A stretch of 64,000 nucleotides of DNA from positions 4,092,001-4,156,000 of the forward strand of contig NZ_CP015579.1 of NCBI RefSeq assembly GCF_002163585.1, read 5' to 3'. The stretch's first letter is position 1. Each line of letters starts with the position of its first letter. The notes under the pieces are model-generated. The model made no database searches. It saw nothing but the letters and a program-made list of their open reading frames with translations, and was not told the origin of the DNA. The DNA is from Tatumella citrea (GTDB lineage Bacteria; Pseudomonadota; Gammaproteobacteria; Enterobacterales; Enterobacteriaceae). Shown piece by piece: positions 1 through 64,000 of the stretch. Made by a program: the position numbers and the translations under genes.

Positions 1-327
1 GGAGTGATGCAGCTTATTGGTCATGTTTTCGCGCCGGTCATGGGAGTTTTTGGTCTGCCTGGTGAAGCGGTCACAGTGTTACTGACCGCCTGGCTCTCCT
101 CTTCTGCCGGTACCGGGGTTGCAGTCAGCCTGCTGACGAAAGGCACCCTCGATCCTGCTCAAATCACCATTTTAATTCCGGCTATTTTCCTGATGGGCGC
201 TCAGTTGCAGTACATGGGTCGGCTGTTGGGTGTGGCGGATGTGCCGAAAAAATACTGGCCGTTGCTGATGCTGACAAGCATCGTCAATGCTGTGATTTCC
301 ATGCTGATTATGCGTTTTATTGCCTGA
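1..327 (+). CDS. yjiG: YjiG-like inner membrane protein (5' truncated)
   Basis: The reading frame is open at the left edge, so the N-terminus (about 45 residues by comparison with the 153-residue E. coli YjiG) lies outside the window. The visible 108 residues are hydrophobic with several membrane segments. They contain the family-like stretch GLPGEAVTVLLTAWLSS, followed by MGAQLQYMGRLLGVADVPKKY, which parallels the E. coli sequence MGNPVQNVGRCLGTAEV. YjiG belongs to the nucleoside-recognition/spore-maturation-B-like membrane proteins and normally pairs with YjiH; its substrate is unknown. An M20 amidohydrolase starts 64 bp downstream on the same strand. E. coli couples yjiHG to the isoaspartyl dipeptidase gene iadA, so a transporter-plus-peptidase unit is a reasonable inference here. 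Confidence 0.8.
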   Translation, partial: GVMQLIGHVFAPVMGVFGLPGEAVTVLLTAWLSSSAGTGVAVSLLTKGTLDPAQITILIPAIFLMGAQLQYMGRLLGVADVPKKYWPLLMLTSIVNAVISMLIMRFIA

Positions 328-391
328 AACACACCACGCGTTCCCGGCGGGAGTTACAGGCCGTCGGGCAGAAAAGGTCAAGGAGTGAAGT

Positions 392-1498
392 ATGTCACGC
401 ACTTTAGAGCACTTTAACGTGCTGCACGAGATTCCCGAATTAGGTTTTGAAGAGTTCAAAACCTCAGCTTACATTGCTTCGGCACTGGAAGCTGCCGGAT
501 TTAAAGTTACCCGCAACTTTAACGGTACCACCGGTATCATTGCCGAACTGGACAGCGGTAAGCCAGGCCCGGTATTAGCTTTGCGCGCCGATATGGATGC
601 GCTGGGGCACATTATTGACGGGCAACATGTCGCCCGCCATACCTGTGGGCACGATGGCCACTCCTCGGTGGTTCTGACCGCCGCAGAAGAGACACTGCGC
701 GAAGGCCTGGTAAAAAAAGGCCGTTTAAAAATATTGTTCCAGCCTGCGGAAGAACTGGGAACCGGAGCCATAGCGCTGGTCGAAGGCGGAGCGCTGGATG
801 ATGTGGATATGCTGCTCGGTTTCCACCTGCGTCCTCTGGAAGAGTGTTCTATGGGCCAGGCCGTCGCGGCGATGTACTATTCGGCCTCTGCCACCGTAGA
901 AGCGGTATTTACCGGCAAAGCTGCTCATGCTGCGCGTCCACACCTTGGCGTGAATGCTCTGGATGCTGCGGTCCAGGCAGTACAGGCGGTAAATACCATC
1001 CACCTCTCCCCTTCTCTGACCTTCAGTGCCAAGGCAACTCGTTTCCTGTGTGATGCAGGGGTGACCAATTCAATCCCTTCTGAAGCCACAGTCTGCTGGG
1101 ACTTACGTTCTGCAGAAAACGCTCCGATGACCGAGCTGAAGCAGAAAGTGACCGCTGCCTTGCAGGGAAGTGCTGCCGCACTGGGCGCCACTGTCGACAT
1201 CAAAATTCTCAAGGAGATGCCGGCAGCGATTATTGATGATAAAGCCACCCAAATCATCAGCCAGGCTATTCGGGAGAACCTGGGAGAAGAAGCTCTGTTA
1301 CCTGCCCGGGCAACCCCTGGCAGCGAAGATTTCTTCCACTACCTGCGTCTTTGCCCACAGGTGAAAGGCGGCTTCTGGGGACTGGGATGTAATCTGGCTC
1401 CTGGCCTGCACCACCCGGAAATGCACTTTGATCGCGATGCTCTGGCGATTGGGGTAAAAATCTTCAAATCCTGCGTACAGCAGGTGCTTGGCGAATAA
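392..1498 (+). CDS. M20 family metallo-amidohydrolase/peptidase
   Basis: This 368-residue protein is a cytoplasmic zinc-dependent amidohydrolase of the M20D (aminoacylase/hippurate hydrolase/IAA-amino acid hydrolase) type. Visible motifs are HEIPELGFEE near residue 12, ALRADMDAL (63-71), the metal site HTCGHDGH with Cys85 and His87, the acidic pair in FQPAEE (120-121), His145 in GFHLRP, GSEDFF and a C-terminal HHPEMHFD. The length is typical. The start follows AAGGAGTGAAGT. It is probably co-transcribed with the upstream yjiG-like gene, so it may act on peptides or N-acyl amino acids taken up by that system. The exact substrate cannot be read from sequence. Confidence 0.85.
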   Translation: MSRTLEHFNVLHEIPELGFEEFKTSAYIASALEAAGFKVTRNFNGTTGIIAELDSGKPGPVLALRADMDALGHIIDGQHVARHTCGHDGHSSVVLTAAEETLREGLVKKGRLKILFQPAEELGTGAIALVEGGALDDVDMLLGFHLRPLEECSMGQAVAAMYYSASATVEAVFTGKAAHAARPHLGVNALDAAVQAVQAVNTIHLSPSLTFSAKATRFLCDAGVTNSIPSEATVCWDLRSAENAPMTELKQKVTAALQGSAAALGATVDIKILKEMPAAIIDDKATQIISQAIRENLGEEALLPARATPGSEDFFHYLRLCPQVKGGFWGLGCNLAPGLHHPEMHFDRDALAIGVKIFKSCVQQVLGE

Positions 1499-1505
1499 TC
1501 TTTTC

Positions 1506-1527
1506 GGCCTCCTGACCGCAGGAGGCC
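1506..1527 (+). terminator. Hairpin terminator after M20 gene
   Basis: Perfect 9-bp stem GGCCTCCTG / CAGGAGGCC with a 4-nt loop begins 8 bp after the stop codon. It is followed by a weak T-rich stretch (TTCGTTTC). It probably ends the yjiG-M20 transcript. Confidence 0.7.
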
Positions 1528-1664
1528 TTCGTTTCTGCTGAACATTTTGTTGCATAACTCCCTCCGTATCCACATTCCGTAACCTTAATGACCGGGTCAC
1601 CTCATCACCGGGCTGTTTATTATTAGCCCTTGTGCTTTTTTACCATTTTCTTCAGGGATAACTT

Positions 1665-3008
1665 ATGCCATTTGCAAAAGCCACTGCTCATCTTCTGGTA
1701 CCACTCAGCCTGGTAAGTGCCGCATTATTCGGTTGCTCTGGTGCACAGGCGGCCGGTCAGCCCTGCTCCCTGACACTCTCTTCCGATAGCCAGCCTGTCA
1801 CCGGGGTGTTGCAGCAAGCCATCGACCAATGCAGTTTGCAGGGAGGAGGAACAGTTACGCTGCCTGCCGGAGTATGGATCAGCGGACCACTGCAACTAAA
1901 AAGCCATGTGACATTACATTTAGCCGCGAACAGTGTTCTGCAATCCACCGGCCGCCCGTCGGATTTTACGCCGGCATTTATCAGCCAGCAGTTACGGCCC
2001 CGTGAAGCATTAATCATCGCCAGCCATGTCAGCGATATCGGGTTGACCGGACCAGGTACACTGGACGGACAAGGGCAGCGTGGATGGTGGCCTGTCGCCA
2101 CTGAGGCACGTAATCATCTGAAACAAGGAGACAGTCAGTGGTTTAGCCAGCACTGGCCCGGTATTCCTGCAGCTAACGGTATGCCACGGCCCTGGCTGAT
2201 TGAATTTGATCATGTTCAGGGGGCCAGAATTAACCAGTTGCGGGTCATCAACTCGCCAATGTGGAATGTTGTACTGCGTAACAGCAAAAATATTGTCATG
2301 ACTAACAGCTCAGTGACTAACCCACCTGACTCTCCGAACACCGATGGGGTAGATATCGTGTCATCACAGAATGTGACCTTACGCCATCTGACGCTCTCGA
2401 CCGGAGATGATGATATTTCGGTGAAATCCGGGCTGGCAGGTACCGGAGAAGCCGCAGCCAGCAGTAATATTACGATCAGCGATATTGACGTACTGCGCGG
2501 CCACGGTATTTCTGTGGGCAGTGAAACGGCCAACGGAATTGGTCGTATTACTCTGCACAACCTGACATTTACGGGCACGGATAATGGCCTGCGCATTAAA
2601 TCCGGACGTGACCGGGGCAACTGTATTGGTCCGCTAATCGCAGATCATCTGAAGATGAGTGATGTCCATGTCCCACTGGTGATCACTGACAGTTATGGCG
2701 GGAATGGTGGCTATTCCGCTGACAGTATCAGTGCCATCAGCCCCAAACCGGTGACTCGCTACACACCGTTTATTCACGATATCTCAGTCAACCATCTTAC
2801 GGCGACAGGGGCAGACAGCGCCGGAATAATCAGTGGGTTACCGGAAGCTCTGTTGAAAAATATCAGCCTGAAAAATATCAAAATCTCTGCACACCATGGG
2901 CTACAGAGCCGTTATGTTGAGGGCATACGCAGTCACGTTGATGTCACAACGTTGCCGCATGTGCTGCCCTGGCAACAAGGGCCGGAGAGCCACTGGACAG
3001 CCAGCTAA
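1665..3008 (+). CDS. Secreted GH28 polygalacturonase
   Basis: This 447-residue protein has an N-terminal signal peptide (hydrophobic to about residue 29, cleavage likely after AQA) and a right-handed beta-helix of glycoside hydrolase family 28. All catalytic signatures are visible: NTDG (Asp227), GDDD (248-250), the RGHG histidine (His280) and the RIK substrate-binding motif (310-312). GH28 enzymes hydrolyse alpha-1,4-galacturonan, i.e. pectin or oligogalacturonides. The region before the cleavage site contains LFGC, a weak lipobox, so anchoring as a lipoprotein is possible but less likely. The gene stands alone between terminators. Its presence suggests contact with plant tissue; exo- versus endo-action is not decidable here. 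Confidence 0.9.
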   Translation: MPFAKATAHLLVPLSLVSAALFGCSGAQAAGQPCSLTLSSDSQPVTGVLQQAIDQCSLQGGGTVTLPAGVWISGPLQLKSHVTLHLAANSVLQSTGRPSDFTPAFISQQLRPREALIIASHVSDIGLTGPGTLDGQGQRGWWPVATEARNHLKQGDSQWFSQHWPGIPAANGMPRPWLIEFDHVQGARINQLRVINSPMWNVVLRNSKNIVMTNSSVTNPPDSPNTDGVDIVSSQNVTLRHLTLSTGDDDISVKSGLAGTGEAAASSNITISDIDVLRGHGISVGSETANGIGRITLHNLTFTGTDNGLRIKSGRDRGNCIGPLIADHLKMSDVHVPLVITDSYGGNGGYSADSISAISPKPVTRYTPFIHDISVNHLTATGADSAGIISGLPEALLKNISLKNIKISAHHGLQSRYVEGIRSHVDVTTLPHVLPWQQGPESHWTAS

Positions 3009-3026
3009 CCACAGAGTACGTTTAAG

Positions 3027-3056
3027 CCCCGTCCGGATGACCTCTTCCGGGCGGGG
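3027..3056 (+). terminator. Hairpin after polygalacturonase gene
   Basis: CCCCGTCCGG pairs with CCGGGCGGGG (10 bp, one G-T pair) across a 10-nt loop, then TTCT. It lies 18 bp after the GH28 stop codon, in the position of a terminator. Confidence 0.65.
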
Positions 3057-3092
3057 TTCTGTGCCCTGCGGGCTTTCCGGGAGAAAATGATT

Positions 3093-3647
3093 ATGCAATA
3101 TTCTGATCGATTGTTACCGCAGTATCAGTTTCGCGAACAACATCAACTCCGAATCCCAGCCAGCGCACAACGTGTGATTAACGCAGCTGAAGCTTATCGC
3201 CCTGAACAGGACCCGTTTTTCCGGAAAATGATTGGACTGCGGGAATGGCCACAACGGCTACTGGAACGTCTGGGGCGTCGCCCGCCATCAGGTCAGCCCC
3301 CTTTTAGCATGGACAATTTCACACTGCTGGAACGCTCCGATAATTGCCAACTGGCTTACGGGTTAATGGGCAAATTCTGGGAAGCAGGCTACGGCTTAAC
3401 TCCCGTCGAAGATATCGACTTTTTCACTCATACCCGCCAGCCTGGTACCGCCCGGCTATTACTGACTTTCCAGGCCCGGCAAATCGATGCACAGACCAGT
3501 GAACTTATCACTGAAACCCGGGTGTTTTGTCCGGATTCCGCCAGTCTGAAGGCATTTACCCCCTACTGGTATCTGATTCGTCCGGTGAGTGGGATGATCC
3601 GCCGTCGTATGCTGTCGGCCATCGCCCGAAATGTGTCCGGCGGGTGA
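3093..3647 (+). CDS. Uncharacterised protein, possibly SRPBCC-like
   Basis: I do not recognise this 184-residue protein with certainty. It has no signal peptide or membrane segment and is rich in Arg and Pro. The order of elements (RIPASAQRVINAAE near the N-terminus, a FTLLERSDNCQLAYGLMGKFW core, then GTARLLLTFQA and a C-terminal helix ending IRRRMLSAIAR) resembles small SRPBCC/START-like or DUF2867-type proteins, but this is a guess from pattern only. Two ATG codons are available (3087 and 3093). The GGGAG at 3079-3083 is spaced correctly (9 nt) only for the second, which I chose. The gene is monocistronic. Confidence 0.6.
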   Translation: MQYSDRLLPQYQFREQHQLRIPASAQRVINAAEAYRPEQDPFFRKMIGLREWPQRLLERLGRRPPSGQPPFSMDNFTLLERSDNCQLAYGLMGKFWEAGYGLTPVEDIDFFTHTRQPGTARLLLTFQARQIDAQTSELITETRVFCPDSASLKAFTPYWYLIRPVSGMIRRRMLSAIARNVSGG

Positions 3648-3895
3648 TCCCGCTTTCAGATAGTCAGATGAAGTTTTACTGCTGACGGACACCAGCCTTT
3701 TATACGATATTCCTGCCAGACCCCTCACCTGCAAAATTATGTTCTGATCCGTGTCAGCCGTTGTGCATCCTGGCCTGCGCAGACAACCATTGCTCACCCG
3801 ACAGCGCAGTGATAACATCGAATCAGCCATTTAGATGGCTAAAACCTGCAAGAAAATTTCCATCCAACACTGAACAACGCGTAAAAGGAATCGGT

Positions 3896-4507
3896 ATGTG
3901 GCAACAACGACTGGCGGATTTAGTTACCGCCTGCCATTGGATCGGCAGTAAAGGCTGGGCGCCAGCAACCGGTGGTAATATGTCGATCCGTCAGGACAGC
4001 CAATGGTGCTGGCTGAGTGAATCCGGCCGCGATAAAGGCTCGCTGACCACAGACGATTTTCTGCAGGTTGATATTGCCACTCAACAGGTGCCCTCCGGGC
4101 GTACACCGTCAGCGGAAACAGGCCTGCATACCCTGATTTATCGTTTGTTTCCGGAAGCCAGTGTGGTTCTGCATGTCCATACCTCGAATGCCACTGTATT
4201 GTCGCGCATCGAAACCGGCCCGCAACTCAATCTGTCTGGTTATGAAATGCAGAAAACCCTTAGCGGGCAGACCAGCCACCTGGATACCGTACCCATTGCC
4301 ATATTTGACAACGATCAGGATATCGCGGCACTGACCGACAGAATCGAACAGTGGTCAGCCACCAACCCGCTGAAATATGGCTTCCTGCTGCGCGGTCACG
4401 GGCTGACCTGCTGGGGCAGAGATATCAGCGAAGCCCGGCGCCAGCTGGAAGGTCTGGAGTTTTTATTTGAATGCGAGCTGAAACGCCGGCTATATCAGCG
4501 CGATTAA
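3896..4507 (+). CDS. mtnB: Methylthioribulose-1-phosphate dehydratase MtnB
   Basis: This 203-residue cytoplasmic class II aldolase-fold protein matches MtnB of the methionine salvage pathway, which dehydrates 5-methylthioribulose-1-phosphate. Metal-binding His93 and His95 (LHVHTS), His168 (LLRGHG) and the catalytic-region Glu74 (PSAETGLHTL) are present, and the N-terminal ATGGNMSIR motif binds phosphate. The ATG at 3896 follows AAAAGGAATCGGT and gives the usual MtnB length; a longer in-frame upstream extension has no support. No mtnC, mtnD, mtnK or mtnA lies next to it, although in relatives mtnB usually sits with mtnCD. The remaining genes may be elsewhere, or the enzyme may serve another role. 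Confidence 0.85.
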   Translation: MWQQRLADLVTACHWIGSKGWAPATGGNMSIRQDSQWCWLSESGRDKGSLTTDDFLQVDIATQQVPSGRTPSAETGLHTLIYRLFPEASVVLHVHTSNATVLSRIETGPQLNLSGYEMQKTLSGQTSHLDTVPIAIFDNDQDIAALTDRIEQWSATNPLKYGFLLRGHGLTCWGRDISEARRQLEGLEFLFECELKRRLYQRD

Positions 4508-4626
4508 TTCCCCGGTGAAAGGTCATCAGGGTGCTCTTTCAGAAGAGTCACCTGCGCCACTCACTTTTTATACGTTTCCCTGAACCGGGGAGCACAAATT
4601 TTCACCGATATGACAGGCAGTGACTG

Positions 4627-6939
4627 ATGAAAACAGCAAACAATCTTACCAGTACCCACTGGGGGACTTACCATGTGGAAACAGCGGATGATAAAATCGC
4701 TGCTATGACGCCGGTAGCCTGGGATAAAAACCCGTCACGAATTGGTCAGTCAATGCCAGAGGCTGTTACCGGCAATACCCGTATCCGCCGCCCCGCTGTA
4801 CGACTGGGTTACCTGAAAAACGGGCCAGCCTCTCGTGAAGGACGAGGCAAAGAGCCGTTTGTGGAAGTCAGCTGGGAGCAGGCTCTCGACCTGGTCGCCC
4901 GCGAGATGCAATCGGTAAAGCAACGCCATGGCAACGAGGCCATTTATGGCGGCTCTTACGGCTGGGGCAGTGCCGGGCGTTTTCATCACGTCCAGAGCCA
5001 GCTACACCGGTTCCTTAAAGGGTTCGGTGGTTATACTGCCAGTACGAATACCTACAGCAGTGCCGCCGGAGAGCGTATCCTGCCGCATATTATCGGCCCA
5101 CTCAGCCCACTGCATACTCTGCATACCCACTTTTCAGTACTGGCAGAACACTGCGAAGTGTTTGTGGCAATTGGCGGCCTGCCACTAAGAAACTCACAGG
5201 TTAATGTCGGTGGTGCCAGTGACCATATGTTGAAACACTGGCTGGAAACTCTGCAGGCTAACGGGGTCAAATTTATCAACGTCAGCCCGGTCAAAAATGA
5301 CCTGAGTGCTGTAAGTAATGCGCAGTGGCTGCCGGTCAAACCCGGCACGGATACCGCCCTGTTGCTGGCGCTGTGCCAGACCTTAATCAGCGAAAATCTG
5401 CATGATACGGCGTTTATTGCCAGCCATACTGTCGGCTTCGAACCGTTACGTCAGTATCTGTCGGGTGAAACCGACGGAGTAGTTAAAAGCGCGGAGTGGG
5501 CTGCCCCTATCACCGGATTGGCGGCAGAGCAGATTACCGGGCTTGCCCGCACTCTCGCCGGTCACCGCAGTATGGTGAATATTTCATGGTCATTGCAGCG
5601 TTCTCGCCAGGGTGAGCAGGCTTACTGGGCCACTGTGGCATTAACTGCACTGCTGGGCCAGATAGGCACCCCGGGCGGTGGGCTGGCGTTTGGTTATGCC
5701 TGTACCAATCTGGCCGGTGCTGACCGGGTCGCATTTTCCGGGCCGCGTCTGCCTGCCGGGGAAAATAAGGTTAACACTATTATCCCTGTCGCCAGGCTGT
5801 CGGATATGCTGCTGAATCCCAGAGGCGACTATCAGTTTGATGGTAAGGACTGTCGCTACCCGGATATCCGGATGGTTTACTGGGCCGGAGGGAATGCATT
5901 CCACCATCACCAGGATCTTAACCGGCTGGTCGATGCATGGCGGCAACCAGAGACAGTGGTGGTTCATGAACAGTACTGGACTGCCCAGGCGAAATTCTCC
6001 GATATCGTACTCCCTGCCACCACTGTGCTTGAGCGCAATGATATCGGCAGTGGCAGCCACGATGGTTTTATGGTCGCTATGCGTCAGCATATTCCCCCGG
6101 TGGGTGATGCGCGCGATGATTACGCCATTTTCTGTTCTTTGGCAGAGCGCCTTAACTTTGCCGACGTCTTTACCGAAGGGCGTAACCCAGAACAATGGCT
6201 AAAGCATATTTATGAAGAATCCCGCCCACGCGCTGAACTGGATGGTATTAATCTGCCGCAGTTTGATGATTTCTGGGAGCTTGGCAAGCTGGAATTTGAT
6301 CGCCCGGCAAGCCCGCAGATATTCTTATCAGCATTCCGCGCTGACCCTCAGCAAAATCCGCTGACGACGCCATCCGGTAAAATTGAACTGTTTTCTGAAA
6401 CCGTGGCCGGATTTGGGTATCGTGAATGCCCGGGATATCCATTCTGGGATACTCAGGAACATGATTATCAGCAGCAACAGGCGGCACAATGGCCACTGCA
6501 TTTACTTTCCAGCCAGCCCAGAACCCGACTACACAGTCAGTATGATCATGGCAGCGTCAGTCGCCAGACCAAGATTCAGGGCCGGGAACCTTTATGGATG
6601 CACCCTGAGGATGCGGCAGCACGCGGTATCAGTGAAGGATCAGTGGTCAGAGTGTTTAACCAGCGTGGCGCCATTCTGGCAGGAGTTCATCTGAGTGATC
6701 AGATCCGTCAGGGTGTGGTGCAGATCTCGACCGGAGCCTGGTATGATCCGCAAGATCCGTCAGTTCCGGGATCGTTGGATAAACACGGTAATCCTAATGT
6801 GCTGACAGAAGATCGTGGCAGCTCGCGTCTGGGACAAGGATGCAGTGCTCAAAGCTGTAAAGTCGAGATAGAACGCTGGCAGCAACCCGTTCCGGAAATC
6901 ACTGCATTTTCGCCACCGGAATTTGTTGAGATAAATTAA
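4627..6939 (+). CDS. bisC: BisC/TorZ-type molybdopterin N/S-oxide reductase
   Basis: This 770-residue protein is a DMSO-reductase-family molybdoenzyme close to E. coli BisC (biotin sulfoxide reductase). The N-terminus lacks a twin-arginine signal and the Fe-S cysteine motif, as expected for the cytoplasmic BisC group. YGGSYGWGSAGRFHH (107-121) and NTYSSAAGER (141-150) carry the pterin-binding region and the Mo-ligand serine (Ser144). Later motifs include YWAGGNAFHHHQD and the C-terminal pterin-binding HSQYDHGSVSR. BisC enzymes reduce biotin sulfoxide and free methionine sulfoxide in the cytosol. The gene is alone, with no electron-transfer subunit beside it, which also fits BisC. A strong inverted repeat follows the stop codon. 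Confidence 0.88.
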   Translation: MKTANNLTSTHWGTYHVETADDKIAAMTPVAWDKNPSRIGQSMPEAVTGNTRIRRPAVRLGYLKNGPASREGRGKEPFVEVSWEQALDLVAREMQSVKQRHGNEAIYGGSYGWGSAGRFHHVQSQLHRFLKGFGGYTASTNTYSSAAGERILPHIIGPLSPLHTLHTHFSVLAEHCEVFVAIGGLPLRNSQVNVGGASDHMLKHWLETLQANGVKFINVSPVKNDLSAVSNAQWLPVKPGTDTALLLALCQTLISENLHDTAFIASHTVGFEPLRQYLSGETDGVVKSAEWAAPITGLAAEQITGLARTLAGHRSMVNISWSLQRSRQGEQAYWATVALTALLGQIGTPGGGLAFGYACTNLAGADRVAFSGPRLPAGENKVNTIIPVARLSDMLLNPRGDYQFDGKDCRYPDIRMVYWAGGNAFHHHQDLNRLVDAWRQPETVVVHEQYWTAQAKFSDIVLPATTVLERNDIGSGSHDGFMVAMRQHIPPVGDARDDYAIFCSLAERLNFADVFTEGRNPEQWLKHIYEESRPRAELDGINLPQFDDFWELGKLEFDRPASPQIFLSAFRADPQQNPLTTPSGKIELFSETVAGFGYRECPGYPFWDTQEHDYQQQQAAQWPLHLLSSQPRTRLHSQYDHGSVSRQTKIQGREPLWMHPEDAAARGISEGSVVRVFNQRGAILAGVHLSDQIRQGVVQISTGAWYDPQDPSVPGSLDKHGNPNVLTEDRGSSRLGQGCSAQSCKVEIERWQQPVPEITAFSPPEFVEIN

Positions 6940-6945
6940 CCGTCC

Positions 6946-6984
6946 GTGGATATGATATTCTGCAATAGCAGATATCATATCCAC
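6946..6984 (+). terminator. Long hairpin downstream of bisC
   Basis: A near-perfect 17-bp stem with one bulged T starts 6 bp after the bisC stop: GTGGATATGATA at the left end pairs with TATCATATCCAC at the right, and TCTGC with GCAGA around a 4-nt AATA loop. No long T-tract follows, so it may be a weak terminator or an mRNA 3'-end stabiliser. Confidence 0.6.
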
Positions 6985-7212
6985 TATTATTCAGCAACCA
7001 CGCAGATAACACTCCCACCTAAATATAAATCACCCGATAATTTAATCAGCACGGCATTAAAAATATTAATTATTTACCACTACCTCTCCACAACAAATAA
7101 CTCAAAGTGAAGTTATAAATAATATTTATCTGTATGAAATTTCTGAAATCCATTTATTTAAAATAAACAGGGACAGAGTCAATTTCCGCTTTTTTTAGTT
7201 TTTACCAGACCA

Positions 7213-7258
7213 ATAATTATCTGAGAAACACGGATAATTATCACAATATGATTGTGAT
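7213..7258 (+). promoter_or_regulatory. Candidate operator region upstream of the histamine operon
   Basis: The 359-bp bisC-hdcT1 gap is AT-rich. It holds two copies of ATAATTATC (7213-7221 and 7234-7242) spaced 21 bp apart, i.e. two helical turns. A perfect 7-bp inverted repeat ATCACAA-TATGA-TTGTGAT (7240-7258) overlaps the second copy. The cluster sits 86-131 bp before hdcT1. The regulator is unknown; the palindrome is reminiscent of but does not match the CRP consensus. Confidence 0.45.
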
Positions 7259-7343
7259 CAAAAAAACCACCTCTCCTCCCTCTAAAATATTTTTTAAAAC
7301 AACCTGAAAATCGACTCAACATTTCACTATAGGAAATTCTATT

Positions 7344-8690
7344 ATGGGGACGGTAAGTAAAAGCTCCGCTCATAAAATGGGCGTCGTGGCACTCACCTTA
7401 GTGACTGCATCAAATATGATGGGTTCCGGGGTATTTATGCTACCCACTAACCTGGCTGGCGTTGGTTATATTTCACTGTGGGGATGGTTACTGACGATTG
7501 TCGGCGTCATCGCGCTGGCGCTGGTGTTTGCCAAAACCAGCCTGCTGACCCCGCGCAACGGAGGAATTGTCGCTTATGCCAGCGATGCTTTCGGCCCGTT
7601 TATTGGCTTTCAGACCACACTCTGCTACTGGATAAGCGCCTGGGTAGGAAATGTAGCACTGCTGGTTGCCGGGGTCGGCTATCTGAGCTACTTCTTCCCT
7701 GAACTGCGAAATCCAACCTACGGTTGTATCGCGGCCATTGTGATTCTGTGGGCGTTTGTGGTACTGGCAAGCTTTGGTGCCAGAGTCGCTGGCCGGGCAC
7801 AGTCCTTCACCGCCAGTTGTATGCTGGTTGTGGTGTTGGGTGTCGGGGTAGTCGGCTGGTTCTGGTTCGACCCGCACATGTTCAGCCAGGTGTACAACGG
7901 TACCGGAAAAAGCAACAGCTCAGCCATTATCTCTGCGTCCTCCATTGCCTTGTGGGGTTTCCTCGGGGTTGAATCAGCAGTAGTTTCCAGCGGACAAGTG
8001 GATAACCCGGAAAAAACCGTCCCTAAAGCCACTGTTTATGGCCTGCTGATTGCCTCCGTCTGCTATGTCGGTAGTTGCAGCGTCATTATGGGGCTGGTCC
8101 CGCATGAAGAACTGATTAAATCCGCAGCACCATTTGCCGATGCCGCCCGATATATGTTCGGCGATATGGCAGGCAACATTGCCTCTGCTCTGAGTATTAT
8201 CGCCTGCTTTGGTTCGATTTCCGGTTGGTTAATCCTGCAGTCAGAAGGCCCGCGCGCTGGTGCCCGCCAGGGACTGTTCCCGAAATTCTTCTCGGATACC
8301 AATAAACAGGATGTCCCGATGAAAAGCCTGATTTTCACCGGGGTACTGATGAGTCTGGTATTAATGCTGACCGCCTCGCCGGATCTGGCACGCCAGTTCC
8401 AGGTAGTCATTCTTATGTCGGTTTTCGCTTCGCTGCTGCCTTATATGTATGCCCTGATTTCTCTGCCAATCATCATGATTTCTAAAAAGATCAATCGCGG
8501 CAGAACCTTTATGTTCTACAGCGTGCTGACCGTGATTGGGATTGTCTACAGTATTTTCGCCCTGCTGGGTGCCGGTACAGATTCAATGTTCTGGGGCGTT
8601 GTCATGATGATGGTCACTATCCCCTTATATTCATTTGTTGCGGCCGGCAGAAATAAACAAGGCCAGGACATTCTCTATCTCGATAAATAA
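7344..8690 (+). CDS. hdcT1: Histidine/histamine antiporter, APC family
   Basis: This 448-residue, 12-helix inner-membrane protein belongs to the basic amino acid/polyamine antiporter group (AdiC, CadB, PotE). It carries the TM1 signature [19 protein letters not shown] and the TM6-region stretch [18 protein letters not shown], equivalent to the substrate-binding segment of AdiC. Position directly before hdc (35-bp gap with AAAGGAG) supports histidine import against histamine export. Exchange consumes net protons through the decarboxylase and so can resist acid or build proton-motive force. The order hdcT1-hdc-hdcT2-hisRS matches the known Morganella morganii cluster. The start follows AGGAAATTCTATT. 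Specificity is inferred from context. Confidence 0.87.
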
Positions 8691-8725
8691 CCCACATTAC
8701 GTCACTAAATAAAAGGAGTTCTCTG

Positions 8726-9862
8726 ATGACACTGTCAATTGCAGATCAAAATAAACTGGATGAATTCTGGTCCTGGTGTGTTAAAAACCAGTATTTCAAT
8801 ATTGGTTACCCGGAGTCCGCTGATTTTGATTACACCATTCTTGAACGTTTCATGCGCTTCTCTATCAATAACTGTGGTGACTGGGCTGAATACTGCAACT
8901 ATCTGCTAAATTCATTTTCTTTCGAAAAAGAGGTTATGGAATATTTTTCCGACCTGTTCAAAATTCCTTTTTCCGAAAGCTGGGGATATGTCACCAATGG
9001 TGGTACTGAAGGTAATATGTTTGGTTGCTATCTGGGACGGGAATTATTTCCTGATGGTACGCTCTATTATTCTAAAGATACTCACTATTCAGTAGCAAAA
9101 ATTGTCAAACTGCTGAGGATTAAGTCCAGCGTTGTCGAATCGCAGCCTAACGGTGAAATTGATTATGATGACTTAATGCAGAAAATCACCCGTGATAATG
9201 AACGCCATCCGATCATTTTTGCCAATATCGGGACTACCGTTCGCGGAGCGATTGATGATATTGCGCTTATACAACAACGCCTGAAAGAGAGTGGCATCCG
9301 CCGTGAGGACTACTATCTGCATGCTGACGCTGCACTCAGCGGGATGATCCTGCCTTTTGTAAAAGATGCCCAGCCATTTACTTTTGCAGACGGTATCGAC
9401 TCGATTGGCGTTTCCGGCCATAAGATGATTGGTTCCCCGATCCCGTGTGGCATTGTGGTCGCAAAGAAAAAGAATGTAGACCGTATCTCTGTCGAGATTG
9501 ACTATATTTCTGCCCACGATAAAACCATCACCGGTTCCCGTAACGGCCACACTCCACTAATGATGTGGGAAGCTATCCGAAGCCATTCACACACTGACTG
9601 GCAACGGAGGATTGAACGTAGCCTGACTCTGGCACAATACGCGGTCGATCGCTTCCGGGAAGCAGGTATTCCGGCCTGGCGTAACCGCAATTCGATTACA
9701 GTCGTGTTCCCTTGTCCTTCGGAATCGGTATGGCAAAAACATTGCCTGGCCACTTCCGGTGATGTGGCACATCTGATCACCACCGCCCACCATCTGGACA
9801 GCACTAAAATTGATGCCCTGATCGACGACGTTATCGCTGATTTAGCCCACAAAGCGGCATAA
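8726..9862 (+). CDS. hdc: Pyridoxal-phosphate histidine decarboxylase
   Basis: This 378-residue protein has the size of the PLP-dependent histidine decarboxylases of Gram-negative bacteria (Morganella, Raoultella, Photobacterium), which convert histidine to histamine plus CO2. It belongs to the group II decarboxylase fold. Visible residues are VTNGGTEGN (89-97, phosphate binding), His120 in THYS (ring stacking), Asp201 in HADAALSG (pyridine nitrogen) and the Schiff-base Lys233 in SGHKMIGSP. The C-terminus ends in a helical region after FPCPSE. The gene lies between two APC exchangers. Two strong stem-loops directly follow its stop codon and may set its level above that of the downstream genes. 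Confidence 0.95.
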
Positions 9863-9865
9863 AAA

Positions 9866-9938
9866 AGGACAGTGGTGAACCACCACTGTCCTGTCGGGTA
9901 CGCAGCCGGCACTGACGCCAATCATCACCGGCTGCGTA
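9866..9938 (+). promoter_or_regulatory. Tandem perfect stem-loops between hdc and hdcT2
   Basis: Two perfect inverted repeats lie in the 168-bp hdc-hdcT2 gap. The first is AGGACAGTGGTG (9866-9877) with CACCACTGTCCT (9881-9892), a 12-bp stem with a 3-nt loop. The second is TACGCAGCCGG (9899-9909) with CCGGCTGCGTA (9928-9938), 11 bp with an 18-nt loop. Neither has a downstream T-run on the plus strand, so they look more like 3'-end protection or attenuation elements than full intrinsic terminators. Confidence 0.7.
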
Positions 9939-10030
9939 TCACATCTGCGCCAGAGTATCACACGACCTGATCACCGGAACGTGGGTCAGATCAACTCTCT
10001 GCCATGCCAGTTTATTTACAGGGCTACGTG

Positions 10031-11401
10031 ATGACGAACGACAAAAATATCTCCCCGCATAAAATGGGCCTGCCGACACTGACCATAATGACAGCATCCA
10101 ATATGATGGGCAGTGGCGTATTTATGCTGCCCGCCACCCTGGCAGGTATTGGTTCTGTCTCTGTATGGGGCTGGATGCTGACATTTCCCGGGGTGATTGT
10201 TCTGGCCCTGATCTTCAATAAAATTAACGCTATCCATCCGCAAAATGGCGGAATAATTGCCAATATAGGTCACTGCTTTGGCCCGTTTGTTGGCCTGCAA
10301 ATGACGCTTTTTTACTGGTTATCCACGTGGATTGGCAACTGCGCTCTGTTGTTAGCCAGTATCAGCTATCTGTCCGGATTAGTCCCGGGACTGTCTACCC
10401 CCACAGGGGCGTTCTGTGGTTGTATGATTCTGCTCTGGTTGTCGGTGGTTTTCGGACTATTTGGAGTTCGCCTGGTCGGCGGGGCTCAGATTATCACCGG
10501 CAGCTGCATGATGCTGGTTATCCTGTCGGTTGCCGTCTGCGGCTGGTTTCATTTTAGCCCGCATAATTATTTGTCTGCATATAACGTGAGTGGCCAGAGT
10601 CAGACGCAGGCAATATTTCACGCCGCGACTCTCTCGATGTGGGGCTTCCTGGGTATGGAATCTGCTTCGGTTTCTTCAGGCCAGGTTAGGAACCCACGTC
10701 GTACCATTCCACTGGCAACACTGGCCGGACTGGGTATCGCCCTGCTCTGCTATCTGATTTCCAGTAATGCCATTATGGGCCTGCTGCCGCACAGCAGCCT
10801 GGTCGTATCAGCTTCACCCTTTGCCGACAGTGCCAGACTGCTGTGGGGACCCCGGGCCGCGCAGATTGTCTCTCTGCTGGTCGTCATTGCCTGCATCGGC
10901 GCAATTCCTGGCTGGCAGATATTGCAGACTGAGGTCCCCAGAGCGGCCGCCGGTGCCGGGTTATTCCCGGCCGTGTTTGGCAAAACCAATCGCTTTGGGG
11001 TGTCCTGGGTTGCGCTGATTTTTACTTCAGTGCTGATGTCAGGCGTACTGCTGATGACACTATCTGCTGACCTGCAGTCACAATTTCGTACCGTCATTGG
11101 CCTGGCAGTCTCCGCTTCGCTGTTCCCTTATGCCTTCGCCGCGCTATCACTGCCAGTCATGCTGATTCGGTTATCAGCCAGTCGCCGGAAAACCTCTGGT
11201 TGGGTGTTGATGGCTTTAGTGGCGCTAACATTTGTCAGTCTGGCCATTATTTCCGGTCAGTCTGACACACTGGTGTGCGGAATATTGATACAGATGGCTA
11301 CTCTGCCACTTTACCTGCTTTACACTTCCCGTCGGAAAAAACCGGCCCTGCAGGACGAATCCGGTCAGCCGGCCGCTCTGTTGGCCGAATACAAGGAATG
11401 A
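10031..11401 (+). CDS. hdcT2: Second histidine/histamine antiporter, APC family
   Basis: This 456-residue, 12-helix APC exchanger is clearly paralogous to hdcT1: both begin HKMG shortly after the start and share [16 protein letters not shown](R/D)NP and the SxSxFADxAR region. I place the start at the ATG at 10031 (MTNDKNISPHKMG), which aligns with hdcT1; an in-frame ATG at 10004 would add nine residues without a better ribosome-binding site. The stop codon is two bases before the hisRS ATG, so the two genes are translationally linked. The Morganella cluster likewise has two exchanger genes around hdc. The division of labour between the two is not visible in sequence. Confidence 0.85.
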   Translation: MTNDKNISPHKMGLPTLTIMTASNMMGSGVFMLPATLAGIGSVSVWGWMLTFPGVIVLALIFNKINAIHPQNGGIIANIGHCFGPFVGLQMTLFYWLSTWIGNCALLLASISYLSGLVPGLSTPTGAFCGCMILLWLSVVFGLFGVRLVGGAQIITGSCMMLVILSVAVCGWFHFSPHNYLSAYNVSGQSQTQAIFHAATLSMWGFLGMESASVSSGQVRNPRRTIPLATLAGLGIALLCYLISSNAIMGLLPHSSLVVSASPFADSARLLWGPRAAQIVSLLVVIACIGAIPGWQILQTEVPRAAAGAGLFPAVFGKTNRFGVSWVALIFTSVLMSGVLLMTLSADLQSQFRTVIGLAVSASLFPYAFAALSLPVMLIRLSASRRKTSGWVLMALVALTFVSLAIISGQSDTLVCGILIQMATLPLYLLYTSRRKKPALQDESGQPAALLAEYKE

Positions 11402-11403
11402 TC

Positions 11404-12699
11404 ATGAACGAAATCAAATCTATCCGTGGCATGCATGATGTTCTGCCGGACGAAACTCCCCACTGGCAATGGCTGGAAAATAAATTCCGCCAGATGGTTC
11501 ACCGCTATGGTTATCAGGAAATGCGGCTACCGTTACTGGAGCCTGTGTCTCTGTTTGAGCGGGCGGTTGGCGCATCCACCGATATTGTGTCAAAGGAGAT
11601 GTACAACTTTCAGGATAAGAGCGGGGAGAATATCACCCTGCGCCCGGAAGGCACCAGTGGCTGCCTGCGGGCAGTGCTGGAAAATAATATGTGCTACAAC
11701 AAAACCCAACGCCTGTGGTATCAGGGCCCGATGTTCCGTTATGAGCGTCCACAAAAAGGCCGTCTGCGCCAGTTCACCCAGTTTGGGGTGGAAGCCTACG
11801 GGATGTCTGGTGCCGATATCGATGCCGAGCTGATTTTTATGGTCAGAGATCTGTTTGCCGGATTAGGTCTGGAAAAACATGTACGCCTGGAAATTAATTC
11901 TCTGGGGGACAGCAGTGAAAGGCAACAACATCGCGAGGCACTGGTCGGGTGGTTTAGTCGTCATGAGGATTTGCTGGATGAAGAAAGCAAAATTCGCCTG
12001 AAAGTAAGTCCACTGCGCATTCTCGACAGTAAAAACCCGCAGCTACAACCGATCATCGAACAGGCCCCGCAACTTCTGGATTTCCTGCAACAGGAGTCAC
12101 GCCAGCATTTTACTACCCTGTGCGAGCTACTGGATAAAGCCGATATCGCTTACCGGATCAACCCACGGCTGGTCAGGGGGCTGGATTATTATTCCAGGAC
12201 AGTATTTGAATGGATAACCGACGATCTCGGTGCCCAGGGCACCGTGTGTGGTGGAGGCCGTTATGATGGTCTGGCCGAACTGTTTAGTCACAAAACACTG
12301 CCATGCTGTGGGTTTGCGATTGGTATTGAACGGCTGTTGCTGCTACTGGAAGCCACGAACTGTAAGTCCGGCGATACCAGCCATATTCCGGATGTTGTGG
12401 TGACCTCAGAGCTGACCGATGGAGGAGTGCAGGCTCTGCTGCTAGCTGAGCAATTGCGCCGCCGGTTTACCAGTTTGCGGGTACTGACCGATTGCAGTAG
12501 TGCCAGGCTGAAACGGCAGCATCAGCATGCCCTGAACCGCCAATGCCGGATGATTATTACCCTGAACCAGGACGGGCAGATCAGATTGTGGGATCTACAG
12601 AATAATCATCAGCTGGACGTGGATGAGGCGCGACTGCATGCCACTATTGCCGGGCGGATGCAAAGCTGGCGGATGTCTGCACCAGCCACCCCGGCTTAA
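11404..12699 (+). CDS. hisRS: Histidyl-tRNA synthetase paralogue of the histamine cluster
   Basis: This 431-residue class II synthetase has all HisRS catalytic signatures: LRPEGTSG (motif 1 side), motif 2 FRYERPQKGRLRQFTQFG, the histidine-specific LVRGLDYYSRTVFEW, GGGRYDGLAE, and motif 3 GFAIGIERLL. The C-terminal anticodon-binding domain is diverged: where E. coli HisS has a GGGNFKKQ-type stretch, this protein has DCSSARLKRQHQ. HisRS genes are known companions of histidine decarboxylase clusters in Morganella and lactic acid bacteria, probably keeping tRNA-His charged while histidine is drained. It is not at the usual hisS locus (no ispG or der nearby). The ATG at 11404 follows ACAAGGAATGATC; a longer upstream frame overlaps hdcT2 and is rejected. 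Confidence 0.93.
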   Translation: MNEIKSIRGMHDVLPDETPHWQWLENKFRQMVHRYGYQEMRLPLLEPVSLFERAVGASTDIVSKEMYNFQDKSGENITLRPEGTSGCLRAVLENNMCYNKTQRLWYQGPMFRYERPQKGRLRQFTQFGVEAYGMSGADIDAELIFMVRDLFAGLGLEKHVRLEINSLGDSSERQQHREALVGWFSRHEDLLDEESKIRLKVSPLRILDSKNPQLQPIIEQAPQLLDFLQQESRQHFTTLCELLDKADIAYRINPRLVRGLDYYSRTVFEWITDDLGAQGTVCGGGRYDGLAELFSHKTLPCCGFAIGIERLLLLLEATNCKSGDTSHIPDVVVTSELTDGGVQALLLAEQLRRRFTSLRVLTDCSSARLKRQHQHALNRQCRMIITLNQDGQIRLWDLQNNHQLDVDEARLHATIAGRMQSWRMSAPATPA

Positions 12700-12781
12700 C
12701 AGGCCGAAACGACCTGTCAGTTAATCACCTGCCGCTGTCATCCCGTACCGCGGCAGTCTTTATCTCCGGGAAAGTTATCAA

Positions 12782-14632
12782 ATGCCCAGAAAAAACCGTC
12801 TGTTTATTGAGGGGTTGCCCCACCTGGTACAGCTGCGAGGCCATAATTCTCAGCCATTATTCCAGGACAGTACCGATTATCAGCACTGCCTTGGCTGCCT
12901 TGATAAAGCGCTACAGGAATATGATATACGGCTGCACGCCTATTCACTGACACCCGCCCGTGCACTGTTGCTGCTAAGTGCAGCCGACAAGCAACAACTT
13001 GGCCGTTTTATGCAGCATCTGGGGCGCAGCTATGTGCCGTTTTATAACCAGAAATATCACCGCCGCGGGGCATTGTGGGAAAGTCGCTATGACAGTTGCC
13101 CACTCGAAGCCAGCAGCTATTTTCTGTTAGTAAAAAAATATGTAGAACAGCCGGCACAGGAGCTACCCTGGCACAGCTTTGACGATCAACCTGCCACAAG
13201 AATCACCCCCCACAACGAATACCTGAACCTTGGCAGTGATGATCAGCAGCGCCGTCGCAACTATCAGGCGTTTTGCCGCACCCCGGACAGCCCTGCCATT
13301 ACCCTGAATATCGGTTATGCACTGGAGCAAAATTGCCTGCTGGCTACCGCTGGCTACAGCCGTCCACTGGAGCAAACCCTGCAGCGTCGCCTCAGACCAC
13401 GCCAGTCCGGTCGCCCAAGAAAACATTTTAATAATCCGGTGGTGATGTGGAGTCAGCTGGAAAATCAGGCGAAAGCGCTGTTAGATCGCTACTGCTATCA
13501 GGAGGTCCGGTTGAGTTTGCTGGAACAGGATGCCGTGCTGCCAGCGGTACGCTTCTCTCTGCAGGATAATGATTGTCCGGTCAGCCACCATAGCCGGTTG
13601 TGCAATGACGGTACCGAAAGTTGCCTGCAACTGGTGTCCCGTCATCGTCAGCTACAGGATGCCAGCCGGCTCTGGTATCTCGGCGAGACATTTCGTCATG
13701 GCGATGATCAGCCCCGGACTCTGCGTCAGTACCACCAGCTGGGGGTAGAGGCATTTGGCTATCAGGGAACAGCTATTGTGCTGGAGCAGCTTCAGCTTCA
13801 GCAGACCCTGTTTCGCCAGTTGGGCATCGATAAGCACACTGAGTTACGTATCAATACCCCGGGTACCGGGCAGGAATTCAGTGATTACTGTCACCGTTTA
13901 CGCCAGTGGTATCAGCCATTACATTACCTGCTGACGCCACAGCAGCAGCAATGGTCAGTCGAGAATCCGGTCCGTCTGTTGCAAAACATCGGGAATGATC
14001 CTCTGCTTAGTCGTCTCAACCAACAGGCCCCCTGCGCTACCGGGTTTCTTTCAGAGCACTCTCGCCAGCAATTTACCCTGCTATGCCAGGCGCTGAACCA
14101 ACTGCATATCCCCTACATCCATGACCACGGACTATTTTCTGCTAACCATTACAATACCTTAGTCTTCGAATGGCATAACGATATGCTGGAAGAACACTCA
14201 TTACTCAGCCGTGGCGGATGTTATGATGAAAATGCCAGCCGTATCGCTGGTACACCTTTATCGGCCTGTGGTTTCACAATGATGTTCGACAATCTGATGC
14301 AGTTACTGGTTAGATTACAGGGTACCGGAGTACTCAGCCCGCCCACGGATGTTGTGATCATTGCCGATCAGGAAAAAAATCGCTCCGCCGCCCTGATCCT
14401 TGGCAGAAAACTCCGTCAGCATTTCCCGCAACTCAGTATCATCAATGACTGCTCGTCACTGCGCCTGCCCACCCGAATCAGAAATGCTCTGCACCAGGGG
14501 GCCAGGGTTATTTTGCAGGTAAATGAAGACGACAGCGCACTGACTCTGATGACCCGCGAGCCGGCGAGCGAACAGCAACTTCCGGTCAGCGAGGTCATCG
14601 CACAGCTCAGCCGGTTAATGTTAGTGCCTTAG
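12782..14632 (+). CDS. Fusion of degenerate Y1 transposase domain and degenerate HisRS-like domain
   Basis: This 616-residue protein is an unusual chimera. Residues 1-219 match REP-associated Y1 transposases: GLPHLVQLRGHNSQPLF near the start, RRGALWESRYDS (94-105), KKYVEQP (118-124, Tyr120 at the nucleophile position) and the basic tail RRLRPRQSGRPRKH (202-215). The metal-binding HUH pair is lost: MPNHVHLL is replaced by LTPARALL (Arg60, Leu62). Residues 220-616 align over their length with the neighbouring HisRS: RLWYLGETFRHGDD, LRQYHQLGVEAFG, TLVFEWHND and a shared DCSSLRL. Catalytic elements are destroyed: motif 2 Glu is Gly307, RGLDYY is replaced by FSANHY, GGGRYDG is RGGCYDE, and the motif 3 ERLL is DNLM. 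The frame is intact throughout, so both halves appear retained for a non-catalytic role. It is 82 bp after hisRS and before a terminator. Confidence 0.9.
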   Translation: MPRKNRLFIEGLPHLVQLRGHNSQPLFQDSTDYQHCLGCLDKALQEYDIRLHAYSLTPARALLLLSAADKQQLGRFMQHLGRSYVPFYNQKYHRRGALWESRYDSCPLEASSYFLLVKKYVEQPAQELPWHSFDDQPATRITPHNEYLNLGSDDQQRRRNYQAFCRTPDSPAITLNIGYALEQNCLLATAGYSRPLEQTLQRRLRPRQSGRPRKHFNNPVVMWSQLENQAKALLDRYCYQEVRLSLLEQDAVLPAVRFSLQDNDCPVSHHSRLCNDGTESCLQLVSRHRQLQDASRLWYLGETFRHGDDQPRTLRQYHQLGVEAFGYQGTAIVLEQLQLQQTLFRQLGIDKHTELRINTPGTGQEFSDYCHRLRQWYQPLHYLLTPQQQQWSVENPVRLLQNIGNDPLLSRLNQQAPCATGFLSEHSRQQFTLLCQALNQLHIPYIHDHGLFSANHYNTLVFEWHNDMLEEHSLLSRGGCYDENASRIAGTPLSACGFTMMFDNLMQLLVRLQGTGVLSPPTDVVIIADQEKNRSAALILGRKLRQHFPQLSIINDCSSLRLPTRIRNALHQGARVILQVNEDDSALTLMTREPASEQQLPVSEVIAQLSRLMLVP

Positions 14633-14784
14633 CAGAGAAACTCCGTGGTTCTGCTGGATTAAATTACTGCCTGGCGGCACACTGAGGTAGTCAGACGCAC
14701 AGTACCGGCCCACAATCCTCCGGTGCATCTTGCGGCCTTTGTTCCAAAGCATCGCAACGGCTGACTGAATGAATCCGGCCGACA

Positions 14785-14807
14785 GCTGGCAATGCCAGCG
14801 ATTTTTT
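14785..14807 (+). terminator. Intrinsic terminator ending the histamine operon
   Basis: GCTGGC-AAT-GCCAGC followed by GATTTTTT forms a compact rho-independent terminator. It lies about 150 bp after the fusion gene and 22 bp before the next gene, so it likely ends transcription of hdc through the fusion. Confidence 0.75.
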
Positions 14808-14828
14808 AACATTACGGAGTTTTACACT

Positions 14829-15608
14829 GTGTCTGAACCGCTTTTATATCCGGATGAACCTACCGCCTTTACTGTAACGAACCCGGAAGGCACCTCACCC
14901 TTTCTTATCCTGTGTGACCATGCAGGTAAGCAAATCCCCCGCCGGCTTGGAAGCCTTGGCCTGAATGAGTCTGATATTAACCGGCACATTGGCTGGGATA
15001 TTGGTGCACTTGCGGTTTCAAAACTGCTCAGTGAGTCTCTGGATGCGACATTAGTTTCCCAGACCTACTCACGGCTGGTTATCGACTGCAACCGGACTCC
15101 TGGTGTGAAAAGCTCCATTCCGCTGCTGTCTGAAGATACGGTGATCCCGGGCAATGAAGGGATCTCTGCGGAGCAAAAAGAAGCCCGCCGTCAGGAGATC
15201 TTCACTCCGTATCACGATCAGATCCGGCAGATCCTGGAACAACGGCGTCAGCGCGGTCAGACAACATGCATTCTGGCTATGCACAGTTTTACTCCGGTCT
15301 ACCTGGGTGTCGCCCGCCCGTGGCATATCGGTGTATTGTATAACCGTCTGAAAGCGTATCCGCATGCTTTACTGGATAGCCTGCACCAGCGTAATCAGTG
15401 GGTGATTGGCGATAACGAGCCCTATTCGGTTTCAGATGCCACCGACTATGCGTTGCCACAACATGCTGAAAAGAATGGTATTCCTGCTGTGGAAATTGAA
15501 CTACGCCAGGATTTAATTGCCGATAGCGAAGGGCAACAACGCTGGGCAGCGGATCTTGATCTTCTGTTCCGCGAAGCCTGGAACAACTATCCGGGCGAGG
15601 CAAACTAA
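14829..15608 (+). CDS. N-formylglutamate amidohydrolase family protein
   Basis: This 259-residue protein belongs to the FGase family (PF05013), which releases formate from N-formyl-glutamate in the last step of one histidine-degradation (Hut) route. Family motifs visible are CDHAGKQIPRRLG (29-41), INRHIGWDIGA (50-60), the SRLVIDCNRTPG segment (81-92), AMHSFTPVY and EIELRQDLI. I chose the GTG at 14829 because ACGGAG sits 9 nt upstream; the longer ATG form at 14769 runs through the terminator stem. The genes hutU, hutH and hutI are not nearby, so it may act on other N-formyl or N-acyl amino acids. It sits directly after the histamine operon. Confidence 0.85.
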   Translation: MSEPLLYPDEPTAFTVTNPEGTSPFLILCDHAGKQIPRRLGSLGLNESDINRHIGWDIGALAVSKLLSESLDATLVSQTYSRLVIDCNRTPGVKSSIPLLSEDTVIPGNEGISAEQKEARRQEIFTPYHDQIRQILEQRRQRGQTTCILAMHSFTPVYLGVARPWHIGVLYNRLKAYPHALLDSLHQRNQWVIGDNEPYSVSDATDYALPQHAEKNGIPAVEIELRQDLIADSEGQQRWAADLDLLFREAWNNYPGEAN

Positions 15609-15650
15609 CCGGGTAATGCAGGAACCCTGTACTGAGTGGCCTGTATTTTC

Positions 15651-15669
15651 GCCCCCGGCTGCCGGGGGC
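15651..15669. terminator. GC-rich hairpin between convergent genes
   Basis: GCCCCCGGC / GCCGGGGGC around one T, effectively 8 bp with a 3-nt loop, lies exactly at the 3' junction of the convergent amidohydrolase and MFS genes. There is no clear T-run on either strand, so it is a probable bidirectional but weak terminator. Confidence 0.55.
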
Positions 15670-17060
15670 TAACTGTCCGCAGAGTGTTCCCCGGCCTTAA
15701 CCATTTTCCCCGCGTTGATCGCCACCACCATGCCAGCGACAGCGGCCCATGTGAGCCATTGAAAAGCCTGCTCCCATTCGCTGGCGCTATGTCCTTTGCC
15801 AAGTAAGAGACCGAGAACCGCCAGAGTGATTGCCCCGCTCAGATACTGGCTGGTGACAATTACCGCGCTGGCACGGCCCTGTAAATCCGTAGCAACACCA
15901 CTTAGCCCCAGACTGAATATCGCCGGGTAGACTATTCCATGTCCGATACCACTCAGAATCACCCCGCTCACAAACCATAGCGATTGCTGAGTCAATGCCT
16001 GGCTGCCCTGCAGGTAAAATCCTGCAGCACATAATAAAAATCCCAGGCACAACAACTGCTGCATGCTGTACCGGCCCGCTAGCCCACGATAAACACGGTT
16101 ACCCGCCATGATTAACACCGCCAGTGGAACAAACAACAGTCCGGTCTGTAGCGCACTGAAATCGTAATATTGCTGCCACAACAGAGTCAGCAGGTAAAAC
16201 TGGCTGCCGGCACTGGCCATATAACAGGCACTGGCCAGCCAGCTGGCCTGAAACGAAACCCGCTGCCTTAACTCCGGGCCAATCAGCGGCCGTGAAGACC
16301 ATTTTTCATTCAGTAAAAACAGCCCTGCCAACACTACCGCTAGCCGGTTCAGCAGATAATCCGGCGCACCCTCGCTACTTAGCCGCAGTAACGCCAGAAC
16401 AGTAAAGCCTGCAGCGGCACTACCCACTAATGCACCTGGCGTAAACAGCCCACGGGTTTCAGAGCGCGGCTGCGCAGGAAAATGTCGCCACACCAGCCAC
16501 AGGATCAGCATCCCGGCCGGGATATTCAGCAAAAATATCAGTGGCCAGTACAATTGAGCCAGAATCCCACCCAGTATCACGCCCGCCACTAACCCTGCTG
16601 CTCCGGTGGCACTCCAGATAGTCAGCGCCTGTCGGTACGCTATGCCCTGAAAACGGCCTGCCATCAGTGCCAGAATTGACGGCTGCATAAAGGCAGCAGC
16701 AACTCCCTGTAATGCCCGGGCAGCCAGCAACCACTCAGGCTGATGAGCCAGCGCCCCGGGAACTGAGGCCAGCATAAACAGTCCCATTGCCATGCTGAAC
16801 GTCAACCTTGCACCCATCCGATCGCATATTGCGCCACCCGCCAGCAAAAAAGCCGCAAAACAGAGCCCGTATACCGCCATTATCCCCCCGGCTTCCGCGG
16901 TGCTGAGATGCAGTTGTGCGGTAATCACCGGCAAAGCCACGAACATCACTGCATAATCCAGTGCAATAATCGCCTGTGCCATACCGGGGACCACGCTGGC
17001 AAAAGCCGATGATCTTCCGGACTGCGGGGTTATGGCAGGTTGCATCACTCTCTCCGTCAT
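15669..17060 (-). CDS. MFS efflux transporter, DHA2-like
   Basis: This 463-residue inner-membrane protein has about 14 hydrophobic segments and the MFS features GGAICDRMGARLTF (loop 2-3 motif A) and ARALQGVAAAFMQPSILAL (TM4 region, motif typical of drug:H+ antiporters). It is most like the 14-TM DHA2 group (EmrB/SmvA-type) that exports drugs or toxic compounds. It is transcribed divergently from a GcvA-like LysR gene starting 107 bp away, the usual arrangement for a regulator of the pump. An alternative start at residue 6 (MQPAIT) is possible. Substrate is unknown. Confidence 0.82.
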   Translation of the reverse strand: MTERVMQPAITPQSGRSSAFASVVPGMAQAIIALDYAVMFVALPVITAQLHLSTAEAGGIMAVYGLCFAAFLLAGGAICDRMGARLTFSMAMGLFMLASVPGALAHQPEWLLAARALQGVAAAFMQPSILALMAGRFQGIAYRQALTIWSATGAAGLVAGVILGGILAQLYWPLIFLLNIPAGMLILWLVWRHFPAQPRSETRGLFTPGALVGSAAAGFTVLALLRLSSEGAPDYLLNRLAVVLAGLFLLNEKWSSRPLIGPELRQRVSFQASWLASACYMASAGSQFYLLTLLWQQYYDFSALQTGLLFVPLAVLIMAGNRVYRGLAGRYSMQQLLCLGFLLCAAGFYLQGSQALTQQSLWFVSGVILSGIGHGIVYPAIFSLGLSGVATDLQGRASAVIVTSQYLSGAITLAVLGLLLGKGHSASEWEQAFQWLTWAAVAGMVVAINAGKMVKAGEHSADS

Positions 17061-17167
17061 AAAAATGAATTTAGTTCATGATTAAATATTCCGGAACACA
17101 GATTAATGCCTTGTTATACTGGATTACAAAATCATATATTTCATTCAAAGATGAGTTTAATTCAGCT

Positions 17168-18079
17168 ATGAAACCGACCAGGCTTCCCCCGTTGCTCTCA
17201 CTACGTGCTTTCGATGCGGTAGCCAGGCTCGCAAGTTTCAAGCTGGCTGGTCAGGATATTGGTGTGACACCCACAGCGATCAGCCACCAGATCCGCATTC
17301 TGGAAGAAGCTCTGCAATGCCGGTTGTTTGAGCGCTCTGCAAAAGGTGTTTCCCTGACTCATAACGGAGCCATACTGTTCCGTGCGACCTCTGCCGCCTT
17401 TTCGACGCTTCGGTTGGCGGTCGAAGAGATTACCTCGCCAGGCCCCCGGGGAGCGGTCACACTAAGTACGACTTCAAATTTCATGACTCACTGGCTGATC
17501 CCCCGGTTACCCTCTTTACAACACTCCTGTCCTGATCTCGAACTGCATCTGCACACCAGTACTACCCTGGCGGATGTCAGTGGTTCGCTGGCCGACTGCG
17601 CTATACGCTACAGCCAACATGTGAACCCGACCCTGGCTAATATGCTGCTGTACAGGGACCGTTTTGTGCTGATAGCCAGCCCCGCGCTGGCAATAACCTG
17701 CAATGACGACCTGCAGCACCAGACACTGTTTCATATAGATAACCGGCAAATACCTCAGCCTTCACCAGACTGGAAACACTGGCAACAGGCATTTGGCCCG
17801 GCAGAACTCGATATTGATTCAGGAATACACTTCAATGATGAAACTCACGCCTTGCAGGCAGCGGTTGCCGGTCAGGGAGTGTTAATTGCCAGCGAATTAC
17901 TGGCCAGAGATGCGCTGAATAAGAAGATATTGCAGGCGCCTCTGGCGCAGAGTTTGCCGGGAGGGGAATATTATTTTGTGACCAGCCCGGAGAAACAGCA
18001 ATGGCCGGAAATACAGCAGCTATCCGGCTGGTTGGCAAAGGAATTTTCGGCAGCGTCATCTGCGAATAATATTAAATAA
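17168..18079 (+). CDS. LysR-family regulator, GcvA-like
   Basis: This 303-residue LysR-type regulator begins MKPTRLPPLLSLRAFDAV, the characteristic start of the GcvA/AmpR-like subgroup. An N-terminal winged helix-turn-helix follows (KLAGQDIGVTPTAISHQIRILE, roughly residues 25-46), then a periplasmic-binding-like effector domain. The ATG at 17168 is preferred because it matches the family N-terminus; a frame from 17078 would add 30 unlikely residues. It is divergent from the MFS pump and likely controls it from the intervening 107 bp. The inducer is unknown. Confidence 0.82.
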   Translation: MKPTRLPPLLSLRAFDAVARLASFKLAGQDIGVTPTAISHQIRILEEALQCRLFERSAKGVSLTHNGAILFRATSAAFSTLRLAVEEITSPGPRGAVTLSTTSNFMTHWLIPRLPSLQHSCPDLELHLHTSTTLADVSGSLADCAIRYSQHVNPTLANMLLYRDRFVLIASPALAITCNDDLQHQTLFHIDNRQIPQPSPDWKHWQQAFGPAELDIDSGIHFNDETHALQAAVAGQGVLIASELLARDALNKKILQAPLAQSLPGGEYYFVTSPEKQQWPEIQQLSGWLAKEFSAASSANNIK

Positions 18080-18359
18080 TCATGGCATCAGACCTGTGCC
18101 ATTATCCGTGAGATCAGGCTTGTCAACATGAAAATATTTGTGATAATTTTATTTATGCAGAGCAAAATATATTTCCGACAAACCATCTCAATTATCGTAG
18201 GCAATTAACCTGCATAACCCAAAAATACCAAAATATAGTTCTGTTTCTGGCAATATATTCAGCTATTTTTGCCCTAAACTTGAAACCCGTCACAGTTTTA
18301 TACTAAGGTAAATATATATCGATTTATGTCGATATCTTTTAGCCTTATTCTTTTGGCTT

Positions 18360-18419
18360 CTTATAGCTTTCTTTCCCTTCTGTTTTTCCGGTTATTTCCA
18401 TGGCAACGAAAGCTATAAG
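18360..18419 (+). promoter_or_regulatory. Inverted repeat in the leader of the ProP-like gene
   Basis: In the 372-bp gap before the transporter gene, CTTATAGCTTTC (18360-18371) and GAAAGCTATAAG (18408-18419) form a perfect 12-bp inverted repeat around 36 nt. The right arm ends 32 bp before the ATG, so a transcript from an upstream promoter would carry this stem in its leader. Function is unknown; RNA structure or a protein-binding site are both possible. Confidence 0.5.
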
Positions 18420-18451
18420 GCGCCCTCATTGACCGCGTTATTGAGGACTGT

Positions 18452-19930
18452 ATGACGAGCACCAGCACCAGCAACAGCACCGAAAAACAGAAAAAACATT
18501 TCTGGAATAAAAAACAAAAAGAACTGACCGTCGATGATATTACTATCGTCGATAACGATATGCTGAAACGCGCCGTAGGTGCAGCAGCACTGGGCAACGC
18601 CATGGAATGGTTCGATTTTGGCGTATTCAGCTACCTGGCAGTGACTATCGGTAAAGTATTTTTTGCTGATGCCAGCGCCACCGCTCAGCTGATTGCTACC
18701 TTCGGTACTTTCGCGGCTGCTTTCCTGGTCCGCCCGTTGGGTGGGCTGGTATTTGGTCCGTTAGGTGACCGTTACGGACGCCAACGAATTCTGGCCATCA
18801 CCATGATTATGATGGCTATCGGTACCTTCTGTATCGGGCTAATTCCCTCTTATAACAGCATCGGTATTATGGCACCGCTGTTACTGCTGGCTGCCCGTCT
18901 GTTACAGGGCTTCTCGACCGGTGGTGAATACGGTGGCGCGGCAACCTTTATTGCCGAATATTCTACCGATAACCGTCGCGGGTTTATGGGTAGTTTCCTG
19001 GAGTTTGGTACCCTGGGCGGATACCTGCTGGGGGCCGGTCTGGTCACGCTGCTGACTTCAGTGATGCCGGCACAAACGATGCTGGACTGGGGCTGGAGAA
19101 TTCCTTTCTTTATTGCAGCACCACTGGGTCTGTTTGGGTTATATGTTCGTCTGAAACTGGAAGAAACTCCGGCTTTCCAGCAGCATATGGAAAAGCAGGA
19201 AGCTCTGGAACACAGCAAACCACGTCTGAATTTATGGCAGATGCTGAATAAATACCGCGCACAGATGCTGAAATGTATCGGGCTGGTATTACTGTTCAAT
19301 GTTTCCAATTATATGCTGACTTCTTACATGCCAAGCTACCTGACCGGAATCCTTGGTCTGAGCGAATTAAGCAGCCTGTTGCTGGTGATGGTGGTGATGT
19401 TTGTGATGATGCCACTGACACTGTTCTGGGGACACTGGACTGACCGTGTTGGTCGCCGTCCTGTCATTGCCGGTGGAGCAATTGGTCTGCTGGTACTGTC
19501 AATTCCATGTCTGATGCTGATTGGTTCCGGAAGTATGTGGGGCGTGTTTGCCGGACTGATTATTCTTGGTGTGGTACATACCTGTTTCAGTGGAACTATG
19601 CCTGCTACTCTGCCGGCGCTGTTCACCACAGATATCCGTTACAGCGCACTGGCAATTGGCTTTAATGTTTCAGTATCACTGTTTGGTGGTACGACCCCGT
19701 TACTGACAGCATGGCTGGTAGATAAGACTCACAATGTGATGATTCCGGCTTATTATCTGATGGCTGCGGGTGTGGTGGGACTGATCACTGTATTCACCTT
19801 GCGTGAAACTGCACGTAAACCATTACGTGGTTCTACCCCTGCGGTAGCAACCAAAGCGGAAGCCCTGGTACTTATCAAAAAGCTACAACGCCGTAAGAAA
19901 AATGCGGAAGCTCAGACTCCTGCACAATAA
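18452..19930 (+). CDS. ProP-like proline/glycine-betaine:H+ symporter (MHS family)
   Basis: This 492-residue, 12-helix transporter of the metabolite:H+ symporter family closely follows E. coli ProP: LGNAMEWFDFGVF, GPLGDRYGRQRILAITMIMM, FSTGGEYGGAATFIAEY, NRRGFMGSFLEFG and DWGWRIPFFIA are all present. The N-terminus is polar and Ser/Thr/Lys-rich. The C-terminus is only about 30 residues past the last helix and lacks the long osmosensing coiled coil of E. coli ProP, so osmotic control may differ. Other MHS substrates remain possible. An inverted repeat lies in its leader and a strong terminator follows. Confidence 0.82.
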   Translation: MTSTSTSNSTEKQKKHFWNKKQKELTVDDITIVDNDMLKRAVGAAALGNAMEWFDFGVFSYLAVTIGKVFFADASATAQLIATFGTFAAAFLVRPLGGLVFGPLGDRYGRQRILAITMIMMAIGTFCIGLIPSYNSIGIMAPLLLLAARLLQGFSTGGEYGGAATFIAEYSTDNRRGFMGSFLEFGTLGGYLLGAGLVTLLTSVMPAQTMLDWGWRIPFFIAAPLGLFGLYVRLKLEETPAFQQHMEKQEALEHSKPRLNLWQMLNKYRAQMLKCIGLVLLFNVSNYMLTSYMPSYLTGILGLSELSSLLLVMVVMFVMMPLTLFWGHWTDRVGRRPVIAGGAIGLLVLSIPCLMLIGSGSMWGVFAGLIILGVVHTCFSGTMPATLPALFTTDIRYSALAIGFNVSVSLFGGTTPLLTAWLVDKTHNVMIPAYYLMAAGVVGLITVFTLRETARKPLRGSTPAVATKAEALVLIKKLQRRKKNAEAQTPAQ

Positions 19931-19943
19931 TCTGTCGATATAC

Positions 19944-19968
19944 TTCACGCCGGCCAGCCCGGCGTGAA
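19944..19968 (+). terminator. Terminator of the ProP-like gene
   Basis: TTCACGCCGG pairs perfectly with CCGGCGTGAA across a 5-nt loop, then CTCTTTTC. It lies 14 bp after the stop codon. Confidence 0.8.
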
Positions 19969-20252
19969 CTCTTTTCAGTTTAAGCCCGCCGACACCAGTA
20001 TTATCCCCGATAGTTTCCACAAAAAACCGGCATGCCCGGTAATGCTCACTCCCCACCGGATTAAAGTTAAATCAACTACTCTCTGTGCCGCATTTTCCCC
20101 GCGACTCATACCGTGAAAATCGCACATTTGCAGGTCGCGGTAAGTGCAGACGCAGGCCACCAGTCATTATCTGTTATGACCCGCGTTTTATCGCCCAAAA
20201 GCAGCCCGGAGCAGAAGACTGCAAGGGAAAATTGCCCTTTCCGGGAGCGTAT

Positions 20253-21680
20253 TCAGAATACCTGACGGCTGTAGGCTGTCGCACTGTTCTCCGGCAGAGT
20301 GGCCCAGAGTGGCTGTAGTCGCTGAAAGGCCTGGCGTAATGTTTGCTCATCTGCGCTGAAAGGCATACGCAGATAACGGTCAAAAGCCCCTGACAGGCCA
20401 AATCTTGTACCGGTTCCCAGTAATATTCCGACATCACTGGCCCGCGACGCAAATCCTGTGGACTGCATACCCGGCAGTTCAACCCAGAAAGAGAGCCCGC
20501 CTGGCGGAGTGAGAGTCTTCCACTCAGGGAAATATTCCTGCATCAGACGCTGGCAGGTATCACGGTGCTGTTTCAGCATGGCACGGCGCTGTGGCAAAAA
20601 CTGATCACTGTTATCCAGTAACCATCCGGTTGCCAGCTGGCTCAGTAGTGGTGAGCCTAAATCCAGCGAATCCCGAATTTGTATCAGAGAAGTGATCAGT
20701 GAAGATGAAGCCCGAATCCAGCCGATCCGTAACCCACCCCAGAAACTTTTAGCGGCAGAGCCCAGACTGATAACCATCTCACTGTCGGGAAACGCTGCAA
20801 CCGGCCGGGGAGGTGGCTGGTGATACCAAAGTTCAGCCAGGGTTTCATCAATCACCAGTGGTGTGCGTGTCCGGGCTGCAATTGCAGTGATCTCAGCCCT
20901 GCTGGCCTCATCCATGCAATATCCCGTCGGGTTATGATAATCCGCAATCAGATAAGCCAGACGGGGTGAGGTCTGGGCAATGGTCGCTTTCAGCCCGGCA
21001 ATATCCCAGCGCCCGGATAATAAAGGCACTCCCACCGCCTGACAGGATGCTCCGCGAATGGCCCCCAGCGCTGAAGGATAGGTCGGGTGGTCCACCAAAA
21101 CCCGATCCCCCGGCCCTGCCAGCAAGCGTAAAATCAGGGCCAGCCCGCTGACGGCTCCGTTAACCACCATAACCTGATCCGGCGTAGTTGGCAGACCTCG
21201 CTGACAATAACGCCGGGCAATAGATTCTCTCAGGGACAGCGTCCCTTTCTGGTTATAACCTGAGGTCTGCAAATGGCCCGGCAACAACTCCATCGCATGG
21301 CTGTAAGCCTGATGAATTTCCGGCCCAGCCACCGGCGATGCGGTTGACAGATCCAGTTGAGCACCAGACGACATTGTGCCGGGAACAGCCACACTGCTGG
21401 CGGGGATCACCACCTGACTGCCACTTCCCTGACGGCTTTGCAAAAAGCCCTGGTCACGCAGTTGAGTCAGCGCACTGCTGACCGTGGTACGGCTAATATT
21501 CAGGCCAGAGGCCATTTCCCGCTCACCGGGTAGCCGGGTTCCCTGCACCAGCCGGCCATCAAGAATCAGCAAACGCAATGCCGCAGCCAGCTGCTGCCAC
21601 AAAGGAATCCGGGAAGGCGTCTGCTGCCAGTGCCCAAGCATCTGAATCAGTGACTGATGGCCAAACCGTCTTGATGACAT
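20253..21680 (-). CDS. yczR: MocR-family regulator (GntR HTH + aminotransferase fold), YczR-type
   Basis: This 475-residue protein combines an N-terminal GntR winged helix (LPGEREMASGLNISRTTVSS, about residues 50-69) with a class I aminotransferase-like domain. PLP-site motifs are visible: DYHNPTGYC, VIDETLAELWY and the Schiff-base lysine in SAAKSFWGGLRIGW. It is divergent from a YczE-type membrane protein gene, the arrangement that defines the YczR subgroup of MocR regulators. These use PLP or an amino-compound adduct as effector and activate yczE. Spaced repeats in the 81-bp intergenic region are candidate binding sites. Only its own operator context supports the subgroup name. Confidence 0.88.
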   Translation of the reverse strand: MSSRRFGHQSLIQMLGHWQQTPSRIPLWQQLAAALRLLILDGRLVQGTRLPGEREMASGLNISRTTVSSALTQLRDQGFLQSRQGSGSQVVIPASSVAVPGTMSSGAQLDLSTASPVAGPEIHQAYSHAMELLPGHLQTSGYNQKGTLSLRESIARRYCQRGLPTTPDQVMVVNGAVSGLALILRLLAGPGDRVLVDHPTYPSALGAIRGASCQAVGVPLLSGRWDIAGLKATIAQTSPRLAYLIADYHNPTGYCMDEASRAEITAIAARTRTPLVIDETLAELWYHQPPPRPVAAFPDSEMVISLGSAAKSFWGGLRIGWIRASSSLITSLIQIRDSLDLGSPLLSQLATGWLLDNSDQFLPQRRAMLKQHRDTCQRLMQEYFPEWKTLTPPGGLSFWVELPGMQSTGFASRASDVGILLGTGTRFGLSGAFDRYLRMPFSADEQTLRQAFQRLQPLWATLPENSATAYSRQVF

Positions 21681-21685
21681 ATGCG

Positions 21686-21746
21686 ATCCACTTTTTCGAA
21701 ACTGGCTATTAATTAGTAATCCATTTCAGATGACAATCAGTCCACT
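21686..21746. promoter_or_regulatory. Three direct repeats in the yczR-yczE divergent promoter
   Basis: ATCCACT (21686-21692), ATCCATT (21719-21725) and GTCCACT (21740-21746) are same-orientation copies of one 7-mer, spaced 33 and 21 bp, i.e. close to three and two helical turns. MocR regulators are known to bind direct repeats on one DNA face, so these are good candidate operators. Confidence 0.6.
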
Positions 21747-21761
21747 GTCAACCGGAAAATA

Positions 21762-22376
21762 ATGAGAAATAAGATGCTGAAGAGATTGCTGCAACTCTAT
21801 GTTGGCTTAACGCTGTACGGAATTTCCTGTGGTATGTATATGCACACCGGGCTGGGTGCCGATCCGTGGGATGTCTTTCATCTGGGTGTTGCACAAACCC
21901 TCTCCGTTAATGTCGGTACCGTGATGATCGTGACCGGAGCACTGGTACTGCTGCTGTGGATTCCGCTGCGCCAAAGACCGGGGTTGGGAACGCTGAGTAA
22001 TGTGGTCGTCCTGGGACTGGCCGCTGCCGCTGCGCTGGCCATTATGCCACCACTGACCTCACTGACAGCCCGCTGGCTGATGCTGGCCGCCGCCATTGTA
22101 CTGAATGCTATTGCCACGGTGATGTACATCTGTGCCGGATTTGGTCCCGGACCACGTGACGGGCTGATGACTGGTTTGCACCGTCGTACCGGCTGGTCAC
22201 TGCGGCTGATCCGTACCTCGATTGAAGTCACTGTATTACTGATTGGCTGGGCTCTCGGTGGCAATTTCGGACCAGGTACCATTATTTATGCACTGGCTAT
22301 CGGCCCGATGATTCAGTTCTTCCTGCCCTGGTTCAGACAAGGTAGCCATCTGATATCACCTCAGAAAACCGGATAG
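21762..22376 (+). CDS. yczE: YczE-family inner membrane protein
   Basis: This 204-residue protein has five to six hydrophobic segments and the YczE/YitT-like signatures GLGADPWDVFHLG (N-terminal half) and GFGPGPRDGLMTGLHRRTG in the second half. YczE proteins are integral membrane proteins of unknown transport function, typically controlled by a divergent MocR regulator, as here. The start at 21762 has GGA five bases upstream; an ATG four codons later is an alternative. It is probably monocistronic. Confidence 0.85.
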   Translation: MRNKMLKRLLQLYVGLTLYGISCGMYMHTGLGADPWDVFHLGVAQTLSVNVGTVMIVTGALVLLLWIPLRQRPGLGTLSNVVVLGLAAAAALAIMPPLTSLTARWLMLAAAIVLNAIATVMYICAGFGPGPRDGLMTGLHRRTGWSLRLIRTSIEVTVLLIGWALGGNFGPGTIIYALAIGPMIQFFLPWFRQGSHLISPQKTG

Positions 22377-22555
22377 ACCCCGCTGGTCGTACAGGATGCA
22401 GAAAAGACGCCTTAACCTGGGAGGCTGGTCAGCAAATCCGGCGAATAACCAGAAGCATCGCAAATACTGTGAACTGCTTTGTTAATTCAGCGGATGATAG
22501 TCGTCCAAAATCATGTAGTATGGACGGCTATCGTTTTGACCATAACGGGAAATCA

Positions 22556-22738
22556 ATGAAAGAGACCGTAATCAGTTTTATTTTCAGTGCCGTTTTTTTT
22601 GCTGTGTTCTGGGGTCTGGCAATGTGGTTCTGGCAATGGAAAAAAGCGCATGTCAAATTACCACGGGCAATCATAATTTCCGTGATTTCGGGGTTACTTT
22701 ACGCCGTATTTCAGTTACTGGTTAAGAATATGATGTAA
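22556..22738 (+). CDS. Small two-helix inner membrane protein
   Basis: I do not recognise this 60-residue protein. It starts at the ATG preceded by AACGGGAAATCA and consists mainly of two hydrophobic helices (about residues 5-25, ending FWQWKK, and 38-55) separated by a short basic loop KKAHVKLPR. This is consistent with a hairpin in the inner membrane, with the loop facing the cytoplasm. A longer frame from 22469 adds a polar stretch with no ribosome-binding site and is not supported. It stands alone, 180 bp after yczE. Confidence 0.6.
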   Translation: MKETVISFIFSAVFFAVFWGLAMWFWQWKKAHVKLPRAIIISVISGLLYAVFQLLVKNMM

Positions 22739-22808
22739 GCGGTTTTCCGTGAAATTGCCCTGCCCGGACAGTTCCCTTACCCAGGCAGCGGCTCTGTCCA
22801 CCGGGGAT

Positions 22809-23189
22809 TCAGCTTATTGCATAGGTTTCAATTTCGACCCGTTGCCAGGTCCGCAGCATAGAATCTACCTGAACTAAAGTACTCGCCGGACGAATATCTC
22901 CGAAAGTTTCCAGGTGGGCTTTTGCCACCAGCTGCGCATCGTTAATATCTCTGACATACACCACTGTACGCACCACATCGGACATTTGCATTTCGGCTTT
23001 AGCTACTACCTCACTGATAGTCTTCAAAATAGCTACCGTCTGCTGATAAGCATCGTTGTGTTCATAATCTGGCGATGCGCAGGTCCCTGAAATATGCAGA
23101 TGATTACCTGCTTTCACTGCCCTTGAATAACCGAATACAGATTCGAATGCACCGCCGGAAGAAATCGTGACTTTGTCAGTGTTTTTCAT
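22809..23189 (-). CDS. RidA/YjgF family protein
   Basis: This 126-residue cytoplasmic protein belongs to the RidA (YjgF/YER057c/UK114) family of trimers, which hydrolyse reactive enamine/imine intermediates from PLP enzymes. The catalytic Arg is in IRPASTLVQVDSM (Arg100) and the conserved acidic residue follows in VEIETYA (near residue 119), so deaminase chemistry is plausible. The sequence differs enough from canonical RidA to belong to another Rid subgroup. ATG is preceded by AAAGGAATATT. No partner gene is adjacent on the same strand. Confidence 0.85.
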   Translation of the reverse strand: MKNTDKVTISSGGAFESVFGYSRAVKAGNHLHISGTCASPDYEHNDAYQQTVAILKTISEVVAKAEMQMSDVVRTVVYVRDINDAQLVAKAHLETFGDIRPASTLVQVDSMLRTWQRVEIETYAIS

Positions 23190-23869
23190 AATATTCCTTT
23201 GTTCATCGTATTATCAGAGAATTAATAAACGGGCTCAGATAAATATTCACGGGCCACCATTATTATTCACGGGGAAAAGTATCGGTGACTATCATGATGC
23301 TATCCGCTTAACAGCTTATGTCGGATTCCCTGAGTGGATGACTCTGAGAGGGATACCCTGCTTTGAATATTTATAGGTTTTTTTTCACCCCGGATGAATA
23401 GTGGTTTCCTGCTGCGTTGTATAGGCATGCCCTATAGCACTCTGCATTTAACAATTTATTTACCTGAATCCGCGTGGCGTTGTCTTATACCAGCCAGCCT
23501 GTCAGCATTGCCAGCTGACGGGTTCATAACAGGGAGAGATAATAACCGATACCCCGGTATCACAGGGCTCTGGCTGGCGGGGCTGGCAAAGCCTTATAAT
23601 AATCACTGGCCTTTTGATTAAGAAAATATTAATTCAGATAAACCTTCTACTGCCCGGCATCCGTAATGTATGAACAGCTCAGTGTTTTTTATGCTGAAAA
23701 TAACCACCTACTGAACAATGGCAGTGGCCATCACTAAAATTTATTTTATCGCATACTGAATTATTTTTATGAGACTGTTCACAACCTGAGTAAAATATCA
23801 ATAAATTTATATTATGGATATTAGCCGTTTTTGTCGCTATTATTATTCCGGTCATTAAAGGAGTAAAAA
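23190..23869. other. 680-bp gap without convincing genes
   Basis: This AT-rich stretch between the divergent RidA and Rob-like genes has short open frames on the plus strand, but none has a ribosome-binding site or recognisable protein. It should hold the promoters of both neighbours. A short palindromic element TATAGG-CATGC-CCTATA occurs near 23420-23437. Nothing else stands out. Confidence 0.5.
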
Positions 23870-24739
23870 ATGAATACGTTTACCCGTGATCTTATTGACT
23901 GGATTGAAAAAAATCTGGAAGGAAAACTCACTATCGATGATGTCTCGGCGAAAGCCGGTTACAGCAAATGGCATCTGCAACGTATGTTCAGGGATGATAC
24001 CGGGTTTCAGCTGGCCTCTTATATCCGCTACCGGAAACTCAATAAAGCGGCGTTGATTTTGAAAATGACCGATATGCCAGCGGTCGAAATCAGCGAATTA
24101 CTGGGATTCAGCTCACAACAGACATTTACCCGGGCGTTTACCCGCCATTTCGGTAGCGCTCCGGGACAATACCGTAGCAGCCACGAATGGCATTTTCGCG
24201 GTATGGTCGCCAGAGCACACCATCACAGTGATGCGCTGCCAGAAGCTGAAATTGTCACTCAGGGACCAGATACTATTCAGGGTACCAGTCTTAGCTATTA
24301 CTGTGACCATAATGAACTTGAAGATATTGGTTACCATCATCTTCATCGTGAACGCATCGTCGGGGAAATTCTGGCGATGAGAAAAGGCTCACTGCCCGGA
24401 TGCATGGCCGAGCATTTTGAACCTGACCCGGAGAGCGGTAAGGTCAGGTTTACGTTGACGTTTAATACTTCACCGCAGGGCATTATTATCAGGCCACCTG
24501 AGTCGGGCCGTTTTTTACGCTTTCAATTCTCCGGGACACAGCAACAGTTTGTAGATATGCAGGCGACCATTTACCAGCATGTCATGCCATTTCGCCCGGA
24601 AGCACGTCGTAACGGACAGGATATTTTTATCTGCCAGCACAAGTATCAACCCGACCAGCCATTACCAGAAACCTTCTCCGGTAATTATTATATCCCGGTA
24701 TCTCCGGCGACTAAGGCAGAGCACGACTGGCTGGTATAG
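23870..24739 (+). CDS. Rob-like AraC/XylS regulator
   Basis: This 289-residue protein has exactly the length and architecture of E. coli Rob. An N-terminal two-HTH AraC domain holds DDVSAKAGYSKWHLQRMF (23-40) and GFSSQQTFTRAFTRHFG (84-100). A C-terminal GyrI-like effector-binding domain follows from about residue 120. The KWHLQRMF recognition helix is nearly identical to Rob/SoxS/MarA, so it should read mar/sox/rob-box promoters and control multidrug or stress genes. The C-terminal half is much more diverged than the DNA-binding half, so this may be an extra paralogue with a different inducer rather than rob itself. The ribosome-binding site is AAAGGAG. Confidence 0.83.
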   Translation: MNTFTRDLIDWIEKNLEGKLTIDDVSAKAGYSKWHLQRMFRDDTGFQLASYIRYRKLNKAALILKMTDMPAVEISELLGFSSQQTFTRAFTRHFGSAPGQYRSSHEWHFRGMVARAHHHSDALPEAEIVTQGPDTIQGTSLSYYCDHNELEDIGYHHLHRERIVGEILAMRKGSLPGCMAEHFEPDPESGKVRFTLTFNTSPQGIIIRPPESGRFLRFQFSGTQQQFVDMQATIYQHVMPFRPEARRNGQDIFICQHKYQPDQPLPETFSGNYYIPVSPATKAEHDWLV

Positions 24740-24828
24740 TCGCTATATCAACACCTGGCCCTGTCCTGCACATAGCATCATCCTGGCCACGGGTGATGCT
24801 GTCATCATATGCCCCGGAGTTTATGAAA

Positions 24829-25146
24829 ATGAAGAACCTGATAACACTGCTATTGTTGATATTTGTTGCAGTAAGCTCTTTTTCCGCCGCCGCTCAGTGG
24901 CCCCCGGAAACCGGAGCCAAAGTCCCCGGTAATGCGCTGGAATACCCCACCCGACTCTCCGCAGTAAATCAGTCACTGGAGCAAATGCTGAACCAGGGCG
25001 GCAAGATTATCTCCTCTTCCCTGGCGTCTGACGGCCCGGTGGTCACCCTCAGATTTCACCAGCATTATATTATCTGCCTGCTGAAAGGCGCGGGTAGCGG
25101 CTCAGACCAAAATGTCCCGACATCAAAATGCTATGCCATGAACTAA
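24829..25146 (+). CDS. Small secreted protein of unknown function
   Basis: I do not recognise this 105-residue protein. It begins with a clear Sec signal peptide (MKNLITLLLLIFVAVSSFSA, cleavage likely after AAA before QWPPE). The mature part is about 80 residues with two cysteines (YIICLLKG and SKCYAMN) that could form a periplasmic disulfide. I chose the second ATG at 24829, spaced 9 nt from CCCCGGAG; the ATG at 24823 is only 3 nt from it. It follows the Rob-like regulator gene by about 90 bp on the same strand. Their co-regulation is only a possibility. Confidence 0.6.
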   Translation: MKNLITLLLLIFVAVSSFSAAAQWPPETGAKVPGNALEYPTRLSAVNQSLEQMLNQGGKIISSSLASDGPVVTLRFHQHYIICLLKGAGSGSDQNVPTSKCYAMN

Positions 25147-25264
25147 CGGTTTCGACTGGCAGTTAAAAATGAGCGTTACGGAGCATCGATTGACGTTTTC
25201 AGGGCTGTAGCATTTCTTTATCAGGGTTAGCCTGTCTGCTATTAACCCCTGACGGAGAACAATG

Positions 25265-25828
25265 ATGCCATCGATCATCCCCCGCATTACTGGCATTGCT
25301 ATTATGGCCATTGCCAGTACGGTAGCCAGCGCTGCCACCTTTCATCTGAGCAGTCCGCAGACTCCCGGTGGCCACTTCCTGCCGGCACAGACCCTGAGTG
25401 CCTCTTATGGTTTTGGTTGCCATGGAGGAAATCTGTCGCCGGAATTTCAGTGGAGCCATCCACCAGCTGGCACTAAAAGCTTTGCTCTGAACATCTTTGA
25501 CAAAGATGCTCCTACCGGGATGGGGTGGATACAATGGCAGGTCGTCAATATTCCCGGCAATCAGTTAACACTGCCCACAGGATTTAGCCATCAGCCCCAG
25601 AATACTGCGAATGGAATACTTGAAACCCGCACGGATTATGGTGTTGCCGGTTATGCCGGGCCATGCCCGCCGTCTGGCCAGCTGCATCACTATGTTGTGA
25701 CCTTAACGGCATTGAAAGTAGCGCAATTGCCGGGGATCTCTGCTGCATCAACACCGGCAATGGTTGGCTATATGGTGAACGCCAATGCTCTGGGTAAAAC
25801 ACAGCTGACAATCACGGCTCAGCGTTAA
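25265..25828 (+). CDS. Periplasmic PEBP/YbhB-YbcL family protein
   Basis: This 187-residue protein has a signal peptide (cleavage near ASA/ATF) and a phosphatidylethanolamine-binding-protein fold of the bacterial YbhB/YbcL type. The ligand-pocket motifs are visible: GGNLSPEFQWSHPP, FDKDAPTGMGWIQWQVVNIP and the second conserved region GPCPPSGQLHHYVV. YbcL-like proteins are periplasmic and some modulate host responses; the molecular role of most is unknown. ATGs at 25262 and 25265 are both possible; the second has 7-nt spacing from GGAG. Its 3' end overlaps the convergent AraC gene by 4 bp. Confidence 0.82.
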   Translation: MPSIIPRITGIAIMAIASTVASAATFHLSSPQTPGGHFLPAQTLSASYGFGCHGGNLSPEFQWSHPPAGTKSFALNIFDKDAPTGMGWIQWQVVNIPGNQLTLPTGFSHQPQNTANGILETRTDYGVAGYAGPCPPSGQLHHYVVTLTALKVAQLPGISAASTPAMVGYMVNANALGKTQLTITAQR

Positions 25829-26667
25829 ACCGGGGTCGGCAGTGAGGGAATGGATAAACTGAAATTCTCCGACCGTACCTGTCCCGGGGAAAAGCCGAAA
25901 CGCTGGCGAAAACGGGCAGAGAATTTTGAAGGATTTTCATAGCCCACTTCCAGGGAGATTCGCGTCACTGGCCGGTCGGTCACCTGTAGCAGAGTCAGCG
26001 CATACTCCATACGAATATCGCTGACCAGCCGCGAGAAGCTGGTACCTTCAGCCTTCAGATGACGCCGCAGAGTTGCTTCAGAAACAGCCATGGCTTTTGC
26101 GGTATCCGCGGCGCTCCACGGCCAGGCGATATTACCGGTGACCTGTTGCCTGATCCTGCCGGTCATTCCCTGGCTGCGGGGCTGGGGGAAAAATATCTGA
26201 TAAGCATCCAGCCAACTGAGCATCTCTTCCATTCGTTTCACGGCCACTGCCTGGGGGATTGATTCGCTATCGCTCAGAGCATCAAAAGCGTGCTGAAATG
26301 CCTGGCAAAAGGCAGGGGCAGCTGCTGCGACCCGATGCGCCGCCGTTTGTAAGACCGGCTGCAACGGCCGGGCTCCGGCATTTTGAAGCAGCTCGTTGCA
26401 AAAACTGATCCAGCTGGCCTCAAACCTGCCGGCTGGCTCTCCGGGAATATTGGTCACATCAAAGGTATTTCCGCTGCCAATTACCACCATATCCCCGGCA
26501 TTCAGACAGATTTCGTTATCCTGCCAGCACAGAACTTTTTGCCCCGATTTGACCAGCAACAAAGTTGCCTGGTCAATGGTTATCCGGCGGGTGAGCAGCG
26601 CCCTGGCCTGCCATACACTGGCGGCACTGCCGCTGTGTGGGCGGCTGAAGATTGTTCTTTCGTTCAT
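25825..26667 (-). CDS. AraC-family regulator
   Basis: This 280-residue regulator has an N-terminal cupin-like sensing domain (LNAGDMVVIGSGNTFDV) and a C-terminal AraC DNA-binding domain with DTAKAMAVSEATLRRHLKAE and ISLEVGYENPSKFSARFRQ followed by FGFSPGQVR. The ATG at 26667 starts a normal AraC-type protein; a frame 59 residues longer begins inside the adjacent gene region and is not supported. It lies 85 bp downstream of the same-strand aldehyde dehydrogenase gene and could be co-transcribed with it. The effector is unknown. Confidence 0.8.
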   Translation of the reverse strand: MNERTIFSRPHSGSAASVWQARALLTRRITIDQATLLLVKSGQKVLCWQDNEICLNAGDMVVIGSGNTFDVTNIPGEPAGRFEASWISFCNELLQNAGARPLQPVLQTAAHRVAAAAPAFCQAFQHAFDALSDSESIPQAVAVKRMEEMLSWLDAYQIFFPQPRSQGMTGRIRQQVTGNIAWPWSAADTAKAMAVSEATLRRHLKAEGTSFSRLVSDIRMEYALTLLQVTDRPVTRISLEVGYENPSKFSARFRQRFGFSPGQVRSENFSLSIPSLPTPV

Positions 26668-26752
26668 AACAAGGCAGCTTTCAGAAAACGAACCAGCCCT
26701 CGATTTAAACATGGCTTTGCAGGCAAAGCTACTGCCTGCAAAGCCACGGAAT

Positions 26753-28171
26753 TTAACCAGTAACGACGGCCTTAGGCTCAAGAAAAGATTCCAGGCCAGA
26801 CACGCCCAGTTCCCGACCAATACCAGACTGTTTAACCCCGCCAAAAGGTGCCATCAGTTCCGGCACGATGCGGTTAATCAGCACACTTCCCGCATTCAGT
26901 TGCCTGGACATTTGCAATGCATGCTGCTGGTCCTGACCGAAGATATAAGCCTGTAAACCATAGTCGGAATCATTGGCAATCCGTATAGCATCAGCCTCAT
27001 CCCGGTAACTTATCACCGACAGCACAGGGCCAAAAATTTCTTCCCTGGCAATATCCATATCGTTACTGACCCGGGTAAATACGGTCGGTCTGACAAAAAA
27101 TCCGTGTTGAAGCCCGATCGGATGGCCTTCTCCCCCCGTCAGTAATGTAGCGCCCTGCTGCACACCCCGACGAATATAATGTTGTACGCGATCGTACTGG
27201 CGCAGGCTGAATAACGGGCCGATCTCTGTACGAGGATCGGCCGGATCTCCGACGTTTAGTGCATCTATTAGTGTTTTAATCTGCTGGCTGATCGTTTCCA
27301 GTTGAGATTCAGGGACCAGTAACCGGCTGCCGGCAACACACGCCTGCCCGTTATTCATAAAAGCTGCAGATAGTGCCATCGGCAAAGCGACCGAAATATC
27401 AGCATCTTCAAGCAACACTGATGCTGACTTTCCACTCATCCCAAGTATCAGGCGTTTGCAACTGTCCACCGCCGAACGGGCAATGATTTTTCCTACCGAC
27501 GTTGAACCGGTAAACGAGATTTTAGCTATCTGCGGATGAATGGATAATTCCTCCCCGACTTCCTCTCCCCGCCCGGACAAAATATTGAATATCCCTGCCG
27601 GTAAGCCAGCCTGATGCAATGCTTCTGCCACTACACGATTCTGCAACGGGCTAAATTCACTTGGTTTAATCACCGACGCACATCCTGCCGCAATAGCAAA
27701 GGCCAGCTTGCTGCATAAAGTCCCCGCCGTACTGTTCCAGGGAACAATCAATGCTGACACGCCTACCGGTTCCATGAAAATTTCCGCACTGCCGGCTTTT
27801 CTCTGTAACGGGTATTCTTCAAGTATGCGGGCTGCATTGAGAAAACACTGCGCGGAGTACTGACTGACCCAACGGGAACGCGACAACGGGCCACCATATT
27901 CTTCGATAGTTGCCTCACAGATAGCGGCGGAATGTTCCAGCACTGCAGCATGCAGCGCCTGCAGCATTTCTGTCCGCTGTTCTTTAGTGCTCAGTCCAAA
28001 AGAGGGCTGAGCTGCGGCGGCGGCGTGCACGGCTTGTCTGGCATCCGCCCGGCTGGCCAACCGGGCAGTGCCAATTAGCTTGCCGTTAGAAGGGTTGTAG
28101 CTTTGAATAACTTCATGACCGGTGACCGGGACAAATTTGCCACCGATATATGCTTCTGCTATCTGCCACAT
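26753..28171 (-). CDS. Aldehyde dehydrogenase family protein with substituted catalytic Glu
   Basis: This 472-residue cytoplasmic protein has the NAD(P)+-dependent aldehyde dehydrogenase fold: PWN (Asn146), Lys169 in IKPSE, FTGSTSVGK (220-228) and the catalytic Cys278 in NNGQACVAGSR, with EEIFGPV and the C-terminal PFGGVKQSGIGRE. The general-base glutamate is missing: where the family has LELGGKS, this protein has LGMSGKS, placing Gly244 at the Glu position. It may use another base, act mainly on thioesters, or have altered activity. It is divergent from a LysR gene and upstream of an AraC gene, indicating an inducible catabolic step. Substrate is unknown. Confidence 0.85.
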   Translation of the reverse strand: MWQIAEAYIGGKFVPVTGHEVIQSYNPSNGKLIGTARLASRADARQAVHAAAAAQPSFGLSTKEQRTEMLQALHAAVLEHSAAICEATIEEYGGPLSRSRWVSQYSAQCFLNAARILEEYPLQRKAGSAEIFMEPVGVSALIVPWNSTAGTLCSKLAFAIAAGCASVIKPSEFSPLQNRVVAEALHQAGLPAGIFNILSGRGEEVGEELSIHPQIAKISFTGSTSVGKIIARSAVDSCKRLILGMSGKSASVLLEDADISVALPMALSAAFMNNGQACVAGSRLLVPESQLETISQQIKTLIDALNVGDPADPRTEIGPLFSLRQYDRVQHYIRRGVQQGATLLTGGEGHPIGLQHGFFVRPTVFTRVSNDMDIAREEIFGPVLSVISYRDEADAIRIANDSDYGLQAYIFGQDQQHALQMSRQLNAGSVLINRIVPELMAPFGGVKQSGIGRELGVSGLESFLEPKAVVTG

Positions 28172-28283
28172 AACTGAACTCCCGACGTAATCAGGTTAAA
28201 AAGTGAGTAACAACAGTCTGGCAGTGAAAGATTGTTTTGATAATATGTTCAGACAGAATCAAAACATTACGAAAACTGAAACA

Positions 28284-29204
28284 ATGCAAAAAAACGGGCT
28301 GTCTGAATTTAGCGTCATTCTGGCGGTCGCAAGGCATCAGGGGTTTCGCCGTGCGGCAGCCGAACTGGATATGTCTGTCACGGCGGTCAGCAACGCAGTG
28401 GCGGGGCTGGAATCCCGGCTGGGAGTTCGGTTGTTTCACCGTACCACCCGCAGTGTTTCTTTGACCGAAGCCGGACAACGCTTTGTTTCCCGGGCTGAGC
28501 CTGCGGTCAGACAGCTGCTCGAAGCGATGGACGCCGCCAGCAGCGGTGACACTTTGTTGTCAGGAACATTGCGGATTAACAGTTCGCTGGGTGCTGCTTT
28601 GATGGTGTTTGCCCCTGTCTTTCGGCGGTTTACCGAACGCTATCCGGCCATCAGTCTGGATATTGTCACCGAAGGCCGCCGGGTGGATATCATCAGTGAG
28701 GGCTTTGATGCAGGGATTCGCCCGGACTCACGACTGCCTCAGGATATGATTGCTGTACCTCTGATACGCGAAATTCCTCTGGTGGTGGTGGCTTCTGCCG
28801 GATATTTTGACCAGTCAACACCGCCACAATCCCCGACAGAATTACTGAACTTCCCCTGCATCCGTAGCCGGTTACCGGGAGGATTACCTTCTGGCTGGCA
28901 TTTCTGGCAGAACGGACAGCCCCTCACTTTGGATGTTTCAGGACCACTGGTGCTGGATTCCCCGCAACTGATGCTGGAAGCGGTAAAACAGGGCTGCGGT
29001 ATTGCACAAGTGCCGCAATGGTATGTCGCAGAGGAAGTACTCGCAGGACGTTTGGTGACGGTACTGGATAACTATGCTGCTACGCTGCCCGGAGTGTCGT
29101 TGTACTATGCGGGAAGGCGGCATATTCCCGCCGCGCTTAAGGCGTTAATAACGATTATTCATGAAGTCAATGATGAGCAAAACCGTCAGCCCCGGCAACG
29201 ATAA
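28284..29204 (+). CDS. LysR-family regulator
   Basis: This 306-residue LysR-type regulator has the helix-turn-helix QGFRRAAAELDMSVTAVSNA (22-41), then RLGVRLFHRTTRSVSLTEAG and an effector domain beginning LSGTLRIN. It is of the common AaeR/PecT-like group. The ATG at 28284 gives the normal family N-terminus; upstream frames add about 27 unsupported residues. It is divergent from the aldehyde dehydrogenase gene (112 bp apart), which is its likely target. Confidence 0.82.
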   Translation: MQKNGLSEFSVILAVARHQGFRRAAAELDMSVTAVSNAVAGLESRLGVRLFHRTTRSVSLTEAGQRFVSRAEPAVRQLLEAMDAASSGDTLLSGTLRINSSLGAALMVFAPVFRRFTERYPAISLDIVTEGRRVDIISEGFDAGIRPDSRLPQDMIAVPLIREIPLVVVASAGYFDQSTPPQSPTELLNFPCIRSRLPGGLPSGWHFWQNGQPLTLDVSGPLVLDSPQLMLEAVKQGCGIAQVPQWYVAEEVLAGRLVTVLDNYAATLPGVSLYYAGRRHIPAALKALITIIHEVNDEQNRQPRQR

Positions 29205-29674
29205 CGTCTCTGGACAGGCCATTGCTGGGCTTGCTGTCCTCTGAAATCCATCGTCTGTCGGTGGTTTCCTGCCCCCCGGATAAGACAATATTTTGTTTGT
29301 ACCAGTACAAAAAATTAAAAATGAAGACAAAAATAAAAATGCCATATTTAATGGAAAACTTTTAATAACCAGACAGTTTACCTGGCGGACAAACACCAGC
29401 ATTCACTATCATCAGCGAATAAAAAAACCATAGATATAAACAATAATTTAACAAATAATATTTATTTAAATCCACACTTCATATAAATGTATAAAGTCAG
29501 AATGTGATTTATTTGTGCTTTTTTATAACTGTTATAGCTGCGGGCTGATTAACTGTTTATGTTTTTAATTTTTGCAAAATATAAGATCCCTTCCAGTATT
29601 AAATATCATTCCGGAAACATCTTTATGTCATCAGAATTAAAAATAACAAGCAGTAATAGCAATGGGGGCCATCA
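29205..29674. other. 470-bp AT-rich gap before cioA
   Basis: No gene is supported here. The stretch is very AT-rich from 29300 on and must contain the cioAB promoter; TTTTATAACTGTTATAG near 29520 is one AT-rich candidate region. I did not find a convincing FNR or ArcA consensus by eye. Confidence 0.5.
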
Positions 29675-31099
29675 ATGTTTGGTTTAGATGCTTTTCATCT
29701 CGCAAGGTTACAATTCGCATTCACTGTTTCTTTCCATATCATATTTCCGGCAATCACTATCGGGCTTGCCACCTATCTTGCAGTGCTGGAGGGGTTATGG
29801 CTTAAAACCCGTGATCAAAGTTATTATCAGCTATACCATTTCTGGATCAAAGTCTTTGGGGTTAATTTCGGGATGGGGGTTGTTTCTGGTCTGGTGATGG
29901 CTTACCAGTTTGGAACTAACTGGAGCGGATTCTCGGCATTCTCTGGCAGTATTACCGGCGCCCTGCTTACCTATGAAGTGCTGACAGCATTTTTCCTCGA
30001 AGCCGGATTTTTTGGCGTTATGCTGTTTGGCTGGGACCGCGTCGGCCGCGGATTGCACTTTTTCTCAACCTGTATGGTCGCACTCGGGACTATCTTCTCA
30101 ACCTTCTGGATTCTGGCATCCAACAGCTGGATGCAAACACCACAGGGATTCATTATTCAGAATGATGTAGTTATCCCTACCGACTGGTTCAAAATCATAT
30201 TCAACCCGTCATTCCCTTATCGTTTAGCCCATATGACGATTGCTGCTTTTCTGGCGAGCGCCTTTCTTGTGAGCGCTTCCGGTGCCTGGCATTTGCTCAA
30301 AGGTAATAAATCACCAGCAGTACGCAAGATGTTCTCTATGGGATTATGGATGGCCTTAATTGTGGCTCCGGTTCAGGCTATCGTAGGTGATGCTCATGGG
30401 TTGAACACCTTAGAATACCAGCCTGCCAAAATCGCAGCTATTGAAGGTCACTGGGAAAACCCTCCGGGAGAAGCCACACCGCTGGTTTTATTTGGCATTC
30501 CTGATATGAAAGAGGAAAAAACCAAATATGCCCTGGAGATTCCTTATTTAGGCAGCATTATTCTGACTCATAGCCTGAATAAACAAGTCCCTGCATTAAA
30601 AAGCTTCCCACGGGCCGACAGGCCAGATTCTCTGATTGTCTTTTGGTCATTCCGCATTATGGTCGCCATGGGGCTTCTGATGATAGGCCTTGGTTTTATT
30701 AGTCTGTGGTTACGCCGCAAAGGTAAATTATTTGATTCAAGAGCATTTCATAAATTCACCTTACTCATGGGACCGTCAGGGCTGATTGCACTGCTGGCCG
30801 GTTGGGTTACGACAGAAGCTGGCCGCCAGCCATGGGTAGTGTACGGGTATAAACGAACCATCGATGCAGTTTCAGCGCACGGTGATTTACACATGAGTCT
30901 GAGCTTACTCGCCTTTGTACTGGTTTACGGTTCCGTCTTTAGCGTGGGTTATCTCTATATGATCCGCATTATCAAAAAGGGCCCGGCGGTTGATCACCAT
31001 GAGACCCCGGAAAACGGTGGCCCCGGCACTAATTTCACCCAGGCACGTCCACTTTCGGCGGTACATGAGCCTTTGAACGTATCGAAAGGAGGGAAATAA
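29675..31099 (+). CDS. cioA: Cyanide-insensitive cytochrome bd ubiquinol oxidase subunit I
   Basis: This 474-residue inner-membrane subunit binds hemes b558, b595 and d and oxidises ubiquinol. Axial histidines are His21 (SFHIIFP) and His186 (RLAHMT); Glu101 and Glu109 of the proton path are visible in LTYEVLTAFFLEAGFFG. The Q-loop is short, and GWVTTEAGRQPWVVYG follows, as in CioA-type rather than E. coli CydA-type enzymes. The stop codon is one base from cioB. CioAB oxidases are known to tolerate cyanide and to work at low or stressful oxygen conditions. The flavoenzyme island at 41.5 kb resembles hydrogen cyanide synthase in fold only, so a cyanide link should not be assumed. Confidence 0.93.
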   Translation: MFGLDAFHLARLQFAFTVSFHIIFPAITIGLATYLAVLEGLWLKTRDQSYYQLYHFWIKVFGVNFGMGVVSGLVMAYQFGTNWSGFSAFSGSITGALLTYEVLTAFFLEAGFFGVMLFGWDRVGRGLHFFSTCMVALGTIFSTFWILASNSWMQTPQGFIIQNDVVIPTDWFKIIFNPSFPYRLAHMTIAAFLASAFLVSASGAWHLLKGNKSPAVRKMFSMGLWMALIVAPVQAIVGDAHGLNTLEYQPAKIAAIEGHWENPPGEATPLVLFGIPDMKEEKTKYALEIPYLGSIILTHSLNKQVPALKSFPRADRPDSLIVFWSFRIMVAMGLLMIGLGFISLWLRRKGKLFDSRAFHKFTLLMGPSGLIALLAGWVTTEAGRQPWVVYGYKRTIDAVSAHGDLHMSLSLLAFVLVYGSVFSVGYLYMIRIIKKGPAVDHHETPENGGPGTNFTQARPLSAVHEPLNVSKGGK

Positions 31100-31100
31100 T

Positions 31101-32105
31101 ATGCCCGATTTCTCAATAATCTGGTTTGCGATCATCATCTTTTCGATGCTGATGTATATCGTGATGGATGGCTTCGATTTAGGCGTCGGGATACTTTTTA
31201 TCTTCAATAAAGATAAATTTCAGCGAGACCTGATGGTGAATACGGTCGCCCCGGTATGGGATGGTAATGAAACATGGCTGGTACTTGGTGGAGCTGCTCT
31301 GTACGGCGCGTTCCCACTCGCCTATTCAGTTATTGCAGATGCACTTTCAGTACCGATTATCGTGATGCTGCTGGGGCTGATTTTCCGTGGAGTCGCTTTC
31401 GAGTTTCGTTCTAAAGCCACTGAATCACACCGTCCGTTTTGGGATAAAGCTTTTATCGTAGGTTCAGTCGTTGCAACCTTCAGTCAGGGCATTATCGTCG
31501 GTTCAGTGATGAATGGTTTTGAAGTCTCTCATCGCGCCTTTGTTGGCTCAGATCTCAGCTGGCTCAGCCCGTTTTCCCTGTTTTGCGGATTCGGATTAGT
31601 AATTGCTTATGCGTTACTGGGTTGTACCTGGCTGATAATGAAAGGCAGCGATGGTCTGCATAAGAAAATGTCCGATCTGGCACTGCCCCTGCTCGGCCTG
31701 CTGTTAGCTGTGTTTGTGATTATCAGCCTCTGGACGCCGCTCACAAACGCCGCGATTGCGCAGCGCTGGTTTAGCCTGCCTAATCTCTTCTGGTTCCTTC
31801 CGGTACCGGTGCTGGTGCTGATTTCTTCCTGGCAGATATACAGAGGGATCAAACGTGAGGCGCATTATTCACCCTTCCTGATGACTCTGTTGCTGGTATT
31901 TCTTGGCTTCTCCGGGCTTGGGATCAGCATCTGGCCAAATATTATTCCACCATCAGTCAGTATCCGGGAAGCAGCGGCACCTGAAACGACACTGCATTTT
32001 ATGCTGGCAGGCGCGGTGTTTATTATTCCGGTAATACTGGCATACACCTTCTGGAGTTATTATGTATTCCGCGGGAAAGTGACTTCAAATGAAGGCTATC
32101 ATTGA
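31101..32105 (+). CDS. cioB: Cytochrome bd ubiquinol oxidase subunit II (CioB)
   Basis: This 334-residue membrane subunit shows the CydB/CioB signature MDGFDLGVGIL near residue 15 and the VAPVWDGNETWLVLGG motif near residue 45. Seven to nine hydrophobic helices follow. It is the structural partner of CioA in the bd-type quinol oxidase. It starts one base after cioA with GGAGGGAAATA as ribosome-binding region, so it is translationally coupled. Length is typical for the cyanide-insensitive branch. Confidence 0.93.
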   Translation: MPDFSIIWFAIIIFSMLMYIVMDGFDLGVGILFIFNKDKFQRDLMVNTVAPVWDGNETWLVLGGAALYGAFPLAYSVIADALSVPIIVMLLGLIFRGVAFEFRSKATESHRPFWDKAFIVGSVVATFSQGIIVGSVMNGFEVSHRAFVGSDLSWLSPFSLFCGFGLVIAYALLGCTWLIMKGSDGLHKKMSDLALPLLGLLLAVFVIISLWTPLTNAAIAQRWFSLPNLFWFLPVPVLVLISSWQIYRGIKREAHYSPFLMTLLLVFLGFSGLGISIWPNIIPPSVSIREAAAPETTLHFMLAGAVFIIPVILAYTFWSYYVFRGKVTSNEGYH

Positions 32106-32165
32106 TTAATCACCAGGGCTCTCTCTGAGGGCCCGTCCTCCGGGTAATAAACCAAAGGAGTATTT

Positions 32166-32312
32166 ATGCAACAGGTCGAAAAAAAAACATCACCTTTATG
32201 GAAAAGAACCGCCTGGATGATAGCTATTTATCTGTTAAGCGTCATCGCACTTGGCGTTATTTCCTGCGTATTTAAACTTGCAATGTATGCCGCCGGAATG
32301 CGTTTGCAGTAA
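32166..32312 (+). CDS. DUF2474 single-helix peptide of the cytochrome bd operon
   Basis: This 48-residue peptide reads MQQVEKKTSPLWKRTAWMIA, then one transmembrane helix ending near VFKLAMYAAGMRLQ. Its basic N-terminus, single helix and place 60 bp after cioB with a strong AAAGGAG site match DUF2474, the small peptide family encoded after CioB in many proteobacteria. By analogy with CydX it probably stabilises the oxidase. It is too short for most automatic gene calls. Confidence 0.85.
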   Translation: MQQVEKKTSPLWKRTAWMIAIYLLSVIALGVISCVFKLAMYAAGMRLQ

Positions 32313-32352
32313 AACAAATAATCAGCTGCTTTTTATAAAATGGATGTGAAAT

Positions 32353-32526
32353 GTGAGTAAAACATCAAATAGCAAAACACAGGAAAAACATATCCGGATA
32401 CCCCATAGCTTAATTAAACAAATAGAATCGGTCATGGCTGTACAGAAAACATCAAACTTTTCCGCCTGGGTGGTCGATGCCTGCCGGTTAAAAATACTCG
32501 CTGTCAGGAAGGAAACTCAGAAATAA
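32353..32526 (+). CDS. YlcI/YnfO-like mini-protein (copy 1)
   Basis: This 57-residue, basic protein starts at a GTG (VSKTSNSKTQEKHIRIPHSL) and ends shortly after NFSAWVVDACRLKI. The pattern KHIR(I/F)PH...I...NFSAWV(V/I)(D/E)ACR is shared with a second mini-gene at 60346-60495 on the other strand. The layout (short beta strand, then two helices) resembles the YlcI/YnfO (DUF3950) family, thought to have a ribbon-helix-helix-like fold. Family assignment is by pattern. It follows the DUF2474 gene by 40 bp and may be part of the cio operon. The start codon and weak ribosome site (GGATGTGAAAT) leave the start uncertain. Confidence 0.65.
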   Translation: MSKTSNSKTQEKHIRIPHSLIKQIESVMAVQKTSNFSAWVVDACRLKILAVRKETQK

Positions 32527-32733
32527 CCTTAATCAGCCCGGGCAGAATGACCCTGTACCGGAAATCACGGAGTATCAGAGAGAACCATTGCATGCCGGTA
32601 CTGACATCGCCAGCTTGTTTAGCGATAATCTCCACTCCGCGCCAAAAAAGTTCACCTGAACACTGTCCCTGCGGCCTGACCAAATCACAGAGGCTGGGAT
32701 CTTGTACAGACTGTACCCGGGATACAAACCGTT

Positions 32734-34035
32734 ATGACTGGAAAAGTCACTGCAAACGATATTTTTGATAAAATCAGAACCAGAGTCCGCTGCAAAGACA
32801 TCATGCCAGGCGAAACCCTCCCTCCGGTCAGAGAGTTGGCTGCAAGCCTGCGGATCAATAAAAATACAGTGGCAAACGCCTATAAAAAGCTTATCGATGC
32901 AGGCATTGCCGAAGCCAATGGCAGAAAGGGAACCACAGTCAGGCAACTCAGCAATTTTCCGCCTCAGGAAGGCCCACACCCTGACACAGTTCTGACAGAT
33001 ATTTCCGGGGGAAATCCCGATCCCTCGATGCTGCTTCCTTTGCAGACCTTTCTCAGTGCCGTCAATACCACTCCACGCCTGTATGGTGAATCGGTGATCA
33101 ATCCCGGCCTTGAAAAATTTGGTCAGCACTGGTTTGCCCCGGTCGTTCCTGAACAATTCGGGCTGACGCTTACCCATGGCACTGTCGATACGTTAGAACG
33201 CCTGCTCAGCGGGTTTATTAACAAAGACGAACAGGTGGCCGTGGAAGACCCTTGTTTTCTGGGCAGCAAGAGTACTCTGCTCAGCCTTGGTGTGAAACCT
33301 GTAGCCATCAGTATGGATAACCAGGGAATCAGACCCGAAGAACTGCGAAATGCATTATCTTCCGGTGCCCAGGGGGTCATCATTACTGCACGGGCTCATA
33401 ACCCCACTGGCTTTAGTCTCTCTTCCCGGCGGGCCGCCGAAATCCGAGAAATTCTGGCCCAATACCCGCAGGTTATGATCATTATTGATGATCACTTTTC
33501 TCTCATCTCTTGCCGTGAATATCATAATGTTATTCCAGACAGTAGCCGGTACTGGGCAGTCATCCGTTCATTTTCTAAATTTTTAGGACCTGATTTCAGA
33601 ATGGCTCTGGTCGCCAGTGACCAGGATACGTCATTGCGCCTGAAACATCGTCTTGCCTCCGGTACCCATTGGGTAAGTCACTTACTGCAGGATATTGCTG
33701 AAGCGGCACTCACCAGCCAGCAGAGCAGCCAACAGTTCAACACCGCTCGCCAGCACTACCGCGATAAGAGAGAGTTTTTTATCCGGGAGCTGAATAAACA
33801 CGGATTAAGTTATTGCGAGGACGGGGATGGTATCAATGTCTGGCTCTCTTTTGCTTTTCCCTGTGAACCGGTCATTGATGGCATGAAAAACAGAGGGTGG
33901 ATCATCCGTAACGGTAATGATTTCTCAGTCGGTAATCATCGCAGTGGCATACGCTTAACACTCACCACACTTTCTGAGGAACAGATAACAAAACTTGCAG
34001 CAGATCTTGCGGTTATCATCAGGCAGGTGGAATGA
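32734..34035 (+). CDS. ptsJ: MocR-family regulator, PtsJ-like
   Basis: This 433-residue protein has an N-terminal GntR helix-turn-helix (TLPPVRELAASLRINKNTVAN, near 28-48) fused to an aminotransferase-like domain with ARAHNPTGFSLSSRR, IIIDDHFSLIS and the PLP-lysine segment RSFSKFLGPDFRMAL. The N-terminus (TANDIFDKIRTRV) and length resemble PtsJ of enteric bacteria, a PLP-sensing regulator of vitamin B6 salvage (pdxK). Here no pdxK or pts genes flank it, so the symbol rests on sequence resemblance alone. It is the second MocR regulator in the window. Confidence 0.78.
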   Translation: MTGKVTANDIFDKIRTRVRCKDIMPGETLPPVRELAASLRINKNTVANAYKKLIDAGIAEANGRKGTTVRQLSNFPPQEGPHPDTVLTDISGGNPDPSMLLPLQTFLSAVNTTPRLYGESVINPGLEKFGQHWFAPVVPEQFGLTLTHGTVDTLERLLSGFINKDEQVAVEDPCFLGSKSTLLSLGVKPVAISMDNQGIRPEELRNALSSGAQGVIITARAHNPTGFSLSSRRAAEIREILAQYPQVMIIIDDHFSLISCREYHNVIPDSSRYWAVIRSFSKFLGPDFRMALVASDQDTSLRLKHRLASGTHWVSHLLQDIAEAALTSQQSSQQFNTARQHYRDKREFFIRELNKHGLSYCEDGDGINVWLSFAFPCEPVIDGMKNRGWIIRNGNDFSVGNHRSGIRLTLTTLSEEQITKLAADLAVIIRQVE

Positions 34036-34155
34036 AAAATTAAAGCAAGTGCTTACTAACATAAGCCCGGTGTCAGAGGATAGCCTTCGGTGTTAAAAAG
34101 GTCATAACTCTGTAAGCCGTGATTATCTCACTGTTAGCGTATAAAACGGCGGGAC

Positions 34156-34182
34156 AAGTGCGAGTGAGATATCATCGCACTT
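34156..34182 (-). terminator. Hairpin at the 3' end of yhiN
   Basis: AAGTGCGA and TCGCACTT form a perfect 8-bp stem with an 11-nt loop, 17 bp after the minus-strand yhiN stop. It lacks a T-run, so termination is only probable. Confidence 0.45.
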
Positions 34183-34198
34183 CCGGTCACTTCAGTAA

Positions 34199-35386
34199 CT
34201 ACAACGCCTCTGCACAGGCTGCTGCCGAACTCCATGCCCACTGGAAGTTATAACCTCCCAGCCAGCCAGTCACGTCTACTACTTCACCGATAAAATAGAG
34301 CCCGGGAACCTCGCGGGCTTCCATGGTACGCGAAGAGAGCTGGTCGGTATCGACGCCCCCCAGAGTGACTTCGGCGGTCCGGTAGCCTTCGGTTCCGTTG
34401 GGCTGTACTTTCCAATAGGTTAGCTGCTCTACCAGTTGCTGCTGCTGTTTGTGGTTCAGCTGCTTTAAGGTTAACTCCGGGACTATCTGTAACTGTTGCA
34501 GGGTTTCGGTTAAACGCTTTGGTAATACTTTGGCGAGGCTGTTTTTCAGGCTCAGATTAGGGTGAGCAGTGCGCTGAATATTGAGAAATTCTGCCAGATC
34601 CATTTCCGGAAACAGATTGATTGTTAACCATTCACCTGGCTGCCAGTAGCTGGAAATTTGCAACATAGAAGGCCCGGACAATCCGCGGTGGGTGAATAAC
34701 ATCGCTTCTTTAAACAGAGTTCCTTGTTGCGCGGTTACCGTCACCGGCAGTGCCACACCGGAAAGAGTCTGTAGCTGTTCCAGCAATGGTTTATGCAGAG
34801 TAAATGGCACCAGTGCCGCACGGGTCGGAAATACCCGTAATCCAAACTGTTCAGCTATCTTATAACCCCAGGGTGTTGCCCCAAGACCTGGCATCGACAG
34901 CCCTCCGGAAGCGATAACAAGTTTGCGAGCACTCACTTCATTTCCGTTAACGTTTAACCGGTATTCCCCCTGTTCGTCACGTTCAGTGGCAAGGATCTCG
35001 CTGCGCAGCCGCAAAGTCACCTGGCCTTTCTGGCATTCCGCCAACAGCAAATCAACGATTTGCTGAGCAGAGTCATCGCAGAACAGTTGCCCCAACGTTT
35101 TTTCATGCCAGGCAATACCGTGTTTTCCCACCAGCTCAATAAAATCCCACTGTGTATAGCGAGCAAGTGCTGACTTACAAAAATGAGGGTTATGCGACAG
35201 GTAGGCGGCAGGCTCGGTATACAGATTAGTGAAGTTACAACGCCCGCCCCCGGACATCAGGATTTTACGGCCAGCTTTTTTGCCGTTATCCAGCACCAGG
35301 ACTTTCAGACCTCGCTGCCCGGCCTGAGCGGCACAGAACAGTCCGGCAGCACCGGCACCCACCACAATAACGTCAAACTTTTCCAT
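34199..35386 (-). CDS. yhiN: YhiN-family FAD-dependent oxidoreductase
   Basis: This 395-residue flavoprotein (HI0933-like family) has the N-terminal FAD-binding motif VIVVGAGAAGLFCAAQAG, then GKKAGRKILMSGGGRCNFTN and a C-terminal GEVVDVTGWLGGYNFQWAWSSG-like segment characteristic of the family. Its biochemical role is unknown. The ATG at 35386 (MEKFDVIVVGAG) is chosen; a frame 25 residues longer runs into the divergent promoter. As in E. coli it is divergent from pitA, marking the start of the conserved backbone. Confidence 0.88.
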   Translation of the reverse strand: MEKFDVIVVGAGAAGLFCAAQAGQRGLKVLVLDNGKKAGRKILMSGGGRCNFTNLYTEPAAYLSHNPHFCKSALARYTQWDFIELVGKHGIAWHEKTLGQLFCDDSAQQIVDLLLAECQKGQVTLRLRSEILATERDEQGEYRLNVNGNEVSARKLVIASGGLSMPGLGATPWGYKIAEQFGLRVFPTRAALVPFTLHKPLLEQLQTLSGVALPVTVTAQQGTLFKEAMLFTHRGLSGPSMLQISSYWQPGEWLTINLFPEMDLAEFLNIQRTAHPNLSLKNSLAKVLPKRLTETLQQLQIVPELTLKQLNHKQQQQLVEQLTYWKVQPNGTEGYRTAEVTLGGVDTDQLSSRTMEAREVPGLYFIGEVVDVTGWLGGYNFQWAWSSAAACAEAL

Positions 35387-35622
35387 ATTGCCCCCGCCCG
35401 AAAAACGGCTGATTGTAGAGATATGCGTTGCCGGACTCCAGACTGAAAATTTATCAGCCAACCGTCACCTTGCATAACATTATAATTTTTAAGTATTTTT
35501 AAAATGAAACTTTCATGAATTTGTCACATAACTGCAAAAAAAAAGAGATTTTCCTTTCCTGAATGGACATCTCTCGCTGATAATGCGCGGGGTTCATGTC
35601 CTCAAAAAATGGCGTAACGTTT

Positions 35623-37113
35623 ATGCTTCATCTTTTTGCTGGTATCGATTTAAGTACTGGCCTACTACTGGTAGTTGCTCTGCTGTTTGTTTTGTTTTAC
35701 GAAGCAATCAACGGATTTCATGATACCGCTAATGCTGTTGCCACGGTAATTTATACCCGGGCGATGCGCGCGCAACTGGCTGTTGCAATGGCGGGGATCT
35801 TTAACTTTTTGGGAGTGCTGTTAGGTGGTCTGAGCGTAGCTTACGCTATTGTTCATATGCTGCCGACAGATCTGCTGCTGAATGTAGGTTCTGCCCATGG
35901 CCTGGCCATGGTGTTCTCTATGTTACTGGCGGCAATTATCTGGAACCTGGGCACCTGGTATTTTGGTCTGCCTGCATCCAGTTCCCATACTTTGATTGGA
36001 GCGATTATCGGCATTGCGCTGACCAATGCCCTGGTCACCGGCACTTCGCTGGTTGACGCCCTGAATATTCCGAAAGTTATCAACGTATTTATGTCACTGA
36101 TTCTGTCACCGCTGATTGGTATGGCTCTGGCAGGCGCATTAATTTATCTGCTGCGCAAATACTGGAACGGGACGCGTAAACGTTCGCGGGTCCATATGAC
36201 GCCGGCAGAACGGGAAAAAATTGATGGCAAGAAAAAGCCGCCTTTCTGGACCCGTATTGCGCTGATTGTTTCTGCCATTGGTGTGAGTTATTCGCACGGT
36301 GCTAATGACGGGCAGAAAGGTATCGGCCTGATTATGCTGGTACTGATTGGTGTCGCCCCTGCCGGATTCGTCGTTAATATGAATTCTTCAGGATACGATA
36401 TCGCCCGCACCCGCGATGCGGTAGAACATCTGGATCAGTACTACCAGCAGAACAGCCAGTCATTGCAGTCGATCATCGCTCCGACAGTCACTCCGGCAGC
36501 AATAGCGACTCCGGTGGAAGAGTTCCACTGCAGTAATGAGCGGGCACTGGAAGCAGTGGCACATGCACAGACAATGCTGACTAATCTCAGCAGTTATGAC
36601 GAGCTGAGTGTCGAAAAACGTTCCCAGATGCGTCGCCTGTTGCTGTGTATTTCTGATACTGCCGATAAGGTTGCATCGTTACCGCAGACCAGCAGTCAGG
36701 ACCGTAAATTCCTGGGCGATTTACGCCATGATTTACTCGGTACTGTTGAGTATGCTCCGGTGTGGATTATCTTTGCGGTCGCGCTGGCACTTTCTGTCGG
36801 GACTATGGTGGGATGGCGTCGTGTTGCTACTACTATCGGTGAAAAAATCGGTAAGAAAGGCATGACCTACGGTCAGGGGATGGCGGCGCAGGTCACTGCA
36901 GCGGCTTCTATCGGGATTGCCAGTTACACCGGTATGCCGGTCTCGACCACCCATATCCTGTCATCTTCCGTGGCCGGAACCATGCTGGTCGATGGCGGTG
37001 GTTTGCAGGGCAAAACCATCAAGAACATCGCGATGGCATGGGTACTCACTCTGCCGGTTTCGATTCTGTTATCTGCCGGACTGTACTGGATTTCTCTGCA
37101 TATTATCCACTAA
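35623..37113 (+). CDS. pitA: Low-affinity inorganic phosphate transporter PitA
   Basis: This 496-residue membrane protein is nearly collinear with E. coli PitA, the metal-phosphate:H+ symporter. Duplicated PiT signatures are visible as [20 protein letters not shown] near residue 25, [18 protein letters not shown] in the middle and [20 protein letters not shown] near the C-terminus. The ATG at 35623 gives [10 protein letters not shown], matching E. coli. The central cytoplasmic loop (residues about 255-345) is diverged. A perfect terminator follows. Confidence 0.95.
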
Positions 37114-37135
37114 TCGTACAGTATCGCTGACTAAA

Positions 37136-37161
37136 GGCTGTCCTGATGGACAGCCTTTTTT
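37136..37161 (+). terminator. Intrinsic terminator of pitA
   Basis: GGCTGTCC-TGAT-GGACAGCC followed by TTTTTT, a textbook rho-independent terminator 22 bp after pitA. It marks the left border of the inserted catabolic island. Confidence 0.9.
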
Positions 37162-37165
37162 ATTA

Positions 37166-38410
37166 TCAGCCGGCAATATCGTTCTGCGCGTAGTAATCCC
37201 AGGCTGCCTGCATTCCCGCACCCTGCGGCGTCGAAAACCCCTGCCGGTGCAATACCGCTTCCAGAGCACTCAACGTTTGCATGACGCACTGAGTACGCGC
37301 GTTATAACCCATGGTGCCAATACGCCATACTTTGCCTACCAACGGGCCAAACGAAGTACCAATCTCGATGCCGAAATCCTGCAACATACTGTTCCTGACC
37401 GCCAAATCATTGACGCCTTCAGGAATCATCACTCCCAGGACATTATTCATTTTATGGGAGATATCACCGAACAGCTCAAGCCCCATCGACCGGACACCGC
37501 GTAACATGGCTTCGCCATGCTGCTGATGGCGGGCAATGCATTGCTCCAGCCCTTCTTCAAGAATAATCCGTGCACATTCCCGTGCGCCATATAACGCACT
37601 GGTGGCCTCGGTATGGTGATTAAGCCGCTCACTGCTCCAGTAATCCATGATCATCCCCATATCGAAATAATTGGAGTAGATCATTTCATCTTCACCGTGC
37701 TGGTGAGCTTCGGTACGAATACCCGCCTCCACCCGACGACGACGACGAATATGCTCAGCCATCCGCTCGCTCAGAGTGACTGGCGAAGTCCCGGAAGAAC
37801 CGCCGAGGCATTTCTGCATTCCGGCAGAGACCGCATCCAGACCCCAGCCATCGGTGTCTAAGGTATTTCCGCCCAGAGTGGCGGTAGCATCGGTATAGAA
37901 CAGCACATCGTAGCGCCGGCAAATCGCCCCAATCTCCTGCAATGGCTGGCACATGGTGGTAGAAGTATCCCCGTGTACCGTCAGCAGCATTCGTGGCCGC
38001 AGCCGCTTAATTTCATCTTCTATCTGATCGGGGCTAAAGACTTCACCCCAGGGAATATCCAGCCGGTGGACTTCTGCGCGGCAGCGATGAGCAATTTCAC
38101 ACAGCAGTTCGCCAAACCGGCCGAAAACCGGCACCAGAACTTTATCGCCGGGACGTATCGCGGAAACCAGTAAGGCTTCAATACCGGCCCTGGAGGTCCC
38201 GTTAATCAGCAGCGTCCAGAGATTCTTCGTGGAGAAAACGCCGCGATACAGAGCCATGACTTCATTCATATAGCCGGTCATTGCCGGGTCATACTGTCCC
38301 AGTAACTGCGCAGACATCGCCCGCAGTACCCGCGGGTCTGCATTAATAGGCCCGGGCCCCATCAGCAATCGGGCCGGGGGATTAACCTGGGAAAAAATCT
38401 CGTTATTCAA
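37166..38410 (-). CDS. Class V aminotransferase, PucG/alanine-glyoxylate type
   Basis: This 414-residue PLP enzyme belongs to the alanine-glyoxylate/serine-pyruvate/(S)-ureidoglycine-glyoxylate aminotransferase group. Visible are LLMGPGPINADPRVL (15-29), LLINGTSRAGIEA (67-79, phosphate site), FYTDATATLGG (Asp174), and the Schiff-base Lys200 in SAGMQKCLGGSSG. The glycine-rich ending of that motif resembles PucG/HpxJ, which transaminates the unstable ureide (S)-ureidoglycine with glyoxylate. It is the last gene of the minus-strand transport operon, 16 bp after the ATPase gene. Neighbouring hydantoinase and flavoenzyme genes suggest it processes an amino compound released from a ureide or amino acid derivative. 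Confidence 0.85.
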   Translation of the reverse strand: MNNEIFSQVNPPARLLMGPGPINADPRVLRAMSAQLLGQYDPAMTGYMNEVMALYRGVFSTKNLWTLLINGTSRAGIEALLVSAIRPGDKVLVPVFGRFGELLCEIAHRCRAEVHRLDIPWGEVFSPDQIEDEIKRLRPRMLLTVHGDTSTTMCQPLQEIGAICRRYDVLFYTDATATLGGNTLDTDGWGLDAVSAGMQKCLGGSSGTSPVTLSERMAEHIRRRRRVEAGIRTEAHQHGEDEMIYSNYFDMGMIMDYWSSERLNHHTEATSALYGARECARIILEEGLEQCIARHQQHGEAMLRGVRSMGLELFGDISHKMNNVLGVMIPEGVNDLAVRNSMLQDFGIEIGTSFGPLVGKVWRIGTMGYNARTQCVMQTLSALEAVLHRQGFSTPQGAGMQAAWDYYAQNDIAG

Positions 38411-38426
38411 CCGCTATTTCCTCTGT

Positions 38427-39164
38427 TCAGTGACGTAATATTTTGCCAATAAATTGCTGAGTACGGGCTTTTTCGGGATGGTCAAATATCTGCTGCGGAG
38501 TGCCGCTTTCGATCACCTCTCCGTCAGCCATAAACACCACTTTTGAAGAGACTTCACGCACAAAACTCATCTCATGAGAAACGATAAACATCGTCATCCC
38601 CTCAGCTGCCAGCTCGCGTATGGTATCCAGTACTTCATTCACCATTTCCGGGTCGAGGGCGGCAGTCACTTCATCCAGCAATAAGATTTTAGGTTTCAGG
38701 GCCAGGGCGCGGGCAATAGCCACACGTTGCTGCTGTCCACCGGACAATTCATCCGGATAGGCGTACAACCGGTGAGATAATCCAACCCGCTCCAGCAATT
38801 GTCTGGCCTCCTGCTCAACTTCAGCTTTCGGACGACCTTTAATTTTGGTCGGGGTAATCATCACGTTTTCCAGCACGGTCATATTCTGGAACAGGTTGTA
38901 CTGCTGGAATACGATAGCTACCGAGGAACGTAGCTGGCGCAGTTGCTGCTTATCCGAATATTCCAGTTTCTCGCCATCAAGACAAACATGGCCTTCTGAA
39001 GGCAGCAGCAATCCCATCAGCACTCTTAACAGGGTACTTTTCCCCGATCCGGACGGACCTATCAGGCTGACAATGTCCCCTTTCTCCACTGGCAGGGTGA
39101 TATTGACCAGCACCGGCTGTTCACCATAGGCCGCTTTAAGATTAACGATATCGAGCTGTGGCAA
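38427..39164 (-). CDS. Polar amino acid ABC transporter ATPase (GlnQ-like)
   Basis: This roughly 245-residue ATPase has Walker A GPSGSGKST, the Q-loop in VFQQYNLF, signature LSGGQQQRVAIARAL, Walker B ILLLDEVTAALD and the switch histidine in IVSHEMSF. It energises the two permeases encoded upstream. I place the start at a TTG (39164) because CTGGAG lies 7 nt upstream and the frame then begins LPQLDIVNLKAAYG like the family. A longer ATG form at 39188 would overlap the upstream permease by 47 bp and has no ribosome site. It overlaps the permease gene by 23 bp. Confidence 0.85.
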   Translation of the reverse strand: MPQLDIVNLKAAYGEQPVLVNITLPVEKGDIVSLIGPSGSGKSTLLRVLMGLLLPSEGHVCLDGEKLEYSDKQQLRQLRSSVAIVFQQYNLFQNMTVLENVMITPTKIKGRPKAEVEQEARQLLERVGLSHRLYAYPDELSGGQQQRVAIARALALKPKILLLDEVTAALDPEMVNEVLDTIRELAAEGMTMFIVSHEMSFVREVSSKVVFMADGEVIESGTPQQIFDHPEKARTQQFIGKILRH

Positions 39165-39831
39165 TTTTATTCTCCAGGCGCTTACCAAAGCGCGATAAAG
39201 GATAAGAGATGCAGAAATAAAGGATCAGCACCGTGGCATACACCAAAGCTGCGGAAAATCCCTTATCTGTAAGTACTTTGCTGGCAGATGTCAGTTCCAT
39301 CACACCAATCTGCGAGGCGAGAGTGGTATCTTTGATATACATAATGAAAAAGCTAAAAGTCGGAGGAATAACTACCTTAATCGACTGAGGAATAATGATG
39401 TATCGCAGGCTTTGCAGATAACTGAAATTGAGAGTTTCTGCGGCTTCCCACTGGTTACGGTGTACCGACTCCAGCCCGCTGCGAATCACCTCTCCCAGAT
39501 AAGCTGCGGCAATCAGGCAGACACTCACCAGCGCTACCATAAAGGTGGACAATTTCAGACCGGAATACTGGCTGATAAAAAAGATCAGCATCAGTGTGAC
39601 CAGGAACGGTATGCGCCGGAACATAAAGCAGTAAATACGGATAAGCCCTCGTAATGGCTTAAGTACTTTGCTGCTGGTATTACCGAAAATAGCCAGCACA
39701 AATCCCAACAGGAAACCTACCAGACAGCCAAACGCGGACAATGCCAGCGTTCGCCCCAGTCCCTGCAATAACAGCAGTATGTTGTACCAGGAGAACAACC
39801 CGCTCAGTTCATTAACAAGTGAATAGTTCAT
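39142..39831 (-). CDS. Polar amino acid ABC transporter permease (second)
   Basis: This 229-residue HisM/GlnP-type inner membrane permease has about five helices and the EAA-like loop GLESVHRNQWEAAETLNFS followed by LRYIIIPQSIKVVIPP, which contacts the ATPase. It starts with a 1-nt overlap (TGATG) with the upstream permease gene and overlaps the ATPase gene downstream. With its partner it forms the heterodimeric channel. Confidence 0.87.
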   Translation of the reverse strand: MNYSLVNELSGLFSWYNILLLLQGLGRTLALSAFGCLVGFLLGFVLAIFGNTSSKVLKPLRGLIRIYCFMFRRIPFLVTLMLIFFISQYSGLKLSTFMVALVSVCLIAAAYLGEVIRSGLESVHRNQWEAAETLNFSYLQSLRYIIIPQSIKVVIPPTFSFFIMYIKDTTLASQIGVMELTSASKVLTDKGFSAALVYATVLILYFCISYPLSRFGKRLENKIATARYR

Positions 39832-40499
39832 CAGAAGACCTCTGTTCTGGCGCGGAACAGATACCGGCCGATGACCGCCAGCGCGAATGTCGCAATCACT
39901 GTCAGGATGATGTAGAGCACGGCGGCGACTGAAAATGATTCCACAGAAAGATAGGTTTCTGAGCTCAGGTTATAGGTACGCCCTGTCAGCTCTTCAACCC
40001 CGAACATTGATGCCATCGAAGTACCGAGTGTCATCACAATAAACTGGTTAGACAGTGGCCGGAACATCACTTTCATCACATGCGGCAGGATGACATAACG
40101 AATAATCTGCAACCGGGAAAAGCCCAGCACTTCTGCCGCCTCGATTTCACGCTGACGGACCGAATCAAATCCGGCCCGCTGAATATCACACAGATAGGCG
40201 CCGGCATTGAAGGTCGCCCCAATCAGCACTGCATTAAACGGCGACAGCAGGATCCCCACTTCCGGCAGAGCAAAAAACAGGAAATAGATCTGAATCAGCT
40301 GAGGGGTATTGGTTGCGAACACCACATAGGCATTGACCAGTTTCCCGGCCAGCGGGGGCCCGTAACGCAACAGAGAGGTGCAGACCATGGCAATCAGCAT
40401 GCCAAAGGCAAAGGCCAGCACTGCCAGTTGCAGACTGATCCACGCCCCTCCGGCCAGATAAGGTAACTGATTGAGTATTGGGGCAAAATTCAAAGTCAT
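39831..40499 (-). CDS. Polar amino acid ABC transporter permease (first)
   Basis: This 222-residue HisQ/GlnP-type permease has the EAA loop GFDSVRQREIEAAEVLGFS followed by LQIIRYVILPHVMKV, and several hydrophobic helices. It is paralogous to the next permease gene. It lies 61 bp after the binding-protein gene, and a hairpin with a T-run sits in that gap. Confidence 0.87.
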   Translation of the reverse strand: MTLNFAPILNQLPYLAGGAWISLQLAVLAFAFGMLIAMVCTSLLRYGPPLAGKLVNAYVVFATNTPQLIQIYFLFFALPEVGILLSPFNAVLIGATFNAGAYLCDIQRAGFDSVRQREIEAAEVLGFSRLQIIRYVILPHVMKVMFRPLSNQFIVMTLGTSMASMFGVEELTGRTYNLSSETYLSVESFSVAAVLYIILTVIATFALAVIGRYLFRARTEVF

Positions 40500-40511
40500 C
40501 GAAATAATCTC

Positions 40512-40540
40512 AAAAAATCAGCACCTTAAAATCAAGGTGC
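40512..40540 (-). terminator. Attenuator-like hairpin between binding protein and permease genes
   Basis: On the minus strand GCACCTT-GATTTT-AAGGTGC is followed by TGATTTTTTG. Such partial terminators after the binding-protein gene commonly keep its transcript in excess over the membrane components. Confidence 0.7.
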
Positions 40541-40560
40541 CTGAGGTGATGATAAAAAAC

Positions 40561-41379
40561 TTAGTACTTTGTCGGTGAAGCAGTCGGATCATGCAACATG
40601 GCGTGACCGAACCACTTCTTCCAGGTCGAGGCAATAAAGCCATCTTTTTGCAAAGTGTCGATCGCCTGGTTCAGACGCACACGCAGATCGGTATTGCCTT
40701 TGCTGACCGCAATACAGTCATAATCGACTTCGATAGGCTCATCCACGACCCGCCATTGGGTTGGATATTTTTTGGTGTAATCCAGCATGAAATCCAGCAC
40801 ATCGATCAGTGCATCAGCACGACCCTGGGCGATAGCACGCACCGCATCCGGATAGTTATCCAGAATCAGTAACTGTGCTTTAGGCACATTGTCCTGAATG
40901 TATTTAATCGGGGTTGTGCCACGTACCTGCACCAGACGCACTGACGGGTCATTCAGTTGCTGCACGTTTTTGTAGGTTGTTTTATTTGTGGTGAGAATAC
41001 CCAATACCTCGGTGTTCACCGGGTCGGTAAAATCTACCACCTGCATCCGCTGATCGTTACGGGTCATTCCCCCCATCACCGCATCAATTTTGTCTGCCAT
41101 GATGAATGGCACACGGTCATTGGAGCCCACAGCAACCAGTTGCAGTTTGACACCCATCTGGTCGGCAATTTTTTGAGCCACCGTCGCATCAAATCCGGAA
41201 ATCTGATTTTTTGCATCATAAACGCCCAGCGGCGGAAGGTTAGGATTTACCCCGACGATCAGTGTTTTGCTCTCCATGATTTGCTGCAACGTCCGGGCCT
41301 GGGCACCAAACGAACTCAGCATCATCAGTGAAATAACACCGGCTCCGGCAAGCTTACCTAACGTACTCATTTTAAACAT
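40561..41379 (-). CDS. Periplasmic amino-acid-binding protein of ABC transporter
   Basis: This 272-residue protein has a signal peptide (cleavage near GAQA/RTL) and a family 3 solute-binding fold: LIVGVNPNLPPLGVYD, SGFDATVAQKIADQMGVKL, DAVMGGMTRNDQRMQVVDFT and VRGTTPIKYIQ are typical. The ATG at 41379 follows GGGGAATTAAAT. It is the first gene of the minus-strand operon, divergent from the flavoenzyme operon, with a putative GntR operator between them. Polar or charged amino acid derivatives are the likely ligands. Confidence 0.87.
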   Translation of the reverse strand: MFKMSTLGKLAGAGVISLMMLSSFGAQARTLQQIMESKTLIVGVNPNLPPLGVYDAKNQISGFDATVAQKIADQMGVKLQLVAVGSNDRVPFIMADKIDAVMGGMTRNDQRMQVVDFTDPVNTEVLGILTTNKTTYKNVQQLNDPSVRLVQVRGTTPIKYIQDNVPKAQLLILDNYPDAVRAIAQGRADALIDVLDFMLDYTKKYPTQWRVVDEPIEVDYDCIAVSKGNTDLRVRLNQAIDTLQKDGFIASTWKKWFGHAMLHDPTASPTKY

Positions 41380-41457
41380 ATTTAATTCCCCGTGTGCGGT
41401 CATTCAGATAAAGGTTAACGGCTAAAATTTCATCCTGATCAGTTCGAATACTTTACA

Positions 41458-41474
41458 TATACGATTCGTATACG
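41458..41474. promoter_or_regulatory. Candidate GntR operator (site A)
   Basis: TATACGATTCGTATACG occurs 79 bp before the binding-protein start and 63 bp before the ferredoxin-subunit start. The same pattern TATACG-N4-GTATACG recurs upstream of the island's gntR gene (site B). It is therefore a strong candidate for the shared operator controlling both divergent operons. Confidence 0.75.
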
Positions 41475-41537
41475 ATACTATCTCGATCGAATTGTCAAGC
41501 ATCACTGTTTACTTGATAAACAACGCCGGGGAGCGTA

Positions 41538-41822
41538 ATGCCGAAAATGAGTGACGAAAAAATAAGCTTTACCTTTGAAAATCAACGCTGTTTTGCATTA
41601 CCGGGACAAAGCATTGCTGCGGCCCTGTTTTCGAACGGCATCAAAACATTACGTCTCAGCCCGGCACGACAGCAGCCCCGTGGAATGTTCTGTCTGATGG
41701 GGTCCTGTCAGGAATGCCTGGTAATGGTCAACGGTAAACGGGCGTTAGCTTGCAAAACTGAGGCCAAATCTGAACTCAAAGTCACCTGTATCCCGGTAAT
41801 GGAGCAACATGAACCATTTTGA
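41538..41822 (+). CDS. [2Fe-2S] subunit of an HcnABC/opine-oxidase-like flavoenzyme
   Basis: This 94-residue ferredoxin-like subunit carries the cluster ligands in GMFCLMGSCQECLVMVNG plus a fourth Cys in RALACKT (pattern C-x4-C-x2-C-xn-C). It corresponds to HcnA, OoxA-associated or D-hydroxyproline dehydrogenase gamma subunits. GGGGAG lies 4 nt before the ATG at 41538. It overlaps the next gene by 14 bp, so the complex is translated as a unit. Confidence 0.87.
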   Translation: MPKMSDEKISFTFENQRCFALPGQSIAAALFSNGIKTLRLSPARQQPRGMFCLMGSCQECLVMVNGKRALACKTEAKSELKVTCIPVMEQHEPF

Positions 41823-43227
41823 TCTGATCATCTTAGGTGCCGGGCCTGCCGGAATCAGCGCAGCCCTGACCGCAGCACAGCATCAGTTGAATGTTGCGCT
41901 GTTTGATGAGAATCCGGCGGCAGGCGGTCAGGTGTATCGCGCTCCCGCCATCAAAAACTCTTTACCCCGGCAAGGCGAAGCTGTAACCGGCGATAATTTG
42001 CGCCAGCAGCTGGCAGACAGCAATGTCAGCCTCTTTATGGGGCACCAGGTCTGGTCAGTGACCGGCGATTTCCGGGTCGATGCACTAGGCCCATCCGGGC
42101 CGGTACATTTCACCAGCAGGTTGCTGTTGGTTGCGTCCGGCACCACCGAGCGGGTGGTCCCTTTTGAAGGCTGGACACTCCCCGGAGTCATCGGTCTGGC
42201 AGCCGCCACCCTGCTGCTCAAATCGCAGCAGACCCTGCCCGGGAAAACGACGCTGGTTGCTGGTTGTGGACCGCTACTGGCAGCGGTAGCTGGCGGCACA
42301 CTGAAAGCCGGTGGAGAAGTTCTTGCCATTGCCGATATTGCCGGCAAACAAGACTGGGCACGAACCCTGCCAGCAATGTTGCGTCGCCCGGATATTCTGA
42401 AACAAAGTGCGGGGTACGGGTTGCCTGTGCTCAGGGCACGCACTCCCATCTACTCTCGTCATACCCTGGTGCGGGTCACCGAACAGGACGGGAAATTACT
42501 GGCTGAACTGGCTCCCTGTGATGCAACAGGGAATCCACAGCCCGGGCCGCGACGGCAGATCCTGGTGGATTGCATCACTGTGGGGCATGGCCTGACGCCA
42601 TCCACTGAAATTACCCGACTGCTAAACGCCGGACACCATTACTCACGAGAATCCGGTGGTTTTATCGCTACCATCGATGAGCAGGGCCAGACAACACGTC
42701 CCCGACTGTTTGCTGCCGGCGACTGTACCGGCATTTACGGTGCTGCAGCAGCGCTCCGGCAAGGAGTGATGGTGGCATTAGCCTGTGTCAGCCTGCTAAA
42801 AGGTGATGACAGTGCCCTGCTGCCTGCCCGCAAACAGGCAGAAGCTGAATGGCGAAGAGTCAGCCATTTTGGCCGGAAAATGGCCGGGCTGATGGCATTG
42901 CGGGAAGGCCATACCGACAGTATCGCTGCCGACACTATTGTCTGCCGCTGTGAAGATGTCAGCCGGGCTGATATTGAAGCGGCCTGCGATGCCGGGGCCA
43001 CCGAAGTGAACCAGCTTAAGGCCTGGACTCGCTGTGGTATGGGCCCTTGCCAGGGCAGAAGCTGTGGCGACGTTGCCAGCGAAATCCTGGCCAGGCGCCT
43101 GAATCTCAGTCGCGACACGGCCGGCATATTTTCACCACGAACACCACTAAGACCGCTCCTGGTCAGCGATTTAACCGGCGACTTTGATTACGCCGATATC
43201 CCTATTCCTAAGGCAGCCCCGCTATGA
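41809..43227 (+). CDS. HcnB/OoxA-like FAD-NAD(P)-binding subunit with BFD-type [2Fe-2S] domain
   Basis: This 472-residue subunit has an N-terminal FAD motif LIILGAGPAGISAALTAA, the AAGGQVYRAP segment typical of HcnB/OoxA proteins, a second dinucleotide fold (TTLVAGCGPLLAAVAGGT), and RLFAAGDCTGIYGAAAA. The C-terminal domain has bacterioferredoxin-associated-ferredoxin ligands in VCRCEDVSR and TRCGMGPCQGRSCG. In known relatives it shuttles electrons from the DAO subunit to the respiratory chain. It has a 4-bp ATGA overlap with the next gene. Confidence 0.9.
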   Translation: MNHFDLIILGAGPAGISAALTAAQHQLNVALFDENPAAGGQVYRAPAIKNSLPRQGEAVTGDNLRQQLADSNVSLFMGHQVWSVTGDFRVDALGPSGPVHFTSRLLLVASGTTERVVPFEGWTLPGVIGLAAATLLLKSQQTLPGKTTLVAGCGPLLAAVAGGTLKAGGEVLAIADIAGKQDWARTLPAMLRRPDILKQSAGYGLPVLRARTPIYSRHTLVRVTEQDGKLLAELAPCDATGNPQPGPRRQILVDCITVGHGLTPSTEITRLLNAGHHYSRESGGFIATIDEQGQTTRPRLFAAGDCTGIYGAAAALRQGVMVALACVSLLKGDDSALLPARKQAEAEWRRVSHFGRKMAGLMALREGHTDSIAADTIVCRCEDVSRADIEAACDAGATEVNQLKAWTRCGMGPCQGRSCGDVASEILARRLNLSRDTAGIFSPRTPLRPLLVSDLTGDFDYADIPIPKAAPL

Positions 43228-44396
43228 CAGTCAACACTACTGCAACCCGCTACGACGTGTGCATTATCGGCGGCGGAGTCATGGGATGCACCACCGCCCT
43301 GTTCCTGGCTCGTGCCGGAATGAAAGTCGTCTTGCTGGAGAGAAATGCATTGTGCCGCGGAGCTTCCGGAGTCAATGCAGGAACCCTGACGTTACATATG
43401 ACCCGTGCAGCACTTGTGCCCTATGCCCTGAAAGCCTGGGAAATGTGGATGCATCCGGAAACCTGGCTGGGTAACGGAGTACTGGCAACCGCGGCCCCCG
43501 GACTGTCTCTGGCATTTACTGCGGCGGAGCAGGATTTACTGGAACAGCGTGCAGCCGCACGACGGGAATATGGTGCCGATATCCGGCTGGTGAGTGGTCG
43601 TGAAGCCCGGGAAATTGAACCCTGTATTCCTGACAGTTGCCTGTCTGCCGCTTACTGTGAAACCGACGGTTATGCCAGTGCCTATCTGACCGGCAAGGCA
43701 TTCCATGCGGCACTCAGTCAGGCGGGTGTCACGATTATCGAAAATGCTGAAGTGGACCAAATTACTCCGCCAGGCAAATGCTACCAGGTCTCCGCCCGTG
43801 GCGGCCAGATACAGGTTTCAGCGACCCGGCTGGTAATGGCCGGAGGCGTCTGGCTGGAACCCATGCTGGCACTTCTCGGGATCACCATCCCTGTGAAAAC
43901 GTTGGTGAATCAGTTGATTGTGACCGAACGCATGCCTCCGGTCATGCGCACCGTGCTGAGTATTGCCAACGGACTGTTATCGATGAAGCAATTTGCGAAC
44001 GGCACAGTACTGATTGGTGGTGGCTGGCAGGGTCGGGGGAACCGTGATTCTGGTCGCCCCGAGACTATTCCGGAGAATCTGACCGGCAATTTGCGATTGG
44101 GCCAGTATGTCTGCCCGGCACTGGCTAATGCCAGAGTGGCAAGAATCTGGCTGGGCTTTGAGTCTGAGACTGCCGATGCGATGCCCATGATTGGCCCGTT
44201 GTCGGAATACCCTGATTTATACGTTATCGGATGTGTTCACTCCGGATACACCAGTGGCCCGTGGATGGGGAAATTACTGGCTGACGCTATCCTCGGTAAC
44301 CCCCCGGAAATGCCTCTCTTTAATCCTTCCCGGCTGATTATTCCTGCCGGAGTGCAGTCTGAAAATTTTGCGGAGAAACAGAATGAGCAGCAGTGA
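43224..44396 (+). CDS. HcnC/OoxB-like FAD-dependent amino acid oxidase subunit
   Basis: This 390-residue DAO-family flavoprotein has VCIIGGGVMGCTTALFLARAG for FAD binding, LCRGASGVNAGTLTLH in the catalytic-domain start, and the C-terminal FAD-contact region MPMIGPLSEYPDLYVIGC, then HSGYTSGPWMGK. It is the substrate-oxidising subunit of the three-part dehydrogenase. Homologous complexes oxidise glycine (HCN synthase), octopine/nopaline, or D-hydroxyproline, all secondary or primary amines next to a carboxylate. The true substrate here is unknown. The following DapA-family gene overlaps by 14 bp. Confidence 0.88.
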   Translation: MTVNTTATRYDVCIIGGGVMGCTTALFLARAGMKVVLLERNALCRGASGVNAGTLTLHMTRAALVPYALKAWEMWMHPETWLGNGVLATAAPGLSLAFTAAEQDLLEQRAAARREYGADIRLVSGREAREIEPCIPDSCLSAAYCETDGYASAYLTGKAFHAALSQAGVTIIENAEVDQITPPGKCYQVSARGGQIQVSATRLVMAGGVWLEPMLALLGITIPVKTLVNQLIVTERMPPVMRTVLSIANGLLSMKQFANGTVLIGGGWQGRGNRDSGRPETIPENLTGNLRLGQYVCPALANARVARIWLGFESETADAMPMIGPLSEYPDLYVIGCVHSGYTSGPWMGKLLADAILGNPPEMPLFNPSRLIIPAGVQSENFAEKQNEQQ

Positions 44397-45324
44397 ATTA
44401 CCTCTCTACCATGGCGTTTATGCGGCGACCGTTTGTCCGATGGATGAACAGGGTCGTCACATTGATGAGCCCGCGCTGGCAGCCCATATGCGTCATCTGT
44501 CACAGGTACCCGGTATCCGTGGGCTGCTGATTAATGGCCATGCAGGTGAAAACTTTGCCTTATCACTGGCGGAAAAAAAGCGGGTTGTGGAAATCGCCCG
44601 TGAGGTATGCCCGCCGGAGATCCTGCTGGTTGCCGGGATTAATGCCGAAGACAGCTATGACGGCCAGTTACAGGCGGATGATGCCAAAGCCGCCGGTGCA
44701 GATATGCTGCTGATTTTCCCTCCTTATTCCTGGTCATTATCGACAGACAGCGACACGGTGCTCAATCATCACCGCATCATTAATGCTCATGCGCAGCTGC
44801 CCGTGATGTTGTATCAGGCAGGGGTCGGCACAGGAGGTATGGCCTATCCGGAGGAATTACTGGCGGCACTGGTACAGTTGCCACAGGTTGTTGCGGTGAA
44901 AGAAGGCAGCTGGGAAACCTCAGCTTATGACCGGAATCTGCGTATCGTCCGGGAAGTCGCTCCTCATGTTGCGATGATGGCCTCCGGTGACGAGCACTTA
45001 ATGACCTGTTTTGCCCTGGGAACGGATGGAAGTGTGGTCAGCCTGGCTGCCGTGGTTCCGGAGCTGGTAGTCGCACTGTATCAGGCCATGCAGAACAACC
45101 AGCTGACCGAAGCCCGGCGCCTGCATCAGTATATTTACCCACTGGCCAAAGAAATTTATGGCACGTATCCCGGCACTCACGCTAATGCACGGCTGAAAGC
45201 CTGCCTGCATATTCTGGGGCAGATCCCTCACGCCACTCCCCGCCCGCCGGTACCGGTCGTCGGTCAGGCACAGCGTGAAAAACTGGCAGAGTTATTAAAC
45301 AACGCTCAATCCTTCAGCGCATAA
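44383..45324 (+). CDS. DapA/NAL-superfamily lyase
   Basis: This 313-residue protein belongs to the class I aldolase family of dihydrodipicolinate synthase, N-acetylneuraminate lyase and 4-hydroxy-pyrroline-carboxylate deaminase. The Schiff-base Lys173 (VVAVKEGSW), Tyr144 (MLYQAGVGTGG) and the carboxylate-binding loop in INGHAGENFAL (in place of GTTGE) are visible. The ATG at 44383 follows GGAGAAACAGA. In hydroxyproline pathways a DapA homologue follows an HcnABC-like dehydrogenase and deaminates its product, so an analogous aldol, dehydratase or deaminase step is inferred here. It is not the biosynthetic dapA. Confidence 0.85.
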   Translation: MSSSELPLYHGVYAATVCPMDEQGRHIDEPALAAHMRHLSQVPGIRGLLINGHAGENFALSLAEKKRVVEIAREVCPPEILLVAGINAEDSYDGQLQADDAKAAGADMLLIFPPYSWSLSTDSDTVLNHHRIINAHAQLPVMLYQAGVGTGGMAYPEELLAALVQLPQVVAVKEGSWETSAYDRNLRIVREVAPHVAMMASGDEHLMTCFALGTDGSVVSLAAVVPELVVALYQAMQNNQLTEARRLHQYIYPLAKEIYGTYPGTHANARLKACLHILGQIPHATPRPPVPVVGQAQREKLAELLNNAQSFSA

Positions 45325-45338
45325 TTCAGGAACAGACT

Positions 45339-46766
45339 ATGACTTCAACGTTGATCCGTGGCGGACGTATTATTACCGCTGTAGATGACTACATCGCCGA
45401 TGTATTTATCGAAAATGAACGTATTTCCCGTATCGGACTGAATCTGCAGCCTGAAGCCGGAACGCAGATTATCGAAGCTCAGGGCATGATGCTGTTTCCG
45501 GGCGGCGTCGATTGCCATACCCATATGGAAAACACTTTTGGTCCGTCGGTCACGGCAGATAATTTCCACAGCGGCACCCGTTCTGCCGCCTTTGGCGGTA
45601 CAACCACTATTATCGATTTTGCGCTGCAAAACCATGGCACCAGCCCGTTGCAGGCAATTGAACGTGCCCAGTCCAAGGCCGATCACGTCGCGAATATCGA
45701 TTATGGTTTCCATGTCATTATCACCGAAGTGGATAAACAGGTTCTGGAGGACATGCGCTATGCAATCCGCCATGAAGGTGTTTCCAGCTTTAAAATGTTT
45801 ATGGCCTATCCTGGCACAGTGATGTCTGATGACGCCGCTATTTTCCAGGCAATGCGGATGGTCGGGCAGCATGGCGGAATGGTTGCACTGCATGCCGAAA
45901 ACGGGACTATCGTCGAATTGCTTATTCAGGAAGCGCTGGCGCAAGGTCACACGTCACCGCGCTACCATGCATTAACCCGTCCGGCAATTCTGGAAGGTGA
46001 AGCAACCCATCGCGGCATTAAACTGGCAGAGCTGGCGGAAGCCCCGGTCTATTTCGTCCACCTGTCCGCCAAAGAAGCCCTGAAACATGTGGTGGAAGCC
46101 CGTGATCTGGGCATTCCGGTGTTTGCCGAAACCTGTCCGCACTATCTGTTTTTTGATGAGTCAGCTTATGCCGACAGTGATGAAACAGACAGCTTTGATG
46201 CAGCCCGGCTGGTCATGAGCCCGCCACTGCGTTCGAAAGAGGCGCAAAATGCCTTGTGGACCGCACTGAAAACCGACGATTTGCAGCTGATTTCCACCGA
46301 TCACTGCCCGTACTGCCTGAAAGAAGGCCACCTCGGAAAAATCAATCAGAAGTCGCTGGGCAAAGACGATTTCTCTAAAATTCCGAATGGTGTTCCCGGA
46401 GTGGAAACCCGCATGACCGTAGTTTATGACGGTGGTGTACGTAGCGGCCGTATCTCCTTAAACCGGTATGTTGAGCTGATGTCCACCGCACCGGCAAAAC
46501 TGTTTGGTCTGTTCCCGCAGAAAGGAACTATTGCCATTGGCAGTGATGCCGATATCGTGATTTTTGATCCGAACGAATGCCACACCATCAGCGCAGCTAC
46601 TCAGCATAGCGACTGCGATTTCACACTGTTCGAAGGCCATTCGGTTCAGGGGAAAGTGAAAAAAGTATTACTGCGCGGAGAGCTACTGGTCAGTGATGAT
46701 CAGTGGGTGGGTAAGACTGGTCAGGGACGCTTTGTGGTCAGGGGCGAAGTCGGGAAATGCTGGTAG
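45339..46766 (+). CDS. hydA: D-hydantoinase/dihydropyrimidinase
   Basis: This 475-residue amidohydrolase opens cyclic ureides (hydantoins, dihydropyrimidines) to N-carbamoyl amino acids. All binuclear metal ligands are visible: His60 and His62 (VDCHTHME), the carboxylated Lys152 (SFKMFMAYPG), His185 (ALHAENG), His241 (YFVHLSAKEAL) and Asp321 (STDHCPYC). Length fits the bacterial dihydropyrimidinase/phenylhydantoinase group. It starts 14 bp after the DapA-family gene. No N-carbamoyl amino acid amidohydrolase is adjacent, so the next step is not encoded here or is done by an unrecognised enzyme. Confidence 0.92.
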   Translation: MTSTLIRGGRIITAVDDYIADVFIENERISRIGLNLQPEAGTQIIEAQGMMLFPGGVDCHTHMENTFGPSVTADNFHSGTRSAAFGGTTTIIDFALQNHGTSPLQAIERAQSKADHVANIDYGFHVIITEVDKQVLEDMRYAIRHEGVSSFKMFMAYPGTVMSDDAAIFQAMRMVGQHGGMVALHAENGTIVELLIQEALAQGHTSPRYHALTRPAILEGEATHRGIKLAELAEAPVYFVHLSAKEALKHVVEARDLGIPVFAETCPHYLFFDESAYADSDETDSFDAARLVMSPPLRSKEAQNALWTALKTDDLQLISTDHCPYCLKEGHLGKINQKSLGKDDFSKIPNGVPGVETRMTVVYDGGVRSGRISLNRYVELMSTAPAKLFGLFPQKGTIAIGSDADIVIFDPNECHTISAATQHSDCDFTLFEGHSVQGKVKKVLLRGELLVSDDQWVGKTGQGRFVVRGEVGKCW

Positions 46767-46775
46767 GAGGTCACG

Positions 46776-46994
46776 ATGCCGTATTATGACTATCACTGTA
46801 AGCAGTGCGGAGATTTTGAACTGCGCCGTTCAGTCGCAGAACGGGATAATCCGGCAGAATGCCTGCAATGCGGGCAATCCTCGGAGCGAAAAACCGCCTT
46901 TACCCCGGTGCTGCTACGCAGCAAACCGGTGGCAGAAGTGAGAAACCCGCTGCATGTTGACGGCTGTCCTTGTTGTCCGGCATCTCTCAAATAG
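46776..46994 (+). CDS. FmdB-type zinc-ribbon protein
   Basis: This 72-residue protein begins MPYYDYHCKQCGDFELRRS and has a second CxxC in ECLQCGQ, the FmdB/CxxC zinc-ribbon pattern first noted beside a formamidase gene. A third cysteine-rich segment, CPCCP, is at the C-terminus. AGGAGGTCACG precedes the ATG, 9 bp after the hydantoinase gene. FmdB proteins are proposed regulators or assembly factors for amidohydrolases; the exact role is unknown. It ends the plus-strand operon. Confidence 0.85.
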   Translation: MPYYDYHCKQCGDFELRRSVAERDNPAECLQCGQSSERKTAFTPVLLRSKPVAEVRNPLHVDGCPCCPASLK

Positions 46995-47033
46995 GCCTGG
47001 CTCATCATCTTCGGATGATGAGCCACCAGCGGG

Positions 47034-47684
47034 TTAGCCCCCTTCCGACAGACGTTTCAGAACAAATGCTGATAGATTGCGCAGATGCTGGCTAAATGCC
47101 TGACGGGCCGCCTCTGCATCGCCCGATTTCCAGGCATTCAGGATCGCCAGATGTTCCTGGCGATCTTCTTCGATCCGGTTAAACGGGGTGATCAGTTCAA
47201 ATAACCGGCTCTGGGTTCTGGCCTGATCGATCATTGCAGCCAACACCGGATTACCACAATGCCGGGCAAACAATGTGTGGACCTGATCATCGGCCTGCCA
47301 GTGTTCCTGTTCCTGCTGGCCGGCGCTCAGCGCGGTCACTTTTTCAATCAATTCATCAACCAGCTGGTGATCGATTTTATTGACAGACAGCGCGATGGCC
47401 TCGGTTTCGAGCAGCTCTCTGACTTTCATGATCTGAAAGTATTCCTGAGCACTGACGAAACGCACCGAATAAGATCGTGCGCCTGAACGTACCAGTAATC
47501 CCTCACCTTCCAGCCGTAACAACGCCTCACGCAACGGCGTACGGGATATTTGCAGCTCTTCAACCAACCGGCCTTCCACCACCGCCCCGCCACTGCGCAA
47601 CGTTTTCTCCAGTATCATCCGGTGCAGCGTCTGGTAGGCCAGGTCCCCGAGTTTTTCTGTTGCCTGTATTTTTTCGGAAGTCAC
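47034..47684 (-). CDS. GntR/FCD-family repressor of the catabolic island
   Basis: This 216-residue regulator has an N-terminal winged helix with VEGRLVEELQISRTPLREAL (36-55) and an all-helical FCD domain whose metal/ligand positions include Asp and His in QVHTLFARHCGN and HLAILNAWKSGD. FCD regulators sense small organic acids or amino acid derivatives. It converges with the hydantoinase operon. TATACG-N4-GTATACG lies 38 bp upstream of its start and again in the island's central promoter, implying autoregulation and control of both operons. Confidence 0.87.
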   Translation of the reverse strand: MTSEKIQATEKLGDLAYQTLHRMILEKTLRSGGAVVEGRLVEELQISRTPLREALLRLEGEGLLVRSGARSYSVRFVSAQEYFQIMKVRELLETEAIALSVNKIDHQLVDELIEKVTALSAGQQEQEHWQADDQVHTLFARHCGNPVLAAMIDQARTQSRLFELITPFNRIEEDRQEHLAILNAWKSGDAEAARQAFSQHLRNLSAFVLKRLSEGG

Positions 47685-47721
47685 GTGATTCCATTGCCTG
47701 TGTTAAAGAATGTACTGAAAG

Positions 47722-47738
47722 TATACGGGATGTATACG
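47722..47738. promoter_or_regulatory. Candidate GntR operator (site B)
   Basis: TATACGGGATGTATACG lies 38-54 bp before the gntR start codon and matches site A at all 13 non-spacer positions. Its position suits autorepression. Confidence 0.75.
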
Positions 47739-47781
47739 GTGCGGGTAAATTCAAAAAAGCATTCTGTTATACCGCTGGCAT

Positions 47782-47801
47782 AAAAAATCCCCTGTGCGGG
47801 G
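47782..47801 (-). terminator. Intrinsic terminator of uspB
   Basis: On the minus strand CCCC-GCACA-GGGG is followed by ATTTTTTA, immediately after the uspB stop codon. The stem is short (4 bp) but GC-only. Confidence 0.7.
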
Positions 47802-48137
47802 TTAGTGCCAGATCAACAATCCTGCGAGACTTATCACAATAACCGCACACAGACTGCTGGTCAGAATAAACTGGCCGCGTACCCGTTCGCAGCGACGAAT
47901 AAATTCTTCATCATGGTGGTCAAGGTAGCGCTTTTCATAAATATAACGCCCCAGCCGCATCTGTTTCGCCGGCTGTCCGTGGGCCGTGAAAAAACCACCA
48001 CCATCCACTGACTGGTAAAGCAACGGGTCGCAGCCGCGCATCACCACCAGCAGGGTTCGTAATGAAGAAAAGTAACGCAGCATATTAATCACACAGACAA
48101 TACATAAACAGATAAACAGTACCGTGGTATTAATCAT
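47802..48137 (-). CDS. uspB: Universal stress protein B
   Basis: This 111-residue inner-membrane protein matches E. coli UspB in length and sequence: [56 protein letters not shown] and the C-terminal IWH. Two hydrophobic helices lie at the ends. The ATG at 48137 (MINTTVLF) gives the E. coli length; five extra upstream residues are not supported. E. coli uspB is sigma-S dependent and needed for ethanol resistance in stationary phase. It is divergent from uspA across 330 bp, as in E. coli. Confidence 0.95.
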
Positions 48138-48467
48138 CTCCCCCTCCGCCATTCCCCTGGCTGACAGCCAGTCTTACATGTTTCTCAGACCGTTTTATTG
48201 ATTAGTGTAGGTAATATTTCATCAACCAGCGCAGTCATTTTTAATCCTTGCCCGGGAAAAAAGAACTCTCCCTTTGACCTGACTCACACTTCCCGCTGTC
48301 GGTCTGACGGACAATGATTCTATACTCAGTTGTATAGCCCTATGGTAGGATAAATTCACAGCACACAGTAGAAAATCGCCATAGTGGTCAGCAACCTGTC
48401 TGTTGATTGTCCTGTGTTAGTGACAATATTGCTGATCCTTACCTTTTTTGTATTTGAGGAGTCTGCC

Positions 48468-48899
48468 ATGTCTTATAAACATATTCTGGTCGCTGTTGAT
48501 CTGTCTCCGGAAAGCCAGTTACTGGTAGAAAAAGCCGTTTCTCTGGCGCGTCCGTACAATGCCAAAGTGTCATTAATTCATGTAGACGTAAATTATTCTG
48601 ATCTGTACACCGGACTGATCGATGTGAACCTGGGAGATATGCAGAAACGTATTTCTGAAGAAACCCAGACAGCACTCAGCGAATTATCTACCAATGCCGG
48701 ATATCCAATGAGCCAGACCCTGAGTGGGAGTGGTGACCTGGCGCAGGTACTCATCGATGCCATTAACAAATATCACGTCGACCTGGTAATTTGCGGGCAC
48801 CATCAGGATTTCTGGAGCAAGCTGATGTCATCAGCACGTCAGCTAATCAATACCGTTCATATCGATATGCTGATTGTACCGATGAAAGACGAAGAGTAA
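48468..48899 (+). CDS. uspA: Universal stress protein A
   Basis: This 143-residue cytoplasmic UspA-family protein starts [20 protein letters not shown] and carries the Usp core features VSLIHVDV and [13 protein letters not shown], then [10 protein letters not shown]. It is the growth-arrest stress protein of enterics. The ATG at 48468 follows GAGGAGTCTGCC. In E. coli dtpB lies between uspA and rsmJ, but here rsmJ follows directly. Confidence 0.95.
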
Positions 48900-48910
48900 T
48901 GCTCTGAGAT

Positions 48911-48940
48911 GACAGGGCCAGGCGACTGCCGGGCCCTGTC
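48911..48940. terminator. Hairpin between uspA and rsmJ
   Basis: GACAGGGCC and GGCCCTGTC form a perfect 9-bp stem (10 with flanking T-A) between the convergent uspA and rsmJ genes. It is suited to a bidirectional terminator, though the T-tracts are weak. Confidence 0.65.
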
Positions 48941-48982
48941 AGGAATATCGCCGGATGCTGATGTTGTCCAGCGAAATTATCT

Positions 48983-49750
48983 TTACTCAGCAGGCACTTC
49001 CGGGGCCAGCGAAGGATAAATATCAAACCGGTGACTTTTAGTCACCACCGCCGAAGATGTCGGCACCCCGTCCAGTGGCTCCGCATAATCCGGGCGTTTG
49101 ACGACTATCCGTTTCTTAGCCAGCAGACGCGCAGGCTGCAGCAAACCATCCGCATCCTCATCAGCTCCCACCAGCGACTGAAAAACCCGCATCTCCTTTT
49201 TCACCATGGCACTCTTTTGCCGGTGCGGATACATCGGGTCAAGGTAAACCACATCTGGCCGCGGAGAGATTTCGCTCAGTGCCTGGTGACTGGTCGCATG
49301 AATCAGTGACAGCCGTTGTTGCAGCCAGGGACCTATCTCTGCATCCCGGTAACCACGCTGCAGACCGTCTTCCAGCAATGCTGCCACCACCGGATGGCGT
49401 TCCAGCATACGCACCCGGCATCCGGCCGCCGCCAGCACAAAAGCATCACGCCCTAACCCCGCAGTGGCATCCACCACATCCGGCAGATAGTTGCCTTTAA
49501 TCCCGACCGCTTTGGCCACCGCTTCACCACGACCTCCGCCAAACTTGCGCCGGTGAGCCATTGCCCCCGAGACAAAATCGACGTAGATACCGCCAAGTTT
49601 TGGTTCATCACGCTTGCGAAGCTCCAGATGGGTTGGAGTCATCACCAACGCCATAACCGCCTGTTGGTCATGGGTCAGCTGCCAGCGTTCGGCTAAAACA
49701 GATAAGGCGCCGTCTCCGGCGCCTGTTTCATCTATCAGACAAATCTTCAC
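48983..49750 (-). CDS. rsmJ: 16S rRNA (guanine1516-N2)-methyltransferase RsmJ
   Basis: This 255-residue SAM-dependent methyltransferase modifies G1516 of 16S rRNA. It contains [40 protein letters not shown], the SAM-binding [16 protein letters not shown] and the catalytic-type [15 protein letters not shown]. The start is the GTG at 49750 ([10 protein letters not shown]), aligning with the E. coli protein; upstream in-frame codons lie within prlC. It begins 7 bp after prlC ends, the usual enteric prlC-rsmJ order. Confidence 0.95.
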
Positions 49751-49757
49751 CCGTGGA

Positions 49758-51800
49758 TTATCCCTGGATACCGTAATGCTCCAGCATCGCATCCAGTTGT
49801 GGTTCGCGACCACGGAAACGGCTGAACAGGACCATTGGCTCCTCAGAACCACCGCGGCTCAGGATATTGTCGAGGAATGACTGACCAGTTTCGCGGTTAA
49901 AAATACCTTCCTCTTCAAAACGTGAGTAGGCATCTGCCGCTAACACATCTGCCCACAGATAGCTGTAGTAGCCCGCCGCGTAACCTCCGGCAAACACATG
50001 GCTGAAGGCATGCGGGAAACGTCCCCAGGATGGTGACGGCACAACTGATACCTGCTTTTTCACTTCCTGCAGGGTTTCCAGCAAACGAGCGCCTTTTGCC
50101 GGGTCATATTCAGCATGCAGGCGGAAGTCAAACAGACCGAACTCCAGCTGACGCAGGATAAACATAGCGGCATTATAATTTTTCGCTGCCAGCATTTTCT
50201 CCAGCAATTCCTGAGGTAACGGCTCTCCGGTTTCATAATGCCCGGAGATAAATGCCAGTGCTTCCGGCTCCCAGCACCAGTTTTCCATAAACTGGCTTGG
50301 CAGCTCGACGGCATCCCATGGCACACCACTGATTCCGGATACACCGGCTGTTTCGATTTCAGTCAGCATATGGTGCAGACCATGCCCGAACTCATGGAAC
50401 AGAGTAATCACTTCATCATGAGTAAACAGTGCCGGTTTGCCATTTAATGGCCGGTTAAAGTTACAGGTCAGGTAGGCAACTGGTTTTTGCAGTGAACCAT
50501 CGGCTTTACGCATCCGTCCGACACAGTCATCCATCCACGCACCGCCGCGTTTGTGCTCACGCGCATACAGATCCAGATAGAAACTGCCGCGCAATTCACC
50601 GGTTTCATCATACAGTTCAAAGAAACGCACATCCGGATGCCAGACATCAATATCCTTGCGCTCTTTGGCGGTGATTCCGTAAATGCGTTTCACCACTTCA
50701 AACAGGCCACTGACCGCTTTATTTTCCGGGAAGTAAGGGCGCAACTGTTCGTCGCTAATGGTATACAAATGCTGTTTTTGCTTCTCGGCGTAGAAAGTAA
50801 TATCCCACGGTTCCAGCGTATCGACGTTATAGTGGGTTTTCGCAAACTCACGCAGCTGAGCCAGTTCTTTCTCACCCTGTGGCCGTGCACGTTTTGCCAG
50901 ATCAGCCAGGAAATCCAGTACATGTTGTGGCGATTTCGCCATTTTGGTCGCCAGCGATTTTTCAGCGAATGAACCGAAACCTAACAGCTGAGCGAACTCG
51001 TGGCGCAGCGCAAGTTCTTCTTCGATCAGCGGGCCATTATCCCATTTGCCGGCATTCGGCCCCTGGTCTGATGCACGGGTGCTGTAAGCACGGTACATCT
51101 CTTCACGCAGTGCCTGGTTTTCACAGTAGGTCATCACCGGCAGGTAGCTGGGAATATCCAGCGTCAACAGCCAGCCTTGTTGTTCTTTAGCTTCAGCCTG
51201 CGCTTTGGCGGCGGCCAGTGCGCTTTCCGGCATTCCGGCCAGCTCGCTTTCATCGGTGATCAGTTTGCTCCAGCCCATGGTCGCATCCAGCACATTATTG
51301 CTGTAGGCCGCGCCGATTTCTGACAGCCGGGAGGCAATCTCGCCATAGCGTTGCTGTTTGTCTTTAGGCAAACCGATACCGGATAACTCAAAATCACGCA
51401 GTGCGTTATCTACCGCTTTTTTCTGTGCGGTATTCAGAGAGGCATAGCTGTCACCCTGTTTCAGACTGACATACGCCTGATACAGACCTTCATGCTGTCC
51501 TACCCAGGTGCCATATTCTGATAATAATGGCAGTACCTGCTCATAAGCTTCGCGCAATTCAGGGCTGTTTTTCACCGAGTTAAGATGGCTGACCGGTGAA
51601 AACAATCGGCCCAGTCGGTCATCGGTCTCAGACAGCGGCTCACATAACGTTTTCCAGGTGTAGGGACCGCCCTGTGCTACTACTTTTTCGACAGTTGCAC
51701 GACAGTCCTGCAGTGCCTGAGTGACCGCCGGAACAACATGTTCAGGCTTAATCAACGAAAACGGCGGCAGTGTGAACGAGGTCAGTAACGGGTTAGTCAT
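49758..51800 (-). CDS. prlC: Oligopeptidase A
   Basis: This 680-residue M3-family metallopeptidase equals E. coli PrlC in length. The zinc site [10 protein letters not shown] with downstream Glu in [16 protein letters not shown] is clear, and [22 protein letters not shown] is the conserved C-terminal segment. It degrades peptides, including cleaved signal peptides, in the cytoplasm. rsmJ follows closely and is probably co-transcribed. The E. coli gene is heat-shock induced; I did not verify a sigma-32 promoter in the upstream gap. Confidence 0.95.
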
Positions 51801-52130
51801 AGCTCAATCCTGTTGATGTTAGAGGCGCTCTGCATGCGCAATATGATCAGGATGGGGTCAGAACAACAGAAAATCAATCTTCCCCGCCCACAGGAACAAG
51901 GAATCAGACTGCCAGGTCTTCAGATTAGCCGGTTAACCGGCAGAAAATCTGCCCCGGTAACCACAGGATAAATCGCGGCCTTTACTACTGCCCGACAGCC
52001 AATACTGCTATACTCGGCGCCCCGGTGAAGCAATGCTGCCGGACAGGCTGGAATTTGTCTCTGCCGTGAGGATGTGACGATAGCCGGGTTTGCACCTCAC
52101 AGAACAAAAGATTTTACAAAGGTTAACAAC
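51801..52130. other. 330-bp divergent promoter region prlC / rlmJ
   Basis: No gene is supported. TATACT near 52009 in GCTATACTCGGCGCC resembles a -10 box for the rlmJ direction. The rest shows no repeats that stand out by eye. Confidence 0.45.
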
Positions 52131-52973
52131 ATGCTGAGCTATCGTCATAGTTTCCACGCAGGTAATCATGCGGATGTTCTCAAACATACCGTTCAGAGCC
52201 TGATCATTCAGTCATTACAGGAAAAAGATAAACCCTTTCTTTATCTGGATACTCATGCCGGGGCTGGCCGCTATCTGCTGGGCAGTGAACATGCTGAGCG
52301 TACCGGCGAATATCTGGAAGGAATTGCCCGAATCTGGCAGCACCCTGAAGCCCCGCAACAGTTACAGCCTTATCTGTCGGCCGTTAATGCCCTGAATCGC
52401 TCTGGTAAGCTTAAGTATTACCCTGGCTCACCATTGATTGCCCGCCATTTGCTGCGCCCGCAAGATTCAATGCAGCTGACAGAACTGCACCCGTCTGATT
52501 TTCCGCTGTTGCGTAATGAATTTCTGAAAGATGAACGGGCACAGCTGTCCCGTTCCGACGGTTATCAGCAACTGAAATCAAAGCTGCCTCCTGCTTCAAG
52601 GCGCGGTCTGATACTGATCGATCCACCTTACGAGATAAAAACCGACTATCAGGCCGTTGTCGCCGGGATTCAGGAAGGCTACAAACGCTTTGCCACCGGC
52701 GTTTATGCGCTGTGGTATCCGGTGGTATTACGTCAGCAAATCAAACGTATGATTAATGAATTGCAGGCCACTGGCATTAAACGCATTCTGCAAATTGAAC
52801 TGGCCGTTCGCCCGGACAGCGATCAGCGCGGAATGACAGCGTCAGGAATGATTGTAATAAACCCGCCGTGGAAGCTGGCCTCTGATATGGAAGCCGTGCT
52901 GCCGTGGCTGCACCAGCAACTGGTGCCTGCGGGTACGGGTCATACCCTGGTAGGATGGATCGTTCCGGAATAA
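52131..52973 (+). CDS. rlmJ: 23S rRNA (adenine2030-N6)-methyltransferase RlmJ
   Basis: This 280-residue protein has the exact E. coli RlmJ length and its N-terminal signature MLSYRHSFHAGNHADVLKH. SAM-site features follow in FLYLDTHAGAGRY and the catalytic DPPYEIK (near residue 164). It methylates A2030 of 23S rRNA. The ATG at 52131 follows AAAGGTTAACAAC; an upstream frame from 52074 is not supported. Confidence 0.95.
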   Translation: MLSYRHSFHAGNHADVLKHTVQSLIIQSLQEKDKPFLYLDTHAGAGRYLLGSEHAERTGEYLEGIARIWQHPEAPQQLQPYLSAVNALNRSGKLKYYPGSPLIARHLLRPQDSMQLTELHPSDFPLLRNEFLKDERAQLSRSDGYQQLKSKLPPASRRGLILIDPPYEIKTDYQAVVAGIQEGYKRFATGVYALWYPVVLRQQIKRMINELQATGIKRILQIELAVRPDSDQRGMTASGMIVINPPWKLASDMEAVLPWLHQQLVPAGTGHTLVGWIVPE

Positions 52974-52978
52974 CCGGT

Positions 52979-53887
52979 TCAGATTTCAAATACCGAAAAG
53001 TCGTTTGCCAGCTCAGTTGCAGGAAAGACTGACTGGCATTCGGCCAGCAACCGCGGCAGATCCTGAGCGCCATAACGCGAACTGAAATGTGTGGCAATCA
53101 GCCGCTTTGCTCCGGCATCACTGGCTGCCTGCGCCGCCTGTAGGGTTGTGGAGTGCCCGCGACCATTCGCTTTCTCTGCCATTGAAGCTTCCAGCGTCGT
53201 TTCATGCACCATCACATCAACATTCGCCGCCAGACTCAGGCTTTCGCTGCAGGGTGCTGTATCGCCGAAAATAGCCACTGATTTACCTTTTACCGGCGGT
53301 CCAAGATAATCTTTGCCATCCACCTGGCGTCCGTCAGGTAACGTGATGGTTTCGCCCTGTTTCAGTTGCTGAAACCACGGGCCGGTAGGAATCCCATCCG
53401 CTTTCAGCCGTGGTGCATCCAACAATCCCGGCTTGTCATATTGTTCAATACGATAGCCAAAACAGGGTACGACATGATTTAACGGGTAAGCTGTCACCCG
53501 GTACTCACCGTTATCCACAATGACCCCGCCTTCAATTTCGATAATCTCCAGTGGGAAGCTGACCCAGGAGCTGCTGAGCGACAGAGCATTATCGACAAAT
53601 GCCTGAATTCCGGGCGGGCCATAGATGGTCAGTGGCTGACTGATGCTACCCATAGAACGGCTGGTCAACAGCCCCGGCAGACCAAAGATATGATCACCAT
53701 GCAGATGAGTAATAAAGATTTTTTCCAGCTTGCCGGGTTTAAGCGCACTGCGCATATACTGGTGCTGGGTGGCTTCACCGCAGTCAAACAGCCAGTCTCC
53801 TGCAGCCGGTAAAGTCAGGGCAATTGCCGTGACATTTCGTTGCAGGCTGGGAGTTCCTGCACAAGTGCCCAGAAAGGTAAGGTACAT
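52979..53887 (-). CDS. rbn: Ribonuclease BN / ribonuclease Z
   Basis: This 302-residue metallo-beta-lactamase-fold nuclease has the zinc motif [29 protein letters not shown] near the start, the AIFGDTAPC aspartate and ATHFSSRYG near the C-terminus. RNase BN/Z processes tRNA 3' ends and trims RNA. The ATG at 53887 (MYLTFLGTC) matches family starts better than one five codons upstream. It lies between rlmJ and gor on the opposite strand, a position not found in E. coli, where rbn (elaC) is elsewhere. Confidence 0.92.
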
Positions 53888-54084
53888 GATATGCTTCCGC
53901 AAGTTCAGTCAGACCAGTTCGCATCCTATCACAACTATAGGTGCAAACTTTGCGGCATTTGCCTGAGTCGCGTTACACTGGATGACATAGATGACAGTAC
54001 AGCAGATACAGCCTTACCTCTTCGGTGGCTGGCCGGCTTTCCGGTCCCATGCTCTGCTTAACCCGAAACGGACGGACTTTTTCA

Positions 54085-55437
54085 ATGACTAAACATTATG
54101 ACTATCTTGCTATTGGCGGCGGCAGTGGCGGTATTGCCTCGATTAACCGTGCAGCAATGTATGGGAAAAAATGCGCCCTGATTGAAGCCAAAGAGCTGGG
54201 CGGTACTTGTGTCAACGTCGGTTGCGTGCCGAAAAAAGTCATGTGGCACGCAGCACAAATCTCCGAAGCCATTCGTTTGTATGGCCCTGACTATGGTTTT
54301 GATACCACCATTAATCATTTTGACTGGGCGACGCTGGTAAAAAGCCGTAGTGCCTATATCGACCGTATCCACACCTCTTATGACAACGTGCTGGGGAAAA
54401 ATAAGGTTGATGTGATTAAAGGTTTTGCACGGTTTATCGATGCACACACCGTAGAAGTTAACGGTGAGCAGATCACTGCTGACCACATTCTGATCGCCAC
54501 CGGCGGACGTCCGAGCCACCCCGATATCCCGGGTGCTGAGCTGGGAATTGATTCAGACGGTTTCTTTGAACTGGATGCTCTGCCGAAACGCGTCGCCGTG
54601 GTCGGTGCCGGTTATATTGCTGTAGAGATTGCCGGTGTGGTAAACGGACTGGGTGCCGAAACTCATCTGTTCGTCCGTAAACAATCTCCGCTGCGCCAGT
54701 TTGATCCAATGCTGTCTGAAACGCTGGTAGAAGTGATGAATGCCGAAGGCCCGTCACTGCACACTCACTCAGTGCCGCAGAAAGTAGAAAAGAATGCCGA
54801 TGGCAGTCTGACTCTGAGCCTGGAAAATGGCGACCAGTTTACCGTCGACTGTCTGGTATGGGCGATTGGTCGTGAGCCAGCCACCGATAATCTGAACCTG
54901 CAGGCCAGTGGTGTTGCACTGAATGAGCAGGGTTACATTGTGGTGGATAAATTCCAGAATACCAATGTCGCGGGTGTCTATGCGGTGGGCGATAACACTG
55001 GCGCAGTGGAGCTGACTCCGGTCGCTGTTGCTGCAGGACGTCGTCTGTCAGAACGCTTATTTAACAACAAACCGGATGAGCATCTGGATTACAGCAACAT
55101 CCCGACGGTAGTATTTAGCCACCCGCCAATCGGCACCGTGGGGCTGTCTGAACCTGAGGCGCGGGAGCAATACGGTGATGAAGCCGTCAAAGTCTACAAA
55201 TCATCATTTACTGCGATGTATACCGCTGTCACCAGCCACCGCCAGCCGTGCCGGATGAAACTGGTTTGCGTGGGCCCGGAAGAAAAAATTGTCGGTATCC
55301 ACGGCATCGGTTTTGGGGTGGATGAGATGTTGCAGGGCTTTGCGGTCGCACTGAAAATGGGTGCCACTAAAAAAGACTTCGACAACACCGTGGCTATCCA
55401 CCCGACAGGCGCCGAAGAATTTGTCACCATGCGTTAA
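54085..55437 (+). CDS. gor: Glutathione reductase
   Basis: This 450-residue flavoenzyme reduces glutathione disulfide with NADPH. It shows the FAD motif [16 protein letters not shown], the redox-active pair Cys42/Cys47 in [13 protein letters not shown], the NADPH fold [13 protein letters not shown] with the Arg-containing VRKQSPLR, and the C-terminal HPTGAEEF catalytic dyad. Length equals E. coli Gor. The ATG at 54085 is chosen; 20 upstream in-frame residues are not conserved-looking. Confidence 0.97.
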
Positions 55438-55472
55438 GTGTCAGGCCGCTGTCTGAAAAAGGCCCGTAACTG

Positions 55473-55521
55473 AACTGCACCCCAAAAGTTGGTCACCCAA
55501 CTGAGTAAGGTGCAGTTTTTT
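55473..55521 (+). terminator. Nested hairpin terminator of gor resembling an IS3-type end
   Basis: AACTGCACC (55473-55481) pairs perfectly with GGTGCAGTT (55509-55517), and inside it AGTTGG pairs with CCAACT. A T-run (TTTTTT) follows, so it should terminate gor. The left arm TGAACTGCACCCCAAAAGTT resembles terminal repeats of IS3-family (IS150-like) elements, so the structure may be a relic of IS ends. Confidence 0.65.
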
Positions 55522-55525
55522 ATGC

Positions 55526-55987
55526 TCAGCGTCCTGTATCACTCCGCCGCTGGGCTGCCCGGGTTATGTGATGTCGCTTTACTGCATTACCTTTTGGCAT
55601 TTTACCCGCCACATTCAGTAACCGCAGGAATGTCGGGCATTCCATATGTGAAGATGCCGGACAGTCCGCCACATGACGCAGAGTATTGCGCAGCACCGTA
55701 AGCTGCTCTATCTGCCGGTCCAGTTCATCGGCTTTCTGGTGTAGCTTTTCCCTCGGCAGATCTAACGCACGGTCCTGACCAAACATCCCGGCAAGCTCTT
55801 CCAGCGAAAACCCTGCCAGTTGTCCCATCGATATCAGACGGAGCTGTAGCAAGACTTCCGGCAGAAACTGACGCCGTAAACCATGTCGTGCTACCGATGA
55901 AATCAGCCCCAGCTTTTCATAATGCCGCAACGCCGAAGGCGTATTCCCGCTCCTGCTGGCTACTTCACCAATATCCAGATACACCAT
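55526..55987 (-). CDS. MerR-family transcriptional regulator
   Basis: This 153-residue regulator has the MerR helix-turn-helix YLDIGEVASRSGNTPSALRH followed by YEKLGLISSVARHGLRRQF and a dimerisation coiled coil (about 85-115). The C-terminal effector region contains CPASSHMECPTF with two cysteines, similar to SoxR-like or redox/metal-sensing MerR proteins, but not the SoxR four-cysteine cluster. The ATG at 55987 (MVYLDIGEV) gives the family start. It converges with gor. No target gene is obvious. Confidence 0.82.
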   Translation of the reverse strand: MVYLDIGEVASRSGNTPSALRHYEKLGLISSVARHGLRRQFLPEVLLQLRLISMGQLAGFSLEELAGMFGQDRALDLPREKLHQKADELDRQIEQLTVLRNTLRHVADCPASSHMECPTFLRLLNVAGKMPKGNAVKRHHITRAAQRRSDTGR

Positions 55988-56151
55988 CTCTGACCTCATA
56001 CCGACAGTAAATTGCAAACTGATACTCCGGATAATTTAAGCAGGATGCCCACAGGATGGAACAGAAATCTGAAAATGACGCGAAGGAGGCCCTGGCCACA
56101 TAACGTTGCCGGAGGAAAGAGCGTCAGTTTTGCTTAGGGCCATAAAACACA

Positions 56152-56171
56152 GGCCGGGTATTAACCCGGCC
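56152..56171 (-). terminator. Terminator of the omega-aminotransferase gene
   Basis: GGCCGGGT-TAAT-ACCCGGCC on the minus strand, an 8-bp perfect stem followed by TGTGTTTT, about 40 bp after the aminotransferase stop codon. Confidence 0.75.
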
Positions 56172-56211
56172 ATCAGGATGTTCTTCAGAAAGCTACTGAC
56201 GCGCTACCCTG

Positions 56212-57543
56212 TCAGGCGATCTGATGCAGAGATTCACCCACTGCATCGAACAAGCGATCCAGTTCTTCAGGGCGGGTATTAAACATCGGGCCAAACTGTA
56301 AGGTATCGCCGCCGAACCGGACATAAAACCCGGCTTTCCATAATGCCATTCCTGCATCGAATGGCCGGATTACCGCATCTCCGTCACGAGGTGCCAGCTG
56401 AATAGCCCCAACCAGCCCGCAGTTACGAATATCGATCACATTCGGGCAGCTGCGCAGATTATGCAGCGCGCTTTCAAATACCGGTGCCAGCTCGGCTGAC
56501 TGAGCAACCAGATTATCTTTCTCCAGCAGTTCCAGAGTCGCCAGTCCGGCGGCACAGGCAACCGGATGCCCGGAGTAAGTGTAGCCATGTCCGAACTCTA
56601 CTGAATGTTCCGGCAATGCCTGTGACATATAGGTGTGATAGATTTCACTGCTGGCAACCACCCCACCCATCGGGATCGCGCCGTTGGTGATTTGTTTGGC
56701 AAAATTCAGAATATCCGGTGTAACACCAAAGTATTCAGCTCCAGTCCAGCGACCCATCCGGCCAAATCCGGTGATGACCTCATCAAAAATCAGCAGAATA
56801 TTGTGTTGATCGCAGATTTCACGAAGCCGTTGCAGATAGCCTTGCGGCGGAATGATTGCTCCAGCCGATCCGGACAACGGTTCAACAATGACTGCGGCAA
56901 TGTTGGAAGCATCATGCAGTTCAATCAGCTTCAACATCTCGTTAGCTAATTCCACTCCGCCAGTTGCGGCCATACCCGGCGTAAAAGCCTGATCGGTTTG
57001 CAGGGTATGTGGCAGATGGTCAACATCCATAAACTGACCAAACATCTTACGGTTACCACCGATCCCGCCAAGGCTGGTTCCGGCAATATTGACGCCATGA
57101 TAACCACGGGCGCGGCCGATAAATTTGGTTTTCGCCGGCTGCCCTTTAGCACGCCAGTAACCACGAGCCATTTTGACCGCAGTGTCGGCAGATTCTGAGC
57201 CTGAGCCGGTGAAAAATACATGATTCAGATCACCAGGCATACGCTCTGCAATCTTCTCTGCCAGTTTAAATGACAGCGGATGTCCGTACTGAAAGGCCGG
57301 AGCATAATCCAGTGAACCGAGCTGTTTGGCTACCGCTTGCTGGATCTCACTGCGACAGTGCCCGGCACCACAGGTCCAAAGTCCTGACAGGCTGTCAAAC
57401 AGTTGACGCCCTTTATCGTCGGTCAGCCAGCGCCCCTGCGCAGAGACAATAAAACGCGGGTCGCGTTGAAAGTTACGGTTAGCACTGAATGGCATCCAGT
57501 GAGACTGCAAATTAAGAGCAGAAGTATCAATTGACTCAGACAT
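56212..57543 (-). CDS. Omega-amino acid:pyruvate aminotransferase (BauA-like)
   Basis: This 443-residue class III aminotransferase resembles Pseudomonas BauA, which transfers the amino group of beta-alanine and other omega-amines to pyruvate. Visible are LWTCGAGHCRSEIQ, FFTGSGSESADTAVKMAR (phosphate site), Asp254 in LIFDEVITGFGR and the Schiff-base Lys283 in NFAKQITNGAIPMGG. The start MSESIDTSALNLQSHWMPFS is typical. It is divergent from a LysR gene 100 bp away, which likely controls it, and close to a CitMHS transporter. Substrate range is inferred. Confidence 0.87.
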   Translation of the reverse strand: MSESIDTSALNLQSHWMPFSANRNFQRDPRFIVSAQGRWLTDDKGRQLFDSLSGLWTCGAGHCRSEIQQAVAKQLGSLDYAPAFQYGHPLSFKLAEKIAERMPGDLNHVFFTGSGSESADTAVKMARGYWRAKGQPAKTKFIGRARGYHGVNIAGTSLGGIGGNRKMFGQFMDVDHLPHTLQTDQAFTPGMAATGGVELANEMLKLIELHDASNIAAVIVEPLSGSAGAIIPPQGYLQRLREICDQHNILLIFDEVITGFGRMGRWTGAEYFGVTPDILNFAKQITNGAIPMGGVVASSEIYHTYMSQALPEHSVEFGHGYTYSGHPVACAAGLATLELLEKDNLVAQSAELAPVFESALHNLRSCPNVIDIRNCGLVGAIQLAPRDGDAVIRPFDAGMALWKAGFYVRFGGDTLQFGPMFNTRPEELDRLFDAVGESLHQIA

Positions 57544-57643
57544 GGTGATTCCTCATAAACTAGATTAAGAACAGTTTGCAATCAATCGATAGTTAAGTTA
57601 AATCCATAAAACCATATCTTTAGTTATAGAAATACTTACCTAT

Positions 57644-58552
57644 ATGAAAAGCTTATCCCTTGCCCGGGTCAGTGACTTTGACCTTAAATTGCTGAGGATT
57701 TTCCGGACAGTCGCTGGCTGTGGCAGCTTTTCTGCCGCTGAAGGAATACTGGGGATTTCCCGCCCGGCAATCAGTCAGCATATGAGTGATCTGGAAAAGC
57801 GTCTGGGAATGCGGCTATGTCAGCGTGGTCGGGGAGGATTTTCTCTCACCGCTGAAGGGCGGGAAGTGTTGCAGCTCAGCGAAACCATGATGGCTTCTAT
57901 CGAGACATTCCGTCAGCAGGTCAACCAGATGCACAAGCAACTGCGCGGTGATTTCAATATCGGTATTATCAATAATCTGGTCACCCAGCCAATGATGAAA
58001 CTCACTCATGCGCTGGAGAGTCTGCGTAGCCAGGGACCGGGGATTCATATTTCACTGACCATGACCACCCCTACCGAAATTGAGCAGGCTCTGATGGATG
58101 GCCGCTATCATGTGGGCGCCCTGCCTTTGACTTCCCCGCTGTCAGGGCTGGATTATCTGCCGTTATACGAGGAAAAATCGTCGCTGTATTGCAGCCATAC
58201 ACATCCACTTTTTTATCGTGGTGATGAAATCGCTCCGGGTGAATTACACCGTTATGACGCCATCGCTCCGGCCGAACGAATGACGGCCGAAACCGTCCGC
58301 CTGCATCAGTTGCTGAACTGTACAGCCACCGCATCTGACCGGGAAGGTATCGCTTTTCTGATCCTCACCGGGCGCTTTATTGGCTTTTTGCCGGATCATT
58401 ATGCCGCCCACTGGCAGGAAAAAGGTCTGATGCGACCAGTCGCACCACAACTGCTACATTTCACCCATACCATCGCGCTGGCAACCCGCAAAGGGCGGCA
58501 GCCTAATGCTATCCTGCAGCTGTTTATTGATTCCCTTTCTGCTGCTGAATAA
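57644..58552 (+). CDS. LysR-family regulator next to the aminotransferase
   Basis: This 302-residue LysR regulator has the helix-turn-helix GSFSAAEGILGISRPAISQH (26-45) and RLGMRLCQRGRGGFSLTAEG, then an effector domain starting LRGDFNIGI. It resembles BauR-type regulators found beside beta-alanine aminotransferases. It lies between the divergent aminotransferase and the convergent CitMHS gene. An AT-rich 100-bp region with TAGTTATAGAAATA precedes it; no clear T-N11-A box was fixed. Confidence 0.83.
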   Translation: MKSLSLARVSDFDLKLLRIFRTVAGCGSFSAAEGILGISRPAISQHMSDLEKRLGMRLCQRGRGGFSLTAEGREVLQLSETMMASIETFRQQVNQMHKQLRGDFNIGIINNLVTQPMMKLTHALESLRSQGPGIHISLTMTTPTEIEQALMDGRYHVGALPLTSPLSGLDYLPLYEEKSSLYCSHTHPLFYRGDEIAPGELHRYDAIAPAERMTAETVRLHQLLNCTATASDREGIAFLILTGRFIGFLPDHYAAHWQEKGLMRPVAPQLLHFTHTIALATRKGRQPNAILQLFIDSLSAAE

Positions 58553-58561
58553 TTTTCGTGC

Positions 58562-59902
58562 TTACCCCTGATGGTAAACCGGGATAGCACCAAAGATAAT
58601 TCCACCTACCAACAATGCCAGACTGATGAAGATCCCCCACTTGATAGAAAAACGTTGGTGGTCTCCGATGTCTACTTTGGCCAGACCGACCAGCAGATAG
58701 ACCGAAGGAACCAGTGGGCTCAGTAAATGGAATGGTTGTCCGACAATCGAAGCTCTGGCAATTTCCTCTGCTGAAATCCCATACCCTTCTGCAGTCTGAG
58801 AAATCACCGGCAAAATGCCGAAGTAAAACGCGTCATTTGACATAAAAAAGGTAAACGGCAGACTGATCAGCGCAGTGAAAATAGCAAGGTACGGCCCAAA
58901 GCTATGTGGAATGACAGATAACAGGCTTTTCGCCATCGCATCGACCATCCCTGTCCCCGATAAAATTCCGGTAAAAACCCCTGCGGCAAAAATTAACGAG
59001 GTTACTGCCAGTACGTTACCGGCATGTGCGGCAATTCTCTCTTTCTGCTGTGCAAGAGAGGGGTAATTCAGCATCGCAGCGACAGCAAATGCCAGCATAA
59101 ACAGGATCTGAATAGGCAACGTCCCCATCACCAACATCACCAGTAACACCGTCGTCAGTATCAGGTTTGGCCAGAACATTTTTGGCCGGAGATGTTCTGA
59201 GCCGGATTCGTCGTCTGGCATCCCTGAAGCAGCAGAGTCTGTAAACAAGTTTTCAGGCGATATAACGCCCAGCCGACGACGCTCCCGCAGGCCAAACCAC
59301 ACCGCCACCCCTACCAGTGAACAGCAAGCCAACAGCATGGCAGGTATCATTGGGATAAAGATATCCAACGCATCAATTCTGAGGGCTGCTGCTGCCCGGG
59401 CGGTAGGGCCTCCCCACGGTGACAGATTCATAATGCCACTGGCCAGATTAACCAGACAGGTCATTGCCAGGATATTCATCCCCAGTTTGCGGTACAGTGG
59501 TAAAAAGGCAGCAATAGCAATCATATAGGTCGTTGAACTGTCTCCGTCGAGTGAAACCAGCAGGGTCAGAATAGCAGTCCCGGCCAAAACTCTTAACGGA
59601 TCCCCCCGGACGATTTTCAGAATAAAGCGAACCAGTGGGTTAAACAGCCCGGCATCAATCATCAGACCAAAGTAAAGGATGGAGAATGTCAGCATGACTC
59701 CGGTCGGGGCCAGTTTTTTTACCCCATCCAGCATCATCTCACCTAGCCCCTGATAAAATCCCCCTGCCAGTGCAAAAAGAGTTGGCACGATGATCAAGGC
59801 AATCAGAGCCGACATCCGTTTAGTCATGATCAAATACATAAAGCAGACGACCATTGCAAAACCCAGCACAGTTAACACAATAAAACCCCCGACATTACTC
59901 AA
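58562..59902 (-). CDS. CitMHS-family carboxylate:H+ symporter
   Basis: This 446-residue inner-membrane protein has 11-12 helices and CitMHS/ArsB-like features: LTLLVSLDGDSSTTYMIAIAA, GIMNLSPWGGPTARAAAAL and PFTFFMSNDAFYFGILPV. Known CitMHS members import metal-citrate complexes, and others probably carry different organic acids. Its proximity to an omega-aminotransferase and LysR suggests uptake of a carboxylate linked to that pathway. A central cytoplasmic loop around residues 215-240 is polar. Confidence 0.85.
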   Translation of the reverse strand: MSNVGGFIVLTVLGFAMVVCFMYLIMTKRMSALIALIIVPTLFALAGGFYQGLGEMMLDGVKKLAPTGVMLTFSILYFGLMIDAGLFNPLVRFILKIVRGDPLRVLAGTAILTLLVSLDGDSSTTYMIAIAAFLPLYRKLGMNILAMTCLVNLASGIMNLSPWGGPTARAAAALRIDALDIFIPMIPAMLLACCSLVGVAVWFGLRERRRLGVISPENLFTDSAASGMPDDESGSEHLRPKMFWPNLILTTVLLVMLVMGTLPIQILFMLAFAVAAMLNYPSLAQQKERIAAHAGNVLAVTSLIFAAGVFTGILSGTGMVDAMAKSLLSVIPHSFGPYLAIFTALISLPFTFFMSNDAFYFGILPVISQTAEGYGISAEEIARASIVGQPFHLLSPLVPSVYLLVGLAKVDIGDHQRFSIKWGIFISLALLVGGIIFGAIPVYHQG

Positions 59903-60345
59903 TAAATCCCACGGATACCTGCCCAGTTACCGGTTTACTGACCTGCCTTTACTGAGAAGGCTTATCTCTGATGAAATAATTTGAAATAATCAGACGCAAC
60001 AGAAACAACTTAGCAACATATTGTAACAATAGAGCAACTTAACCTCTGAAAATCGAGGTGCATCATGTTTTGGCCATACGGAGCAGAATATTTGTGAGCC
60101 AGATCGGCTCAGATAAAAAATGATCGGGGGTTAAACAGGGCAAGACCGTGTGCGGGAAAGCGATGCTGCTATAGCGATGAAACCGGTATCATTTGGCGGG
60201 TATCAACGACGATACCAGAGAGAAATCTGTTCTGGCAGAACTTCTGATGGGTTCCGGACAATTCCCTCCGTCCGGGAAAACAGTCACAGCACGATTGTAG
60301 TACCTACAGGATAGCCACAATAATACCGGTAGCGGCTCTGAAAGA
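59903..60345. other. 443-bp gap without a supported gene
   Basis: Short frames only, with no ribosome-binding site. A small hairpin GAGCC-AGATC-GGCTC followed by AGATAAAAAA lies near 60098-60122. It is the upstream region for the CitMHS gene (minus strand); nothing else was seen. Confidence 0.45.
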
Positions 60346-60495
60346 TCAGGTGCTCTTTCTCAGCCGGATACGACAGGCTTCGATTACCCAGGCAGAAAAG
60401 TTTTCGCTGCTCTCTTTCTTCAACGATTCCTGAATATCCTCCAGCATATGGTGCGGAAAACGAATATGTTTAGCGCGTGTCTTTGAGGTGCTCAT
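60346..60495 (-). CDS. YlcI/YnfO-like mini-protein (copy 2)
   Basis: This 49-residue basic protein (start MSTSKTRAKHIRFPHHMLED, end NFSAWVIEACRIRLRKST) is too short for most gene callers. It shares KHIR(F/I)PH and NFSAWV(I/V)(E/D)ACR with the mini-gene at 32353-32526. A ribosome site AAAGGAAT is visible upstream of the ATG at 60495. The layout suggests a ribbon-helix-helix-like DNA-binding or accessory protein of the YlcI/YnfO (DUF3950) type. It stands alone in a mostly noncoding region. Confidence 0.72.
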   Translation of the reverse strand: MSTSKTRAKHIRFPHHMLEDIQESLKKESSENFSAWVIEACRIRLRKST

Positions 60496-61211
60496 TTTCA
60501 TTACTTACTATTCCTTTAACCCTTTGCTAACATTGATTTAGTATTTATGACCAAAATAGAACAAATACATAATATTCTGACAATATTAAGAATGTACAAA
60601 ATTCTAAAGAATTATAAATTCAGATGAAACCCACCAGGCAAAAAATGTGAAAAAACGGTAATTCACGTCATAAAGCAGCATAAATAACCAGATTCGCAAC
60701 GGTGCAATTTTATTTGTAGTGAGATCATTGTATCTCTCCGGTATTTCAGGCTACCAGGGCGTGGACTGCAAGCGTCTGGCACTGACCGGTAATAACAAAA
60801 TTTACCGGGTTTCACTGCAACTGTGGCGTCATCCTGAGCTATTACAGCAGATTTTAATATTTCGATTAATGAATTTTTGTTCCAGAGAATGTTACCTACA
60901 GGATATCAGCAGCTGCCACCACGACAGATATCTCTCTGACTGGCGCTATCGCCCCGACAGATAAACAGCTAACTGAAGCCCCAAAATACTCCCCTGTATC
61001 GCCTTTCAGGTGTGTCTGATCACCTGGTAACATCCTGCAGGACGGAAAACCGGAAAAACTGCAGGTACTTTTCCGGCAGAGACTGATCATTCTGCCGATA
61101 GATGTTCGAAAAACGTCCGGAAGAAATATTTTCGATCTTCGGCCTGAAAATTATTTAAAAAAAAATCTTCCACCTATGAAACGCAAAATAATCGTCTATT
61201 TCCGGTTTAGC
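60496..61211. other. Noncoding region upstream of the malic enzyme leader
   Basis: About 700 bp with no convincing gene. A plus-strand frame at 60719-60964 has no ribosome site and no recognisable protein. The stretch becomes AT-rich toward the malic enzyme promoter. Confidence 0.45.
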
Positions 61212-61297
61212 CTGAAGCTTATAAAAATGCTAAATATCGCGATTGTATTTTAACGTTGGGCTTCAGTTTTATACATTAATTTAACCTGGCCCAACGT
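61212..61297 (+). promoter_or_regulatory. Overlapping inverted repeats upstream of the malic enzyme
   Basis: CTGAAGC (61212-61218) can pair with GCTTCAG (61260-61266), while ACGTTGGGC (61253-61261) can pair with GCCCAACGT (61289-61297), followed by ATAAAAAA. The two pairings share bases 61260-61261, so if transcribed they could be partly exclusive. The region ends about 200 bp before the malic enzyme start. Confidence 0.45.
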
Positions 61298-61499
61298 ATA
61301 AAAAATATTCCCTGCCGGTTATCCAGCAGTAAATTAGTTTGAATTTCCGGAATTCCGGACTTTCCCTGAAGACTTAAAATAAAAAACCCATATTTTTCAT
61401 AAGGGTATTTTAAAGTAAACATTGGTACGCCAGTTGCAATAGATACCAGCGTGAGTGTTATTCAATGATTTTAATTCTATTGTTTACAGGAGCTATATC

Positions 61500-63125
61500 A
61501 TGTCTATGGAAACTACAACTCTTTCCGGTATCGATTTACTGCATAATGCGGCCAATAATAAAGGCACCGCGTTTAATGAACAGGAGCGTAAAAATAACGG
61601 CCTGGAAGGGTTATTGCCTCCTTCTGTAGAATCTCTCGACCTTCAGGTACGTCGTGTACTGAATCACCTGGACAGTAAAAAAGATGATCTTGAGCGTTAT
61701 ATTTATCTGATTGGCCTTGAAGAACGTAATGAAGTGGTGTTTTACAAAACAGTCATGTCTGATCCGAAACGCTTCATCCCGATCCTGTATGATCCAATCG
61801 TTGCGGACGCCTGTCTGGAATTCGGCCACATCTATCGTCGGCCACGCGGAATGTATATCACCCGCCATATGAAAGGCCGTATGGCCGAAGTACTGAAAAA
61901 CTGGCCGGTAAAAGATGTCCGTTTTATTTGTGTTTCTACCGGCGGACGCATTCTGGGTCTTGGTGATATTGGTGCGAATGGTATGGGCATTCCTATCGGT
62001 AAACTGCAGCTTTACACTGCCTGTGCCGCAGTTCCTCCGGACTGTTTGCTGCCAGTATTATTCGATATTGGTACCACTAATGAAAAACTACGTGCCGATC
62101 CACTGTATCTGGGTACCCGCGAAGCTCCGGTCAGTGAACAGGAACTGGATGAACTCACTGAAGAGTTTGTACAGGCCGTACAAACCGTATTCCCGGGTTG
62201 CTGTATCCATTTCGAAGACTGGAAAGGTACCGACGCTATTCGCTATCTGGACCGTTATAAAGATAAAGTTCTGTGTTACAACGATGATATTCAGGGCACT
62301 GCCAGCGTCGCTCTGGCAGGTATCGCCAGCGCGATGAACATTACTGGCGCGAATCTGGCAGAGCAACGGGTGCTGTTCTATGGTGCCGGCTCAGCAGGTA
62401 TCGGTATTGGTAAACTGATTTGTGCCGAACTGCAGGATTTAGGCCTTTCTGAAGAGCAGGCCCGCTCCCGGATCGCTTATATGGATATCAACGGGCTGAT
62501 CGAAACCTCCCGCCAGGATCTGACCCCGGAACAACGGCAATTTGCGCTGAATGCTCAGCCTACCCGTGATTTGGTTCAGGTGATTGAAGATTTCAAACCA
62601 ACCATTCTGTTCGGCGTCAGTACCAGTGCTGGTGCCTTTACCCGGCCAGTGGTAGAAAAAATGAGCGAGATTAACTCACGCCCTGTTATTTTTGCACTTT
62701 CCAACCCCACCAGCAAAGTTGAATGTACTGCTGAACAGGCTTACCTGTGGTCAAAAGGCCAGGCGCTGTTTGCTGCCGGTGTCCAGTTCCCTGAATTTGA
62801 AATGAATGACAAAACATTCTGGCCGGGTCAGGCAAATAATTTCTATATTTATCCTGCTATTGGCCTGGCCACCTACGCAGCCAGACCACTGCTGTTAAAT
62901 GATGAATGTTTTATTGTTGCCGCCCATGCCACTGCTGAACAGGTGACACCTGAAATGCAGAAAAAAGGCATGTTATACCCAAGCCAGGACAATATTCTGG
63001 AAACAGAAATCACCACTGCCGTGCGTATTATTGAATATATGTTCGACAGTGGACTGGCACAGGCTGAACGTCCGGCGAATATCCGCAGCTGGCTGGAAGC
63101 CATGCTTTATAAACCTCACTATTAA
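61500..63125 (+). CDS. maeA: NAD-dependent malic enzyme
   Basis: This 541-residue cytoplasmic enzyme oxidatively decarboxylates malate to pyruvate. The N-terminal domain has NKGTAFNEQER and GLLPPSVESL; the active-site region has GRILGLGDIGANGMGIPIGK, HFEDWKGTDA and YNDDIQGTASVALAG; the NAD fold has VLFYGAGSAGIGIGK; and FALSNPTSKVE follows. Length lies between malolactic enzymes (about 541) and E. coli MaeA (565), but the motifs read as malic enzyme. The ATG at 61500 has CAGGAG 9 nt upstream; 15 earlier codons are unsupported. An AspT-type exchanger follows after a terminator. Confidence 0.92.
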   Translation: MSMETTTLSGIDLLHNAANNKGTAFNEQERKNNGLEGLLPPSVESLDLQVRRVLNHLDSKKDDLERYIYLIGLEERNEVVFYKTVMSDPKRFIPILYDPIVADACLEFGHIYRRPRGMYITRHMKGRMAEVLKNWPVKDVRFICVSTGGRILGLGDIGANGMGIPIGKLQLYTACAAVPPDCLLPVLFDIGTTNEKLRADPLYLGTREAPVSEQELDELTEEFVQAVQTVFPGCCIHFEDWKGTDAIRYLDRYKDKVLCYNDDIQGTASVALAGIASAMNITGANLAEQRVLFYGAGSAGIGIGKLICAELQDLGLSEEQARSRIAYMDINGLIETSRQDLTPEQRQFALNAQPTRDLVQVIEDFKPTILFGVSTSAGAFTRPVVEKMSEINSRPVIFALSNPTSKVECTAEQAYLWSKGQALFAAGVQFPEFEMNDKTFWPGQANNFYIYPAIGLATYAARPLLLNDECFIVAAHATAEQVTPEMQKKGMLYPSQDNILETEITTAVRIIEYMFDSGLAQAERPANIRSWLEAMLYKPHY

Positions 63126-63160
63126 TTTCACCGTTCAGGTTTAGTTCAGGGACCGTTTTG

Positions 63161-63186
63161 CGGGGCGCTCATCCGCCCCGTTTTTT
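63161..63186 (+). terminator. Intrinsic terminator between malic enzyme and exchanger genes
   Basis: CGGGGCG-CTCATC-CGCCCCG followed by TTTTTT is a strong rho-independent terminator 35 bp after the malic enzyme gene. Only 17 bp separate it from the next ATG, so the downstream gene depends on read-through or an unseen promoter. Confidence 0.85.
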
Positions 63187-63202
63187 CCATCAGGAGAAAA
63201 TC

Positions 63203-64000
63203 ATGAACTTCTTTATTTCTACTCTGCATGAAAACCCCGATATTGCCATTTACCTGACTCTGGCATTAGGTGCATGGTTTGGTACATTCAAAATCCGAAA
63301 ATTCAGCCTCGGGGTGGTGACCAGTACTTTAATTGCCGGCCTGCTGATCGGTCAGCTCGGCTTACATATTTCCCCGGTCATGCAAGCAACATTTTTTGAT
63401 ATGTTCCTGTTTGCCGTGGGTTATGCTGTCGGACCGGAATTTATCCGCGCACTGAAAAGTGATGGATTACCTCAGGTGATCTTTACCGTGATCATCTGCT
63501 TATCCGGACTGGGTACCGCGCTGATCTTAGGTAAAATTTTCCACTATGACACTGCACTGACTGCCGGATTGCTCTCCGGTGGGTATACCAACTCGACTGT
63601 CCTTGGCGTGGCTTCCAGCGTCATGTCGCAAAATGCCGCTGCTGCTGCTGCCCTGCTCCCGGTAGCCTACGCAGTCACCTACCCGTTCGGTACTGCAGGT
63701 TCTGCATGGTTTCTGGCCACCCTTGGCCCTAAACTGATGGGAATTAACCTGCCCGAAGCCTGCAAGGATTATGAAAAAACCCATAGCCATCATCAGGAAA
63801 TTAAATACTCCGCTTACAACGCCCACGTTGCCCGTGCTCTGACCATAGAAAATCCGGACTTTGATCAAAAAACAGTGGCACAGGCAGAGGAAATGCTGGG
63901 TCACAAAGTGTTTATCCGCCGTATTCGTTATCAGCCACAGTCTCCGGTCATTCAGTGTGAAGCAGAGACAGTGCTGACCTGCGGTGCAGAAATCATCGCC
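63203..64000 (+). CDS. AspT/AAEx-family exchanger (3' truncated)
   Basis: The frame is open to the right edge (266 codons visible). The protein starts MNFFISTLHENPDIAIYLTL and has several membrane helices, then a cytoplasmic part beginning around residue 190 that enters a TrkA-C-like region. Motifs include LFAVGYAVGPEFIRALKSDG and LLSGGYTNSTVLGVASSVM, as in the aspartate:alanine exchanger family (AspT, YidE, YbjL). The ATG follows CAGGAGAAAATC. Beside a malic enzyme it could exchange malate with a decarboxylation product, but succinate or amino acid exchange is equally possible. The second half lies outside the window. Confidence 0.82.
   Translation, partial: MNFFISTLHENPDIAIYLTLALGAWFGTFKIRKFSLGVVTSTLIAGLLIGQLGLHISPVMQATFFDMFLFAVGYAVGPEFIRALKSDGLPQVIFTVIICLSGLGTALILGKIFHYDTALTAGLLSGGYTNSTVLGVASSVMSQNAAAAAALLPVAYAVTYPFGTAGSAWFLATLGPKLMGINLPEACKDYEKTHSHHQEIKYSAYNAHVARALTIENPDFDQKTVAQAEEMLGHKVFIRRIRYQPQSPVIQCEAETVLTCGAEIIA

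Follow-up and report, generated by a model that had tools for sequence, protein, structure and literature searches.

HisZ, the regulatory subunit of ATP phosphoribosyltransferase, is a catalytically dead paralogue of histidyl-tRNA synthetase (HisRS) in regulation, and eukaryotic GCN2 carries a HisRS-like domain as the sensor of a fusion protein, in which the partner is a kinase and tRNA is sensed. Among the transposase-like proteins, TnpAREP binds single-stranded REP hairpins. In the case of the TIRYTs (RAYT subclass 2.1), the TIR consensus printed in the available parts of PMC3733652 and PMC6006769 is GGGGWSAS, and the available parts of PMC12072131 and PMC10308900 list hdcT, hdc and hisRS in the hdc clusters of Morganella and Photobacterium. 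The histamine operon that we analyzed in a 64,000-nucleotide stretch of the Tatumella citrea genome (the window) shares hdcT, hdc and hisRS with these clusters and, in contrast to the clusters as listed there, is accompanied by a gene that fuses a Y1 transposase-derived domain to a HisRS-like domain.

All genes of this operon lie on the forward strand. The hdcT1 gene (7344..8690) encodes a histidine/histamine antiporter-like permease (PF13520, E 5.2e-56), and the neighboring hdc (8726..9862) a PLP histidine decarboxylase (NF002748, 612 bits with a cut-off of 305), which confirms the histamine-operon setting proposed in an earlier sequence-only reading of this DNA. They are followed by hdcT2 (10004..11401), a second antiporter-like permease (PF13520, E 1.1e-36), and by hisRS2 (11401..12699), a second histidyl-tRNA synthetase (TIGR00442, 453 bits with a cut-off of 287), which retains every catalytic residue examined, as do all 17 hisRS2 rows. 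The fusion gene adjoins this second HisRS gene, and the housekeeping hisS is far away. Across the loci, the fusion gene is either the last gene of the hdcT1-hdc-(hdcT2)-hisRS2 operon or divergent from hdcT1; the divergent layout, found in Morganella and genome G021, places the candidate operator described below in an intergenic region that also lies upstream of the fusion gene. The Photobacterium-like three-gene operon of genome G045 is without the fusion. By eye, no hisG was noticed among the operon genes.

The fusion gene (12782-14632, + strand) is an open frame of 616 codons. Its Y1 transposase-derived (RAYT/TIRYT-like) domain (12782..13423, + strand, residues 1-214) has a dead HUH motif and GRPRK at its end, and its HisRS-like domain (13424..14632, + strand, residues 215-616) consists of the catalytic core and a diverged anticodon-binding domain. 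In Pfam, Y1_Tnp (PF01797) matched residues 22-123 above the cut-off (E 3.1e-5) and tRNA-synt_His (PF13393) matched residues 223-504 (E 7.3e-17). The NCBIfam hisS model spans residues 220-587 (E 1.3e-42) with 146 bits, below its cut-off of 286.75, and phmmer aligned the HisRS-like half with E. coli HisRS 1kmm at E 4e-43. The same architecture was found in 16 records of 605-633 aa, all stop-free; the fusions of G269 and K. aerogenes LR134122 are identical, which leaves 15 distinct ones. Since this architecture recurs across 16 records and the T. citrea genome, 4.49 Mb in 2 contigs with completeness 100, contains a single fusion copy, an assembly artefact is excluded. The intact Y1–HisRS frame described in the sequence-only reading therefore stands, with both domains matched and both halves joined and intact in the 15 distinct orthologues.

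The Y1 half aligns over its full length with free-standing Y1 proteins, and a joint profile matches the IS200/IS605 structure 2xm3 (E 4e-6) and the TnpAREP structure 4er8 (E 0.08). Compared with the TIRYTs as described in the available parts of PMC3733652 and PMC6006769, the fusion appears to share the full-length Y1 region with its GR.YV..N..Y.R.G.LW..R core, together with a GRPRK-type tail and a recognition sequence of the GGGGWSAS kind. It differs from them in that the fusion rows are without HUH, often have Phe in place of the Tyr and possess an extra HisRS-like half of 400 residues; moreover, the fusion sits with an operon, and where TIRYT genes have a repeat on either side, here a single one precedes hdcT1. 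The loss of the HUH histidines seen in the window runs through the whole family: all 16 fusion rows carry Leu for the second His, and 15 have a residue other than His at the first, the exception being G199, while 26 and 25 of the 27 free-standing Y1 rows have His at the two positions. A catalytic transposase is ruled out, as HUH is dead in every fusion row. The GRPRK tail is present in 16/16. Tyr120 does remain in the window's own protein, but among the 16 rows ten have Tyr there and six have Phe, so no catalytic Tyr is conserved at this position.

The HisRS-like half is similar to hisS and hisRS2 in length, in the order of the core segments and in the residues of the histidine pocket, but is without the motif 2 Glu, Arg121, Arg259 and the motif 3 Arg (146 versus 287 bits). 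The pocket residues T85, Q127, E131, Y264 and Y288, whose roles are described in part in the available part of PMC8558854, are kept in 16/16 fusion rows, and pocket position E83 is Asp or Glu (Asp in 11/16). As the sequence-only reading had noted, the motif 2 Glu, the RGLDYY Arg259 and the motif 3 Arg311 are replaced: E115, R259 and R311 are each kept in 0/16. Its statement that GGGRYDG is replaced holds at position 290, where just 1/16 rows has Gly, but not at G285, G286, Y288 and D289, kept in 16/16, nor for the Arg, which is found in 14/16 and is Cys in both Tatumella only. R113 is kept in 14 rows and lost in 2, and one residue is absent from the 257-263 stretch. The Asp at 83, the loss of Arg113 and the missing residue in 257-263 could weaken histidine binding. 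An active or tRNA-charging HisRS is ruled out by the lost catalytic residues. The proposed regulatory role of a dead HisRS-type domain resembles that of HisZ, but the fusion keeps an anticodon-like domain, carries a transposase domain and sits with a catabolic operon; it scores 61.8 bits against the curated HisZ model, below the cut-off of 271.65.

The fusion occurs in 12 of 392 family genomes, the same 12 that contain histidine decarboxylase, and adjoins hdc in all 12. These orthologues were found with an alignment search of contigs; a single-protein query matched nothing. The carriers include Tatumella, Pantoea, Pluralibacter, Klebsiella aerogenes and Morganella. The fusion and hisRS2 are co-inherited (distance r 0.968, 15 taxa, 0/2000 shuffles). 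In the Tatumella relative G004, only the last 31 fusion codons are left after operon loss. No fusion was found in 157 other genomes sampled from the class or in viral contigs; 16 phage records were matched, none over more than 80% of the query and with HisRS only among the matches listed, and the K. aerogenes fusion gene gave no blastn match in E. coli genomes. The fusion is described in no title or abstract of the literature searched, a weak absence given that the searched papers were open-licence. The dN/dS ratio is 0.04-0.16 in each half of the fusion. Eight pairs were compared for the whole gene, of which one was identical and one had saturated dS and no value; the other six gave 0.044-0.148, including 0.044-0.074 for four Morganella pairs, in which both halves are low. 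The values of 0.080 (two Tatumella) and 0.148 (G016-Pantoea) are rough because their dS (1.98 and 1.89) is near saturation. These ratios are far below 1, which argues against relaxed selection or decay.

Upstream of hdcT1 lies a candidate operator, the terminal-repeat-like sequence AAATAAACAGGGACAGAGTCAATTTCCG (7161..7188, + strand), in which GGGAC.. begins at 7170. The only exact copy of GGGACRGAGTYAAT in the whole T. citrea genome is located here, and GGGACAGAGTC is a sequence within the same element. The pattern GGGACRGAGT is situated 167-188 bp before hdcT1 in the 15 distinct fusion operons, exact in 14 and with one mismatch in one; in the sequence examined of 10 hdc loci without the fusion, an exact copy occurs in 0/10 and a one-mismatch copy in 4/10. 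In a matrix built from 26 TIRs of 16 free-standing transposase relatives and nothing else, the candidate operator ranks first of 127,946 window positions (18.8 bits, the next 13.6), and the operator is also first in each of the 14 other fusion loci; the scores overlap, in that the best sites of 8 fusion-less loci have 6.6-16.0 bits and the weakest operator (L138) 14.6. The short operator pattern with up to one mismatch matches the window twice with 1.4 expected and is not significant there on its own, in contrast to the matrix and the conservation, which are. GGGGWSAS in the correct orientation is found near the free-standing relatives upstream in 13/23 and downstream in 11/23 loci, with controls (upstream and downstream) of 0 and 0 on the wrong strand and 0 and 1 when reversed; it is absent upstream in 10/23, two of which have less than 75 bp of upstream sequence. 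The literal GGGGWSAS is present in just 4/15 operators: AGGGACAG stands in the window and GGGGACGG in most of the operators. The candidate operator is not a palindrome, and a scan of whole operon-end loci for the operator pattern (at most one mismatch) found no copy around the fusion gene, hence no inverted TIR pair of this pattern on its flanks.

Elsewhere in the T. citrea genome, GGGACRGAGTYAAT matches four places with one mismatch, against seven for the reversed control. A search of 15 genomes for exact GGGACRGAGTNNNTT returned 13 matches, with 11 for the reversed control; nine are at hdc loci (9/12 fusion genomes), and the other four, one each in G002, G223, G234 and G369, are background in view of that control. 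A wider regulon was rejected, the extra matches being at background level. By eye, GGGACRGAGTNNNTT in G002 and G223 lies within long reading frames, and in two Morganella it marks one shared site where a YrdA-like gene begins. The window has no Rfam element at the gathering threshold, and a sigma-70 promoter scan of 6900-7400 gave 3 sites versus 2.6 in shuffles.

A CRP/FNR-type core, TGATTGTGATCA (7249..7260, + strand), is centered 85 bp from the start of the operator, and this distance is 84-86 bp in 15/15 loci with a pattern that was widened post hoc; with the strict FNR consensus, a gap of 74-76 bp is found in 13/15. The operator is thus located approximately eight helical turns upstream of the CRP/FNR-type box. 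Identity is 0.80 in the operator; between operator and box, at positions +41 to +75, it is 0.27, the level of chance. The fixed spacing among related operons could partly reflect common descent.

We consider that the fusion probably regulates the hdc operon in response to histidine; its DNA-binding half and its operator would be transposon-derived, and its sensor would be a dead HisRS. With slightly less assurance, we also regard it as likely to represent a new class of regulator, combining a domesticated HUH transposase, its own TIR as operator, a dead-synthetase amino-acid sensor and a fixed helical phase with CRP/FNR. The N-terminal half would descend from a TIR-associated Y1 transposase, now domesticated, in which the HUH nuclease is gone but DNA recognition is retained; on the assumption that it binds duplex operator, it would bind the transposase group's own TIR sequence before hdcT1. 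The C-terminal half, a HisRS predicted to be unable to activate histidine with its pocket residues retained, may bind histidine, which would change the seating of the fusion on the operator. Plentiful histidine would then lead to activation of hdcT1-hdc-(hdcT2)-hisRS2 with CRP or FNR, the most likely sign given the eight or so helical turns between operator and box. The suggestion in the sequence-only reading of a domesticated nucleic-acid-binding regulator responsive to histidine or tRNA-His gains support from the adjacency to hdc in 12/12 genomes, the dN/dS far below 1 and the conserved TIR-like element, and the nucleic acid bound would most likely be the DNA upstream of hdcT1. The sequences themselves show the fusion, its conservation and constraint, its company with hdc in the family, the TIR match of the operator, the fixed spacing and the pattern of retained and lost residues; that the protein binds DNA and histidine, and in which direction it regulates, we infer from them.

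A GCN2-like sensor, with the HisRS-like half binding uncharged tRNA-His and the transposase half working at the hdc promoter, appears unlikely. The anticodon-binding part does persist (identity 0.43 among fusions versus 0.52 among hisRS2) and, relative to hisRS2, is about as well conserved as the pocket strands (0.71 versus 0.83 and 0.81 versus 0.94). However, the motif 2 loop of HisRS contacts ATP and the tRNA acceptor end, and its identity is 0.27 among the fusions versus 1.00 in hisRS2; a pocket kept in 16/16 rows would also be superfluous for sensing tRNA. Histidine is therefore favored over tRNA-His as the ligand. GCN2 itself binds uncharged tRNA via a HisRS-related domain, as stated in the available part of PMC4335047, but the motif 2 loop of the fusion is not conserved. 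It is similarly doubtful that the same parts form a repressor or autoregulator, which would sit on the operator and leave it in response to histidine, while CRP/FNR act independently: the intergenic operator shared with the fusion gene in Morganella and G021 would suit it, but not the fixed position of the operator about eight turns upstream of an activator-type box.

Less probable still is a regulator at the RNA or single-stranded DNA level, or a partner subunit of HisRS2, in which case the upstream element would be a passive transposon leftover. In its favor, HisRS enzymes are dimers, and the available part of PMC6006769 describes Y1/TnpAREP proteins as acting on single-stranded DNA that carries REP hairpins. 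Yet in both arrangements it is hdcT1, and not the fusion gene, to which the element keeps its orientation and spacing, and an 84-86 bp spacing is unexpected of a leftover while +41 to +75 drifts to chance identity. A decaying pseudogene or a cloning or assembly artefact is hardly credible: the catalytic centers are dead in both halves and G004 retains only a 31-codon remnant, but the 15 distinct intact orthologues, their low dN/dS (0.044-0.148) and the constant company of hdc lead us to reject it.

Gram-negative histamine operons matter in histamine food poisoning, and no dedicated regulator of them is named in the available parts of PMC12072131, PMC10308900 and PMC9227395. If the histidine-responsive regulator proposed here is correct, these operons would have a dedicated regulator and a defined operator. 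To our knowledge, it would be the first bacterial transposase turned into a transcription factor with its terminal repeat carried along as the binding site; eukaryotes are known to have taken this route. It would also mean that a dead HisRS can act as a sensor of free histidine.

In the window, the 616-codon frame of the fusion (12782–14632, + strand) closes an operon that begins with the antiporter-like permease gene hdcT1 (7344–8690) and continues with the histidine decarboxylase gene hdc (8726–9862; NF002748, 612 bits), a second permease gene, hdcT2 (10004–11401), and the second histidyl-tRNA synthetase gene hisRS2 (11401–12699), which scores 453 bits with the hisS model, above its cut-off. 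The fusion matches Pfam Y1_Tnp at residues 22–123 (E 3.1e-5) and tRNA-synt_His at residues 223–504 (E 7.3e-17). The NCBIfam hisS model matches residues 220–587 at 146 bits, under its cut-off, and the E. coli HisRS structure 1kmm aligns with residues 219–604 of the C-terminal half in a search of solved structures (E 4e-43). The 4.49-Mb T. citrea genome contains one fusion, this hisRS2 and, far off, the housekeeping hisS. At 37166–46766, an aminotransferase, an ABC transporter, oxidoreductases and a dihydropyrimidinase-like gene were recognized by eye; this stretch looks like a nitrogen-compound catabolic cluster.

Among 60 relatives, four further full-length orthologues of the fusion were found (78, 50, 45 and 46% identity), and named genome contigs added Pantoea sp. 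BAV 3049, Pantoea sp. 1.19, a Pluralibacter MAG, Morganella morganii and M. psychrotolerans. In the family sample (one genome per species, as in all genome samples, with at most three candidates scored per genome), the fusion occurs in 12 of 392 genomes and the histidine decarboxylase model matches exactly these 12, which bears out the constant company of hdc that the sequence-only reading had proposed to check. Wider sampling added 8 genomes with hdc among 394 searched for the order and 14 among 369 searched for the class, and the fusion is absent from all 22, three of which are under 80% complete; nor was a fusion found at E 1e-100 in a class-level sample comprising 157 other genomes. One of the 22, G045, carries hdcT1-hdc-hisRS2 alone, a three-gene type listed for Photobacterium in a passage of PMC10308900. 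The hdc genes of G784 and G978 and the second copy of G223 belong to the same family but lie in apparent siderophore clusters (by eye), and the stretches surrounding the siderophore-type loci L139 (G223:C104), L133 and L134 yielded neither an antiporter nor a hisRS2 nor a fusion. A lone hdc, ~73% identical to that of the window at the DNA level, was also observed on conjugative plasmids of E. coli and K. pneumoniae (L195, NZ_CP076278.1; L196, NZ_FO834904.1), with no antiporter annotated within the 9-kb stretch. In the plasmid collection, one record covers more than 80% of the fusion query, Klebsiella aerogenes LR134122 (locus L018, LR134122.1; 568 kb, called 'plasmid 2'), which is probably a piece of chromosome because a 5.28-Mb contig of G269 carries an identical fusion and hisRS2.

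The fusion is the operon's final gene in Tatumella, Pantoea, Pluralibacter, K. aerogenes and three further genomes (G016, G032 and G199) and is divergent from hdcT1 in Morganella and G021; hdcT2 is found in Tatumella, G032, G021 and Morganella and is missing from the other fusion operons. The flanking genes vary by lineage (by eye). In G004, a Tatumella relative without the operon, the fusion's final 31 codons remain (L023, ~9005–9100), directly following the stop of an upstream molybdopterin-oxidoreductase-like gene; the whole block has been cleanly lost, and the remnant is a deletion scar.

The single frame seen in the window is intact in all 16 fusion rows (15 distinct), with 605–633 amino acids and no stops. 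Nor do the substitution rates resemble those of the decaying pseudogene that had been considered from the sequence: dN/dS over the whole gene is 0.044–0.074 in four Morganella comparisons (dS 0.28–1.0), with 0.051–0.111 for the transposase half, 0.039–0.064 for the HisRS half and 0.029–0.060 for hisRS2. Two more distant pairs, with dS near saturation, gave 0.080 and 0.148, and two of the eight pairs yielded no value. A quick tree places the fusions in a single clade (SH-aLRT 100) whose branching broadly tracks that of hisRS2, the latter's own grouping being weak (43). Fusion and hisRS2 distances correlate with r 0.968 over 15 taxa, matched by none of 2000 shuffles, and the fusion evolves faster (mean p-distance 0.51 vs. 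0.28).

In the transposase half, the second HUH histidine is Leu in 16/16 fusions and the Tyr position holds Tyr in 10 and Phe in 6. The GR.YV..N..Y.R.G.LW..R core and GRPRK tail are invariant; this half thus gave up catalysis and retained the fold and basic tail. Outside the family there are free-standing relatives that have an intact HUH (NHVHLL), equal length and a G-R-P-type tail. Separately, a free-standing Y1 protein at L184 (G872) has neither HUH histidine and is perhaps an independent domestication.

Glu83, Arg113, Glu131, Arg259 and Arg287 are given as conserved charged residues in a passage of PMC8558854. In an alignment of 16 fusion rows in E. coli HisS numbering, Glu115, Arg121, Arg259 and Arg311 are lost throughout, Arg259 being replaced by Pro (14) or Ser (2) and Arg311 by Pro (13), Asn (2) or Ser (1). 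Thr85, Gln127, Glu131, Tyr264, Gly285, Gly286, Tyr288 and Asp289 are kept in 16/16, the Glu83 position is Asp in 11 and Glu in 5, and Arg113 is retained in 14; hisRS2 retains all residues compared (17/17). Identity among the fusions falls to 0.27 in the motif 2 loop, against 1.00 in hisRS2, and is 0.71 vs. 0.83 in the Gln127 strand and 0.81 vs. 0.94 in GGRYD. The pattern over these residues, some of which contact histidine, is that of a protein that would still hold histidine and would be unable to activate it. A role involving tRNA is also possible for this half, the anticodon-binding part being well kept (0.43 vs. 0.52 in hisRS2). The examined catalytic residues of hisRS2 are kept in 17/17 operons, and a working second HisRS beside a histidine-consuming enzyme perhaps protects tRNA charging when histidine is drained.

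A comparison of 16 loci over the 400 bp that precede hdcT1 showed a block common to the 15 fusion loci and missing from the fusion-less G045. The candidate operator GGGACRGAGT lies 167–188 bp before the start codon, exact in 14/15 distinct fusion operons and with one mismatch in the other. GGGACRGAGTYAAT has a single exact match in the Tatumella genome, the site before hdcT1, and four one-mismatch matches, not above the reversed control (7). Among the stretches examined of ten fusion-less hdc loci, none has the exact motif and four have a one-mismatch copy somewhere. GGGGWSAS appears as the TIR consensus of TIR-associated tyrosine transposases in passages of PMC3733652 and PMC6006769. Of 29 free-standing loci examined, 23 were full-length and intact (three with one flank cut short); GGGGWSAS is properly inverted upstream (≤300 bp) in 13 of them, downstream (≤330 bp) in 11 and on both sides in 10, and on the wrong strand in none (reversed control 0 and 1). 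A 28-bp matrix (consensus AAATAAAAGGGGTCAGAGTCAATTTAAA) was built from 26 repeats of 16 free-standing loci only, so that the operators play no part in their own test. Scanned on both strands of the window (127,946 positions), it ranks the hdcT1 site first at 18.8 bits, with the runner-up at 13.6, and the operator also comes first in all 14 remaining fusion loci (14.6–21.6 bits). Against the TIR match, only 4/15 operators satisfy the literal GGGGWSAS, and the best sites in eight fusion-less hdc loci reach 6.6–16.0 bits, the top one (plasmid L195, position 7160, 2 kb past its hdc) exceeding the weakest operator. Two Morganella genomes share a second GGGACGGAGTTTATT site where a YrdA-like gene begins (L191, 2130; L192, 295). 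Its presence there may reflect an additional target, a transposon remnant or background.

A CRP/FNR-type core, TGA[TC]N4[AG]TCA, occurs once downstream of the operator in each of 15 loci, its centre 84–86 bp from the operator's first G in 15/15; the strict FNR consensus, used initially, gave the same place in 13/15, and this broader pattern was adopted after that. A distance of 84 bp corresponds to eight turns of B-DNA. Over 11 loci (55 pairs), mean pairwise identity is 0.80 in the operator (-7 to +14) and 0.27, equal to chance, in the intervening stretch from +41 to +75, with a few further conserved positions close to the operator at ~+30 to +40. Because the operator's orientation and distance are tied to hdcT1 on whichever side the fusion gene sits, the arrangement argues for a working site rather than a relic. 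Three Morganella boxes are perfect TTGATN4ATCAA and that of G021 is more CRP-like (by eye); either CRP or FNR may be the user.

The simplest account is that the fusion would regulate its own operon in response to histidine; its DNA binding, ligand and sign of regulation are what we infer. The DNA-binding half and the operator would share an origin in a TIR-flanked transposase, and because the operator adjoins the CRP/FNR box at a fixed phase, the upstream region of hdcT1 suggests that the fusion may act there in co-activation with CRP/FNR. Its annotation as one more hisS (hisS_3 in K. aerogenes LR134122) is probably why the fusion has been overlooked. In the passages concerned, one census of Y1 proteins dropped those that were longer than expected, treating them as fusions or annotation errors (PMC6006769), and a paper on a Morganella genome gives the cluster as hdcT1, hdc, hdcT2 and hisRS (PMC12072131). 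No description of the fusion was found in the titles and abstracts of the open-licence papers searched. Dead HisRS paralogues, such as HisZ and GCN2, are already known as regulators, and domesticated transposases serve as transcription factors in eukaryotes. No bacterial regulator is known to us that binds DNA through a HUH-transposase part or senses its ligand through a HisRS.
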